Below, in pieces: positions 1-33,453 of a stretch of 33,453 nucleotides of DNA. The notes beneath the pieces are model-generated. The model saw only the letters and a list, made by a program, of their open reading frames with translations. It did not search any database and was not told the origin of the DNA. The stretch is from Desulfovibrio sp. (GTDB lineage Bacteria > Desulfobacterota > Desulfovibrionia > Desulfovibrionales > Desulfovibrionaceae). The translations under genes and the position numbers were made by a program. The stretch lies in assembly GCA_031269345.1 (NCBI GenBank), contig JAISZH010000146.1, positions 1 through 33,453 of the forward strand, in the 5' to 3' direction. How positions within the stretch are numbered: position 1 is the stretch's first letter; every line of letters starts with the position of its first letter.

Positions 1-104
1 ACCGAGGCCACGCCGGCGGTATTTTCCACCTCAAGACGGCTGAACACCACCTGAGAGGTGGTAGTGCCGAGGTCTATGCCCACGCTCAGGAGAATCTCGC
101 CCAT
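1..104 (-). CDS. eutA: EutA N-terminus, partial (ethanolamine ammonia-lyase reactivase)
   Basis: Only the first 34 codons lie in the window; the gene continues past the left edge. The translation begins MGEILLSVGIDLGTTTSQVV and continues with FSRLEVENTAG. This is the actin/Hsp70-type phosphate-1 loop (G-I-D-L-G-T-T-T) typical of the EutA start. EutA uses ATP to remove damaged cobalamin from EutBC so that the lyase can be reloaded. In enterobacteria eutA sits directly before eutB; here it is at the opposite, distal end of the locus, after eutT and a 390-bp block of repeats. The ATG is at 102-104 and no strong ribosome binding site is visible. The family call is firm despite the short length. 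Confidence 0.85.
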   Translation of the reverse strand, partial: MGEILLSVGIDLGTTTSQVVFSRLEVENTAGVAS

Positions 105-192
105 AGATAGTCGGCCCTGAAAAACTATATAATTTATTGATACAGCAATATAACTTTTATAAAAACAGTGTTTTTTCGACCAGAAATACTCA

Positions 193-316
193 TTTTTTAT
201 GGTTATTTTTACAGCATCGTCGGCGGAAAAACGTGGTTTTCCGCCGAATTACGCCGCCTACGGCGGCGCAAAACCCTTCGGGTTTTGTAGTGTTTACTTT
301 TGCAAGTAAACACTAG
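193..316 (+). repeat. Five-hairpin array family A/B, copy 1 (B subtype)
   Basis: A run of perfect or near-perfect stem-loops follows an AT-rich lead (193-213). hp1 is at 220-247 with arms TCGGCGGAAAA / TTTTCCGCCGA. hp2 is at 253-267 with arms GCCGCC / GGCGGC. hp3 is at 269-287 with arms CAAAACCC / GGGTTTTG. hp4 is at 288-315 with arms TAGTGTTTACTT / AAGTAAACACTA. The linker ATCG before hp1 and TTACGCC before hp2 are shared with the other copies. The copy lies between eutA and eutT. A nearly identical inverted copy ends the window at 33,312-33,453. Confidence 0.9.
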
Positions 317-434
317 ATGGCGTCGTCACTACGCCTATAACACGCTGAAAATATTTGAATATTTTATAGTGTTGCGGGACAGAAATTTTCAAATAATTTC
401 ACAGTATTATCAACCATATGACGACACCATCTAG
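313..434. repeat. Small AT-rich element with 16-bp terminal inverted repeats
   Basis: CTAGATGGCGTCGTCA at 313-328 and TGACGACACCATCTAG at 419-434 are inverted repeats with 15 of 16 bases matching. They enclose about 90 bp of AT-rich DNA whose centre has the palindrome AAAATATT-TG-AATATTTT flanked by AACAC and GTGTT. The layout is that of a MITE-like non-autonomous element. The left end shares CTAG with the end of the neighbouring hairpin array. No coding capacity is seen. Confidence 0.5.
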
Positions 435-448
435 CCAGCCTGTTTCAT

Positions 449-482
449 GCCAAATCGCATTCAAGCGATTTCGCTTTCCATC
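449..482 (+). repeat. Fragment of hairpin array family C
   Basis: The stretch CATGCCAAATCGCATTCAAG and the following bases match the opening of family C (ATACCAAGTCGCATTCAAAC in the 29.7-kb copy) and then decay. It lies just after the eutT stop in transcription order. The eutT stop itself falls in the loop of a short hairpin (CCGGCAT / ATGCCGG, 491-507). Confidence 0.45.
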
Positions 483-497
483 CAAGGCAAACCGGCA

Positions 498-1292
498 TCA
501 GATGCCGGCGTGTTCCGGCGTGAAACCTGCCGGCAGATACCTGTACATCATGATGTAAAACAGGCTGGAGAGGCGGTTCAAGGCGCGTACGATGTCCTCG
601 CGGCCGGTTCGGCCTTCCGCGTCTTTAAACGCCGCGACGGCGGCAAGCTCCACTTCGCGCGCCACGGTGCGCAGCGTGTTCAGTCTGATGCACAGCGGCC
701 CCATTTTATGACTGACCAGCATATGCCGGTAGCCGAAAAACTTCTCCGGATGGTGCGACCGGGCGCGCAAATCGTCGGCCGTCAACCCGAGAAGCCTGAA
801 TTCCTCCACTTCTGCGCCGCGGATTTCGCAGGACAGAAGACGCCGGGAAAATTCCAGGATTTCCTGCAGTTCCTCGACGAAACGCTGCGCCGCGAGCTTT
901 TCTCCCAGAACCTGCGCCTCCATGATGCAGGCGGTGAAACTGTCCAGTTTGCCGCGCCAGACGATGACGGGATGATCCTTGCGCACCAGCCGGTTGCCTT
1001 GCAGATGGGTGAGGTCTTCGGGTTTGCGGTCGAAGCCGCCTCCGTCCGGGCCGATGAAGGCAGGGGCTTTCTCTGGGGCTTTCGGCCCGGAAAGCTCACC
1101 GCCGTCCTGTTCCGTGTCCGGCGCGCGGGCCGCCAGCGTAGCCGGCGCTTCGTCCTCTATAAGCATTATGCGGCGCGTTTTCAGGTACTCCATTGCCGCC
1201 GGAGTCACCACCGTGCCTTTGGGCACCGTGAACTGTTTCACGTCCGCGTTTTTCAGGGCCAGTCGGAGTTCCTGCTCAGTCAGGGGGTTCAT
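498..1292 (-). CDS. eutT: EutT, corrinoid adenosyltransferase (form without the Cys motif)
   Basis: EutT transfers the adenosyl group of ATP to cob(I)alamin, making the coenzyme B12 that EutBC needs. The 264-residue product is the usual family length. It carries the recognisable block HLQGNRLVRKDHPVIVWRGK followed by LDSFTACIME, and the helical core ending in FYIMMYRYL. The H-x11-C-C-x2-C metal-binding motif of the Salmonella enzyme is absent: the only cysteines are isolated ones in FTACIM, LLSCEI and PLCIRL. A metal-independent EutT class without this motif is known from Listeria and other Firmicutes, and this protein seems to belong with it. The start at 1292 has AAGGAAG a few bases upstream. 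It follows eutQ across a hairpin array of about 165 bp. Confidence 0.9.
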   Translation of the reverse strand: MNPLTEQELRLALKNADVKQFTVPKGTVVTPAAMEYLKTRRIMLIEDEAPATLAARAPDTEQDGGELSGPKAPEKAPAFIGPDGGGFDRKPEDLTHLQGNRLVRKDHPVIVWRGKLDSFTACIMEAQVLGEKLAAQRFVEELQEILEFSRRLLSCEIRGAEVEEFRLLGLTADDLRARSHHPEKFFGYRHMLVSHKMGPLCIRLNTLRTVAREVELAAVAAFKDAEGRTGREDIVRALNRLSSLFYIMMYRYLPAGFTPEHAGI

Positions 1293-1318
1293 CTGAGCTT
1301 CCTTTACGGTTTGAAACC

Positions 1319-1436
1319 CCGGCCTTCAGGCCGGAGAGCCCGACCCCGCCCTGAAGGGCGGGGTATCCGTACGGGCGGAAGCTTGGGCGGGGTCCAAACC
1401 CCGCCCAAGCGCAAGACGCATGGGCCAAGCCCATGC
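1319..1436. repeat. Hairpin array D (eutQ-eutT gap)
   Basis: Four GC-rich stem-loops lie in a row. They are CCGGCCT/AGGCCGG at 1319-1334, CCCCGCCCT/AGGGCGGGG at 1344-1363, GCTTGGGCGGGG/CCCCGCCCAAGC at 1381-1410 (12-bp perfect stem) and GCATGGGC/GCCCATGC at 1418-1436. The sequence is unrelated to families A/B and C, but the string-of-hairpins layout is the same. It fills the only large gap between eutQ and eutT. It could act as an mRNA processing or stability element inside the operon; this is inference. Confidence 0.8.
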
Positions 1437-1458
1437 TGCCTACTTGGTTGCCTCTCCA

Positions 1459-1917
1459 TCAGTTCTGTTCGCTCCAGTTGGCGGGATAGACCACATAGAG
1501 GAAACGGACCTTGCCCGGAGCGGAGAACTGGATGGCCGATCCGGCCGGTATGAAGATCAGGTCTCCGGCCTGCCCGCACACCTTGCGGCCGTCGATAAGA
1601 ATCTCCAGGGTTCCGTTGATGACATAGTCCACCTCGTCATAATTCAGGGTCCACTCGAAGGCGGTGTGGTCCATCTCCATGACCCCAAAGCCCAAACGGG
1701 GACTTTCCTCCAAAGTGGGAATGTCTTTCACCAGCACTCCGGCGCCCGGCTTGCCGGTATCAAAGAGTTCGGGCCGTATGGCCGGCAGATGCACCGACAT
1801 TATGCCGCTTTTGTCCACGTGTTTGGGACCCGCCAAAGCGCCGCCGTTTTCCGCGAGAATGTCGGCCAGCGCTTTGCGGACCAGAGACTCCAGATTTTTT
1901 TCATCAATGCCTTTCAT
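1459..1917 (-). CDS. eutQ: EutQ, cupin-fold ethanolamine utilisation protein (short form)
   Basis: EutQ is a cupin protein; the Salmonella homologue has acetate kinase activity and supports compartment assembly. This 152-residue form lacks about 80 N-terminal residues of the enterobacterial protein and keeps the cupin core (roughly residues 60-150). Recognisable blocks are FGVMEMDHTAFEWTLNYDE, VDYVINGTLEILIDG and GDLIFIPAGSAIQFSAPG. Residues 1-25 form a likely amphipathic helix (KNLESLVRKALADIL) followed by a Gly/Ala linker, as in microcompartment targeting peptides. The ATG at 1917 has AAAGGA upstream. It sits 23 bases after eutH. Similar short forms occur in Firmicutes-type eut loci. Confidence 0.9.
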   Translation of the reverse strand: MKGIDEKNLESLVRKALADILAENGGALAGPKHVDKSGIMSVHLPAIRPELFDTGKPGAGVLVKDIPTLEESPRLGFGVMEMDHTAFEWTLNYDEVDYVINGTLEILIDGRKVCGQAGDLIFIPAGSAIQFSAPGKVRFLYVVYPANWSEQN

Positions 1918-1940
1918 GGATTTTTCCTTTATTCCCGATC

Positions 1941-3062
1941 TCAGGCCGTGCTTTTGGGAGCGGCGAAGGCGGCCACAATCACGGCGGTGACCCCGGCGAC
2001 CAGCTTGCCCACCACCACGGCAAAGATCATGTCCTTGTTCGCCCCGGCGGTAAAGCCCAGGTGATCGCCGAAGACAAAGGCGGCGCTTACGGCAAAGGCC
2101 ACGTTGATGACCTTGCCGCGATCGTCCATGTCCTTGAGGATGGTGAACATGGCTATGTTATTGGCCATGGTGGCCACCATGCCGGCCGCTGCCTCTTTGT
2201 TGATGCCCAGAAGCCCGCCGATTTTTGTCAGGGGACCGCCAAGAAATTTGGTCATCAGATGCACCAGGGTAAAGGCCCCGGCCAAAACCACGGCGATGCT
2301 GCCTATGACCGCGAACCCCTCGCTGATCGGCGCCATACCCTCCAGCCACGCCATGCCCGTGGCTCCCTCAATGCCGGCGAGGATCAGGGCCACGGTCAGA
2401 AAGGCTATGACGAATTTGCCGAACCACAGGAAAAGGGTAATCATGAGGTTCTGGGCCACCGCCAGACCGATGGCGATAGCCACGGCCACGATCAGGACCG
2501 GGATCAAATTTTTGACCATCCACATAAAGGGATACCCGGCCACGGCCCCTCCGGCCAGACAACCCAGAGGGATGGTGATCATGCCGATCAGGATGCCCTT
2601 GGCCAGAAAGGGGCGGTCTTCCAGGCGGATGATGCCCAGGGCCACGGGAATGGAGAAAACTATTGTCGGACCCATCATGCTGCCCAGGATCAAGCCGGCG
2701 AAGTTGCCCACGTTGATCATCTCCTGAGTGGCCGCCGGATTTGGCGCGCCTGCGGCCCAGGCCCCGGAAAGGGCCATGGCCAGCGGGTAGCCGCCCATGT
2801 CATTGGCCAACAGTGTGGTGGCGAACATGGCCGGGCTGGCCCCCAAAGCCTGATAGAGCGGACCGACAACCGGCTCCAGCACCCGCCCGAGAACCGGGGC
2901 GATGCAGTAGGCCCCGACCATGGACAGGGCCAGGGCGCCCAAGGACATGAAGCCTTCTTCAAATTTTTCGCCTATCCCTAAGTGGTTGCCGGTAAAGCGG
3001 TCCACGCCCGCAACGGCCATCAGGGCCAACATGATGTAAAGGATAACGTCGCTGATGCCCAT
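1941..3062 (-). CDS. eutH: EutH, ethanolamine permease
   Basis: EutH is the inner-membrane ethanolamine importer, most useful when little uncharged ethanolamine can diffuse in. The 373-residue protein is hydrophobic throughout, with about ten membrane segments. It starts MGISDVILYIMLALMAVAGV and has the family blocks ANDMGGYPLAMALSG, GLILGSMMGPTIVFSIPVAL, ATMANNIAMFTILKDMDDRG and VFGDHLGFTAGANK. It is somewhat shorter than the E. coli protein. The ATG at 3062 has AGGAGA upstream, and the gene starts 21 bases after the eutN stop, so the two are probably co-transcribed. Confidence 0.95.
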   Translation of the reverse strand: MGISDVILYIMLALMAVAGVDRFTGNHLGIGEKFEEGFMSLGALALSMVGAYCIAPVLGRVLEPVVGPLYQALGASPAMFATTLLANDMGGYPLAMALSGAWAAGAPNPAATQEMINVGNFAGLILGSMMGPTIVFSIPVALGIIRLEDRPFLAKGILIGMITIPLGCLAGGAVAGYPFMWMVKNLIPVLIVAVAIAIGLAVAQNLMITLFLWFGKFVIAFLTVALILAGIEGATGMAWLEGMAPISEGFAVIGSIAVVLAGAFTLVHLMTKFLGGPLTKIGGLLGINKEAAAGMVATMANNIAMFTILKDMDDRGKVINVAFAVSAAFVFGDHLGFTAGANKDMIFAVVVGKLVAGVTAVIVAAFAAPKSTA

Positions 3063-3083
3063 AAGTTCTCCTGTAGAGCGGAA

Positions 3084-3356
3084 TTACTTTAAAAACTTTT
3101 CGTCTACTTCCACAGAATCTATGATCCCCACCACCACCGCGTCTATGGGGCTGTCCTTTTCCCGCAGGACGTTCCGGGCCACGCTGCCTTTGGTCACCAG
3201 CACGTCCTCGCCCACGCCCGCTCCTATGATGTCGGCGGCGACTAGGTTTTCAGGATGGCCGGCGCTGTTGGTCTGTACGACCAGAAGCTTGTGTCCGTTC
3301 AGTTTTTCATCTTTTTTGGTGGCCCAGACATTGCCGATCACTTTAGCGATTATCAC
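3084..3356 (-). CDS. eutN: EutN/CcmL-type pentameric vertex protein
   Basis: This 90-residue protein is a bacterial microcompartment vertex subunit; pentamers cap the corners of the polyhedral shell. It has the EutN/CcmL signature: MIIAKVIGNVWATKK at the start, GHKLLVVQ, then AADIIGAGVGEDVLVTKGS and PIDAVVVGIIDSVEV. The start is GTG (3354-3356), overlapping the TGA of the upstream gene in a GTGA junction, with GGAGG five bases ahead. This tight coupling fits a shell or cargo partnership with the upstream gene. Confidence 0.95.
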   Translation of the reverse strand: MIIAKVIGNVWATKKDEKLNGHKLLVVQTNSAGHPENLVAADIIGAGVGEDVLVTKGSVARNVLREKDSPIDAVVVGIIDSVEVDEKFLK

Positions 3357-4072
3357 AGGGCCTCCTGTTGAGACGTAACGCCTGTAATGTTGATGCGCAT
3401 GGACAGAACATAGTCTTTGGCCAGCGGCGTCAAAATATCTCCGGGGCTTATGGCCAAAGTCTGGCCCAGGCCCCGCGCTTCCGGGCAGGCGGCCTTTATG
3501 GCCGCTTCATTGATCACCCGCCGCCCTCCGCGCTTTTGCGCGGCGCAAGGCGCTGCATCCCGCGGGGGCCCGCCGGTCCCGGCTTGCGTCTCCCGGCCCA
3601 GAAGCGCCGGGATGACGCCGTCCTCATCCACAATTTTCAGCCCGTAGCTTTCCAGGTTTTTTTCATATTCCGCATAGCGGGCCGCCAAAGCTTTCGGCGC
3701 CCCGTACGCGCGCCACACCAGCCCGGACTTCAGAACGACCGCCGGCCGGCCCAAGAGGATGGCTTCAAGCAGCGCCCTGCCTTCCACAGTGCAGCCCTCG
3801 TCGCCCCAAGCCACACGCGCCAGGGCCTGGATGCCGAGTCTGCTCAGCAGCACCGACGCTTCGGGCGGCACATGGTCTTCCCAGGCGGTGTGCTCGTGTA
3901 TCGCAAAAGTCTCCTCCAGGCGGGCCGCAAGGGCCGGCGAGACACCGGCGCGTCCGCCCACCAGATGCAAAAGCGGTTTCGGCGCCAGAGCGGCGCTTTC
4001 CCCGCCTCCGGACCCGAAACGCTTCAGAAGCTCCCGCGTCACGCGGCTGACAAGTTCATCGGATATCTGCAT
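3353..4072 (-). CDS. Ethanolamine utilisation protein of unknown role (eut_hyp type)
   Basis: The 239-residue product resembles an uncharacterised protein found in Firmicutes and Fusobacteria eut operons (a TIGR02536-like assignment made from memory). Visible features: an N-terminal amphipathic helix (MQISDELVSRVTRELLKRF) followed by a Gly/Ser linker, as in microcompartment targeting peptides; a Rossmann-like stretch with GIQALARVAWGDEG and ALLEAILLGRPAVVLKSGL; a low-complexity Gly/Pro/Arg segment near residues 165-185; and a C-terminal block ending ISPGDILTPLAKDYVLSMRI. This C-terminal motif resembles the end of other eut/pdu accessory proteins. No catalytic residue can be named. The ATG at 4072 has GGGAGCAG upstream. 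It is translationally coupled to eutN. Confidence 0.7.
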   Translation of the reverse strand: MQISDELVSRVTRELLKRFGSGGGESAALAPKPLLHLVGGRAGVSPALAARLEETFAIHEHTAWEDHVPPEASVLLSRLGIQALARVAWGDEGCTVEGRALLEAILLGRPAVVLKSGLVWRAYGAPKALAARYAEYEKNLESYGLKIVDEDGVIPALLGRETQAGTGGPPRDAAPCAAQKRGGRRVINEAAIKAACPEARGLGQTLAISPGDILTPLAKDYVLSMRINITGVTSQQEAL

Positions 4073-4099
4073 ATCTGCTCCCGTGCCGACCGTTTCAAA

Positions 4100-4225
4100 T
4101 TACTGATTTCGCGGAAATCAGTAAACACCGGCCGCAAGGCCGATGCGCCGCGCAGCGGCGTTAGTCAGCCGAAAACAACGCTTTCCGGCTGACGATCCTG
4201 CGTTAAAAAGTTTACTTTTCAACGC
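4100..4225 (-). repeat. Five-hairpin array family A/B, copy 2 (complete)
   Basis: This is the most complete copy, in reverse orientation, between eutJ and the eut_hyp gene. Stems on the plus strand are: hp4 4100-4124, TTACTGATTTC/GAAATCAGTAA; hp3 4127-4144, CGGCC/GGCCG; hp2 4146-4160, CGCCGC/GCGGCG; hp1 4165-4192, TCAGCCGAAAA/TTTCCGGCTGA; hp0 4200-4225, GCGTTAAAAAGT/ACTTTTCAACGC. The linker CGATCCT separates hp1 from hp0. The order matches copies 1 and 7, although most stem bases differ. Confidence 0.9.
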
Positions 4226-4252
4226 ATATATCATAGCGACGGAGCCCGCGCC

Positions 4253-5083
4253 TCAGTCTCCGGCCGGCAAAGCGCCCAGGGCTATGCCCGCCGGGGTGGC
4301 CAGAATGGGCCGCGAAGACACCTTCACGGGCAACGCGGTCTCCAGTCCGACTATTTTTTCGATGCCCGCCGTGGCGGCCGTGCCGCCCACCAGATGAACC
4401 GTGTCCACCGGGTAATTTTCCAGGCCCCGGCGGATTATGGTGCCGATCTTTTGCAGCACCGGAGCCACCAGGGGCAGAATTTTCCTGCGGTTCGCCGGGT
4501 CCAGCTTGAAGGCTTCCGCCTCTTCAAAGCTGATGCCGTAGTGGCCGGCCAGCACCAAAGTCAGATGGGTCCCGCCGGTGGCCTCGTCAAAGGTGTGTAT
4601 GACCCTGCCGTCTTTCAGGATGGCCACGCCCGTGGTTCCTCCTCCGATATCCACGATGGCGCCGTTTGCCAGTCCCAGCACCAGATTGGCGGCTTCCGGC
4701 TCATCCAGCACCCGGCTGACCTCCAGGCCAGCCCCGGAGGCCACATAGCGGTGAGTGGCCGTGTCACGCTCGGAGGTGCCGGGAGGGATGGCGATGGCCG
4801 TTTCCCGCAATTCACGGCCGATTGCCTCTTCCACCTCGCCTTTCAGTTCTTCCACCAGGGCGCGGGCGGCGGAGAAATCCACCACCAGACCGTCCCTGAC
4901 CACTCGGGCCTGGCGTTGAGCCGCGGCCAAAGGACGTCCCTCAGAGTCCAGCGTCACCAGAACCACCGAAGCGGTACCCAGGTCCAGCCCTGTCTTCAGG
5001 GGTTCACGCGCATCGCATTTCCGGCGGCGGACGAAACTTTTCTCCACCTCATCCAGAAAATCGTCCGGCTTCAAGGTAGCCAT
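4253..5083 (-). CDS. eutJ: EutJ, Hsp70-like protein of the eut locus
   Basis: EutJ is an actin/Hsp70-fold protein of eut operons, often suggested to be a chaperone; its exact role is unsettled. At 276 residues it has the family length. The nucleotide-binding loops are visible: LKTGLDLGTASVVLVTLD near residue 30 (phosphate 1), GAIVDIGGGTTGVAILKDG (phosphate 2) and HLVGGTAATAGIEKIVG (adenosine motif). The C-terminus ends PILATPAGIALGA. The ATG at 5083 is preceded by a modest GGGGTAAGG. It lies about 60 bases after eutM and is followed by array copy 2. Confidence 0.92.
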   Translation of the reverse strand: MATLKPDDFLDEVEKSFVRRRKCDAREPLKTGLDLGTASVVLVTLDSEGRPLAAAQRQARVVRDGLVVDFSAARALVEELKGEVEEAIGRELRETAIAIPPGTSERDTATHRYVASGAGLEVSRVLDEPEAANLVLGLANGAIVDIGGGTTGVAILKDGRVIHTFDEATGGTHLTLVLAGHYGISFEEAEAFKLDPANRRKILPLVAPVLQKIGTIIRRGLENYPVDTVHLVGGTAATAGIEKIVGLETALPVKVSSRPILATPAGIALGALPAGD

Positions 5084-5144
5084 GCCTTACCCCGGCGCGG
5101 CCTTTGCGCCGCAAGGGCCGCAATCCGGCGCTTGTCGTCCGCTT

Positions 5145-5432
5145 TTACTTGCCCGCCTGGGGCAGAATCATTTCCACTTCGCCGTGCGGACGTGGGATGA
5201 CATGCACGGAGAGCAGTTCGCCAACCCGGCTCGCCGCCGCCGCCCCGGCGTCGGTGGCGGCCTTGACCGCGCCCACGTCGCCGCGGACCATCACGGTCAC
5301 CAGGCCGCCGCCCACCAGCACCTTGCCCATCAAGGTGACGTTGGCGGCTTTGACCATGGCGTCGGCGGCCTCAATGGCTCCGACCAGTCCTTTGGTTTCA
5401 ATCATGCCTAAGGCACGGGTATCAATGGACAT
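5145..5432 (-). CDS. eutM: EutM-like hexameric shell protein, copy 1 (promoter-distal)
   Basis: A 95-residue single-domain BMC-H protein that forms flat hexamers of the shell. It contains [50 protein letters not shown] and the EutM-type end [17 protein letters not shown]. The pore loop reads L-V-G-G-G where E. coli EutM has Q-I-G-G-G. A longer frame opens upstream, but the ATG at 5432 has GAGGAGGT eight bases before it, and the homology starts there. About 82 of 95 residues match the second copy at 5679. The differences sit mainly in the first six residues and the last four. Confidence 0.95.
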
Positions 5433-5525
5433 AAGAGAATACCTCCTCGGGTTCTGCGGGTAAGGGTTTCCCTTACCGTTTCGGTTGCGCAAGCCGGCGC
5501 ATTTTTACGAAAATCCGTAATTTTG

Positions 5526-5664
5526 ATGTCGATTCGCTTTCGCTGGAAAGCGAATCGGTACGCGGAGGCGAAGCCGCCGCCCGCGGGTTTTTGAAAAATC
5601 AAGCTTCGCCTGTTTTTCAAAAGCCTTGGCGTCCTGCATTCAAACTCGTTTGAATGCGACTTGA
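5526..5664 (-). repeat. Hairpin array family C, copy a (between the two eutM genes)
   Basis: Stem-loops in reverse orientation: CGATTCGCTTTC/GAAAGCGAATCG at 5530-5557 (12-bp perfect stem); a GC-rich GGCG/CGCC region near 5565-5580; a long AT-rich stem with TTTTTGAAAAA and TTTTTCAAAA arms around 5588-5622; and GCATTCAAAC/GTTTGAATGC at 5636-5657. Same layout as the copies at 5,996, 27,682 and 29,680. Confidence 0.88.
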
Positions 5665-5678
5665 TATGAGACGGTGGT

Positions 5679-5966
5679 CTACCCTTCGGCTTTGGGCAGA
5701 ATCATCTCGACTTCACTATGGGGGCGGGGGATGACGTGAACGGAGACCAGCTCGCCCACCCGTCCGGCCGCCGCCGCCCCGGCGTCTGTGGCGGCCTTGA
5801 CCGCGCCCACGTCGCCGCGGACCGTTACCGTGACCAGACCTCCGCCCACCAGCACCTTGCCGGTCAGGGTGACGTTGGCGGCTTTGACCATGGCGTCGGC
5901 AGCCTCAATGGCCCCGACCAGTCCCTTGGTTTCAATCATGCCCAGTGCCTGTTGCGGATTGTCCAT
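5679..5966 (-). CDS. eutM: EutM-like hexameric shell protein, copy 2 (promoter-proximal)
   Basis: Second 95-residue BMC-H protein, starting [20 protein letters not shown] and ending [20 protein letters not shown] plus a final Gly. The pore loop L-V-G-G-G is the same as in the neighbour at 5145. Internal differences from that copy are few (Thr for Met at two positions, Gly for Ser, Val for Leu, Ser for Gly). The ATG at 5966 has GGAGGGAG upstream. The gene is separated from its paralogue by one family C array and from eutE by another in the same orientation. This pattern suggests tandem duplication of an array-plus-gene unit. Confidence 0.95.
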
Positions 5967-5995
5967 AGCGCTCCCTCCGGGTTTCCGAGCGGTTT

Positions 5996-6137
5996 ATACC
6001 AATTTGCTTTCGACAGAAAGCCAATTGGGATGGCGGAGGCAAAGCCGCCGCCCGCAAGTTTTTGAAAAATCAGGCTTCGCCTGTTTTTCAAAAACTTTTG
6101 CGTCTTGCATCCAAACTCGTTTGAATGCAACTTGGTA
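5996..6137 (-). repeat. Hairpin array family C, copy b (between eutE and eutM)
   Basis: Reverse orientation. Stems: CCAATT.GCTTTC/GAAAGC.AATTGG at 5999-6028; GGCGG/CCGCC near 6032-6052; a near-perfect long stem of TTTTTGAAAAA-CAGGC and GCCTG-TTTTTCAAAAA arms around 6059-6094; and TTGCATYCAAAC/GTTTGAATGCAA at 6104-6130. It is open in reading frames on both strands. Its plus-strand frame gives LLSTESQLGWRRQSRRPQV, which nearly matches the peptide found inside HflX. Confidence 0.88.
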
Positions 6138-7610
6138 TTACAGGTTGGCCTTCAGGCGTTCCATTATTCTGGAAACCAGCGCGTCAAGGGCTGCTTCGTT
6201 CAGAAGCGGCGCGGCCCCGGTTTCCGACTGAATTTTCGGTCTTATGTCTTCTATCTCGCGCAATCCGTAAGCCACCCGGCGGACGTTGATCAGGTTGAGC
6301 GGCCCCACGTTGTCGGAAGTGGCGTTATGGCCCACCGCCCCGCATCCCAGGGTCAGGGAGGGGGCCACGGCGGCGGTGGCCCCGATGGCCGCGAGCGCCG
6401 CGGGAGAGTTGACAATCAGCCGTGAAACCGGCTTTTTCAGGCCGAACTCCCGGATTACCGCCTCGTCGCGCGAATGGATGCTCATGGTGTGCCCCGCGCC
6501 TTCCAGAGAGAGTATCTCAATGCAGCGCAGGCAGGCTTTTTCCCAGTTCTCCTCGACATAAAAGCCCAGAACCGGCATGAGTTTCTCTTTGGAATAGGGA
6601 ACCTTTTCCCCCACCCTGGTTTCTTCGCCCAAAAGCACCCGCACCCCGGCCGGGATGCTGATGCCGGCGGTTTGCGCGATCACCTCCGGGGAACGGCCGA
6701 CCAACCTGGCGTTCATGGTGCCGCCGGGGCCCATAAGCACCTTTTCCACCTTTTCCGAATCTCCTGGAGGCAGGAAATAGCCGCCCTGTTTCTTGACCTC
6801 GGCCATTACCTCCTGCCGGATGCAGCTTTCGGTAATGATGGACTGTTCCGATGCGCAGATGGTGCCGTTGTCGAAGGTTTTGGAATCGAAAATGCGCTTG
6901 ACGGCCAGGGGGATGTCCGCGCTGCGCTCGATAAACGACGGACCGTTGCCCGGGCCTACGCCTATAGCCGGGGTGCCGGAGCTGTAAGCCGCGTGCACCA
7001 TGGCGTTGCCGCCGGTGGCCAGGATGAGGTTCATCCGCGGATGGGTCATCAGGGTGCGGGTCCCCTCCAGTGTGGGGTTGGTCAGGCAGGTAACCAGATT
7101 TGGCGGCAGACCGAGGCTTTTGAGCACCCCGCGCACGATCCTGACCGTTTCCATGATGCAGTTCTTCGCGCCGGGGTGAGGCGAAAAAATCACGGCGCAC
7201 CCCGCCTTCAGGGCAATCAGCGATTTGAAGATAGTCGTGGAGGTGGGATTGGTCGAGGGGATCAGGGCGGTCACCAGACCGACCGGCACGCCGACTTCAA
7301 AGATCCGGTTTTCCGCATCCTTGCGGATAAGACCGACGGTCTTCATATCTTTAATGTGCTCGTAAACGGTGCGCGAGGCAAAGAGGTTTTTGACCACCTT
7401 GTCCTGCCAGATCCCGAAGCCGGTCTCCTCGTGAGCCAGCTTGGCCAGCCGGACTGCCTGGGCTTCCGCGGCTTTTGCCGCGCAAGCCACGGCATTGTCC
7501 ACAGCGGCCTGATCCAGCTCACGATAGATATCCTGGGCCTCGGCGGCCAGTTGCACCAAATTGCGGGCTTCCTGAATTGAAATCAGGTCCAGGTCTTTGA
7601 CTGTGATCAA
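6138..7610 (-). CDS. eutE: EutE, CoA-acylating acetaldehyde dehydrogenase
   Basis: EutE oxidises acetaldehyde with NAD+ and CoA to acetyl-CoA inside the compartment, keeping the toxic aldehyde contained. The 490-residue protein has the aldehyde dehydrogenase fold. Visible blocks are GVPVGLVTALIPSTNPTSTT, the glycine-rich ATGGNAMVHAAYSSGTPAIG, and the catalytic cysteine in DNGTICASEQS (Cys252). The start is TTG (7608-7610), with AGGAGG six bases before it. The N-terminus begins close to the ALDH core and lacks the about 30-residue amphipathic targeting peptide of enterobacterial EutE. It may be recruited by another cargo protein or by an internal signal. Confidence 0.95.
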   Translation of the reverse strand: MITVKDLDLISIQEARNLVQLAAEAQDIYRELDQAAVDNAVACAAKAAEAQAVRLAKLAHEETGFGIWQDKVVKNLFASRTVYEHIKDMKTVGLIRKDAENRIFEVGVPVGLVTALIPSTNPTSTTIFKSLIALKAGCAVIFSPHPGAKNCIMETVRIVRGVLKSLGLPPNLVTCLTNPTLEGTRTLMTHPRMNLILATGGNAMVHAAYSSGTPAIGVGPGNGPSFIERSADIPLAVKRIFDSKTFDNGTICASEQSIITESCIRQEVMAEVKKQGGYFLPPGDSEKVEKVLMGPGGTMNARLVGRSPEVIAQTAGISIPAGVRVLLGEETRVGEKVPYSKEKLMPVLGFYVEENWEKACLRCIEILSLEGAGHTMSIHSRDEAVIREFGLKKPVSRLIVNSPAALAAIGATAAVAPSLTLGCGAVGHNATSDNVGPLNLINVRRVAYGLREIEDIRPKIQSETGAAPLLNEAALDALVSRIMERLKANL

Positions 7611-7637
7611 GGTTTTCCTCCTTACTTGAAAAGGGGG

Positions 7638-8093
7638 CTATTTCTTCCCGGCTTTGATCCGGACCTTTCTGGCCGGTTTGGCGCCGTCCGCGTTCTGGGG
7701 CGCGGCTTTTGCCACATCTTGATCGGGGCTTTGCGCGTCATGAGGCGCCACCGCCTTATGCGCGTCGTCCGGCGCCGGTTTTTTTGGCGCGGACCCTTTG
7801 CCGCCTTGTGTTCCAGGTTCAAAGGCGGGTCTTACCGGGTCGGCCGGCCGGGGGATCAGATGGGTGGCGCCCTGGGCCGCGAGCCGGCTTATGGCGCCCT
7901 GCGCCGCGGCAAGCGCGGCCCGCATGGCGCCGACGTCCCCGGACAAAAGGCAGGCGGCCAGCCCTCCTCCCACCAGAGTATGTCCCGAAAGCCTTACATT
8001 GGCGGCCTTCAGAGCGGCATCGGCGGCTTCCACGAGGGGCAGCAGCCCCCTGGTTTCCACAATGCCCAAAGCTTCCCTGTTATGAGTGTCCAC
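7638..8093 (-). CDS. BMC-H shell protein with a disordered basic tail (EutK-like position)
   Basis: Residues 1-87 are a BMC-H domain: REALGIVETRGLLPLVEAAD, LKAANVRLSGH, the pore loop LVGGGL and GDVGAMRAALAAAQGA, ending ATHLIPRPAD. Residues 88-151 are a Pro/Ala/Asp-rich stretch ending in a strongly basic tip (KPARKVRIKAGKK). E. coli EutK also fuses a BMC domain to a C-terminal extension, but that extension is a helix-turn-helix fold; none is visible here. The tail probably faces the lumen and binds cargo or nucleic acid; this is inference. The GTG start at 8093 has GGGAGG nine bases upstream. It lies between eutL and eutE. Confidence 0.88.
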   Translation of the reverse strand: MDTHNREALGIVETRGLLPLVEAADAALKAANVRLSGHTLVGGGLAACLLSGDVGAMRAALAAAQGAISRLAAQGATHLIPRPADPVRPAFEPGTQGGKGSAPKKPAPDDAHKAVAPHDAQSPDQDVAKAAPQNADGAKPARKVRIKAGKK

Positions 8094-8148
8094 CTTTGTT
8101 CACCTCCCGAAATAGGCCGCTCTCCCGGATTGGAGGGGTTGGGCCCGC

Positions 8149-8805
8149 TCAATAGGCGGTGGGGTTTTCCGCCACAAACTGCACGGCCGCGGCAAAGGCG
8201 TCGCAGGCGGCCTTGCAGGCGGACTGGCTGCCGGTCAGCAGTCCGCCGCCGAAGTTGGTTTCCGAAGGCGGACCGTAAAAGGCGGCCAATTTCACATCGG
8301 CGGCTTTCAGGGCCATATCCAGAGCGTACATGGCTTCCAGCGGAGGCGCGATCAGATAGGCAAGGGGTTCGCCTTCGGCCACCCCGGCCACTTTGGACAG
8401 ATAGCTGCCGGTGCGGGAGATGCAGTAGGCGTAATAGGGAATGCTGTCGTCCTCGTTGGCCGAAACGAACCATGCCTCCTCGCTTATGAAGCGTGCTATG
8501 GCGTTTAAGCCGCTTCTGATTTCGGCCGGGTTCGGGCCGGCGATTATGCCTATGATTTCCCCGGCCAGCCTGGTATTGGCATTGGCCGCTCCGGCGTAGA
8601 AACTCTTGGCGTAAACCACTTCCACGTCGGCCATTTTCGTGGCTTCGTCCAAAGCGGTGTAAGTCACGTCGTCGCAGTCGGCGGTGACCAGACCGAGACT
8701 TTTCAAGCCCGGCTTGAGTTGCAGATCCCTTGCCATGTCGGCGCTGACATTGGGGATGATCTTGGCCGCCAGGATCGAAGTTTTCAGAGGATCGTTCTTA
8801 GCCAT
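8149..8805 (-). CDS. eutL: EutL, trimeric tandem-BMC shell protein
   Basis: EutL is a circularly permuted tandem-BMC protein forming pseudohexameric trimers with a gated central pore. The 218-residue product has the family length. Characteristic blocks are KPGLKSLGLVTADCDDVTYT, ALDEATKMADVEVVYAKSFY, ISRTGSYLSKVAGV, APPLEAMYALDMALKAADV and FYGPPSETNFGGGLLTGSQS. The frame is open further upstream, but homology and spacing support the ATG at 8805, preceded by GAAGGG and 19 bases after the eutC stop. It follows the lyase genes, as in E. coli. Confidence 0.95.
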   Translation of the reverse strand: MAKNDPLKTSILAAKIIPNVSADMARDLQLKPGLKSLGLVTADCDDVTYTALDEATKMADVEVVYAKSFYAGAANANTRLAGEIIGIIAGPNPAEIRSGLNAIARFISEEAWFVSANEDDSIPYYAYCISRTGSYLSKVAGVAEGEPLAYLIAPPLEAMYALDMALKAADVKLAAFYGPPSETNFGGGLLTGSQSACKAACDAFAAAVQFVAENPTAY

Positions 8806-8824
8806 GTCGCTACCCTTCGCTTGC

Positions 8825-9709
8825 TTAGAGTTTAAGGTCCAGCCCGCTGGCCTTTTTGTCCAATATGGTCTTGATGATGTCTGCGATATAGGCCCCGGCC
8901 TCGACCGCCGGGGTCCCCCCCCTGTGGATGTTGGAAACCACGGTCCGGCGCGCTTCGGGCATGTCCACCACGGCTTTGTACGCCACATAGGCGGACATGC
9001 TCTCCGCGGTGATCAGGCCGGGCCGTTCTCCGATCAGGACGCAAACCACTTCCGCTCCGGTGATTTCCGAAATGTGGTCCTCAACGCCCACCCGGCCGTA
9101 TTGCACGAAGAAGGGCGCGCAGGGTTTGAGGTTGTGGCGCGCCAGCCCGTCGGCCATGGCCTTCAGCGTGTCGGGGGCGTTGACGGTGACGGCCGTGGTG
9201 GAGAGCCCGTCGGCCACAAAGACGACCACCCGGTTGTTTCCTCCCACATGGGCCTTGATCTTTGCGACATCCTCCTCCGCGCAGAAGCGGCCGAGGTCGG
9301 GACGGGTCAGGTATTCGTCCTTGCTTGAGCACAGGGATTTGAAATGAGCGAAGCCGTGTTCTTTGACCCACTCTTCCGAGACATCGGTGAAAACGGCATC
9401 CATAGCCACGGCGTGGTCGGCGCGGAAGCGCAGGAGCGTTTCCGTCAGGTAGCGCGGACCGGCCCGCCAGACCCCGATACGCGCCGGAGTGGTTTTTTTC
9501 ATGGTCCGCATCGCGCCTGGATTGTGGGGGTGAGGCACCTTGACGACCTCTTGCGGGTCCTGGGCGGCAAGATCCGGCAGGATGTCCCCGTCATCGGCTC
9601 CGCCTTTGCCGGTCCCGTTCCGGGGAGGCGAAGCGGGGGCGGGCGCATCGGCGCTCATTTCCCTCAGTATCTCCTCTACGGCTTTTCTCAGTTCCTGTTC
9701 CGTAAGCAT
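8825..9709 (-). CDS. eutC: EutC, ethanolamine ammonia-lyase small subunit
   Basis: EutC pairs with EutB to form the adenosylcobalamin-dependent lyase that converts ethanolamine to acetaldehyde and ammonia. The 294-residue length matches the family. Conserved blocks are TPARIGVWRAGPRYLTETLL, RFRADHAVAMDAVF, VVVFVADGLSTTAVTVNA, CVLIGERPGLITAESMSAY and VSNIHRGGTPAVEAGAYI. Residues 1-19 (LTEQELRKAVEEILREM) form an amphipathic helix followed by a Pro/Gly-rich linker, the classic shape of the EutC microcompartment targeting peptide. A longer frame exists upstream, but the ATG at 9709 has AGAAGG nearby. Confidence 0.96.
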   Translation of the reverse strand: MLTEQELRKAVEEILREMSADAPAPASPPRNGTGKGGADDGDILPDLAAQDPQEVVKVPHPHNPGAMRTMKKTTPARIGVWRAGPRYLTETLLRFRADHAVAMDAVFTDVSEEWVKEHGFAHFKSLCSSKDEYLTRPDLGRFCAEEDVAKIKAHVGGNNRVVVFVADGLSTTAVTVNAPDTLKAMADGLARHNLKPCAPFFVQYGRVGVEDHISEITGAEVVCVLIGERPGLITAESMSAYVAYKAVVDMPEARRTVVSNIHRGGTPAVEAGAYIADIIKTILDKKASGLDLKL

Positions 9710-9777
9710 GGTGTACCTTCTTGTCTGAGCGTGTTCAAGGCGGTGATTTCGTATCGCGCGCCGCAGGGGGGACTGCC

Positions 9778-11139
9778 TCAGCAAAACAGCGAAGCGTCGC
9801 CGGCCTTATCCGTCAACCGGCCGTTTTCCCACAGGCCCATCTTTTCCATCCATCCGGCAAAGGCCGGGATCGGCGAAAGGCCCAGAAGCTGGCGTAGCGA
9901 GGGTCCGTCGTGATAGCTGGTGCACTGGTAGTTCAACATGATGTCGTCGCCGTGGGGGATGCCCATGAAATAGTTGCATCCGGCCGTTGACAGGAGAATG
10001 GCCAGATTCTCTATATCGTTCTGATCGGCTTTGGCGTGGTTGGTGTAGCAGGCGTCGCAGCCCATGGAAATGCCGGTCAGTTTGCCCATGAAATGGTCTT
10101 CAAGGCCGGCTCTGGTGATCTGCTTGGAATCATACAAGTATTCCGGACCGATGAACCCGACCACGGTGTTTACGAGAAAAGGGCTGAAGCGTTTCGCTAA
10201 ACCATAGCAGCGGGCTTCCATGGTCACCTGATCGGCCCCGTGATGGGCGCCCGCGGACAGCTCCGAGCCTTGTCCGGTTTCGAAATACATGACATTGGGG
10301 CCCGCGGCCGTGCCCTTGTGCAGGGCCAGATCCAGGGCCTCGTCCAGCATGGCGGCGCTGATGCCGAAAGTTTCGTTGCCCTTCTGGGAGCCGGCGATGC
10401 TCTGGAAGATGAGATCAGTAGGAGCGCCCTGGCGCACGGCTTCCATCTGGGTCGTGACGTGGCCGAGCACGCAGATCTGGGTGGGTATGTCGAATTTGAC
10501 TTTGATCTCCTGAAAGCGCTCCAGGATTTTCTTCACGTTGTCCACCGTGTCGTCCACCGGGTTCAAGCCGATGACCGCGTCGCCCGCGCCAAAGGACAGG
10601 CCCTCGTAAACGGAACTGGTGATGCCTTCAATGTCGTCGGTGGTGTGGTTGGGCTGCAAACGTATGGCCAGGGTGCCGTCCAGCCCGATTGTGGTGTTGC
10701 AGCGGGCGGTGACGCGCACTTTGGAGGCGGCGTAAATAAGGTCCATGTTGCTCATCAGCTTCGCCGTCCCGGCCACAATTTCTGAAGTCAGGCCGCGGCT
10801 TGCGCGGCGGATCATGTCCCCGGTGGTATTGTCGCTGAGAAGCCATTCGCGGAACTCGCCCATGCTCCAGTTCCGGATTTCATTGTATATGCTCTCATTG
10901 ACGTCATCTTGGATTATGCGGGTTACCTCGTCATCTTCATAAGGCACAACGGGGTTTTCCCTCAGATCGGCGATGGTCGCCGCGGCGAGTACCTGTTTGG
11001 CGGCGACGCGTTCAGCCATGGTTTCCGCTGCGATCCCGGCCAGATGGTCGCCGGAGCGGTCTTCATTGGCCTTGGCCAGGACGTCCTTGACGTCTTTGAA
11101 CTGATAGGCTTTGCCGAAAAGACTGGTTTTGAGTATCAC
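9778..11139 (-). CDS. eutB: EutB, ethanolamine ammonia-lyase large subunit
   Basis: EutB is the catalytic TIM-barrel subunit of the B12-dependent lyase. The 453-residue product has the family length. Blocks seen include VPYEDDEVTRIIQDDVNES, LTSEIVAGTAKLMSNMDLIY, TIGLDGTLAIRLQPNHTTDD, SFGAGDAVIGLNPVDDTVDN, MYFETGQGSELSAGAHHGAD and GCDACYTNHAKADQND. The start is GTG (11,137-11,139), overlapping the eutP stop in a GTGA junction, with a strong GGAGGGGAG before it. It is followed by eutC after 68 bases. Confidence 0.97.
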   Translation of the reverse strand: MILKTSLFGKAYQFKDVKDVLAKANEDRSGDHLAGIAAETMAERVAAKQVLAAATIADLRENPVVPYEDDEVTRIIQDDVNESIYNEIRNWSMGEFREWLLSDNTTGDMIRRASRGLTSEIVAGTAKLMSNMDLIYAASKVRVTARCNTTIGLDGTLAIRLQPNHTTDDIEGITSSVYEGLSFGAGDAVIGLNPVDDTVDNVKKILERFQEIKVKFDIPTQICVLGHVTTQMEAVRQGAPTDLIFQSIAGSQKGNETFGISAAMLDEALDLALHKGTAAGPNVMYFETGQGSELSAGAHHGADQVTMEARCYGLAKRFSPFLVNTVVGFIGPEYLYDSKQITRAGLEDHFMGKLTGISMGCDACYTNHAKADQNDIENLAILLSTAGCNYFMGIPHGDDIMLNYQCTSYHDGPSLRQLLGLSPIPAFAGWMEKMGLWENGRLTDKAGDASLFC

Positions 11140-11687
11140 AGCTCCCCTCCGTTGTGGGCGGGGCCGAAACCCCGCGGTTGCCGACTGTATCTCCGGGCCG
11201 TGCCGGGGCGGGATCGGGAAAACAGGCGGCGTTGCAACTCCTCAAGCCCTTCCCCGCTTTTCGCCGAAACCCGTACAAGATCCTCAACGCCCGCGCCTTT
11301 CAGAGCCGCTTCGGCGTCCGCCAGATCAGCCGGGGAAGCCGCGTCCGTCTTGGCGATCACCCCCAAAACCGGCGCCTTCAGGGCCAGGGCGATCCTGGCC
11401 GGCAGCCTCGTCCTGCGGCCGGCGTCGATGACGAACAGGATGAGGGAGGCGCGGACGGAGTTGAGGATAATGGCGTTGTAATAGCGGGGGACGCTGAGCA
11501 TTTCGCCCGGAGTGTCAATGGCCCTGTCCAGATAAACCAAGGCTTCGGTCTTTTTCACTTGGCCGTCCATAAGCCCCAGACTTTTCAAAAGAGTGCTCTT
11601 GCCGGCCCCGGAAGGCCCGACCACCATGATGCACCGTTTCTCAGCCGCAAGACTTCCCGCGCGTCCCGCTTCCCCGTCCTGCTTCAT
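11136..11687 (-). CDS. eutP: EutP, Ras-like P-loop GTPase of the eut operon
   Basis: EutP/PduV-type small GTPase-fold protein; its role is poorly defined, with acetate kinase activity or compartment movement proposed for homologues. The P-loop GPSGAGKS is at residues 24-31. LVIYLDRAIDTPGE-like residues (ALVYLDRAIDTPGEML) match the EutP switch region, and AKTD near residue 113 is the base-recognition motif. At 183 residues it is longer than the usual about 150-160, with about 20 extra N-terminal and some C-terminal residues. The ATG at 11,687 overlaps the eutS stop (ATGA), and its own stop overlaps eutB, so eutS-P-B form one translational unit. Confidence 0.92.
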   Translation of the reverse strand: MKQDGEAGRAGSLAAEKRCIMVVGPSGAGKSTLLKSLGLMDGQVKKTEALVYLDRAIDTPGEMLSVPRYYNAIILNSVRASLILFVIDAGRRTRLPARIALALKAPVLGVIAKTDAASPADLADAEAALKGAGVEDLVRVSAKSGEGLEELQRRLFSRSRPGTARRYSRQPRGFGPAHNGGEL

Positions 11688-12022
11688 GTTTTCGTCAAAG
11701 GAGCGGGAGCGAAGCCCAGAATATTGTTCAATGCGGACAAAGCCCCGTCAAGGGCGCTTTCAACCGAGGCCACGTCGCCTGTGAACACCAGACATCCAGT
11801 GAAGCGATCTACGAATTCCAGGCGGATGTCGCCGTGCTTGCTGGCGGAATCGGCGGCAATGATGGCGCCCTCGCCCGGAGTGATGGTCATCAGTCCGATG
11901 GCTCCTTTATCTTCGACCCCGATCTGCCGACATAAATCGCGGCCCGGATGCGCGATCATGTGGGCAAGCGTGACCTGCTTGCCGGGGACGTATTCCTGGA
12001 TGGTGCGGATTTTCTCTGACAT
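11684..12022 (-). CDS. eutS: EutS, hexameric BMC shell protein; first gene of the operon
   Basis: EutS is a permuted BMC-H shell subunit with a bent hexamer. The 112-residue protein has the family start MSEKIRTIQEYVPGKQVTLA and continues HMIAHPGRDLC, then GAIGLMTITPGEGAIIAADS, LEFVDRFTGCLVFTGDVASV and LNNILGFAPAPLTKT. The frame opens 14 codons earlier, but the ATG at 12,022 is chosen from homology and from GGAGGCAGAGG just upstream. As the first gene after a 350-bp regulatory region, it probably carries the operon promoter. Confidence 0.96.
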   Translation of the reverse strand: MSEKIRTIQEYVPGKQVTLAHMIAHPGRDLCRQIGVEDKGAIGLMTITPGEGAIIAADSASKHGDIRLEFVDRFTGCLVFTGDVASVESALDGALSALNNILGFAPAPLTKT

Positions 12023-12060
12023 TCGCGCCTCTGCCTCCGAGGCATTTTCACCCTGAATCC

Positions 12061-12073
12061 GCAAACTGTTTGC
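12061..12073. promoter_or_regulatory. 13-bp palindrome in the eutS leader (proximal)
   Basis: GCAAACTGTTTGC is a perfect 6-1-6 palindrome about 40 bases upstream of the eutS start. It has the same geometry as the palindrome at 12,131. It may be an operator or an RNA hairpin; no known regulator motif is recognised. Confidence 0.4.
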
Positions 12074-12130
12074 TTTTTAACACGTATGCCGGTAGATTAA
12101 GACGATGCCGCAGAAGACGGGCGGTCGTGA

Positions 12131-12143
12131 AATCCTCAGGATT
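12131..12143. promoter_or_regulatory. 13-bp palindrome in the eutS leader (distal)
   Basis: AATCCTCAGGATT is a perfect 6-1-6 palindrome, placed about 40 bases downstream of the candidate eutS promoter. Symmetry of this size suits a dimeric repressor site. The hairpin loop is too short for the six-base-loop pairs bound by EutV. Confidence 0.4.
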
Positions 12144-12181
12144 CCTCCACAGCGCGCAAGACACTCCCGGCCATTTCTTAT

Positions 12182-12210
12182 TTCATAGCATCTGCCGCGC
12201 CTGGTTGCAA
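12182..12210 (-). promoter_or_regulatory. Candidate sigma-70 promoter for the eut operon
   Basis: On the minus strand TTGCAA (12,205-12,210) is followed after exactly 17 bases by TATGAA (12,182-12,187), with a TGC extended -10. Each box matches 4 of 6 consensus bases. Transcription would start near 12,175, giving a leader of about 150 nt containing both palindromes. No good sigma-54 site was found. Confidence 0.4.
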
Positions 12211-12290
12211 GGGAATAACAGCGTGCAGGGACGGCTACGTCTGCGTGATGTTGAGTTTTGACGGCCAAATCAAACCGCAAGGGAATTTTT

Positions 12291-12365
12291 ACGGATTTCC
12301 GCATGGAAATCCGGACAGCGGCCCGACGGCCGCTGTCGCCCAAGGAAAAGTTTATTTTTCAATGC
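12291..12365 (-). repeat. Hairpin array family A/B, copy 3 (internally deleted)
   Basis: Reverse orientation. hp4 is at 12,292-12,313 (CGGATTTCC/GGAAATCCG) and hp3 at 12,314-12,337 (GACAGCGGCC/GGCCGCTGTC, 10-bp perfect stem). A remnant of hp0 (GGAAAAGTTTATTTTTC) runs to about 12,360. hp1 and hp2 are missing, as if deleted between conserved linkers. The array ends 12 bases before the rubredoxin start, so it forms that gene's leader. Confidence 0.8.
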
Positions 12366-12376
12366 GAGTATCAATA

Positions 12377-12580
12377 ATGAGCGATCCAAAAGAAATGTGG
12401 CGCTGTCAGACAGTGAACTGCGGCTATGTCTATGACCCGGAACGCGGAGACCGCAAAGGGAAAATACCGCGCGGCACAAAGTTTGAAGACCTGCCCGAAG
12501 CCTGGCGCTGCCCGGTATGCGGCGCAAGCAGGAAGTCCTTTGCCAGCATGATTGGCGATCACCCCTTCTCCGGCCGATAA
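12377..12580 (+). CDS. Rubredoxin-2 with C-x4-C spacing
   Basis: Small iron electron carrier of the cytoplasm; in sulfate reducers rubredoxins feed oxygen- and peroxide-detoxifying enzymes. The 67-residue product begins [20 protein letters not shown] and continues [11 protein letters not shown], with the second knuckle WRCPVCGA. The first cysteine pair is C-x4-C instead of the usual C-x2-C, the spacing known from D. desulfuricans rubredoxin-2. The ATG at 12,377 is chosen because homology begins there; the ribosome site is weak, and upstream sequence is array copy 3. It is divergent from eutS. Confidence 0.93.
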
Positions 12581-12593
12581 TCATCAGGGATTT

Positions 12594-13015
12594 TTGAAAA
12601 AAATCCGGCTCGCCCTGTTTTTCTTTTGCGTATGCGCGCCTCCCGCCCAAGCTCAGGTCGCCATGCGGGCAATACCCGTGCCGGATACCGTCAGCCGTGA
12701 AATGCAGGTCCTGATTGGGGCCGGGCCTTTCCCGTTCTGGGACATGCACCCCAAAAACACAGCGGAATGGAAGACCTTTGTCGAAAAGGTCACAGCGGCT
12801 GGCATGGCCGCTTTGCCGAAGCTGCGGGAGCTGACGGGAGTCACTGTGGAACCGGGAATCCTTGCCGGCGTTCCCGTGTTCACCGTCACACCGCGAAACG
12901 TGCCTTCCGGGAATGCCGGGCGCGTTCTGCTGCATTTCCATGGTGGCGGCTATGCGCTGAATCCGGGGGAAGCCGGGACCGGGGAAGCTATCCTTTTTTG
13001 GCCTGGAAATGGAAA
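12594..13015 (+). pseudogene. Truncated alpha/beta-hydrolase (esterase-like), N-terminal third only
   Basis: The frame encodes a signal peptide (KKIRLALFFFCVCAPPAQAQ) and then about 110 residues of an HSL-type alpha/beta hydrolase. It reaches the oxyanion motif HFHGGGYALNPGEAGTGEAI. Homology then stops: the nucleophile Ser, Asp and His regions are absent. The remaining frame runs into hairpin array G and ends at 13,124. A TTG at 12,594 before KKIRL is the best start; a longer frame overlapping the rubredoxin gene exists but lacks support. It is most likely a remnant of an exported esterase gene, cut where the array begins. Confidence 0.7.
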
Positions 13016-13122
13016 GCGTGACAGGATGTCACGCCGGAACACGAAGCATTTCGAGCGGCGAGGCGAAACAGAGCTTTTGCCGCAGCCGCCAAGTCAAAAC
13101 CGCGTGGATGCGGTTTTGACTT
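13016..13122. repeat. Hairpin array G (in the hydrolase pseudogene)
   Basis: Three stem-loops: GCGTGACA/TGTCACGC at 13,016-13,034; an imperfect GC-rich stem (GGCGAGGCGAAA with TTTTGCCGCAGCC) near 13,056-13,089; and AAGTCAAAACCGC/GCGGTTTTGACTT at 13,091-13,122 (13-bp perfect stem). The last stem lies between convergent genes and could stop transcription of either, although it has no U-tract. Confidence 0.7.
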
Positions 13123-13132
13123 GAAATTCGAA

Positions 13133-14497
13133 TCAGAGAATGAAGCGCGTCAAATCCGCGTTGCCGCGCACGTCCTCAAGGCGGGACCTGACCCAGTTCC
13201 GGTCCACGAGCACGGTCTCACCGCCCCGTTCCGGGGCGTCAAAGGAAAGGTCCGCAAGGATTTTTTCCATGATCGTATAAAGCCGGCGCGCGCCGATGTT
13301 CTCCGTCTGACGGTTCGTTTCCTCGGCAAAGGCCGCCACCTCCTCCAAAGCCTCGCCGGAAAATTCCAGGCGCACGTCTTCCGTAGCCATGAGAGCCGTA
13401 TATTGCAAGGTCAGGGCGTTGTGCGGCTCTTTCAGGATGCGCAGAAATTCCTCCTTGCCCAGGGCGGAAAGCTCGACGCGCAGGGGGAAACGCCCTTGCA
13501 GCTCGGGGATCAGGTCCGAAGGCTTGGCGTTGTGAAAGGCCCCGGCCGCGATGAAAAGAATGTGATCCGTGCGCACCATGCCGTATTTGGTGTTGACGAC
13601 GCTGCCTTCCACTATGGGCAGCAGGTCCCGCTGCACGCCCTCGCGGGAAATGTCCAGGCCGCCGCGTCCTCCCCGCACCGGAATGGCCACCTTGTCGATC
13701 TCGTCGATAAAGATGATCCCGGTTTGTTCCACGCGTTCCCTTGCCAGCTCGTTGACGGCGTCGTGATCGATCAGGCGCTCGGACTCCTCCTGGATAAGCA
13801 GGTCAAAGGCTTCCGGGGTCTTGAAGCGGCGCCGTTTTTTGCGCGCGGGAAACATGCGGGAAAAAGCGTCCTTGATCTGGGAACCCATCTGCTCCATGCC
13901 GGGCATTCCCAGCATCTCGATCTGCGGTTCCGCGGATATCTCAACTTCCAGTTCCACCTCGGTTTCGTCCAGGCGTCCGGCCCGCCACATGGCCCTGAAC
14001 TGTTCCCGGTTGCCTGAGGACTGCCCGCCGCCCGTGCCGGACGCCGGGTGCCCTCCGGCGTAGAAATCCGGGACCGGGCCCGAGCGCAACAGCAGGTCCA
14101 GAAGGCGGTCTTCGGCGACGGCCTCGGCTTTCACCCGTACCCGCTCCCGCTCTTCCTCGCGCACCAGGGAAACGCCTATCTCCATAAGGTCGCGCACCAT
14201 GGACTCCACATCGCGTCCCACATAGCCGACTTCGGTGTATTTTGTCGCCTCCACCTTGATGAAGGGCGAACCGCAAAGCCGGGCCAGACGGCGGGCGATT
14301 TCCGTCTTGCCAACGCCCGTCGGTCCCATCATGATGATGTTTTTGGGCGAAACCTCATCGCGCAGGGAAGGGTCAAGCTTCTGCCTGCGCCAGCGGTTGC
14401 GGATAGCTATGGCTACCATCCGCTTGGCCTCGTCCTGGCCGACTATGTATTTGTCAAGTTCCCGGACAATGTCCCGTGGGGTCAGAGGAGTGGGCAT
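13133..14497 (-). CDS. hslU: HslU, ATPase subunit of the HslUV (ClpYQ) protease
   Basis: HslU is the AAA+ unfoldase that feeds proteins into the HslV peptidase ring. The 454-residue protein has the full layout: [20 protein letters not shown], Walker [10 protein letters not shown], the pore-loop region [15 protein letters not shown], an I-domain (about residues 110-240), Walker [11 protein letters not shown], sensor block [11 protein letters not shown], and the hydrophobic C-terminal tail DLTRFIL that docks into HslV. The ATG at 14,497 has AGGA upstream. hslV, usually directly upstream, is not here; tig precedes it across about 190 bp of hairpins. It converges with the hydrolase remnant. Confidence 0.97.
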
Positions 14498-14549
14498 CGG
14501 ACAATCCTGCGGTATGCTGAAATAGTTGAACCAGGATATGCGGCTCTAA

Positions 14550-14650
14550 AGCAATTTCACTTTGAAACTGCTCTGGCGGCCGCGAGAGCGGACGCCCGCC
14601 GCGAAGGCGTAGACGCAATTTATTTGCGCTGTTAAACGCCGAAGCGGGCG
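14550..14650. repeat. Hairpin array F (tig-hslU gap)
   Basis: Stem-loops in a row: AGCAATTTC/GAAACTGCT at 14,550-14,572 (one mismatch); a GC-rich region with GGCGG and CCGCC arms around 14,575-14,601; GGCGT/ACGCC at 14,606-14,640 enclosing ACGCAA/TTGCGC; and CGCC/GGGCG at 14,638-14,650. No ORF is supported. The sequence is unrelated to the other families but has the same style. Confidence 0.55.
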
Positions 14651-14675
14651 TAAGCTGGAGAGGGCCGGGTGCATC

Positions 14676-14697
14676 ATTTCCGCGGAAATCAGTAATC
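14676..14697 (+). repeat. hp4 fragment of array family A/B at the tig 3' end
   Basis: ATTTCCGCGGAAATCAGTAA matches the hp4 core of copy 2 (family consensus ATTTCCGCGGAAAT). Read on the minus strand, it supplies the last codons and the TGA of tig. Confidence 0.55.
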
Positions 14698-16125
14698 AGC
14701 TTCCTGCTCCGCGGCGGGGCGGGCTTCTTCCGGGGCGGCTGCCGGGCCTTGCGCGTCGTCCGTCCCGCCCGCGACGGCGTCATCCGTCCCGCCCGCAACG
14801 GCGTCATCCGTTTCAGGAGCGGCGGAATCGCCGTCCGCCCGGGCGGGTGGGACAGGCACTATCCGGGCTTTGGAATATAGTTCCTCCATAGCCTTGTCGG
14901 CCAGAATCCTGTCCGTCAGACCGGCGACGAGGTGGTTGCGGACGTAATATTGCTGAATCGTTTTGAATTCCTGCCCGCTCTGTCGGGCTAACCTGCGCAG
15001 ACGGAGGTCAATGTCCTGTGCGCTGGCCGTCAGGCCCTGTTTTTTAGCCACAGCCAGGAGAAAGATACGGATTTTGGCGCGTTTTTCCGCTTCCTGGCGG
15101 ATTTCGTCTTTCATGGCGTCGATCTCGCCATCCGGAACCGTCCCGCTTACGCCCAGAATATCGGACAGTTCCTGCCGTACGGCGGTGGTCTGGCTCTCGA
15201 TCATAGCCTGGGGCACGGTGAACTCGACCTGTTCCAGCAGCTTGTCCAGCAACCGCTTTTGCGCCGCGGCCCTGTTCCTTTCTTCGCGGTTGCGCAGCAA
15301 GGATTCCCGTAAGCTCTCGCGCATTTTCGCGGTACTTTCAAAGTTTCCGGCTTCTTGGGCAAAGGCGTCGTCTTCGTCTGGCGGGATTTTTTCCATCAGC
15401 TCCTTCAATTTGACGCGCATGCGCACCGTGCGCCCGGCCAAGTCGGCATGGACGAATTTTTCCGGGAAGGCCAGGGATTCCTCTTTTTCCTCTCCCGGGG
15501 CAAGACCCTTGATCAGGTCTTCAAAACCCGGAAAACTCATGCCCTCGCCCAAGGTAAGCGAAAAACCTTCGGCTTTGAACCCGGCAAGCACGTTCCCGGT
15601 ATCGTCAAGGGCCGCGAAGTCCAATACGGCCACATCCCCGTCTTTGGGCGGGCGGTCTTCCAGCAGCGGCACGGCTTTGGCCAGACGCTGACGCATCTTG
15701 AGGACGGTGGCGTCGATATCGGATGCGTTCACCACGGTTTCTTCCTGCTCGATCTCAAGACCCTCGTAACTCGGCAGTTCGAACTCCGGCATGACTTCGA
15801 AGGCAAGGGTGTAGATGAAATCGCTCCCCGGCTCCGGAAGTCCCCCATCGTAATCCACTCCGGACACGATGTTGAAGGAGTCCTTGTCCATTATCTCCCG
15901 GATGCTCTCCTGAACCAGCTTGTCCGTGGTCTGTCGGATCACTTCACTGTTAAAACGCTTCATTACCAGGGCGGCCGGAACCTTGCCCCTGCGGAAACCG
16001 TCCAGTTTCAGGGAAGAGCGAAAGGAGGAGACGGCCTCGTCCACGGCCTTTCCGACCTCCGCGGCGGGAACTGTGACTGTGATTTTTTTCTTGACCGGGT
16101 TCAGGTCCTCAATTGCATATTGCAT
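14689..16125 (-). CDS. tig: Trigger factor (ribosome-bound chaperone and prolyl isomerase)
   Basis: Trigger factor binds ribosomal protein L23 and shelters nascent chains. The 478-residue protein has the N-terminal ribosome-binding domain with the signature GFRRGKVPAALVMKRF (near residues 44-58), a central FKBP-type domain (about 150-245, with GDVAVLDFAALDDTGN and FSLTLGEGMSFPGFE), and the helical C-terminal arms. It ends in a low-complexity acidic tail with repeated DDAVAGGT units encoded by about 24-bp direct repeats (14,750-14,815). The stop TGA falls inside a hairpin-array remnant. The ATG at 16,125 has AAGGAAG upstream. The usual clpP-clpX neighbours are absent; hslU follows instead. Confidence 0.96.
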   Translation of the reverse strand: MQYAIEDLNPVKKKITVTVPAAEVGKAVDEAVSSFRSSLKLDGFRRGKVPAALVMKRFNSEVIRQTTDKLVQESIREIMDKDSFNIVSGVDYDGGLPEPGSDFIYTLAFEVMPEFELPSYEGLEIEQEETVVNASDIDATVLKMRQRLAKAVPLLEDRPPKDGDVAVLDFAALDDTGNVLAGFKAEGFSLTLGEGMSFPGFEDLIKGLAPGEEKEESLAFPEKFVHADLAGRTVRMRVKLKELMEKIPPDEDDAFAQEAGNFESTAKMRESLRESLLRNREERNRAAAQKRLLDKLLEQVEFTVPQAMIESQTTAVRQELSDILGVSGTVPDGEIDAMKDEIRQEAEKRAKIRIFLLAVAKKQGLTASAQDIDLRLRRLARQSGQEFKTIQQYYVRNHLVAGLTDRILADKAMEELYSKARIVPVPPARADGDSAAPETDDAVAGGTDDAVAGGTDDAQGPAAAPEEARPAAEQEADY

Positions 16126-16283
16126 TTTGTTCAGCTTCCTTCAGATAAATAATGCCGGCAGGCGCCGGCAGATCGGCGGAGTCTTCCTGGCGCGGGGAGG
16201 AGGGAGTGAATAATCTATAAAACTGGTTGAAGTTAAACAAGTTTTCCTGTTCAAAAAATGAAAGCTTCCCCGAAAGTTGCCCA

Positions 16284-16314
16284 TAAAAAGATGCCCTCGG
16301 ATATCAAAGGGCAT
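16284..16314 (-). terminator. Rho-independent terminator upstream of tig
   Basis: On the minus strand the arms ATGCCCT and AGGGCAT (16,308-16,314 and 16,291-16,297) form a stem with a 10-base loop, followed by CTTTTTAT. It lies downstream of a good promoter at 16,339-16,367 and of the orphan gene at 16,539, so it could end either transcript or act as a leader attenuator for tig. Confidence 0.7.
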
Positions 16315-16338
16315 GTGGCTAACGCGGCTCACGGCAGC

Positions 16339-16367
16339 ATCATACCCATATACCGGCGCCAGCGCAA
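16339..16367 (-). promoter_or_regulatory. Candidate promoter of a short transcript upstream of tig
   Basis: On the minus strand TTGCGC (16,362-16,367) lies exactly 17 bases before TATGAT (16,339-16,344; 5 of 6 consensus). The terminator only about 25 bases further on would give an RNA of about 50 nt. Confidence 0.4.
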
Positions 16368-16414
16368 TCCTCTTTTGTGATGTGTGTTGACAACATCCTC
16401 TTTTGAGATGTGCG
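16367..16414. promoter_or_regulatory. Pair of 20-bp direct repeats abutting the -35 box
   Basis: ATCCTCTTTTGTGATGTGTG (16,367-16,386) and ATCCTCTTTTGAGATGTGCG (16,395-16,414) match at 18 of 20 bases and start 28 bp apart. The first touches the -35 box of the candidate promoter. This is the position of a transcription factor site. The rest of the 16,126-16,538 gap shows nothing else. Confidence 0.5.
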
Positions 16415-16538
16415 TATTTTCAAAAAGAAAGTAAAAAGCTGAAATATTTCCGCCTGCCCTTGCGGGCACAGGCATCCGCTGAGCAATAAAAAGGCGCTTT
16501 GATGTAAGCGCCATGAACCACTTGCTGATTGTGGGCGG

Positions 16539-17447
16539 TTAAAACAATGACACTTGCACGGCCGGCTTAGTTATTCCCAAAACCGACAAAATTTCACACT
16601 CTTCTCTCATGACTTCGCCGTTATTGTCATACATCACTGTTTCCCGGATCATTACCCGCAGTGCGTCTCCAGGCCTGATGTCGATCTTACCTGCGCGAAA
16701 GTCATTCAGCCATCCTTCGTCAACGATCTTGGCAGAGAAGGGTTTTTTTTCATACCGAAACTCCCATTTGGAATCGCCGAGAAAATCAGGGCGGCGAACC
16801 ATAAGTATCTTAACAAGATCATTAGAGATAATTTCGCCGGCAAACAGGTTGGTTATATCTTCCTGTGTGACGACAAAATCAGGGGTCAGTACAGAATCGC
16901 CTACATCGGATTGGAAAGTGACGGAATCTCCTTTTTCAAGTCCGCCAAGGGCTTCACTGATCGTTTTAGCCTCCCGCGCAAGAGCAAACGCACTTACGTC
17001 TCTGTAGGCAGGGAGTTTCCGAACTCCTGTTGCCTGGGCGGTGTCAAAAATTTCTTTGGTCAACTCCTCCATTCCTTTCCTATCGGTAATTGAGGTTCGC
17101 CCCTCCAGCCGTTTGAGAAGCAAGTATTTCGCTTTGACAAGATATTTGCCTACTGCGGGGCGCCAGTCAATATTTTTCAAAGCATCATCGTCAATAACCT
17201 CAAGAGCTTGCTTGAGCCATAATTTAATGGAGCCATGCTCAATTTCTTCCAGCACAAACACTGGTTTAATTTTGGCGTCAATTGACGAAACGAGAAGGGC
17301 ATCAAGCGAATTGAGGGCGTCAATATAGGCAGCCGCGCTTTTCAAAAAACGCTGCGGATTGCGCATTCCCTTCTGAAAATCAATTCTGACGCAAAAATCC
17401 GGGGTTTTTTCCGGTCCCAATGCGGCTAACTTTTGTTCAACATCCAT
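16539..17447 (-). CDS. Conserved protein of unknown function, AT-richer than its surroundings
   Basis: The 302-residue product is not recognised with confidence. No membrane segment or signal peptide is seen. It looks soluble and mixed alpha/beta, with a helical first half (FLKSAAAYIDALNSLDALLV, KPVFVLEEIEHGSIKLWLKQ, VGKYLVKAKYLLLKRLEG) and a beta-rich second half ending ECEILSVLGITKPAVQVSLF. The motif SIDAKIKPVFVLEEIEHGSI recalls uncharacterised proteins in genomic islands, but no function is known. The ATG at 17,447 is chosen because upstream codons read through a tandem repeat. Base composition is clearly AT-richer than the flanking genes, and a crcB remnant is next door; both hint at acquired DNA. 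Confidence 0.65.
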   Translation of the reverse strand: MDVEQKLAALGPEKTPDFCVRIDFQKGMRNPQRFLKSAAAYIDALNSLDALLVSSIDAKIKPVFVLEEIEHGSIKLWLKQALEVIDDDALKNIDWRPAVGKYLVKAKYLLLKRLEGRTSITDRKGMEELTKEIFDTAQATGVRKLPAYRDVSAFALAREAKTISEALGGLEKGDSVTFQSDVGDSVLTPDFVVTQEDITNLFAGEIISNDLVKILMVRRPDFLGDSKWEFRYEKKPFSAKIVDEGWLNDFRAGKIDIRPGDALRVMIRETVMYDNNGEVMREECEILSVLGITKPAVQVSLF

Positions 17448-17482
17448 ATCGTGTTGCTTATCACCCGCCTTCGCCTCTGGCA

Positions 17483-17523
17483 ACACTTTCCCACCACACT
17501 TTCCCACCACACACTTTCCCACC
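17483..17523. repeat. Three tandem 13-bp units upstream of the orphan gene
   Basis: ACACTTTCCCACC repeats at 17,483-17,495, 17,496-17,508 and 17,511-17,523, the last offset by two bases. It lies about 40 bases upstream of the 17,447 start. Confidence 0.75.
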
Positions 17524-17714
17524 GATTTGCTGCTGGCTTACCCGACTGCCCGCGTGGCCGCCCGCTCCTTACCGCACCGACAAACCGATGCCGCACGGCG
17601 GCTGCAAAAAGTGCGAAAATTCTGGACACTACCCCTGTCAACAGCGAAACTCCTGTCAGAATCCTCGCCATTCATGAGGCGAAGTACGCTTTAACCGCTT
17701 CTTTCATCCAAGCT

Positions 17715-17916
17715 TCACATGTATCGTTTGAACATGTTGAAAGTCATCAGCCCTAGGAACGTCATAAATAGAGAGCCGCAAACATGCAGTCCCATCAAGC
17801 GTACAGCCCCGAAAAGACGACGTTTCTGCAACAGCAATACGACTTCAGCCGAGAAAGCGGAGAAGGTGGTCAAAGCGCCGAGAAAGCCGGTAATGATAAA
17901 TAAGCGCCACTCATTC
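17715..17916 (-). pseudogene. crcB: C-terminal remnant of a CrcB/Fluc fluoride channel gene
   Basis: Minus-strand translation reads [20 protein letters not shown], then [20 protein letters not shown] and a final membrane helix [20 protein letters not shown] before a [15 protein letters not shown] is the hallmark of the second half of CrcB (normally about 125 residues). The first half, with the start codon, is missing: the homologous frame begins inside the last codons of the glycosyltransferase gene upstream. It looks like a deletion or insertion joint that fused the two. It is not expected to be functional alone. Confidence 0.75.
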
Positions 17917-19086
17917 GAGCACTTCCCTGTAGAAGTCCTTCAACCCGGCGGCCGATTTTTCCCAACTGAAATGCTCTTCGGCGAACGCCCGGCCCGCAAT
18001 GCCTATGGCGGCCGCCTTGTCCGGATTTCGGAGCAGAAAAAGGATATTCGCCAGTATTTCTTCCGTTGCTCCCTCGCGCAGCAACAGGCAGTTTTCGCCG
18101 TGCTTGAGGCGCTTTCCCAGGTTGCTGTCCGGCAGTATGACCGGGCGGCCGCTGGCCAGAAACAGCGGGAGCTTGCAGGGGAAGCGGTAGCGGTTGAAGG
18201 GGTTGTCGCAGCCCGGCTGGATCAGGATGTCCGCGGCCCGCATCACCTCCGGGACGTCCGCCTGGGTGATCCTGCCCGTGAGATCCACAAGCGCGTCCCT
18301 GCATTCCATGCGCGAAAAGACGGCCTCCGGAATGTCTTGTATATAGTGCCCGAACTTTATGATGCGGGCGTTGACCCCCCGTTTGCGCAGAAGACCTATC
18401 GCGCAATACAGCGCCAGTACCTCATCCGCATTGTTCAGATGCACGTTTCCCGGGTAAAAGAAAGTCGCGCAGTCCCCGGGAATGCCCCAGCGCTCCTTGT
18501 CTTGCGGCGTGGGACGGGGGGGGAGCGCGAAGACCGTTTCTTCGCAGGCGGGAAAAAATACATGGCCGGGCACGTGCTCCGGCTTGAAGTCCAGAAGAGA
18601 TTCTATGATGCAGGTGTACCCCTTTGCGCCGGCGATAAATTCCCTGTAGCGCACGGGGTGGGAAAAACCGTAAAGAACGCCTCCGGGTTCGGAACTTGCC
18701 GGATCGGCAACAATTTCCGCAGGCAGATGCCGGATCATGGCCGCGTAAATCGCTTCTTCGTTGTCTTCCATATGCACGACATAGGGGAAGGAATGCGCCT
18801 TGAGCAGAGACATCGTCAGATCGCGCGCCGTGTCGCGCGGGGTCCAGCTGTGCAGCACACAGTCTTCGCCTTTGGCGGCCAGTTCGGCCGCCAGGCGTCT
18901 GGGAGGCGTCGAACTGCGCGAGAGCGCGCGGAATTTGGGTTTGCCGAACGACTCGGCCTGTCCCGCATCATTGTAGCTATATACGCTGCACCGGACTCCC
19001 TGGTCCGCCAGAGCGTTCGCCAGGTGAAAAACATGCATGGCGCTCGGCGAGTTGAACCCGCCGTAATTCAGGAAGATAATGTGCAT
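17911..19086 (-). CDS. Glycosyltransferase, GT4-like (GT-B fold)
   Basis: The 391-residue cytoplasmic protein has a GT-B layout. The N-terminal Rossmann half starts [20 protein letters not shown] with [20 protein letters not shown]. The C-terminal nucleotide-sugar half has [55 protein letters not shown] and [10 protein letters not shown]. The donor-binding Glu usual in an E-x7-E motif is not obvious (GCDNPFN occupies its place). It probably transfers a sugar in cell-surface glycan synthesis; donor and acceptor are unknown. It is a lone gene; its last codons overlap the crcB remnant. Confidence 0.85.
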
Positions 19087-19282
19087 CAGCGATTCTCCGG
19101 CCCCATGGAAGGCACGGACAACAAATCAAGGCCGTCCCAAGATGTGCTCATATGCTATTATTTGAAATTATAAACTTTTCCTAAATTTGCGCAACTCCGA
19201 ACCAACGCCAGCGCGGCGGATTTTGGGCGTGTTGCCACTTGAAATTAACACGCTCCGGAGGTAAGATGCCGGACGTAACTCA

Positions 19283-19417
19283 TTGATACCCGCAGTCAAA
19301 AGCAAACTTTTCCCTGTGGAGGATCGCCAGCCGGAAACGCGGTTTTCGGCTGACTTGCGCCGCTTGGCGGCGACAGCGGCCGCCGGGCCGCTGTTCAGAT
19401 TTCCATGCGGAAATCTG
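19283..19417 (+). repeat. Five-hairpin array family A/B, copy 4 (A subtype)
   Basis: It opens with TTGATACCCGCAGTCAAAAG (hp0 remnant). Then hp1 at 19,328-19,352 (CAGCCGGAAAC/GTTTTCGGCTG), hp2 at 19,358-19,372 (CGCCGC/GCGGCG), hp3 at 19,373-19,394 (ACAGCGGCC/GGCCGCTGT) and hp4 at 19,396-19,417 (CAGATTTCC/GGAAATCTG). A further hairpin GCGTGTT/AACACGC lies at 19,227-19,253. The 19,087-19,555 gap holds only these and the FIST leader. Confidence 0.9.
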
Positions 19418-19555
19418 TATTTTATGCATGTTTAAATCCGCAGTTTCCGTCCGCCGGTTGGAGAGGATGCGCCCGCAGCGCGGAGGAGGGTCATGCCGGG
19501 CGTCAGGCGGGAATATCCATAATGGGAGAGGCTTCAAACCATAGAGGTATTTTTG

Positions 19556-20749
19556 ATGAACAGCGTTGTTGCATACACCTCCGAGCTGGATGACGCTAAG
19601 GAAGCGGCCGCGCAACTTGCCGCGCAAATTCGTGAAAAGCTTGAGTTGCGAAAGCATTCCGCCGGGATACTGTTTTGCGATGCGGACATGGACGGTGCGG
19701 CAGTCACCGCCGAGCTGGCAAAGCTGCTTGGCAGCGAGGTTCTGGGTATGACCACCCTGGCTACGCTTGACGCGGACGGACACCACGAGGCGGCGGCGGT
19801 GCTCACCATGCTTACGGCCGATGACTGTATCTTTTCCGCGTCAGTTTCCTCTTCCCTTCCCGGCGCGGACGCGCAGGCCGCCATAATTGAGGCGTACCGG
19901 GCGGGCGTGCCGGCGGAAATCGCGCCCGGCCAGCGGCCGGGACTGCTGATGGCCTTTTGCCCCTACGGTCTGCCCTTTTCCGGAGACCTTTACCCCGTCG
20001 CGCTTTCCAAGGCCGCCGGAGACGTTCCGATCATAGGAGGGGTCGCCTCGGACGATTATGACTATGAGCGGGCGAGGGTCTTTCTCTCCGGGCGATCCTA
20101 TAATGACGCCATGGTTTTGCTGGGCATCTGGGGCGCCGTCAGCCCCGTATTTTCCATCCGCCATGTGACCTCGCGCTTTGCCGAGCGCATCCGCAGGATT
20201 ACCGAGTCGGAGGGCAATATAGTGCGCCGGGTGGGCGACGAAACTTTTGTGCAATATCTTGAGGGGTTCGGGCTGAATACCGACGTTTCTGACCCCCTGC
20301 TCGCCTTTACCTGCTACCCCATGATGCTGACCAGCGACACGGAGGACGGGGAAACCCCGCTTATGCGCCATATTTGCGCTTTGAATCGCGAAGACGGTTC
20401 AGGCGCTTTTTTCGGCGACGTTCCTGTAGGCGCCCTGGCCAACATCTGTCTCATCAACAAAGACGATCTGCTGCGCGCCTGTCGGGAGTCCATGAGAGCC
20501 CTTCTTGAAGCAGCCGCCGTACGCCAGGAATACGTCCCTTCCACTATCCTGTGCATTTCCTGCTGCGGGCGGGCAATTATCCTCGGAGCGCACGCGGCCG
20601 GGGAAGGGCGGGTACTTTCCGAGATGCTGCCGCCGGGAATTTCCCTTGCCGGCGCATACTGTCTCGGGGAGATTTGCCCGACTTTCTACAAGGACGGCAA
20701 GGCGGTGAACAGGTTTCACAATTGCTCGATCACCTTTTGCATGTTTTAG
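19556..20749 (+). CDS. FIST-domain sensory protein
   Basis: The 397-residue protein has a FIST N domain (about residues 30-220, with SAGILFCDADMDGAAVTAEL, GVPAEIAPGQRPGLLMAF and VPIIGGVASDDYDYE) and a FIST C domain (about 225-380, ending GISLAGAYCLGEICPTFYKD). FIST proteins are ligand-sensing modules that usually act with histidine kinases or cyclic-di-GMP enzymes; small-molecule or amino-acid sensing has been proposed. No signal peptide or membrane segment is seen, so it acts in the cytoplasm. The true start is ATG at 19,556, one codon into the open frame, with AGAGG upstream. The kinase gene follows eight bases after the stop, implying a two-gene sensory unit. Confidence 0.92.
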   Translation: MNSVVAYTSELDDAKEAAAQLAAQIREKLELRKHSAGILFCDADMDGAAVTAELAKLLGSEVLGMTTLATLDADGHHEAAAVLTMLTADDCIFSASVSSSLPGADAQAAIIEAYRAGVPAEIAPGQRPGLLMAFCPYGLPFSGDLYPVALSKAAGDVPIIGGVASDDYDYERARVFLSGRSYNDAMVLLGIWGAVSPVFSIRHVTSRFAERIRRITESEGNIVRRVGDETFVQYLEGFGLNTDVSDPLLAFTCYPMMLTSDTEDGETPLMRHICALNREDGSGAFFGDVPVGALANICLINKDDLLRACRESMRALLEAAAVRQEYVPSTILCISCCGRAIILGAHAAGEGRVLSEMLPPGISLAGAYCLGEICPTFYKDGKAVNRFHNCSITFCMF

Positions 20750-20757
20750 AGCGGCGC

Positions 20758-22851
20758 ATGGAAGCAGATTTGACCAAAGAACACAGCAACCTGACCAGAC
20801 TTTATAAAAAACTGGAAAGGGACTACCGCGCGCTTACCCTGATGCACGAGCAGACGGAGAGATTGCGCGACGCCAACGAAGCGGCCAAGGATCAGTCCAA
20901 TTTTTATACCCGCCTTCTTCTGGAGAACACCCCCTGCACCATTTTCATGCTGGATCTGCAAATGCGCTTTGTCATGGGGAGCGCTCATCTGGCTTCCTTT
21001 CTCGGTTACCGGGACATGCGCGAAATGGTGGACAGGCCTTTCACCGAGCTTTTCAGCGCCATGATGCCCCCCGAATGGGTTGAAAGCGCGGACGGACGCT
21101 GTCGGCAGACCATAGACGAGCGCAGGCAGGTGTCCACTGCGGAGCGGGTGTCGCTCAAAAGCGGCGAAAACCTGGTCTTGCAGGTTTCCATGACCCCCGC
21201 CGAGGGGAAAGACGGGGTTTGCCGGGGCGTTGTGGTGGTGATGAACGATATCACCGAGCTTGTCCGGGCCAGGGAGGAAGCCCAGCGCGCCAGCACCGCC
21301 AAGAGTGACTTTCTGGCCAACATGAGCCACGAAATGCGCACGCCCATGAATGCCATCATCGGCATGACCGCTATCGCCAAAACATCTTCCGACATGGAAA
21401 GAAAGATATATTGCCTTACAAAGATAGAAGACGCCTCCTCGCATCTGCTCGGGGTGATCAACGACATCCTTGACATGTCCAAAATTGAAGCCAACCGCTT
21501 TGAACTGTCCCCCGTGGTTTTCAATTTTGAAAAAATGCTTCAGAAAGTCGTCAACGTCGTCAATTTCCGGGTAGAAGAAAAACAGCAGATCCTCACGGTA
21601 CGCATCGACAAAAATATTCCCGGTTTTCTGGTGGGCGACGACCAGCGACTTGCCCAGGTTATAACCAATCTGCTTTCCAATGCCGTAAAGTTCACCCCCG
21701 AACGCGGCGAGGTACGCCTTGATACCGGCCTGATAGAAAAGCGTGAAAAGCTGTGTACCGTTGAAGTGGCGGTTTCCGACACCGGAATAGGCATCAGTCC
21801 GGATCAGCAGCGTCTTCTTTTTACTTCATTTTCTCAGGCGGACAGCGGCATAACGCGTAAGTTCGGCGGCACCGGACTCGGACTTGCCATATCCAAGCGC
21901 ATCGTGGAAATGATGGGCGGAACCATATGGGTGACTTCAACGCCAGGGCAGGGATCGACGTTCACCTTTCGGTTTGACGCCAGGGTGGCGGACGATCAGG
22001 GCCTCAGTCAGGCTAAAAAGCTTAACCGCAAAGACTTGCGTGTGCTGGTGGTGGATGACGCGCCGGAAGTGCGGGAATACTTTGCGGATATACTACAGGG
22101 TTTCGGCATCGCCTGCGATGCGGCGGCAAGCGGAGAAGAGGCCCTGAGCCTGGTCCGGGCCAGGGGGAGCTACGGCATGTATTTTGTGGACTGGGACCTG
22201 CCGGGCATGAGCGGGATTGAACTGGCCGGTTTGCTCAGCGGGGATTATGATCAGGATGCCATGGTGGTTATGATTTCCTCCGCCGAATGGTCGTCGATCG
22301 AGCAAGACGCCAGGGCCGCCGGGGTAAAATGCTTCCTGCCCAAACCGCTCTTTCCTTCGGCGGTTTTTGATTGTATCTCCGCCTGTCTCGGCGCGGAAGA
22401 ACCGCTTGCGGAACAGAAAGAAGAACAGTGCCTGCCCGCGCAGTTTGCCGGGCATCGCGTGCTTTTGGCCGAAGATGTGGAGATCAACCGGGAGATCGTC
22501 ATCGCCCTGCTTGAGCCGACCGGGCTTGATATCGACTGCGCCGTGAACGGGGCGGAGGCCCTGCGCATGTTCAGCGCGGCTTCGGATAAATACTCGATGA
22601 TTTTTATGGACGTGCAGATGCCGGAAATGGACGGCTACGAGGCGGCGCGCCGTATCCGCGCCCTGGATGTTCCACGGGCCGGGGCGGTTCCCATTATCGC
22701 CATGACGGCCAATGTGTTCAGGGAGGATGTTGAGAGATGCCTGGCCGCCGGAATGAACGACCATATAGGTAAGCCTTTGAATTTCGAAGAAGTTTTTGCC
22801 AAGCTCAGCAAATATCTTGGCCATGCGGGGCAGTTTGGCATTTACATTTGA
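20758..22851 (+). CDS. Cytoplasmic hybrid histidine kinase (PAS-HisKA-HATPase-REC-REC)
   Basis: The 697-residue protein has, in order, a short coiled coil (residues 1-45), a PAS domain (about 50-165), HisKA with phospho-acceptor His191 in [16 protein letters not shown], HATPase_c (N-box Asn308 in [10 protein letters not shown]1 box DTGIG at 341, G2 [10 protein letters not shown]), and two receiver domains. REC1 carries Asp478 ([11 protein letters not shown]) and REC2 Asp618 ([11 protein letters not shown]). There is no membrane segment, so its input is probably the FIST protein encoded just upstream. No DNA-binding output is attached, so the phosphoryl group must pass to a separate Hpt or regulator protein. 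The frame is open upstream of the ATG, but those codons overlap the FIST gene. Confidence 0.93.
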
Positions 22852-22888
22852 GGCGCCTGCCAATGTTACAGCGTACCAGGAATTAGGA

Positions 22889-24262
22889 TCAGTCCCGCTC
22901 CTGCTCCGGGAGAACGACTATTTTTTCGATGCGTTCCAGCAAGGCGCCGGGCGGACACAAATCGGGCCTCTCCAGGCCAGGCTCAAGGCTGGTCACAACC
23001 GCCCTGCCTATGATGGCCCGGCCCTCGCAGCCGCCCGAGGCGTCTTTGGTGCGCAGCCCCCAGATATTGTGGAAAATCAGCCCCCGGCCCTGGTACTCCC
23101 CGAGATACAGGGCGATGTGTCCTTTCAGCCAGAGGAGAGTGCGAAAGGGAGGGGCGGCGCGAATAGCCTCTTTTTTCCGCTCGCCGCTCAGGCCGGCGAC
23201 GGACTGCCCGTGTCCTGCCTGAGCCGCTGAATTGCGGGGCAGATAGACCCCGAAAGGGGCGAACAGATCCCTGGTCAGGGCAGAGCAGTCCCGTCCCCCG
23301 TCCAGACTTCCCCAGGTGTAGGCCTGACCCATCATCCCGTTGCCCGTGCGGGCAATGTTCTCGGCGTCAAGACTTAAAGGAACGGGCGCGGCCGCCCCGG
23401 CCGGCAAAAAGCAGCGGGCCTTTTCCGCCTTTCCCCCTCCCGACGCCTTTGGGTAATACAGCGAAATCTCCGCTCCACGGCTTCCCCCTCCCGCAATCGG
23501 CAACAAGGCGCCAATTCCGCCTTCGATTTCGCCGATGCGTGTTTTATCCAGCAACACCGCCGCCAGAGGCAGGGATTGCCATTCCCGCGCGAACTCTTCG
23601 TCCACGCGCGCCACGTCCCGCGCGGGCAGCCAGCCGGTCGCGACCGGGCATTCCGCCAGCGCCCAGGCCCCGTCTTTGGACACGTTGCTTATATAGACCG
23701 GGGTGCCGGGCGGCAGAGAGGTATGTTGGAAGTAGTCGAACGGATAGCCCTCGCCCGGCAGATCCGGGCGCAGGTAATAAGGCCGCGCGCTCGGCATGGC
23801 GCGCATATCCGTATTGCGTAGCGTGATCGCTGGCCCGGCGTTTTGCCCGAAGGCCGGCTCATTGCCGTTTTCCGCCAGTTCTTGCCAGAGCTTCGCCGGA
23901 AACCGCCTGTGTTCGTCAATGTATCCCGGTTCCGGCCGCAGATTGAAATTGCCGCGCAACTGCGCGCGCAAACCCGGGGTGGGCCTGGTCTGCCGCCATG
24001 GCCTGTAGAATATTTCTTTCTGGCGCGCGGCGGCGGCGGCCTGTGCGTCAGGCCCGACCAGAGGGCGAAAACCGCCGGCTGCGCCGGCATAGACGTTAAG
24101 ATCCTGGGGCAGGGTTTCCAGATCCAGGCAGACCGGCCCGGAGTAGCCGCCGCCGGATTTGGCGCAGGCGCAGAGAAGTAAAGACAGGGAAAGGGCCAGG
24201 AAGCGGGGCGAGGACAAAAGCGCAAGCGCGCGCGCAAGGGAGGAAGGAGTTTTCCGGTTCAC
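22889..24262 (-). CDS. NlpC/P60 (C40) cell-wall peptidase lipoprotein with SH3b domains
   Basis: Likely a gamma-D-glutamyl-diamino-acid endopeptidase that trims peptidoglycan stem peptides in the periplasm. From the GTG start at 24,262, residues 1-33 are a lipoprotein signal (RFLALSLSLLLCACAK; probable lipid Cys33). A family-specific N-terminal domain and two SH3b-like domains follow (about 60-290, with LPPGTPVYISNVSKDGAWAL and ATGWLPARDVARVD). The NlpC/P60 domain has catalytic Cys326 in GGRDCSALTRDLF, His382 in LKGHIALYLG, and a polar third residue in IFHNIWG. The same architecture is known from D. vulgaris. GTG overlaps the recD2 stop (GTGA) with GGGAGGCGG ahead, so the two genes are coupled. 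Confidence 0.92.
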   Translation of the reverse strand: MNRKTPSSLARALALLSSPRFLALSLSLLLCACAKSGGGYSGPVCLDLETLPQDLNVYAGAAGGFRPLVGPDAQAAAAARQKEIFYRPWRQTRPTPGLRAQLRGNFNLRPEPGYIDEHRRFPAKLWQELAENGNEPAFGQNAGPAITLRNTDMRAMPSARPYYLRPDLPGEGYPFDYFQHTSLPPGTPVYISNVSKDGAWALAECPVATGWLPARDVARVDEEFAREWQSLPLAAVLLDKTRIGEIEGGIGALLPIAGGGSRGAEISLYYPKASGGGKAEKARCFLPAGAAAPVPLSLDAENIARTGNGMMGQAYTWGSLDGGRDCSALTRDLFAPFGVYLPRNSAAQAGHGQSVAGLSGERKKEAIRAAPPFRTLLWLKGHIALYLGEYQGRGLIFHNIWGLRTKDASGGCEGRAIIGRAVVTSLEPGLERPDLCPPGALLERIEKIVVLPEQERD

Positions 24263-26475
24263 AAGCCGCCTCCCTGTTCCGCCCCCAGGCGCCTGTCCAG
24301 CCAACTGTAACGCCTGTGCATGCGGTTGTTGCCCACAGCCATGTGCATGGCCCGCGGCGACCCTACCAGCACCACGAGCCGTTTGCCCCTGGTCACTCCT
24401 GTGTAAAGCAGGTTGCGTTGCAGGAGCATGTAGTGTTCGGTCAGCACCGGGATGACGACGGCCGGGTACTCCGACCCCTGGGACTTGTGGACACTGACGG
24501 CGTAGGCCATGCTTATCTCGTCCAGTTCCTCGTAAGAATAAAGGATGTTCTTGTCCTCATAGCGCACCACAAGCTCCCGGTCTTCTTCGTTTATCAGGCG
24601 GATTCTGCCAATATCTCCGTTAAAGACGTCCTTGTCGTAGTTGTTTCTGGTCTGCATGACCTTGTCGCCCAGATAAAAGCTGCGCGCCCCGCGTTTTATG
24701 CACTGCTCCCGGCTGTTCAGGGCCGCCTGCAGGCGGACGTTCAGCTCTTCAACCCCGGTCGCGCCCTTGTGCATTGGGGAAAGAACCTGTATCTCGTCCA
24801 CCGGATCGAAGCGGAATTTGTTGGGGATGCGCTCGCGCACCAGTTCAATGATCAGATCCGCCGCTTCGGCGGGGTTGTCGCGCCGGATGAAATAAAAGTC
24901 CGAGGACGCGCTGCTGTTGCTGCGCAAAGGCGGAACTTCGCCGCGATTTATGAGGTGCGCGTTGACTATTATATCGCTTTCCGCCGCTTGCCGGAAAATT
25001 TCCGTCAAGCGCACGATTTTTGCCGCCCCGGATTTCATTATATCCCCGAGTACGTTCCCCGGGCCCACCGAGGGAAGCTGGTTCACGTCTCCGGCCAGGA
25101 CCAGGGTGCTGCCCAGGGGCAGGGCTTTGGCCAGATGGAACGTGAGCATGGTGTCCAGCATGGAGGCTTCGTCAATGACCAGAAGACCGCAGGCCAGGGG
25201 ATGGTCTTCGTTGCGGGCGAAGCCGTCTTCGCGAGGACTGTATTCGAGAAGCCTGTGGATGGTTTTGGCGTCTTTTTCCGTTGCTTCGGCCATACGCCGG
25301 GCGGCCCGGCCGGTGGGGGCGGCCAGGAGCACTTTGGCGCCCCTTTTTTCATAGAGTTTTATGATGGCGTTGATGACCGTGGTTTTGCCCGTCCCGGGGC
25401 CGCCGGTGATCACCAGCAGCTTGTCCGAAAGCGCGGCGCGCGCTGCCTTGATCTGTTCGTCAGCCAGTTCCAGAGGCAACATGCTTAACACCCCTGCCAG
25501 CAAGACCTCCGGATCGGGGAAATGCACCGATTTTGGAGAATTCAGCATACGCCGTAAATAGTGGGCGATGTTTTTTTCATAATGATAATAGCGGGTGAGG
25601 TACACGCCGAAATACGGCCGCCCCAGGTCTTCGGACAATTCGTCTATGACGACGCGCTGCTCTTCGGCGAGCGCGCGCAGGGCCTCGCGCACGGTTTGCG
25701 TTTCCACGCGCAATTCATCGGAACATTTGTGTACCAGCTCCTCAAGGGGAAAAAAGACATGTCCTTCGTCGCCGAGCTTGCGCAGCAGGTAGAGCAGTCC
25801 GGCTTCAGCGCGCAGACTCCCGCCCGGATCAAAGCCCAGTTTCAGGGCTATGGCGTCGGCGGTGACAAAGCCTATGCCCTGGATGTCCATGGCCAGCCGA
25901 TAGGGGTTCTCTTTCACTACGCCCAAAGCGCCCGTTCCGTATTCCTTGAAGATGCGCACGGCGTAAGCCGCTGATATGCCGTGCGGCTGCAAAAACATAA
26001 TAAGATCCCTGAGTCCCCTGTGCTCGGCCCAGGCGGTTTTTATTCCTTCAAGCTTGCGCCGGGAGATCCCCTTGATCTGCGTCAGCAGCTCCGGCTCCTC
26101 GTCCAGCACACGAAAGGCGTCCTGACCGAATTTGTCTACAATGCGCTTGGCCATGCGCGGACCGACCCCCTTGATCAGCCCCGAGCCAAGGTAGTGCATG
26201 ATCCCGTCAATGTCCGCCGGAAGCAGGCTCTCGAAACTCGTCATTTTGAATTGGCGCCCGAAACGCTGGTCGTTTACCCAGACCCCGGTTACGCTCAAGG
26301 CCGCCCCGGGCTGGGGCGAGGGTATCTCGCCCACCACGGTGACCGGGTCGGCCAGACTTTGCAGTTTGAGACGCAGTACGGTCCAGTAGTTTTCCTCATT
26401 GTGGAAAACAACTCGATCCACCGTGCCGCGCAACGTGCGAAGCGCGTCTTCGTCAGGAGAGGGTTGCGTGTTCAT
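24259..26475 (-). CDS. recD2: RecD2-type ATP-dependent 5'-3' DNA helicase
   Basis: A superfamily 1B helicase of the RecD2 family, which works without RecBC; in other bacteria it affects repair and genome stability. The 738-residue protein has an N-terminal OB-like region (residues 1-90), helix-hairpin-helix repeats (GVGPRMAKRIVDKFG, ITQIKGISRRKLEG-like LLTQIKGISRRKLEG, IQGIGFVTADAIA), Walker A GGPGTGKTT with Lys364, Walker B LLVIDEASML, motif III LVLAGDVNQLPSVGPGN, and the UvrD C-terminal motif YAVSVHKSQGSEYPAVV. The ATG at 26,475 lies inside the end of hflX (23-bp overlap), indicating co-transcription. Chi-like or nuclease domains are absent, as expected. Confidence 0.95.
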   Translation of the reverse strand: MNTQPSPDEDALRTLRGTVDRVVFHNEENYWTVLRLKLQSLADPVTVVGEIPSPQPGAALSVTGVWVNDQRFGRQFKMTSFESLLPADIDGIMHYLGSGLIKGVGPRMAKRIVDKFGQDAFRVLDEEPELLTQIKGISRRKLEGIKTAWAEHRGLRDLIMFLQPHGISAAYAVRIFKEYGTGALGVVKENPYRLAMDIQGIGFVTADAIALKLGFDPGGSLRAEAGLLYLLRKLGDEGHVFFPLEELVHKCSDELRVETQTVREALRALAEEQRVVIDELSEDLGRPYFGVYLTRYYHYEKNIAHYLRRMLNSPKSVHFPDPEVLLAGVLSMLPLELADEQIKAARAALSDKLLVITGGPGTGKTTVINAIIKLYEKRGAKVLLAAPTGRAARRMAEATEKDAKTIHRLLEYSPREDGFARNEDHPLACGLLVIDEASMLDTMLTFHLAKALPLGSTLVLAGDVNQLPSVGPGNVLGDIMKSGAAKIVRLTEIFRQAAESDIIVNAHLINRGEVPPLRSNSSASSDFYFIRRDNPAEAADLIIELVRERIPNKFRFDPVDEIQVLSPMHKGATGVEELNVRLQAALNSREQCIKRGARSFYLGDKVMQTRNNYDKDVFNGDIGRIRLINEEDRELVVRYEDKNILYSYEELDEISMAYAVSVHKSQGSEYPAVVIPVLTEHYMLLQRNLLYTGVTRGKRLVVLVGSPRAMHMAVGNNRMHRRYSWLDRRLGAEQGGGL

Positions 26476-28393
26476 CAGTTCTGTTTCTTAGCTCCCTTGC
26501 GCGCATCCAGTCAATGCGCCCCGCTATCGCCTCCGCAAGTTCCTTGAGTCCCGTTCCCGCGCGCGCCGATATGAAATAGGCGCCGGGGTGCGCCCGCTCC
26601 AGGTCCTGAAGAGCCTGACGCGTCAGGTGTTTGGGCGCCTGTGCGCCCTCCGGCGCATATTCTTCGGCAAAGGCGTCTATTTTGTTCAACGCCAAAAGCC
26701 TTGGCGTTTTATCCAGGCCGAGCTGTTCCAGAATTTCCTCAACCGCCCCAAGCTGCATTTCAAGTTCCGGGTGCGAGGCGTCAAGCACATGCAAAAGCAG
26801 TTCCGCTTCTTCCAGTTCCTCCAGCGTGGCCTGAAAGGCTTCCGTCAGTTCGCGCGGCAGGCTGCGCATAAAACCCACGGTGTCTGTCAGGACGACTTCA
26901 CGCTCCTCGGGAAAGCGCAAGCGCCGGGCGGCCGGGTCCAAAGTCGCGAAAAGACGGTTTTCCGTTTCGGCCGCGGCCCCGGTCAGGGCGTTCAGCAGCG
27001 TGCTTTTCCCGGCGTTGGTGTAGCCGACGAGCGCGACGACGGGCAGACTGTTTTTGGCGCGTCGGGCTCTGGCATAGGCGCGTTGTCTGCGTAAAATTTT
27101 TAAGGCCGACTTGATGCTGGTCACCCTTTCCCTGAGGCGGCGGCGGTCGGTTTCCAGTTTGCTTTCGCCCGGACCCCTGCCGCCGATGCCCCCCGCCAGA
27201 CGGTCCAGAGCGCGGCTTTTTCCGACCAGTCGCGGCAGCATGTACTGGAGCTGCGCCAGTTCGACCTGCAGTTTACCGGTCCGGCTGCGCGCCCTTTGCG
27301 CGAAAATATCCAGAATGAGCTGTGTCCGATCCAGGACCCTGCGTTCTGTGATCTCGGTCAGGTTGCCCAACTGGGCCGGCGTGAGCTCGGCGTCAAAAAT
27401 GATCAGGCCGGCGTTGCTTCGTAAAGCCTGAATCTCAAGTTCCGCCAGTTTTCCCTTTCCCAGAATGAAACGGGGGTTTATCCGGTTCACCCTCTGCACC
27501 AGCACGCCCTTGACCTGGACTCTGGCGGAGCGCGCCAGTTCCGCAAGTTCTTTCAGGCCGGATTCCATTTCCTCCCTGGGTTTTGTGGACACGCTTACCA
27601 GGATGGCCATGTTTTCCGGCCCTGTGTCCGCCGCGACGCCTTTCCGGCAAATACCGCTTATCCGATCGGAGAAAGGGTCGTGGTGCCAAGTTGCATCCAA
27701 ACGTGGTTGAATGCAAGACGCCAAAGTTGTTGAAAAACAGACGAAGTCTGATTTTTCAACAACTTGTGGGCGGCGGCTTTGCCTGCTCCATCCCAATTCG
27801 CTGTCTGTCGAAAGCAAATTGATATGATGCGCCGGCGCGGCGGGATCTGTCGCCTGTTTTGCGAAGCCGCCCCGCGAACCTTTGCGCTTGTGCCGCGCAA
27901 AAGCGCCGATCTCCGTGAAGTCGCGGGCCAGTTCCGCTTCTATCGCCAGGGCTTCCGCGACGAAGTCCGCATCCGGCTGATCCCACGGCGTCGGCGGGTA
28001 TAGCCTGTAAGGGGAATTACCGGGATTCGGCGGCAGCAGGTGCGCGCGTTGCAGGCGCACCGGGTCGCCTTTTTCATCCACGCACAAAACCGCCATGGCG
28101 TCCAGCCGCAGGAAAAGCAGGTCCATCAGGTCTTCCTGGGACAGAAGGTCGGCGTTCAGGTGGGTATGCAGAAAACGCAGGCCGCGCAAGCGATCCGCGC
28201 CTTCCCGGGCGCGGGCGAGTTGGGGGATCAGGATGCGCGCGGCATCCCCGACAAGGACCATGCGCGGGTGCCCCTGCCGGTCTATGAGCAGACCTATTTG
28301 CCGTCCGCTTTGTCTTGACAGCCTGGAAAGCTCGCGCGCCTGCTCCAGGCTGTAGCCGGCGGACGGAAAGCGCCGCGCGTACAGGCGGAGCAT
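26453..28393 (-). CDS. hflX: HflX, ribosome-associated GTPase, interrupted in frame by a hairpin array
   Basis: HflX splits stalled or heat-damaged ribosomes using GTP. Domains: an N-terminal domain typical of deltaproteobacterial HflX (about residues 1-170), the HflX glycine-rich region (about 270-430, with GVLVQRVNRINPRFILGKGK and GGIGGRGPGESKLETDRR), and a G domain with Walker A GYTNAGKST (Lys463), DTVGF and NKID. Residues about 190-236 (INLLSTDSELGWSRQSRR and onward) are encoded by a family C array at 27,682-27,826, without breaking the frame. The coordinates use the first ATG. Conserved residues KLEGNTQGLKPSLIRA lie in frame upstream of it, and the only suitable codon before them is ATC at 28,445-28,447, seven bases after AGGA. 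Confidence 0.93.
   Translation of the reverse strand: MLRLYARRFPSAGYSLEQARELSRLSRQSGRQIGLLIDRQGHPRMVLVGDAARILIPQLARAREGADRLRGLRFLHTHLNADLLSQEDLMDLLFLRLDAMAVLCVDEKGDPVRLQRAHLLPPNPGNSPYRLYPPTPWDQPDADFVAEALAIEAELARDFTEIGAFARHKRKGSRGGFAKQATDPAAPAHHINLLSTDSELGWSRQSRRPQVVEKSDFVCFSTTLASCIQPRLDATWHHDPFSDRISGICRKGVAADTGPENMAILVSVSTKPREEMESGLKELAELARSARVQVKGVLVQRVNRINPRFILGKGKLAELEIQALRSNAGLIIFDAELTPAQLGNLTEITERRVLDRTQLILDIFAQRARSRTGKLQVELAQLQYMLPRLVGKSRALDRLAGGIGGRGPGESKLETDRRRLRERVTSIKSALKILRRQRAYARARRAKNSLPVVALVGYTNAGKSTLLNALTGAAAETENRLFATLDPAARRLRFPEEREVVLTDTVGFMRSLPRELTEAFQATLEELEEAELLLHVLDASHPELEMQLGAVEEILEQLGLDKTPRLLALNKIDAFAEEYAPEGAQAPKHLTRQALQDLERAHPGAYFISARAGTGLKELAEAIAGRIDWMRARELRNRTDEHATLS
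27682..27826 (+). repeat. Hairpin array family C, copy c (inside the hflX coding sequence)
   Basis: Same order as the 29.7-kb copy: a GCATCCAAAC/GGTTGAATGC-type stem (27,692-27,714), a long AT-rich stem with GTTGTTGAAAAA and TTTTTCAACAAC arms (27,726-27,763), a GGCGGCGGC/GCC stem (27,770-27,785), and CCAATTCGCT-type arms (27,793-27,822) with several mismatches. It is translated on the minus strand as part of HflX. Its more frequent mismatches than copy d suggest drift since insertion. Confidence 0.88.
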
Positions 28394-28459
28394 GGCCCTG
28401 ATCAGGCTTGGCTTAAGCCCCTGGGTATTTCCTTCCAGTTTGGCGATGGCGTTTTCCTG

Positions 28460-29071
28460 TTATTTTGCGCGCTCGCCGCCGCTTGCGGACAGATAGGCGG
28501 CGATTTCCGCGTCATAAGCGGACGTGGCCGAAAAAACCCGCACGGCGCACTCCCTGCGCAGGTCAAGCGGCGCTTTCATGGAGCCGGTCGCAAGAATTCG
28601 CATTATCCGCGGATAGAGCGAGGGCGAATCCACCGCCAGCACGGAGCGGTAATTCTTTGCCGCCGCCCGCAGCAGGCAGGGGCCGCCGATATCGATCTCT
28701 TCCACGGCCGCGTCCGCCGGGAGGTTGTTTTCCGCCGCCAGAGAAAAATTATACAGATTGACGCACACAAGATCAAAGGGCGGGACTCCGAGGTGTTCAA
28801 GGCTTTGCATGTGCGCGGTCTTGTCCTTGTCCGCGAGGACCCCGGCATAAATGTACGGGTGAAGGGTTTTTACCCGTCCGTCCAGGATTTCCGGAAAACC
28901 TGTGAGGGCGTTTACCTCCAGCACCGTTATGCCCGCTTTTTGCAGCAAGCCTGCCGTGCCGCCTGTGGAAACGATTTCCACCCCGTTGTGAGCGAGAAAG
29001 GCGGCAAATTCGTGAAGCCCGCTTTTGTCGGTCACGCTCAGGATGGCTCTTCTGATGGGCAGCAATTCCAT
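28460..29071 (-). CDS. purH: IMP cyclohydrolase, stand-alone PurH N-terminal domain
   Basis: Catalyses the last step of IMP synthesis, closing FAICAR to IMP. The 203-residue protein is only the MGS-like cyclohydrolase half of bifunctional PurH; the AICAR transformylase half is absent, as in other Desulfovibrio. Conserved blocks: RRAILSVTDKSGLHEFAAFL, VEIVSTGGTAGLLQKAGI, EILDGRVKTLHPYIYAG, VCVNLYNF (catalytic Tyr region) and EEIDIGGPCLLRAAAKNY (Asp and Lys of the active site). The frame is open upstream, but the ATG at 29,071 with AGGAAAAGAG ahead fits homology. The stop TAA is next to the hflX start region, so purH and hflX may share a transcript. Confidence 0.93.
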   Translation of the reverse strand: MELLPIRRAILSVTDKSGLHEFAAFLAHNGVEIVSTGGTAGLLQKAGITVLEVNALTGFPEILDGRVKTLHPYIYAGVLADKDKTAHMQSLEHLGVPPFDLVCVNLYNFSLAAENNLPADAAVEEIDIGGPCLLRAAAKNYRSVLAVDSPSLYPRIMRILATGSMKAPLDLRRECAVRVFSATSAYDAEIAAYLSASGGERAK

Positions 29072-29087
29072 GGTGTTTTCTCTTTTC

Positions 29088-29468
29088 CTACCAAGTTGCG
29101 TTATCCCTTTTCCGCGTCTCGTACCAGAGACAAAAGTCCAGGATGGCTCGATATTTTTCCTGGCCGCTGACCAGACCCAGGGCAAATTCTTCCACCGCCC
29201 GCCTGTCCTCTACAAAGCCGGCCTCTCTGTTTTTCCCGCAAAAAAAGGCCTCCGCAAGCTGCCTTGCGGTCAGGCCGGTGTCTTCAGTGCGCAGATCAGG
29301 CGGTTCTTTGGGAGGGGCGAAAGGGTCCCATTCCGCATAGCCCAAGCGGTCCACAAACTTTTTCTGCCTAGGGGACAGACGCTCATAGATGCAACGTTTC
29401 TGTTCCGAGTGCCTTTCAGTGGAGAACGCTTCATCAGCCGTATTTTCAGATTGGCGATTTTTTTCCAT
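29088..29468 (-). CDS. Small conserved-looking protein upstream of purH, function unknown
   Basis: The 126-residue product is acidic to neutral, soluble, with no signal or membrane segment. It has a charged N-terminal stretch (MEKNRQSENTADEAFSTERH) that looks disordered, then a helical part with LSPRQKKFVDRLGYAEWDPF, PPKEPPDLRTEDTGLTARQL and FALGLVSGQEKYRAILDFCL. No family is recognised. It ends 16 bases before the purH start, whose ribosome site lies in that gap, so the two form an operon. A link to purine synthesis is possible only by neighbourhood. Confidence 0.7.
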   Translation of the reverse strand: MEKNRQSENTADEAFSTERHSEQKRCIYERLSPRQKKFVDRLGYAEWDPFAPPKEPPDLRTEDTGLTARQLAEAFFCGKNREAGFVEDRRAVEEFALGLVSGQEKYRAILDFCLWYETRKRDNATW

Positions 29469-29521
29469 GTACCGCGCGGGTTATTCGCATTCCGGATACA
29501 AATTGTTCCAATTTTATCCGG

Positions 29522-29570
29522 AAATCGGCCTTGCGGCCGGTGTTTACTGATTTCTGCGGAAATCAGCAAC
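29522..29570 (+). repeat. Array family A/B fragment (hp3-hp4 only)
   Basis: TCGGCC/GGCCGG at about 29,525-29,540 and TTTACTGATTTC/GGAAATCAGCAA at 29,543-29,569 match hp3 and hp4 of copy 2. A further imperfect hairpin (CCGGATA with TATCCGG, 29,492-29,521) precedes it. The 29,469-29,872 gap consists of this, the hairpin at 29,638 and array C copy d. Confidence 0.75.
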
Positions 29571-29637
29571 ATGGCGCATTTTATTTGGAATCCGAATTAC
29601 AGGTCAGGAGCAGCCGACGACCTCAGGATGCGCCCCG

Positions 29638-29668
29638 GAGCGTGTTATCGCCGCAAGCGGACACGCTC
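29638..29668. repeat. Nested hairpin before array C copy d
   Basis: GAGCGTGT/ACACGCTC arms (29,638-29,645, 29,661-29,668) enclose CCGC/GCGG. No U-tract follows. Confidence 0.55.
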
Positions 29669-29679
29669 TGGGAACCCGT

Positions 29680-29822
29680 CATACCAAGTCGCATTCAAAC
29701 GAGTTTGAATGCAAGACTCCAAAGTTTTTGAAAAACAGGCGAAGTCTGATTTTCAAAAATTTACGGGCGGCGGTTTTCCTCCGCCATCCCAATTCGCTTT
29801 CTATCGAAAGCGAATTGGGATC
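29680..29822 (+). repeat. Hairpin array family C, copy d (best preserved)
   Basis: Four stems: GCATTCAAAC/GTTTGAATGC at 29,691-29,712; TTTTTGAAAAA and TTTTCAAAAA arms near 29,724-29,760 with GCGAAG in the loop; GGCGG/CCGCC near 29,766-29,785; and ATCCCAATTCGCTTTC/GAAAGCGAATTGGGAT at 29,786-29,821 (16-bp perfect stem). It lies between the ferredoxin gene and the small gene upstream of purH. Confidence 0.9.
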
Positions 29823-29872
29823 AAAAGGACGCGGAAATATAACATGCGGAGCGCAAAGCGGGCGGCGCCGTC

Positions 29873-30061
29873 TCAGGCTTCTTCCACGCAGACGGCGCCG
29901 GCTTCGCATGCCTCCACACAGGATTCACAGCCAAGACACTCATCCATGTTCATGGGTACGGATTTACCCTCTTGCAGTTCATAAACCTCTACCGGGCAAA
30001 TGTCCACGCATTCGCTGCAACCGGTGCATTTGTCGCTATCGACCGTTACGTTCCAAGACAT
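29873..30061 (-). CDS. Ferredoxin with two [4Fe-4S] clusters
   Basis: A small cytoplasmic electron carrier. The 62-residue product begins MSWNVTVDSDKCTGCSECVD and continues ICPVEVYELQ. It has two classic C-x2-C-x2-C-x3-C sets: CTGCSECVDICP and CLGCESCVEACE, the first ending in Cys-Pro. The ATG at 30,061 has GGAGG just upstream; the frame could begin four codons earlier at a GTG, but that would swallow the ribosome site. It stands alone between array C copy d and array copy 5, so its partner enzyme cannot be named. Confidence 0.95.
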   Translation of the reverse strand: MSWNVTVDSDKCTGCSECVDICPVEVYELQEGKSVPMNMDECLGCESCVEACEAGAVCVEEA

Positions 30062-30094
30062 ATTTTCCTCCACTGGCGTTATGGGGTAACTTAA

Positions 30095-30242
30095 TACCCG
30101 CGTTTACTGATATCCGCATTGAAAAGTAAACCTTTCCCTGCGGAGGATCGTCAGCCGAAAACGCGGTTTTCGGCTGACTTGCGCCACTTCGCGGCGACAG
30201 CGGCCGCCGGGCCGCTGTTCAGATTTCCATGAGCAAATCTGT
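30095..30242 (+). repeat. Five-hairpin array family A/B, copy 5 (A subtype)
   Basis: It begins ATACCCGCGTTTACTGATAT, with an hp0 remnant (TTGAAAAGTAAACCTTTCC). hp1 is at 30,151-30,177 (TCAGCCGAAAA/TTTTCGGCTGA), hp2 near 30,182-30,196 is weakened by one mismatch, hp3 is at 30,197-30,218 (ACAGCGGCC/GGCCGCTGT), and hp4 at 30,220-30,241 is partly decayed. It lies upstream of the ferredoxin gene (divergent). Confidence 0.88.
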
Positions 30243-30363
30243 ATATGCAGATTTTGAGTTCGGGCAGGGCGGACGCCGCGGTTTGCAGGCACGGCGCGGC
30301 TATACGGCTCAATAGCCGCGACCCCATGGCCTGTCAAGTAAATTTTTTATTGTAAATTTTTTA

Positions 30364-30392
30364 TTGTCCTCTGCATGTCCGTAGGATAGTAT
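30364..30392 (+). promoter_or_regulatory. Candidate promoter for cobT
   Basis: TTGTCC (30,364-30,369) is followed after 17 bases by TAGTAT (30,387-30,392); each matches 4 of 6 consensus bases. A direct repeat AAATTTTTTATTGT (twice, about 30,340-30,367) lies just upstream and could be an UP-like element. No cobalamin riboswitch is visible. Confidence 0.35.
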
Positions 30393-30428
30393 GGAATTCG
30401 CTTTCCCCCCTGTTTTTGCGGATTTGCC

Positions 30429-31514
30429 ATGTCCTTGCCCGACGATTTGCAGAGTGAGTGTGTCCTGATTCGCGACCCGTCGGCCTTCCGCAGTTTCGAC
30501 CTCGAAGCCGCAGCCGCGCGTCGTCTGGATTCCCTGTTGAAGCCCCCCGGCAGCCTCGGGCGTCTGGAGGAAATCGCCAGGGCTCTGTATGTGATTCAGG
30601 GCTCTGCGCCCTTGCGCGTCAGGCCCGCGCGCGTTTATGTAATCTGCGCGGATCACGGGGTGGTGGATCAGGGCGTCAGCTCTCAGCCCAGGGAGGTGAC
30701 TGCTGTGCTCATGCGCGGATTTCTCGCGGACGGGCTTGGCATAAACTGCCTCTGCCGTTCGGTGAACGCGCAGGCCTTGCTTGTGGACGCGGGCTGCGCG
30801 GCTTTTATGCCCGAGCATCCGCGGCTGATCAGGGCAAACATTGCTCCGGGCACAGCGGATATGTCTCTGGGGCCGGCCATGAGCGTGGAGCAATGCCTTG
30901 ACGCCCTGCGGCTGGGCGTGAAGCTGGCTGCGCAGGCGCATCAGGATGGAGTGCGCGCGCTTGGCACCGGGGAGATAGGCATAGGCAACTCCACTGCCGC
31001 GACCGCGCTTTTTTGCGCCTGCCTCGGCTTTGCTCCGGAGGAGATATGCGGGATGGGCGCCGGTTGTCCGCCGGGCGGGATTGAGCATAAGAGCGCTGTT
31101 ATCCGCAAAGCGCTTCAGCGAAATGAGGGGGCCGTCCGGGACGAGGACCCTCTCGCCGCCCTGTCGGCTTTCGGCGGCTTCGAGATCATCGCCCTGGCCG
31201 GGCTGATTATAGGCGCGGCCGCGCGCTCAATCCCGGTAATGGTGGACGGTTTCATTTCTACCGCCGCCTATGTGGCGGCCTGCCGCCTTGCTCCGGCGGC
31301 GCGCTTTTATTGCTTTTTCAGCCACACCTCGGCGGAGGCCGGGCACGTCAAAATTTTGCGCGGACTGGGCGTCAAGCCCTTTTTTGAATTGGGCATGCGC
31401 CTGGGCGAAGGGACAGGCGCGGCCCTGGGCTTCACCCTGCTGGATGGGGCGGCTTCCGTTTTTAATGATATGCTGACCCTTGACGGCGCCGGAGTGGTCA
31501 TTCCGAACTCTTGA
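30429..31514 (+). CDS. cobT: CobT, nicotinate-nucleotide:dimethylbenzimidazole phosphoribosyltransferase
   Basis: CobT moves phosphoribose from nicotinate mononucleotide to the lower-ligand base (5,6-dimethylbenzimidazole or similar), a step in finishing cobalamin. The 361-residue protein has the family length. Blocks seen: LLKPPGSLGRLEEIARAL, VYVICADHGVVDQGVS, GIGNSTAATALFCACLG, AFGGFEIIALAGLIIGAAA, PVMVDGFISTAAYVAACRL and the catalytic Glu327 in MRLGEGTGAALGF. The ATG at 30,429 has only a weak GCGGA ahead. The TGA stop is supplied by the first bases of array copy 6. It is likely tied to the B12 demand of the eut lyase. Confidence 0.96.
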   Translation: MSLPDDLQSECVLIRDPSAFRSFDLEAAAARRLDSLLKPPGSLGRLEEIARALYVIQGSAPLRVRPARVYVICADHGVVDQGVSSQPREVTAVLMRGFLADGLGINCLCRSVNAQALLVDAGCAAFMPEHPRLIRANIAPGTADMSLGPAMSVEQCLDALRLGVKLAAQAHQDGVRALGTGEIGIGNSTAATALFCACLGFAPEEICGMGAGCPPGGIEHKSAVIRKALQRNEGAVRDEDPLAALSAFGGFEIIALAGLIIGAAARSIPVMVDGFISTAAYVAACRLAPAARFYCFFSHTSAEAGHVKILRGLGVKPFFELGMRLGEGTGAALGFTLLDGAASVFNDMLTLDGAGVVIPNS

Positions 31515-31598
31515 TACCCGCATTGAAAAGTAAACTTTTCCCTACGGAAGATGGTCAGCCGAAAACGCGGTTTTCGGCTGGCCTGTGCCGCTTCGCGT
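31512..31598 (+). repeat. Hairpin array family A/B, copy 6 (truncated after hp1)
   Basis: It starts TGATACCCGCATTGAAAAGT, whose TGA is the cobT stop. The hp0 remnant is TTGAAAAGTAAACTTTTCC (31,523-31,541). hp1 is at 31,556-31,580 (CAGCCGAAAAC/GTTTTCGGCTG). hp2 is broken (GCCGCTTCGCG), and the copy ends against the 3' end of xseB. Between convergent genes it may serve as a two-way terminator. Confidence 0.85.
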
Positions 31599-31600
31599 CA

Positions 31601-31837
31601 TCAATTCCGAAGCCGGTCGGCAAAAGGCGTTTCCCCTTCCCCATCGCAGAGAAGAACGCTGTGTCTGGCCTTTTCCAGCAGTTCCCGGCAGGACTGGGAA
31701 ATGGCCCGTCCTTCCCTGTAGAGTTCCACGCTTCTCTCCAGAGCTAACTCCGGATTTTCCAGTTCGCGCACAATTTCTTCCAGCCGCCGCATGCGCTCTT
31801 CAAAGCCCGGCTCTTCCCCGCCCTGTTCCGTACTCAT
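31601..31837 (-). CDS. xseB: Exodeoxyribonuclease VII small subunit
   Basis: XseB binds the XseA catalytic subunit to form exonuclease VII, which degrades single-stranded DNA. The 78-residue protein has the helical hairpin signature FEERMRRLEEIVRELENPEL followed by ALERSVELYREGRAI and the second helix SCRELLEKARHSV. The ATG at 31,837 has AAAGGA upstream and is one codon inside the open frame. The usual partners (xseA, ispA, dxs) are not adjacent. It ends next to array copy 6. Confidence 0.93.
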   Translation of the reverse strand: MSTEQGGEEPGFEERMRRLEEIVRELENPELALERSVELYREGRAISQSCRELLEKARHSVLLCDGEGETPFADRLRN

Positions 31838-31908
31838 CAAAAATTCCTTTATGGTCTGATTTGGATTCCAGATTTCACACTTGGAATGCTGAGGAAACGC
31901 CGAGTTAA

Positions 31909-32060
31909 TCGGGGCTCCGCCCCGAACCCCGCCGGGGGAAATGATTTCCCCCGGACCCCCTCAGCTGTAACCATCTGAAATATCAACCGGGGGTCAGGGG
32001 AATCATTCCCCTGCCGAGGGAGTGTGAGGAGGTAAAGCCTCCTCACTGGAAATCAGTGTT
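31909..32060. repeat. Hairpin array E (hypE-xseB gap)
   Basis: Stem-loops in a row: TCGGGGC/GCCCCGA at 31,909-31,925; CCGGGGGAAA/TTTCCCCCGG at 31,932-31,954; ACCCCC with GGGGGT spanning 31,955-31,994; CAGGGGAAT/ATTCCCCTG at 31,995-32,013; GTGAGGAGG/CCTCCTCAC at 32,024-32,046. A final weak CACTG/CAGTG stem follows. It is unrelated in sequence to the other families. Confidence 0.8.
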
Positions 32061-32076
32061 TCCATAATAATCGGCG

Positions 32077-33099
32077 TCAGCAGATTCGCGGCAGCTGTTC
32101 GCCTTCCAGCATGGAAAGCAGGCGCAGTCCGCCCGGAAGCGTCCGCAACAAGGTCTGTCCCGGCCGGGTTTTGGGGCCGGGGGCTTCGATTTCCCCGATA
32201 CGCGCCGCTAAACGTCCCTCCGGAAAAGCGCGCATCACTTCAAGCGCGGTCCGGGCCTTGTCCGCGGGCAGAACGCAGATCAGCTTGCCCTCGTTGGCTA
32301 GATAGAGGGGATCGAGGCCGAGCAGGGAACAGGCGGCGTTCACCTCCGCGCGCACCGGGATGTCCTCTTCGCGTACCAGACAGACGACCCCGGACTGGGC
32401 GGCGATCTCGCACAGGGCCGTTGCCAGCCCCCCCCTGGTGGGGTCGCGCAGCGCATGGATGTCTCCGACTTCGCGGATCAGGGCTTCCACCATATGGTTC
32501 AAGGACGCGCAGTCGCTGCGCAGGTCTGGAAACCCCTGCATCTTTTCCCGTCCGGAAAGTATGGCCAGACCGTGTTCCCCCACCTCCCCGGAGAGGAGCA
32601 GGGCGTCGCCGGCAAGCGCCCGCGCCCCGGAGGGAGGGGGATCGATCAGGATGCGGCCGATGCCGGTGCTGACTATGAAAATTTTGTCGGCCGCGCCGCG
32701 CGGCACCACTTTGGTATCCCCGGTCGCGATTACGACCCCGGCCGCGCGCGCGGCCTCGCCCATGCTTTTTGCCACGCGCTCGAGCAGGGCCAGGGACAGT
32801 CCTTCTTCCAGGATGAAGGCGCAACTCAGATAAAGGGGTTTCGCCCCGAGCATGGACACGTCGTTGACCGTGCCGTGCACGGCGAGGCAGCCTATGTCCC
32901 CGCCCGGAAACTCCACCGGATCCACGGTATAGCCGTCCGTGCTCATGGACAGCGCGCCGAAGACGGGGTCAAGGCGGGCCGCGTCGTCCATGGCGTCAAG
33001 CGCCGGGTTGGAAAAATGACGCAGGAACACTTCGCGAATCAGGCGTTGCGACGCCCGGCCTCCGCTGCCGTGATCCAGAAGTACCCGTTCCTCGTCCAT
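32077..33099 (-). CDS. hypE: HypE, carbamoyl dehydratase for NiFe-hydrogenase cyanide ligands
   Basis: HypE takes a carbamoyl group from HypF onto its C-terminal cysteine and dehydrates it with ATP to a thiocyanate, the source of CN ligands of the NiFe site. The 340-residue protein has the PurM/AIR-synthase fold: LLDHGSGGRASQRLIREVF, STDGYTVDPVEFPGGDIG, NDVSMLGAKPLYLSC, VIATGDTKVVPRG and RDPTRGGLATALCEIA. The C-terminus ends in the diagnostic PRIC, with acceptor Cys340. The ATG at 33,099 has GGGAGA upstream. hypD, often just upstream, is not found in the remaining 350 bases. Confidence 0.97.
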   Translation of the reverse strand: MDEERVLLDHGSGGRASQRLIREVFLRHFSNPALDAMDDAARLDPVFGALSMSTDGYTVDPVEFPGGDIGCLAVHGTVNDVSMLGAKPLYLSCAFILEEGLSLALLERVAKSMGEAARAAGVVIATGDTKVVPRGAADKIFIVSTGIGRILIDPPPSGARALAGDALLLSGEVGEHGLAILSGREKMQGFPDLRSDCASLNHMVEALIREVGDIHALRDPTRGGLATALCEIAAQSGVVCLVREEDIPVRAEVNAACSLLGLDPLYLANEGKLICVLPADKARTALEVMRAFPEGRLAARIGEIEAPGPKTRPGQTLLRTLPGGLRLLSMLEGEQLPRIC

Positions 33100-33311
33100 C
33101 TACAATCTCCCGTGCCGGCTTGCCCAAAATTCCTTTATCGCCCGAACGCTTTTCCTTGCATCTTCTTCCTCGTCACCAATTCCGCCACCGGCAACGGGTT
33201 CATCAGGCCTTGCGGCGGCATTGATGAAGAGATTGCCTACTCAGCCACGCCGCTTACGATTGTCGGCTGCGACCGCTGAAGCATGCGCGGGATGCATCAA
33301 CAGCATTTGCG
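33100..33311. other. hypE upstream region without a recognisable gene
   Basis: About 210 bases with no supported ORF, RNA gene or strong promoter. A plus-strand frame ends GGIDEEIAYSATPLTIVGCD but has no homology I can recognise and overlaps hypE antisense. Confidence 0.5.
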
Positions 33312-33453
33312 CTAGTGTTTACTTGCAAAAGTAAACACTACAAAACCCGAAGGGTTTTGCGCCGCCGTAGGCGGCGTAAGTCGGCGGAAAACCACGTTTT
33401 TCCGCCGGCGATCCTGCAAAAATAACCATAAAAAATATGTTCGTTATTTTTGC
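33312..33453 (-). repeat. Five-hairpin array family A/B, copy 7 (B subtype, complete)
   Basis: Inverted, near-identical counterpart of copy 1. hp4 has arms TAGTGTTTACTT/AAGTAAACACTA with a short loop; hp3 CAAAACCC/GGGTTTTG; hp2 GCCGCC/GGCGGC; hp1 TCGGCGGAAAA/TTTTTCCGCCG. hp0 is intact: GCAAAAATAAC (33,416-33,426) pairs with GTTATTTTTGC (33,443-33,453). The window ends exactly at the hp0 edge, as expected if a contig breaks in a repeat. Confidence 0.9.

Follow-up and report, generated by a model that had tools for sequence, protein, structure and literature searches.

A hairpin repeat of Desulfovibrionaceae, very probably a MITE of the TA/IS630 type, that keeps its structure while its sequence and ends change

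Size, TA ends, terminal inverted repeats (TIRs), target duplication, and folded transcripts are listed properties of the bacterial MITEs ERIC, Correia, and RUP (PMC2229807). RUP, the repeat unit of pneumococcus, is about 107 bp long, has TA ends and TIRs like those of IS630-Spn1, and has this same IS630-Spn1 as its proposed in-trans mover (PMC2229807, PMC3049150). ERIC/IRU and Correia/NEMIS measure about 100 to 200 bp and combine TA ends, TIRs, and target site duplication with base-paired transcripts (PMC2229807). The BOX elements of Streptococcus pneumoniae and S. suis are modular MITE-like repeats with folded modules, TIRs, and target site duplications, in which modules are gained and lost; in S. 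suis, the internal boxB modules can be flanked by either of two pairs of end modules, boxA/C or boxE/F (PMC3049150). REP/BIME sequences are organized differently, around a single 20- to 40-bp palindrome with an unpaired GTAG or CGTC tag, and the CGTC-tagged REPs occur in many copies with a palindrome near these letters (PMC3733652).

The repeat described here was found in a window of 33,453 bases, the whole stretch of DNA that was analyzed, which is contig C103 of a 203-contig Desulfovibrio draft genome (2.63 Mb). It is a discrete unit of small, non-coding, parasitic DNA, about 125 to 155 bases long in this genus, and on its sequence features it is very probably a MITE of the TA/IS630 type: it is shorter than 200 bp, non-coding, and present in many copies, it has TIRs, and it shows TA duplication with precise empty sites. 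We place it within the known MITE class because the listed MITE properties match and BOX is nearest in organization. In its combination of a core with swappable ends, the element comes closest to the streptococcal BOX elements, but the host phylum is unrelated and the likeness is one of organization only; moreover, the internal modules of the Desulfovibrionaceae element are single rather than in tandem arrays, and its ends are of the TA/IS630 type, while for BOX the comparison was made with ISSpn2. RUP, unlike our element, is described as simple, and the description consulted mentions no family-wide exchangeable core. ERIC/IRU and Correia/NEMIS reside in other hosts and, when compared by their published descriptions, differ from an element with five separate hairpins and subfamilies that have exchanged ends. 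Its length, multiple hairpins, TIRs, and TA duplication likewise set it apart from the short, singly palindromic REPs with an unpaired tag. The initial annotation had not recognized a described family, and none was found in Rfam or the literature: with gathering and relaxed thresholds in Rfam, the window gave no match and 20 element loci gave only two, far below the gathering score, and the literature covered, which left most subscription papers outside its scope, holds no description of this repeat in Desulfovibrio. What is distinctive is that a structured core is conserved in several genera although the ends have been exchanged, and that its pairing survives sequence turnover.

Every copy and fragment listed in the initial annotation is present in the window, with slightly corrected boundaries and strands (Table 1), and the hp1 and hp4 arm sequences quoted there are correct. 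Predicted RNA folds have five hairpins in A and C copies, and hp0 is missing from the B copy at the contig end; fold z-scores range from -6.3 to -8.2 and are low on both strands of the copy that was folded both ways (30105 to 30243; -6.4 on the plus strand and -8.2 on the minus strand). In the window's own genome, a 146-base query (positions 4090 to 4235) matched about 40 places, nearly all with E values below 1e-18, and A-type and B-type queries gave similarly many matches. When at most two mismatches were allowed, the core motif GATCGTCNGCNGAAAA occurred 187 times in this genome (92 + 95) versus 13 times (9 + 4) for the reversed control pattern, from which roughly 170 to 190 copies is a fair estimate. 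Chance is excluded by the strong genome matches, the motif counts, and the fold z-scores taken together. From fetched stretches around copies, 104 copies were parsed, a few of which are chance hits. The contigs of these genomes often start or end inside a copy (L027, L028, L029, L031, L045, L208, L216, and others); because so many do, we regard the repeat as a main cause of assembly breaks and the copy counts as lower bounds. None of 45 copies interrupts a called ORF, and copies are located between genes as called by a simple codon-score method.

Table 1. Copies and fragments of the repeat in the 33,453-base window
Feature	Position	Strand	Sequence or basis
Subfamily A element, full length, hp0-GATCG-hp1-hp2-hp3-hp4	30105..30243	+	[TA]CTGATATCC...ATCTG[TA]
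Subfamily A element, full length	19281..19419	+	
Subfamily A element, cut short within hp2 (hp0-GATGG-hp1-partial hp2)	31511..~31596	+	
Subfamily A element without hp1-hp2 (hp0-hp3-hp4), both TA ends present	12290..12376	-	
Subfamily C element (originally flagged copy)	4101..4235	-	hp0 TGCGTTGAAAAG..CTTTTTAACGCA, GATCG, hp1, hp2, hp3, terminal hairpin TACTGATTTC..GAAATCAGTA
Subfamily B element with a decayed left end and an intact right terminal hairpin	~192..315	+	Right terminal hairpin TAGTGTTTACTT..AAGTAAACACTA
Subfamily B element, 5' hairpin hp0 cut by contig end	33313..33453	-	
Subfamily C fragment, hp3-hp4 only, adjoining another palindromic repeat	29520..29570	+	
C-type fragment, hp4 only	~14678..14696	+	TTTCCGCGGAAATCAGTA

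The window also holds other features. A second repeat family, with the terminal hairpin CCAATTCGCTTTC..GAAAGCGAATTGG, is present at 5562-5680, 6033-6151, 27679-27832, and 29673-29824; the copy at 27679-27832 lies in frame within an hflX-like ORF (26453-28393, minus strand), to which it adds roughly 50 residues, in the manner of the Rickettsia palindromic elements. A third multi-copy repeat, of about 175 bp (31892-32067), recurs at many sites with 76 to 93% identity, both in this genome and in most genomes of the genus. Positions 498 to 12064 carry a gene cluster resembling a bacterial microcompartment locus of the ethanolamine/choline type; its tandem shell-protein genes (5155-5942) are a duplication at 88% identity. 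In the genome G006, an IS630-family element of 998 bp (L304:1-998) has perfect 20-base TIRs (TAGAGCATTTTAACTTTGAA), and dispersed short palindromes in the window's genome have comparable arms (GAGCATTT/GAGCAATTT).

Alignment of copies together with their flanks resolves three subfamilies, A, B, and C, with the common order hp0-GATCG-hp1-hp2-hp3-hp4 (in core orientation, subfamily A reads TACTGATATCCGCATTGAAAAGTAAACTTTTCCCTGCGGAGGATCGTCAGCCGAAAACGCGGTTTTCGGCTGACTTGCGCCGCTTCGCGGCGACAGCGGCCGCCGGGCCGCTGTTCAGATTTCCATGCGGAAATCTGTA). Sequence similarity between copies ends sharply at TA on both sides. The outer 22 to 27 bases or so of each element end form imperfect TIRs, with 19/25 (A), 15/21 (B), and 10/12 (C) matches after the TA (shuffle p <=1e-4); in subfamily A, the 5' end TACTGATATCCGCATTGAAAAGTAAAC is the counterpart of the 3' end TACAGATTTCCGCATGGAAATCTGAAC. 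Ends and hairpins coincide, since each end is half of a hairpin, hp0 on the left and hp4 on the right. Between them lie the conserved core, (GATCG)-hp1-hp2, and the fast-changing hp3. The GATCG linker before hp1 (e.g., 30145-30150) contains GATC, is replaced in elements of genus g52, and is the most conserved unpaired stretch among copies that were collected partly through this very motif.

The site of insertion is apparent from comparison with the sister species G006, whose genes are 88 to 93% identical to those of the window's genome. This species is without three orthologous copies, namely, the one at 30105-30243, a copy between guaB and guaA (L049), and L025, and has a single TA at each empty site. 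Two of these sites align base for base across the junction: CCCGCGTT[TA..TA]TATGCAGATTTT versus CCCGCGATTATAGGCCGATTTT for the window copy and GAGCCGAAC[TA..TA]ACGCAAGG versus GAGCCGAATTAATGCAAGG for the guaB-guaA copy. Three further copies (L030, L034, and L068) all occupy the same TA of another repeat, CCAAA-TA-AAATG. Because empty sites keep one TA and three copies share one TA site, these alignments show that the element inserts at TA and duplicates it. Such insertion with TA duplication is the behavior of IS630/Tc1-mariner elements. The guaB-guaA copy (L049:1476-1628) is a B element whose target TA belonged to the guaB stop codon, TAA; the duplication restores the stop.

The initial annotation had suggested looking for a Y1/RAYT-type transposase, and such a link was not borne out: no PF01797 match was found in the window's genome, which is 92% complete, while 5 of 14 control genomes matched. 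Mobilization of a REP/BIME by RAYT (Y1, IS200/IS605 family), or descent from a palindrome-associated IS605 derivative, would be in keeping with the high copy number, the hairpins, the intergenic location, and the letters CGTC in hp1, as in CGTC-tagged REPs (PMC3733652). Nevertheless, besides the lack of a PF01797 match, the TA duplication and TIRs speak against it, and the CGTC of hp1 is partly base-paired, has no CCA tail after it, and does not recur in other genera, so that membership in the CGTC-tagged REPs is ruled out and the RAYT scenario as a whole is scarcely credible. The same genome does carry DDE_3 (IS630-family) loci, one of which ends in TAGTGTCCTGAC at contig C148; DDE_3 genes are also present elsewhere in the genus, as are intact IS630 elements with TIRs that start with TA (e.g., L072, 1213 bp, TAGTGC..GACAAAG). 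In genus g52, genome G122 contains nine DDE_3 loci, and an IS630 element of this genome (L309:1031-2028, 998 bp) starts with TAGAGCATTTTCACTTT, identical at 17 of 17 bases to the 3' end of a g52 element of the same plan (L277), a link that rests on this one end; the left end of L277 matches less well. The ends of subfamily B have only TAGTG in common with IS630 ends of the window's genome (4/16 after TA, not significant against shuffles), and no autonomous insertion sequence matching A and C in their TACTGATA ends was found in the stretches examined, where those with A-type ends were all truncated or rearranged. Given the TA duplication, the absence of Y1/RAYT, the presence of DDE_3, and the g52 end shared with IS630, we regard the repeat as an IS630-type MITE and not as a REP/BIME. 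The best explanation, and to us a highly probable one, would be a non-autonomous, TA-inserting MITE on which an IS630/Tc1-mariner-type DDE transposase acts in trans. IS630-type transposases may also move subfamilies A, B, and C.

The modular exchange suggested earlier is supported by hybrid copies, with B left and C right (L062), C left and A right (L133), or A left and C right (L135 and L136), and by forms that have lost hp1-hp2 (window 12290-12376 and L058). The window copy is a real module-loss variant, since both of its ends are retained. L279 has a large extra insert at hp2. Full A-like elements were found in the same genus and in genus g46, and the core with other ends was found in genera g52, g55, g44, and g6, and is probably present in more. 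Across Desulfovibrionaceae genera, the core has become joined to several different sets of ends. The exact hp1 pattern, searched in 84,980 species genomes, matched only in Desulfovibrio and in the 'Deltaproteobacteria' MAGs Nc350_bin1, Kf353_bin37, Gx481_bin32, and Iy174_bin20, which we take to be termite-gut MAGs. Among 199 genomes drawn from the order, 14 had a match, all 14 in the same family, and among the genomes sampled the repeat is confined to Desulfovibrionaceae. Carriers of the core include G226, G108, and G262, whose genomes are complete or consist of a single contig. Virus contigs gave no exact core match and plasmids no match.

Covariation of the paired arms, a further claim of the initial annotation, was compared with a tree-aware null in which substitutions were redistributed along a FastTree tree (a home-made simulation, not R-scape; 200 simulations for B). 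In subfamily B, covariation is clearly beyond the null, with a summed G of 177 versus 59+-20 (maximum, 122) and a Watson-Crick fraction of 0.902 versus 0.799+-0.020. In A/C, pairing exceeds the null in its Watson-Crick fraction (0.888 versus 0.638+-0.027, a null that may be harsh), and the summed G does not (241, within the null range of 158+-43; maximum, 299). Within the genus, the hp1 arms read TCAGCCG/CGGCTGA (A), TCGGCGG/CCGCCGA (B), TCGGCTG/CAGCCGA (G014), and GCCGTCG/CGACGGC (G006); in other genera, they read CATTCAGGCG/CGCCTGAATG (g52), GCCAGCCG/CGGCTGGC and GCAAGCCG/CGGCTTGC (g44), and GTCAACCG/CGGTTGAC (g46). Every representative hp1 stem checked across genera is fully Watson-Crick, and several positions show three to four pair types, in a tally that leaves out the g55 elements, whose outer hp1 pairs are less perfect. 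Between genera, hp0 and hp3 are wholly replaced and are hairpins nonetheless. Structure outlives sequence: the hairpin plan is kept while letters and ends change.

The stronger claim, that pairing itself is selected, holds in part. In its favor, stems change more slowly than unpaired bases, with 3.18 versus 5.87 substitutions per site in A/C (p 1e-6) and 1.61 versus 2.38 in B (p 0.005), that is, at 54 to 68% of the unpaired rate; because copies were gathered with the core motif and filtered on hp2, the hp2 and GATCG rates are biased downwards, and the other stems are less affected. On the other side, departures from pairing show no asymmetry between G-U and A-C (79 versus 63 in A/C, p 0.21; 44 versus 39 in B, p 0.66), and because G-U departures do not outnumber A-C, no particular RNA strand is indicated as selected. 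These figures bear on the possibility of a host-functional RNA, whereby copies would act in transcripts (by affecting mRNA stability or processing or by attenuation, roles that have been suggested for ERIC and NEMIS) and selection would see the RNA fold. The very stable folds on both strands agree with it, an RNA role could still be part of the stem constraint, and copies sit in operons, one of them (L049) some 17 nt before the start called for guaA. We consider such a role distinctly improbable, however, since in addition to the equal G-U and A-C departures the orientation to genes is random: 27 copies lie between tandem genes (12 in the same and 15 in the opposite orientation), 11 between divergent genes, and 3 between convergent genes, a distribution by which the copies do not look like terminators either. 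Furthermore, the presence of copies is not conserved between sister species, and most changes are pair-breaking and fall on terminal branches, which suggests that individual copies decay after insertion.

Loop sequences point to events at the DNA level as well. Three copies have exactly inverted loops, TTC->GAA in hp2 (L243), GCG->CGC in hp1 (L104), and TTGC->GCAA in hp4 (L264), and no other loop in those hairpins is equally far from the consensus when a degenerate hp2 GAA match in L118 is set aside. Apparent inverted loops in L102, L216, and L123 proved to be reverse-strand copies and were discarded. Though small in number, the inverted loops suggest that hairpins inverted in the DNA or that templates were switched, and such events can produce 'compensatory' double changes as well. 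Covariation might then arise without selection, as template switching in replicating palindromes copies arm onto arm and yields matched double changes and an occasional loop inversion. The inverted loops, being at the largest possible distance, fit this reading, as do some 10 double changes on single branches in each set. Yet arm copying alone should not slow the stems, and the order of hairpins is kept across genera despite unrelated hp0 and hp3 sequences, which makes an account free of selection possible but rather doubtful. As a matter of judgment, and with about even confidence, we favor the view that selection acting while the elements spread, at the DNA level or in a strand-symmetric manner, maintains the stems, aided by palindrome-correcting template switching; we prefer this to a view in which each copy serves the host as RNA. 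Selection of this kind would constrain the source elements that multiply.

Somewhat short of an even chance, in our estimation, is the further proposition that GATCG-hp1-hp2 forms a unit defined by its structure and selected independently, which persists in Desulfovibrionaceae by repeatedly changing IS630-type ends, its structure and not its sequence being inherited and recognized. If true, the core structure would be recognized by a transposase complex, by a factor of replication or repair, or at the RNA level.

The interior of a MITE is commonly regarded as passenger sequence. In the Desulfovibrionaceae element, it is the interior that is conserved and the ends that vary, and base pairing persists from genus to genus as the letters change. 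Hence, the question of why a non-coding parasite keeps its hairpins becomes testable, whether the answer lies in transposition, in replication, in how transcripts tolerate the element, or in the correction of palindromes, and a model of the family would aid the annotation of Desulfovibrionaceae genomes.

Follow-up and report, generated by a model that had tools for sequence, protein, structure and literature searches.

A 141-bp MITE inserted in frame in hflX of a Desulfovibrio and probably translated as 48 extra residues

Rickettsia palindromic elements (RPEs) are textbook selfish DNA that enters protein sequences. According to a 2024 review, RPEs are about 150 bp long and palindromic, and lie in frame in unrelated genes, to which they add roughly 50 residues (PMC10969869, citing Ogata 2000, 2002). 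The review considers in-frame fusions of intragenic MITEs "not unusual", with RPEs as the extreme case, nearly half of them being in genes, and calls the same phenomenon conceivable outside Rickettsia (PMC10969869). The IS1031 group of the IS5 family prefers 5'-TNA-3' targets, with an exclusive 3-bp repeat (PMC12016507). Here we describe a locus of a gut-type Desulfovibrio relative for which one reading is, in our judgement, very probably correct: a trans-mobilised 141-bp MITE inserted in frame into the linker of hflX and is read through as 48 extra residues.

HflX is a ribosome-rescue GTPase. In the window, by which we mean the whole stretch of 33,453 nucleotides analysed (contig JAISZH010000146.1 of a Desulfovibrio sp. 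draft genome, G000), the hflX ORF occupies 26453..28393 on the minus strand and encodes 646 aa from the first ATG, the frame being open for 22 codons further upstream. Its product scores 432 bits against the TIGR03156 GTP_HflX profile (cut-off 217), and the HflX core matched by this profile (residues 263-625; 26519..27609, minus strand) is located downstream of the insert. A first-pass annotation of this DNA had placed a hairpin array in frame within hflX at 27682-27826 and had credited it with about 48 extra residues. The array was found, with exact bounds 27684..27824 on the minus strand, where a 141-bp copy of the element encodes residues about 190-237 and leaves the hflX frame uninterrupted. 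On the coding strand this copy is preceded by TCA (27825..27827, minus strand) and followed by CCA (27681..27683, minus strand), an imperfect target duplication with one mismatch. Insert and duplication together, 141+3 bp, make 144 bp or 48 codons within the single 646-aa frame, in agreement with the residue count proposed earlier. A tryptic peptide predicted from the insert is SDFVCFSTTLASCIQPR. At the other end of the gene, HflX homology extends 5' of the first ATG (window about 28430-28460) to an in-frame ATC (GCC ATC GCC AAA CTG GAA), preceded by an AGGAAA motif both here and in G006, the closest relative for the HflX comparison; this ATC is possibly a rare start codon.

A BLAST search with the hflX element returned about 40 copies in its own genome (best E values 1e-79 to 1e-23), a result that chance cannot explain, and a query with the family consensus gave 67 matches, overlapping partial ones counted. 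The consensus is 141 bp long, with a mean agreement of 92% among aligned copies and 90% identity to the hflX copy. Its termini are the inverted repeats TACCAATTTGC and TACCAAGTTGC; the terminal repeat is TACCAA[T/G]TTGC, for which 152 ends gave the longer form TACCAA[T/G]TTGC[T/A]TT. About 33 of the 40 copies are intergenic. Among these are the copy at 5997..6137 (plus strand; TTA/TTA duplication), whose right TTA serves as the TAA stop for the gene at 6138-7610 on the minus strand, a 140-bp copy at 5527..5666 (plus strand; TGA/TGA) and a 139-bp copy at 29682..29820 (minus strand; TGA/TGA in element orientation). The resemblance claimed between the insert peptide and the translation of the intergenic copy at 5,996 held up, with 64% over 58 aa and an E value of 1.3e-18 for the copy at 5997-6137. 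Each strand of the consensus has a single open frame, which makes 2 open combinations out of 6 frames and orientations, and the longest frame is 48 codons. The element had also been described as open on both strands; this holds for the consensus, but in the hflX copy only the coding strand is open (in two of its three frames) and the other strand has no open frame. In the plasmid and phage collections searched, no sequence matched the element. In the MAG Desulfovibrio sp. Im510_bin59 (G003), several right ends that lie at contig ends match the consensus at 98% identity, a level that fits a recent spread in G003.

The HflX of G006 is about 87-90% identical; it aligns on either side of the insert and lacks exactly this piece. 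The insert is also absent from every other aligned HflX of the genus and family, as had been expected of related proteins. In the genus alignment, the linker differs between species in both length and sequence. An AlphaFold2 model built from a 19-sequence alignment, used in place of a single-sequence fold with a pLDDT of 34, had a mean pLDDT of 66; the flanking domains were largely at 70-90, while residues 157-256, insert included, scored under 50 and had almost no secondary structure, with none between 168 and 258. Judged by the alignment and this model, the insert is located in a variable, predicted disordered linker between the N-terminal domain and the HflX core. The earlier suggestion that this linker could tolerate additions agrees with its variability among species, its predicted disorder and the intact core.

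Each copy in the genome was then read in all frames and called as intragenic or not by a codon-usage score together with stop positions. Six of the 40 copies are in genes: hflX, cbiG, comEC, an MMPL-type exporter, an ArnT/PMT-type glycosyltransferase and a radical-SAM fusion. At least five genes besides hflX thus carry in-frame copies, which the first-pass annotation had considered worth looking for. In cbiG and comEC, Pfam domains flank the insert on both sides, and a family domain was found in the other in-gene cases. Uninterrupted, insert-free orthologs are present in G006 for cbiG, comEC, the MMPL exporter and ArnT, i.e. for four of the five further genes. All six gene insertions are in frame and in phase 2, the sole stop-free frame of the strand read; with two of six combinations open, the chance of all six falling in an open one is about 0.001, or once in 700. 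The length including the duplication is divisible by 3 in 6/6 in-gene copies versus 10/23 full-length intergenic ones (Fisher p 0.017, on small counts); the ArnT copy, at 135 bp by its ends, falls 6 bp short of the family length. A seventh in-frame insertion is probable at L013, where the element lies 13-14 codons into a radical-SAM gene. Two other candidates suggested by the codon-usage classifier, L002 and the copy at 5527, were rejected as intragenic since stop positions place both in intergenic DNA. None of the about 47 copies in G003 and G008 lies clearly within a gene, so what G000 tolerates cannot be generalised to the whole family.

Many bacteria can do without HflX, and a strong hairpin in the mRNA could slow translation; on both counts, the insertion might have inactivated hflX and left a pseudogene at an early stage. 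We regard this as improbable. The gene has no stops or frameshifts and its TIGR03156 match is intact. Between G000 and G006, hflX shows a dN of 0.064 and a dS of 0.325 (dN/dS 0.20), and the balance of changes is equal on the two branches, with 10 nonsynonymous and 32 synonymous changes in G000 and 9 and 29 in G006. The preservation of the frame in all six gene insertions also argues against inactivation. The GTPase core of hflX is intact and under purifying selection, although a large part of the dN/dS signal may be older than the insertion. We infer that the insert peptide is translated in HflX and that the insertion is near neutral.

The consensus folds into four hairpins, with an RNA fold of -69 kcal/mol. 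In the hflX copy these are hairpin 1 (27793..27822), in which the left terminal repeat is folded on its own internal copy, the GC-rich hairpin 2 (27769..27789), hairpin 3 (27719..27768), a long central stem, and hairpin 4 (27691..27716), all on the minus strand. Among 54 copies, the hairpin pairing is kept in 95% of cells, and two-sided changes were observed at 14 pairs, where shuffles gave 4.9 and slid partners no more than 8. Two of these changes occur in no copy but that of hflX, where two base pairs of hairpin 3 (window 27719-27768) are changed on both sides. Selection on the structure or template-switch correction of palindromes could be the source of such changes. The strong fold and the compensatory changes in the hairpins could also speak for a rival reading in which the insert is taken out of the transcript or of the protein, or skipped by the ribosome, leaving an HflX that lacks it. 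This seems very improbable to us: length and phase maintain the frame, and since the frame is open throughout, no removal is needed; moreover, no Rfam family, intron or other, was matched within the window and no intein-type domain was matched.

The preferred reading, insertion of a MITE that is read through, draws on a transposition signature common to the copies. The TNA flanks are identical on both sides in 23 of the 35 copies that could be resolved in this genome, compared with 11.2 when right ends were shuffled (0 of 20,000 shuffles as high). The same test in the relatives G003, G008, G004 and G012, mainly the first two, gave 38/47 against 13.7 expected (0 of 5,000 shuffles as high). TCA, TGA, TTA and TAA duplications are all present. 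The element is a MITE: it is short and without a transposase of its own, has terminal inverted repeats and 3-bp TNA duplications, and occurs in dispersed copies with empty sites in relatives. Short, numerous and mainly intergenic palindromes are also typical of REP/REPIN arrays, which RAYT-type Y1 transposases spread; this origin has hardly any probability here, G000 having no Y1_Tnp gene (merely degraded or partial ones occur in G003 and G008), and fixed terminal repeats with 3-bp duplications being unexpected for single-strand transposition by Y1 enzymes. An assembly artefact that fused an intergenic repeat into hflX, conceivable in a draft of 203 contigs since repeats disrupt assemblies, is just as improbable given that hflX continues on both sides in a single frame and is collinear with its G006 counterpart, that the hflX copy has private changes and near-matching TNA flanks, and that five other genes show the same pattern.

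No autonomous partner with matching ends was found with the PF01609, PF13340, PF05598, PF13586 and PF01797 profiles in the drafts of G000, G003 and G008, nor was one seen when pairs of ends with a spacing of 250-3000 bp were sought. Several DUF4096/DDE_Tnp_1 loci, none with these ends, are cut by contig ends, and the partner may be absent from the draft assemblies. A lone element end in G003 (L189), followed as a transposase lead, was rejected because an ordinary non-transposase gene adjoins it. An IS5/IS1031-type transposase acting in trans is the natural guess, since that group prefers TNA and duplicates 3 bp (PMC12016507), and the analogy suggests a DDE transposase of this type. However, the end quoted for the IS1031 group starts with GAACCTG (PMC12016507), whereas the Desulfovibrio element starts with TACCAA.

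In the mechanism that we propose, a transposase supplied in trans would have placed the 141-bp non-autonomous element into a TNA target in the hflX linker and duplicated 3 bp. The element would have entered in the phase and orientation of its stop-free frame; it is this entry, together with a length of 141+3 bp, or 48 codons, that would keep hflX open. The gene would then be translated straight through into an HflX in which 48 additional and probably unstructured residues separate the N-terminal domain from the core, and the same process would have affected at least five other genes. Selection would follow random insertion: the majority of gene insertions would be lost, and the survivors would be those in variable linkers and in an open phase.

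The Desulfovibrio element resembles RPEs in its size, its palindromic nature and its in-frame insertion into genes (6/6). It differs in that the host is a Desulfovibrio relative, that most copies are intergenic and that a MITE signature was measured, the RPE families being set apart here by their description. In the literature accessible to the analysis, we found no description of a terminal-repeat and 3-bp duplication signature for RPEs. The RPE-like survival within genes put forward in the first-pass annotation can thus be retained as a way of working, but not as membership, given the MITE repeats and duplications and the mostly intergenic copies. With bacterial MITEs such as ERIC, Correia and the Anabaena MITEs, the element shares its shortness, non-autonomy, terminal repeats, target duplications and numerous copies; unlike them it forms a unit of exactly 48 codons and has a single open frame on each strand, ERIC and Correia again being set apart by description. 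With REP/REPIN elements and their RAYTs it has in common only that it is a short dispersed palindrome, since G000 is without a Y1 transposase and the element has duplications. On these comparisons, the element is a new MITE family, RPE-like in action, in a bacterium unrelated to Rickettsia. It offers a case outside Rickettsia with a legible transposition signature, empty sites in a sister species and a comparison of in-gene and intergenic copies within one family, which make it testable how often a mobile element persists in genes merely thanks to its length and its one open frame.

Two of the possible TNA targets, TGA and TAA, are stop codons, and an insertion at either one produces a second copy of the stop. 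At least six copies are clearly placed exactly in stop codons with a TGA or TAA duplication restoring the stop (window 6138-6140; also L009, L067, L135, L148 and L165), and up to 10 of 84 copies may be. That the element, with its stop-free frame on each strand, has been shaped for harmlessness, as a "gene-safe" transposon in which coding compatibility is selected for, is in our view unlikely; if true, the same peptide would be fed into many proteins.

Smaller relatives of the element were also observed. G003 has 34-bp elements (L175-L179; e.g. L175 near 498-531) that comprise hairpin 1 alone, formed by a head-to-head pair of terminal repeats; in 5/5 the 3-bp TNA duplication is exact. L180 has a 69-bp version. 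The 34-bp elements may be internal-deletion derivatives of the 141-bp MITE or very small mobile palindromes. A second short repeat family (CGATAAAAATTGTCATAATTTTTA core; L085, L105, L108 and L109) has the same terminal repeat, TRCCAATTCGC. This shared end suggests that one transposase may serve several MITE families. In the window itself, a multi-copy repeat of about 137 bp with internal palindromes is present at 19284-19420, 30108-30244, 31512-31648 and 12290-12340, and a 125-bp inverted repeat, 97% complementary, lies at the contig ends (192-316 and 33312-33436). The coding stretches 5155-5408 and 5689-5942 are 88% identical over 254 bp and are apparently duplicated microcompartment shell genes; the MITE copy at 5527-5666 lies between them and the copy at 5997-6137 just beyond.
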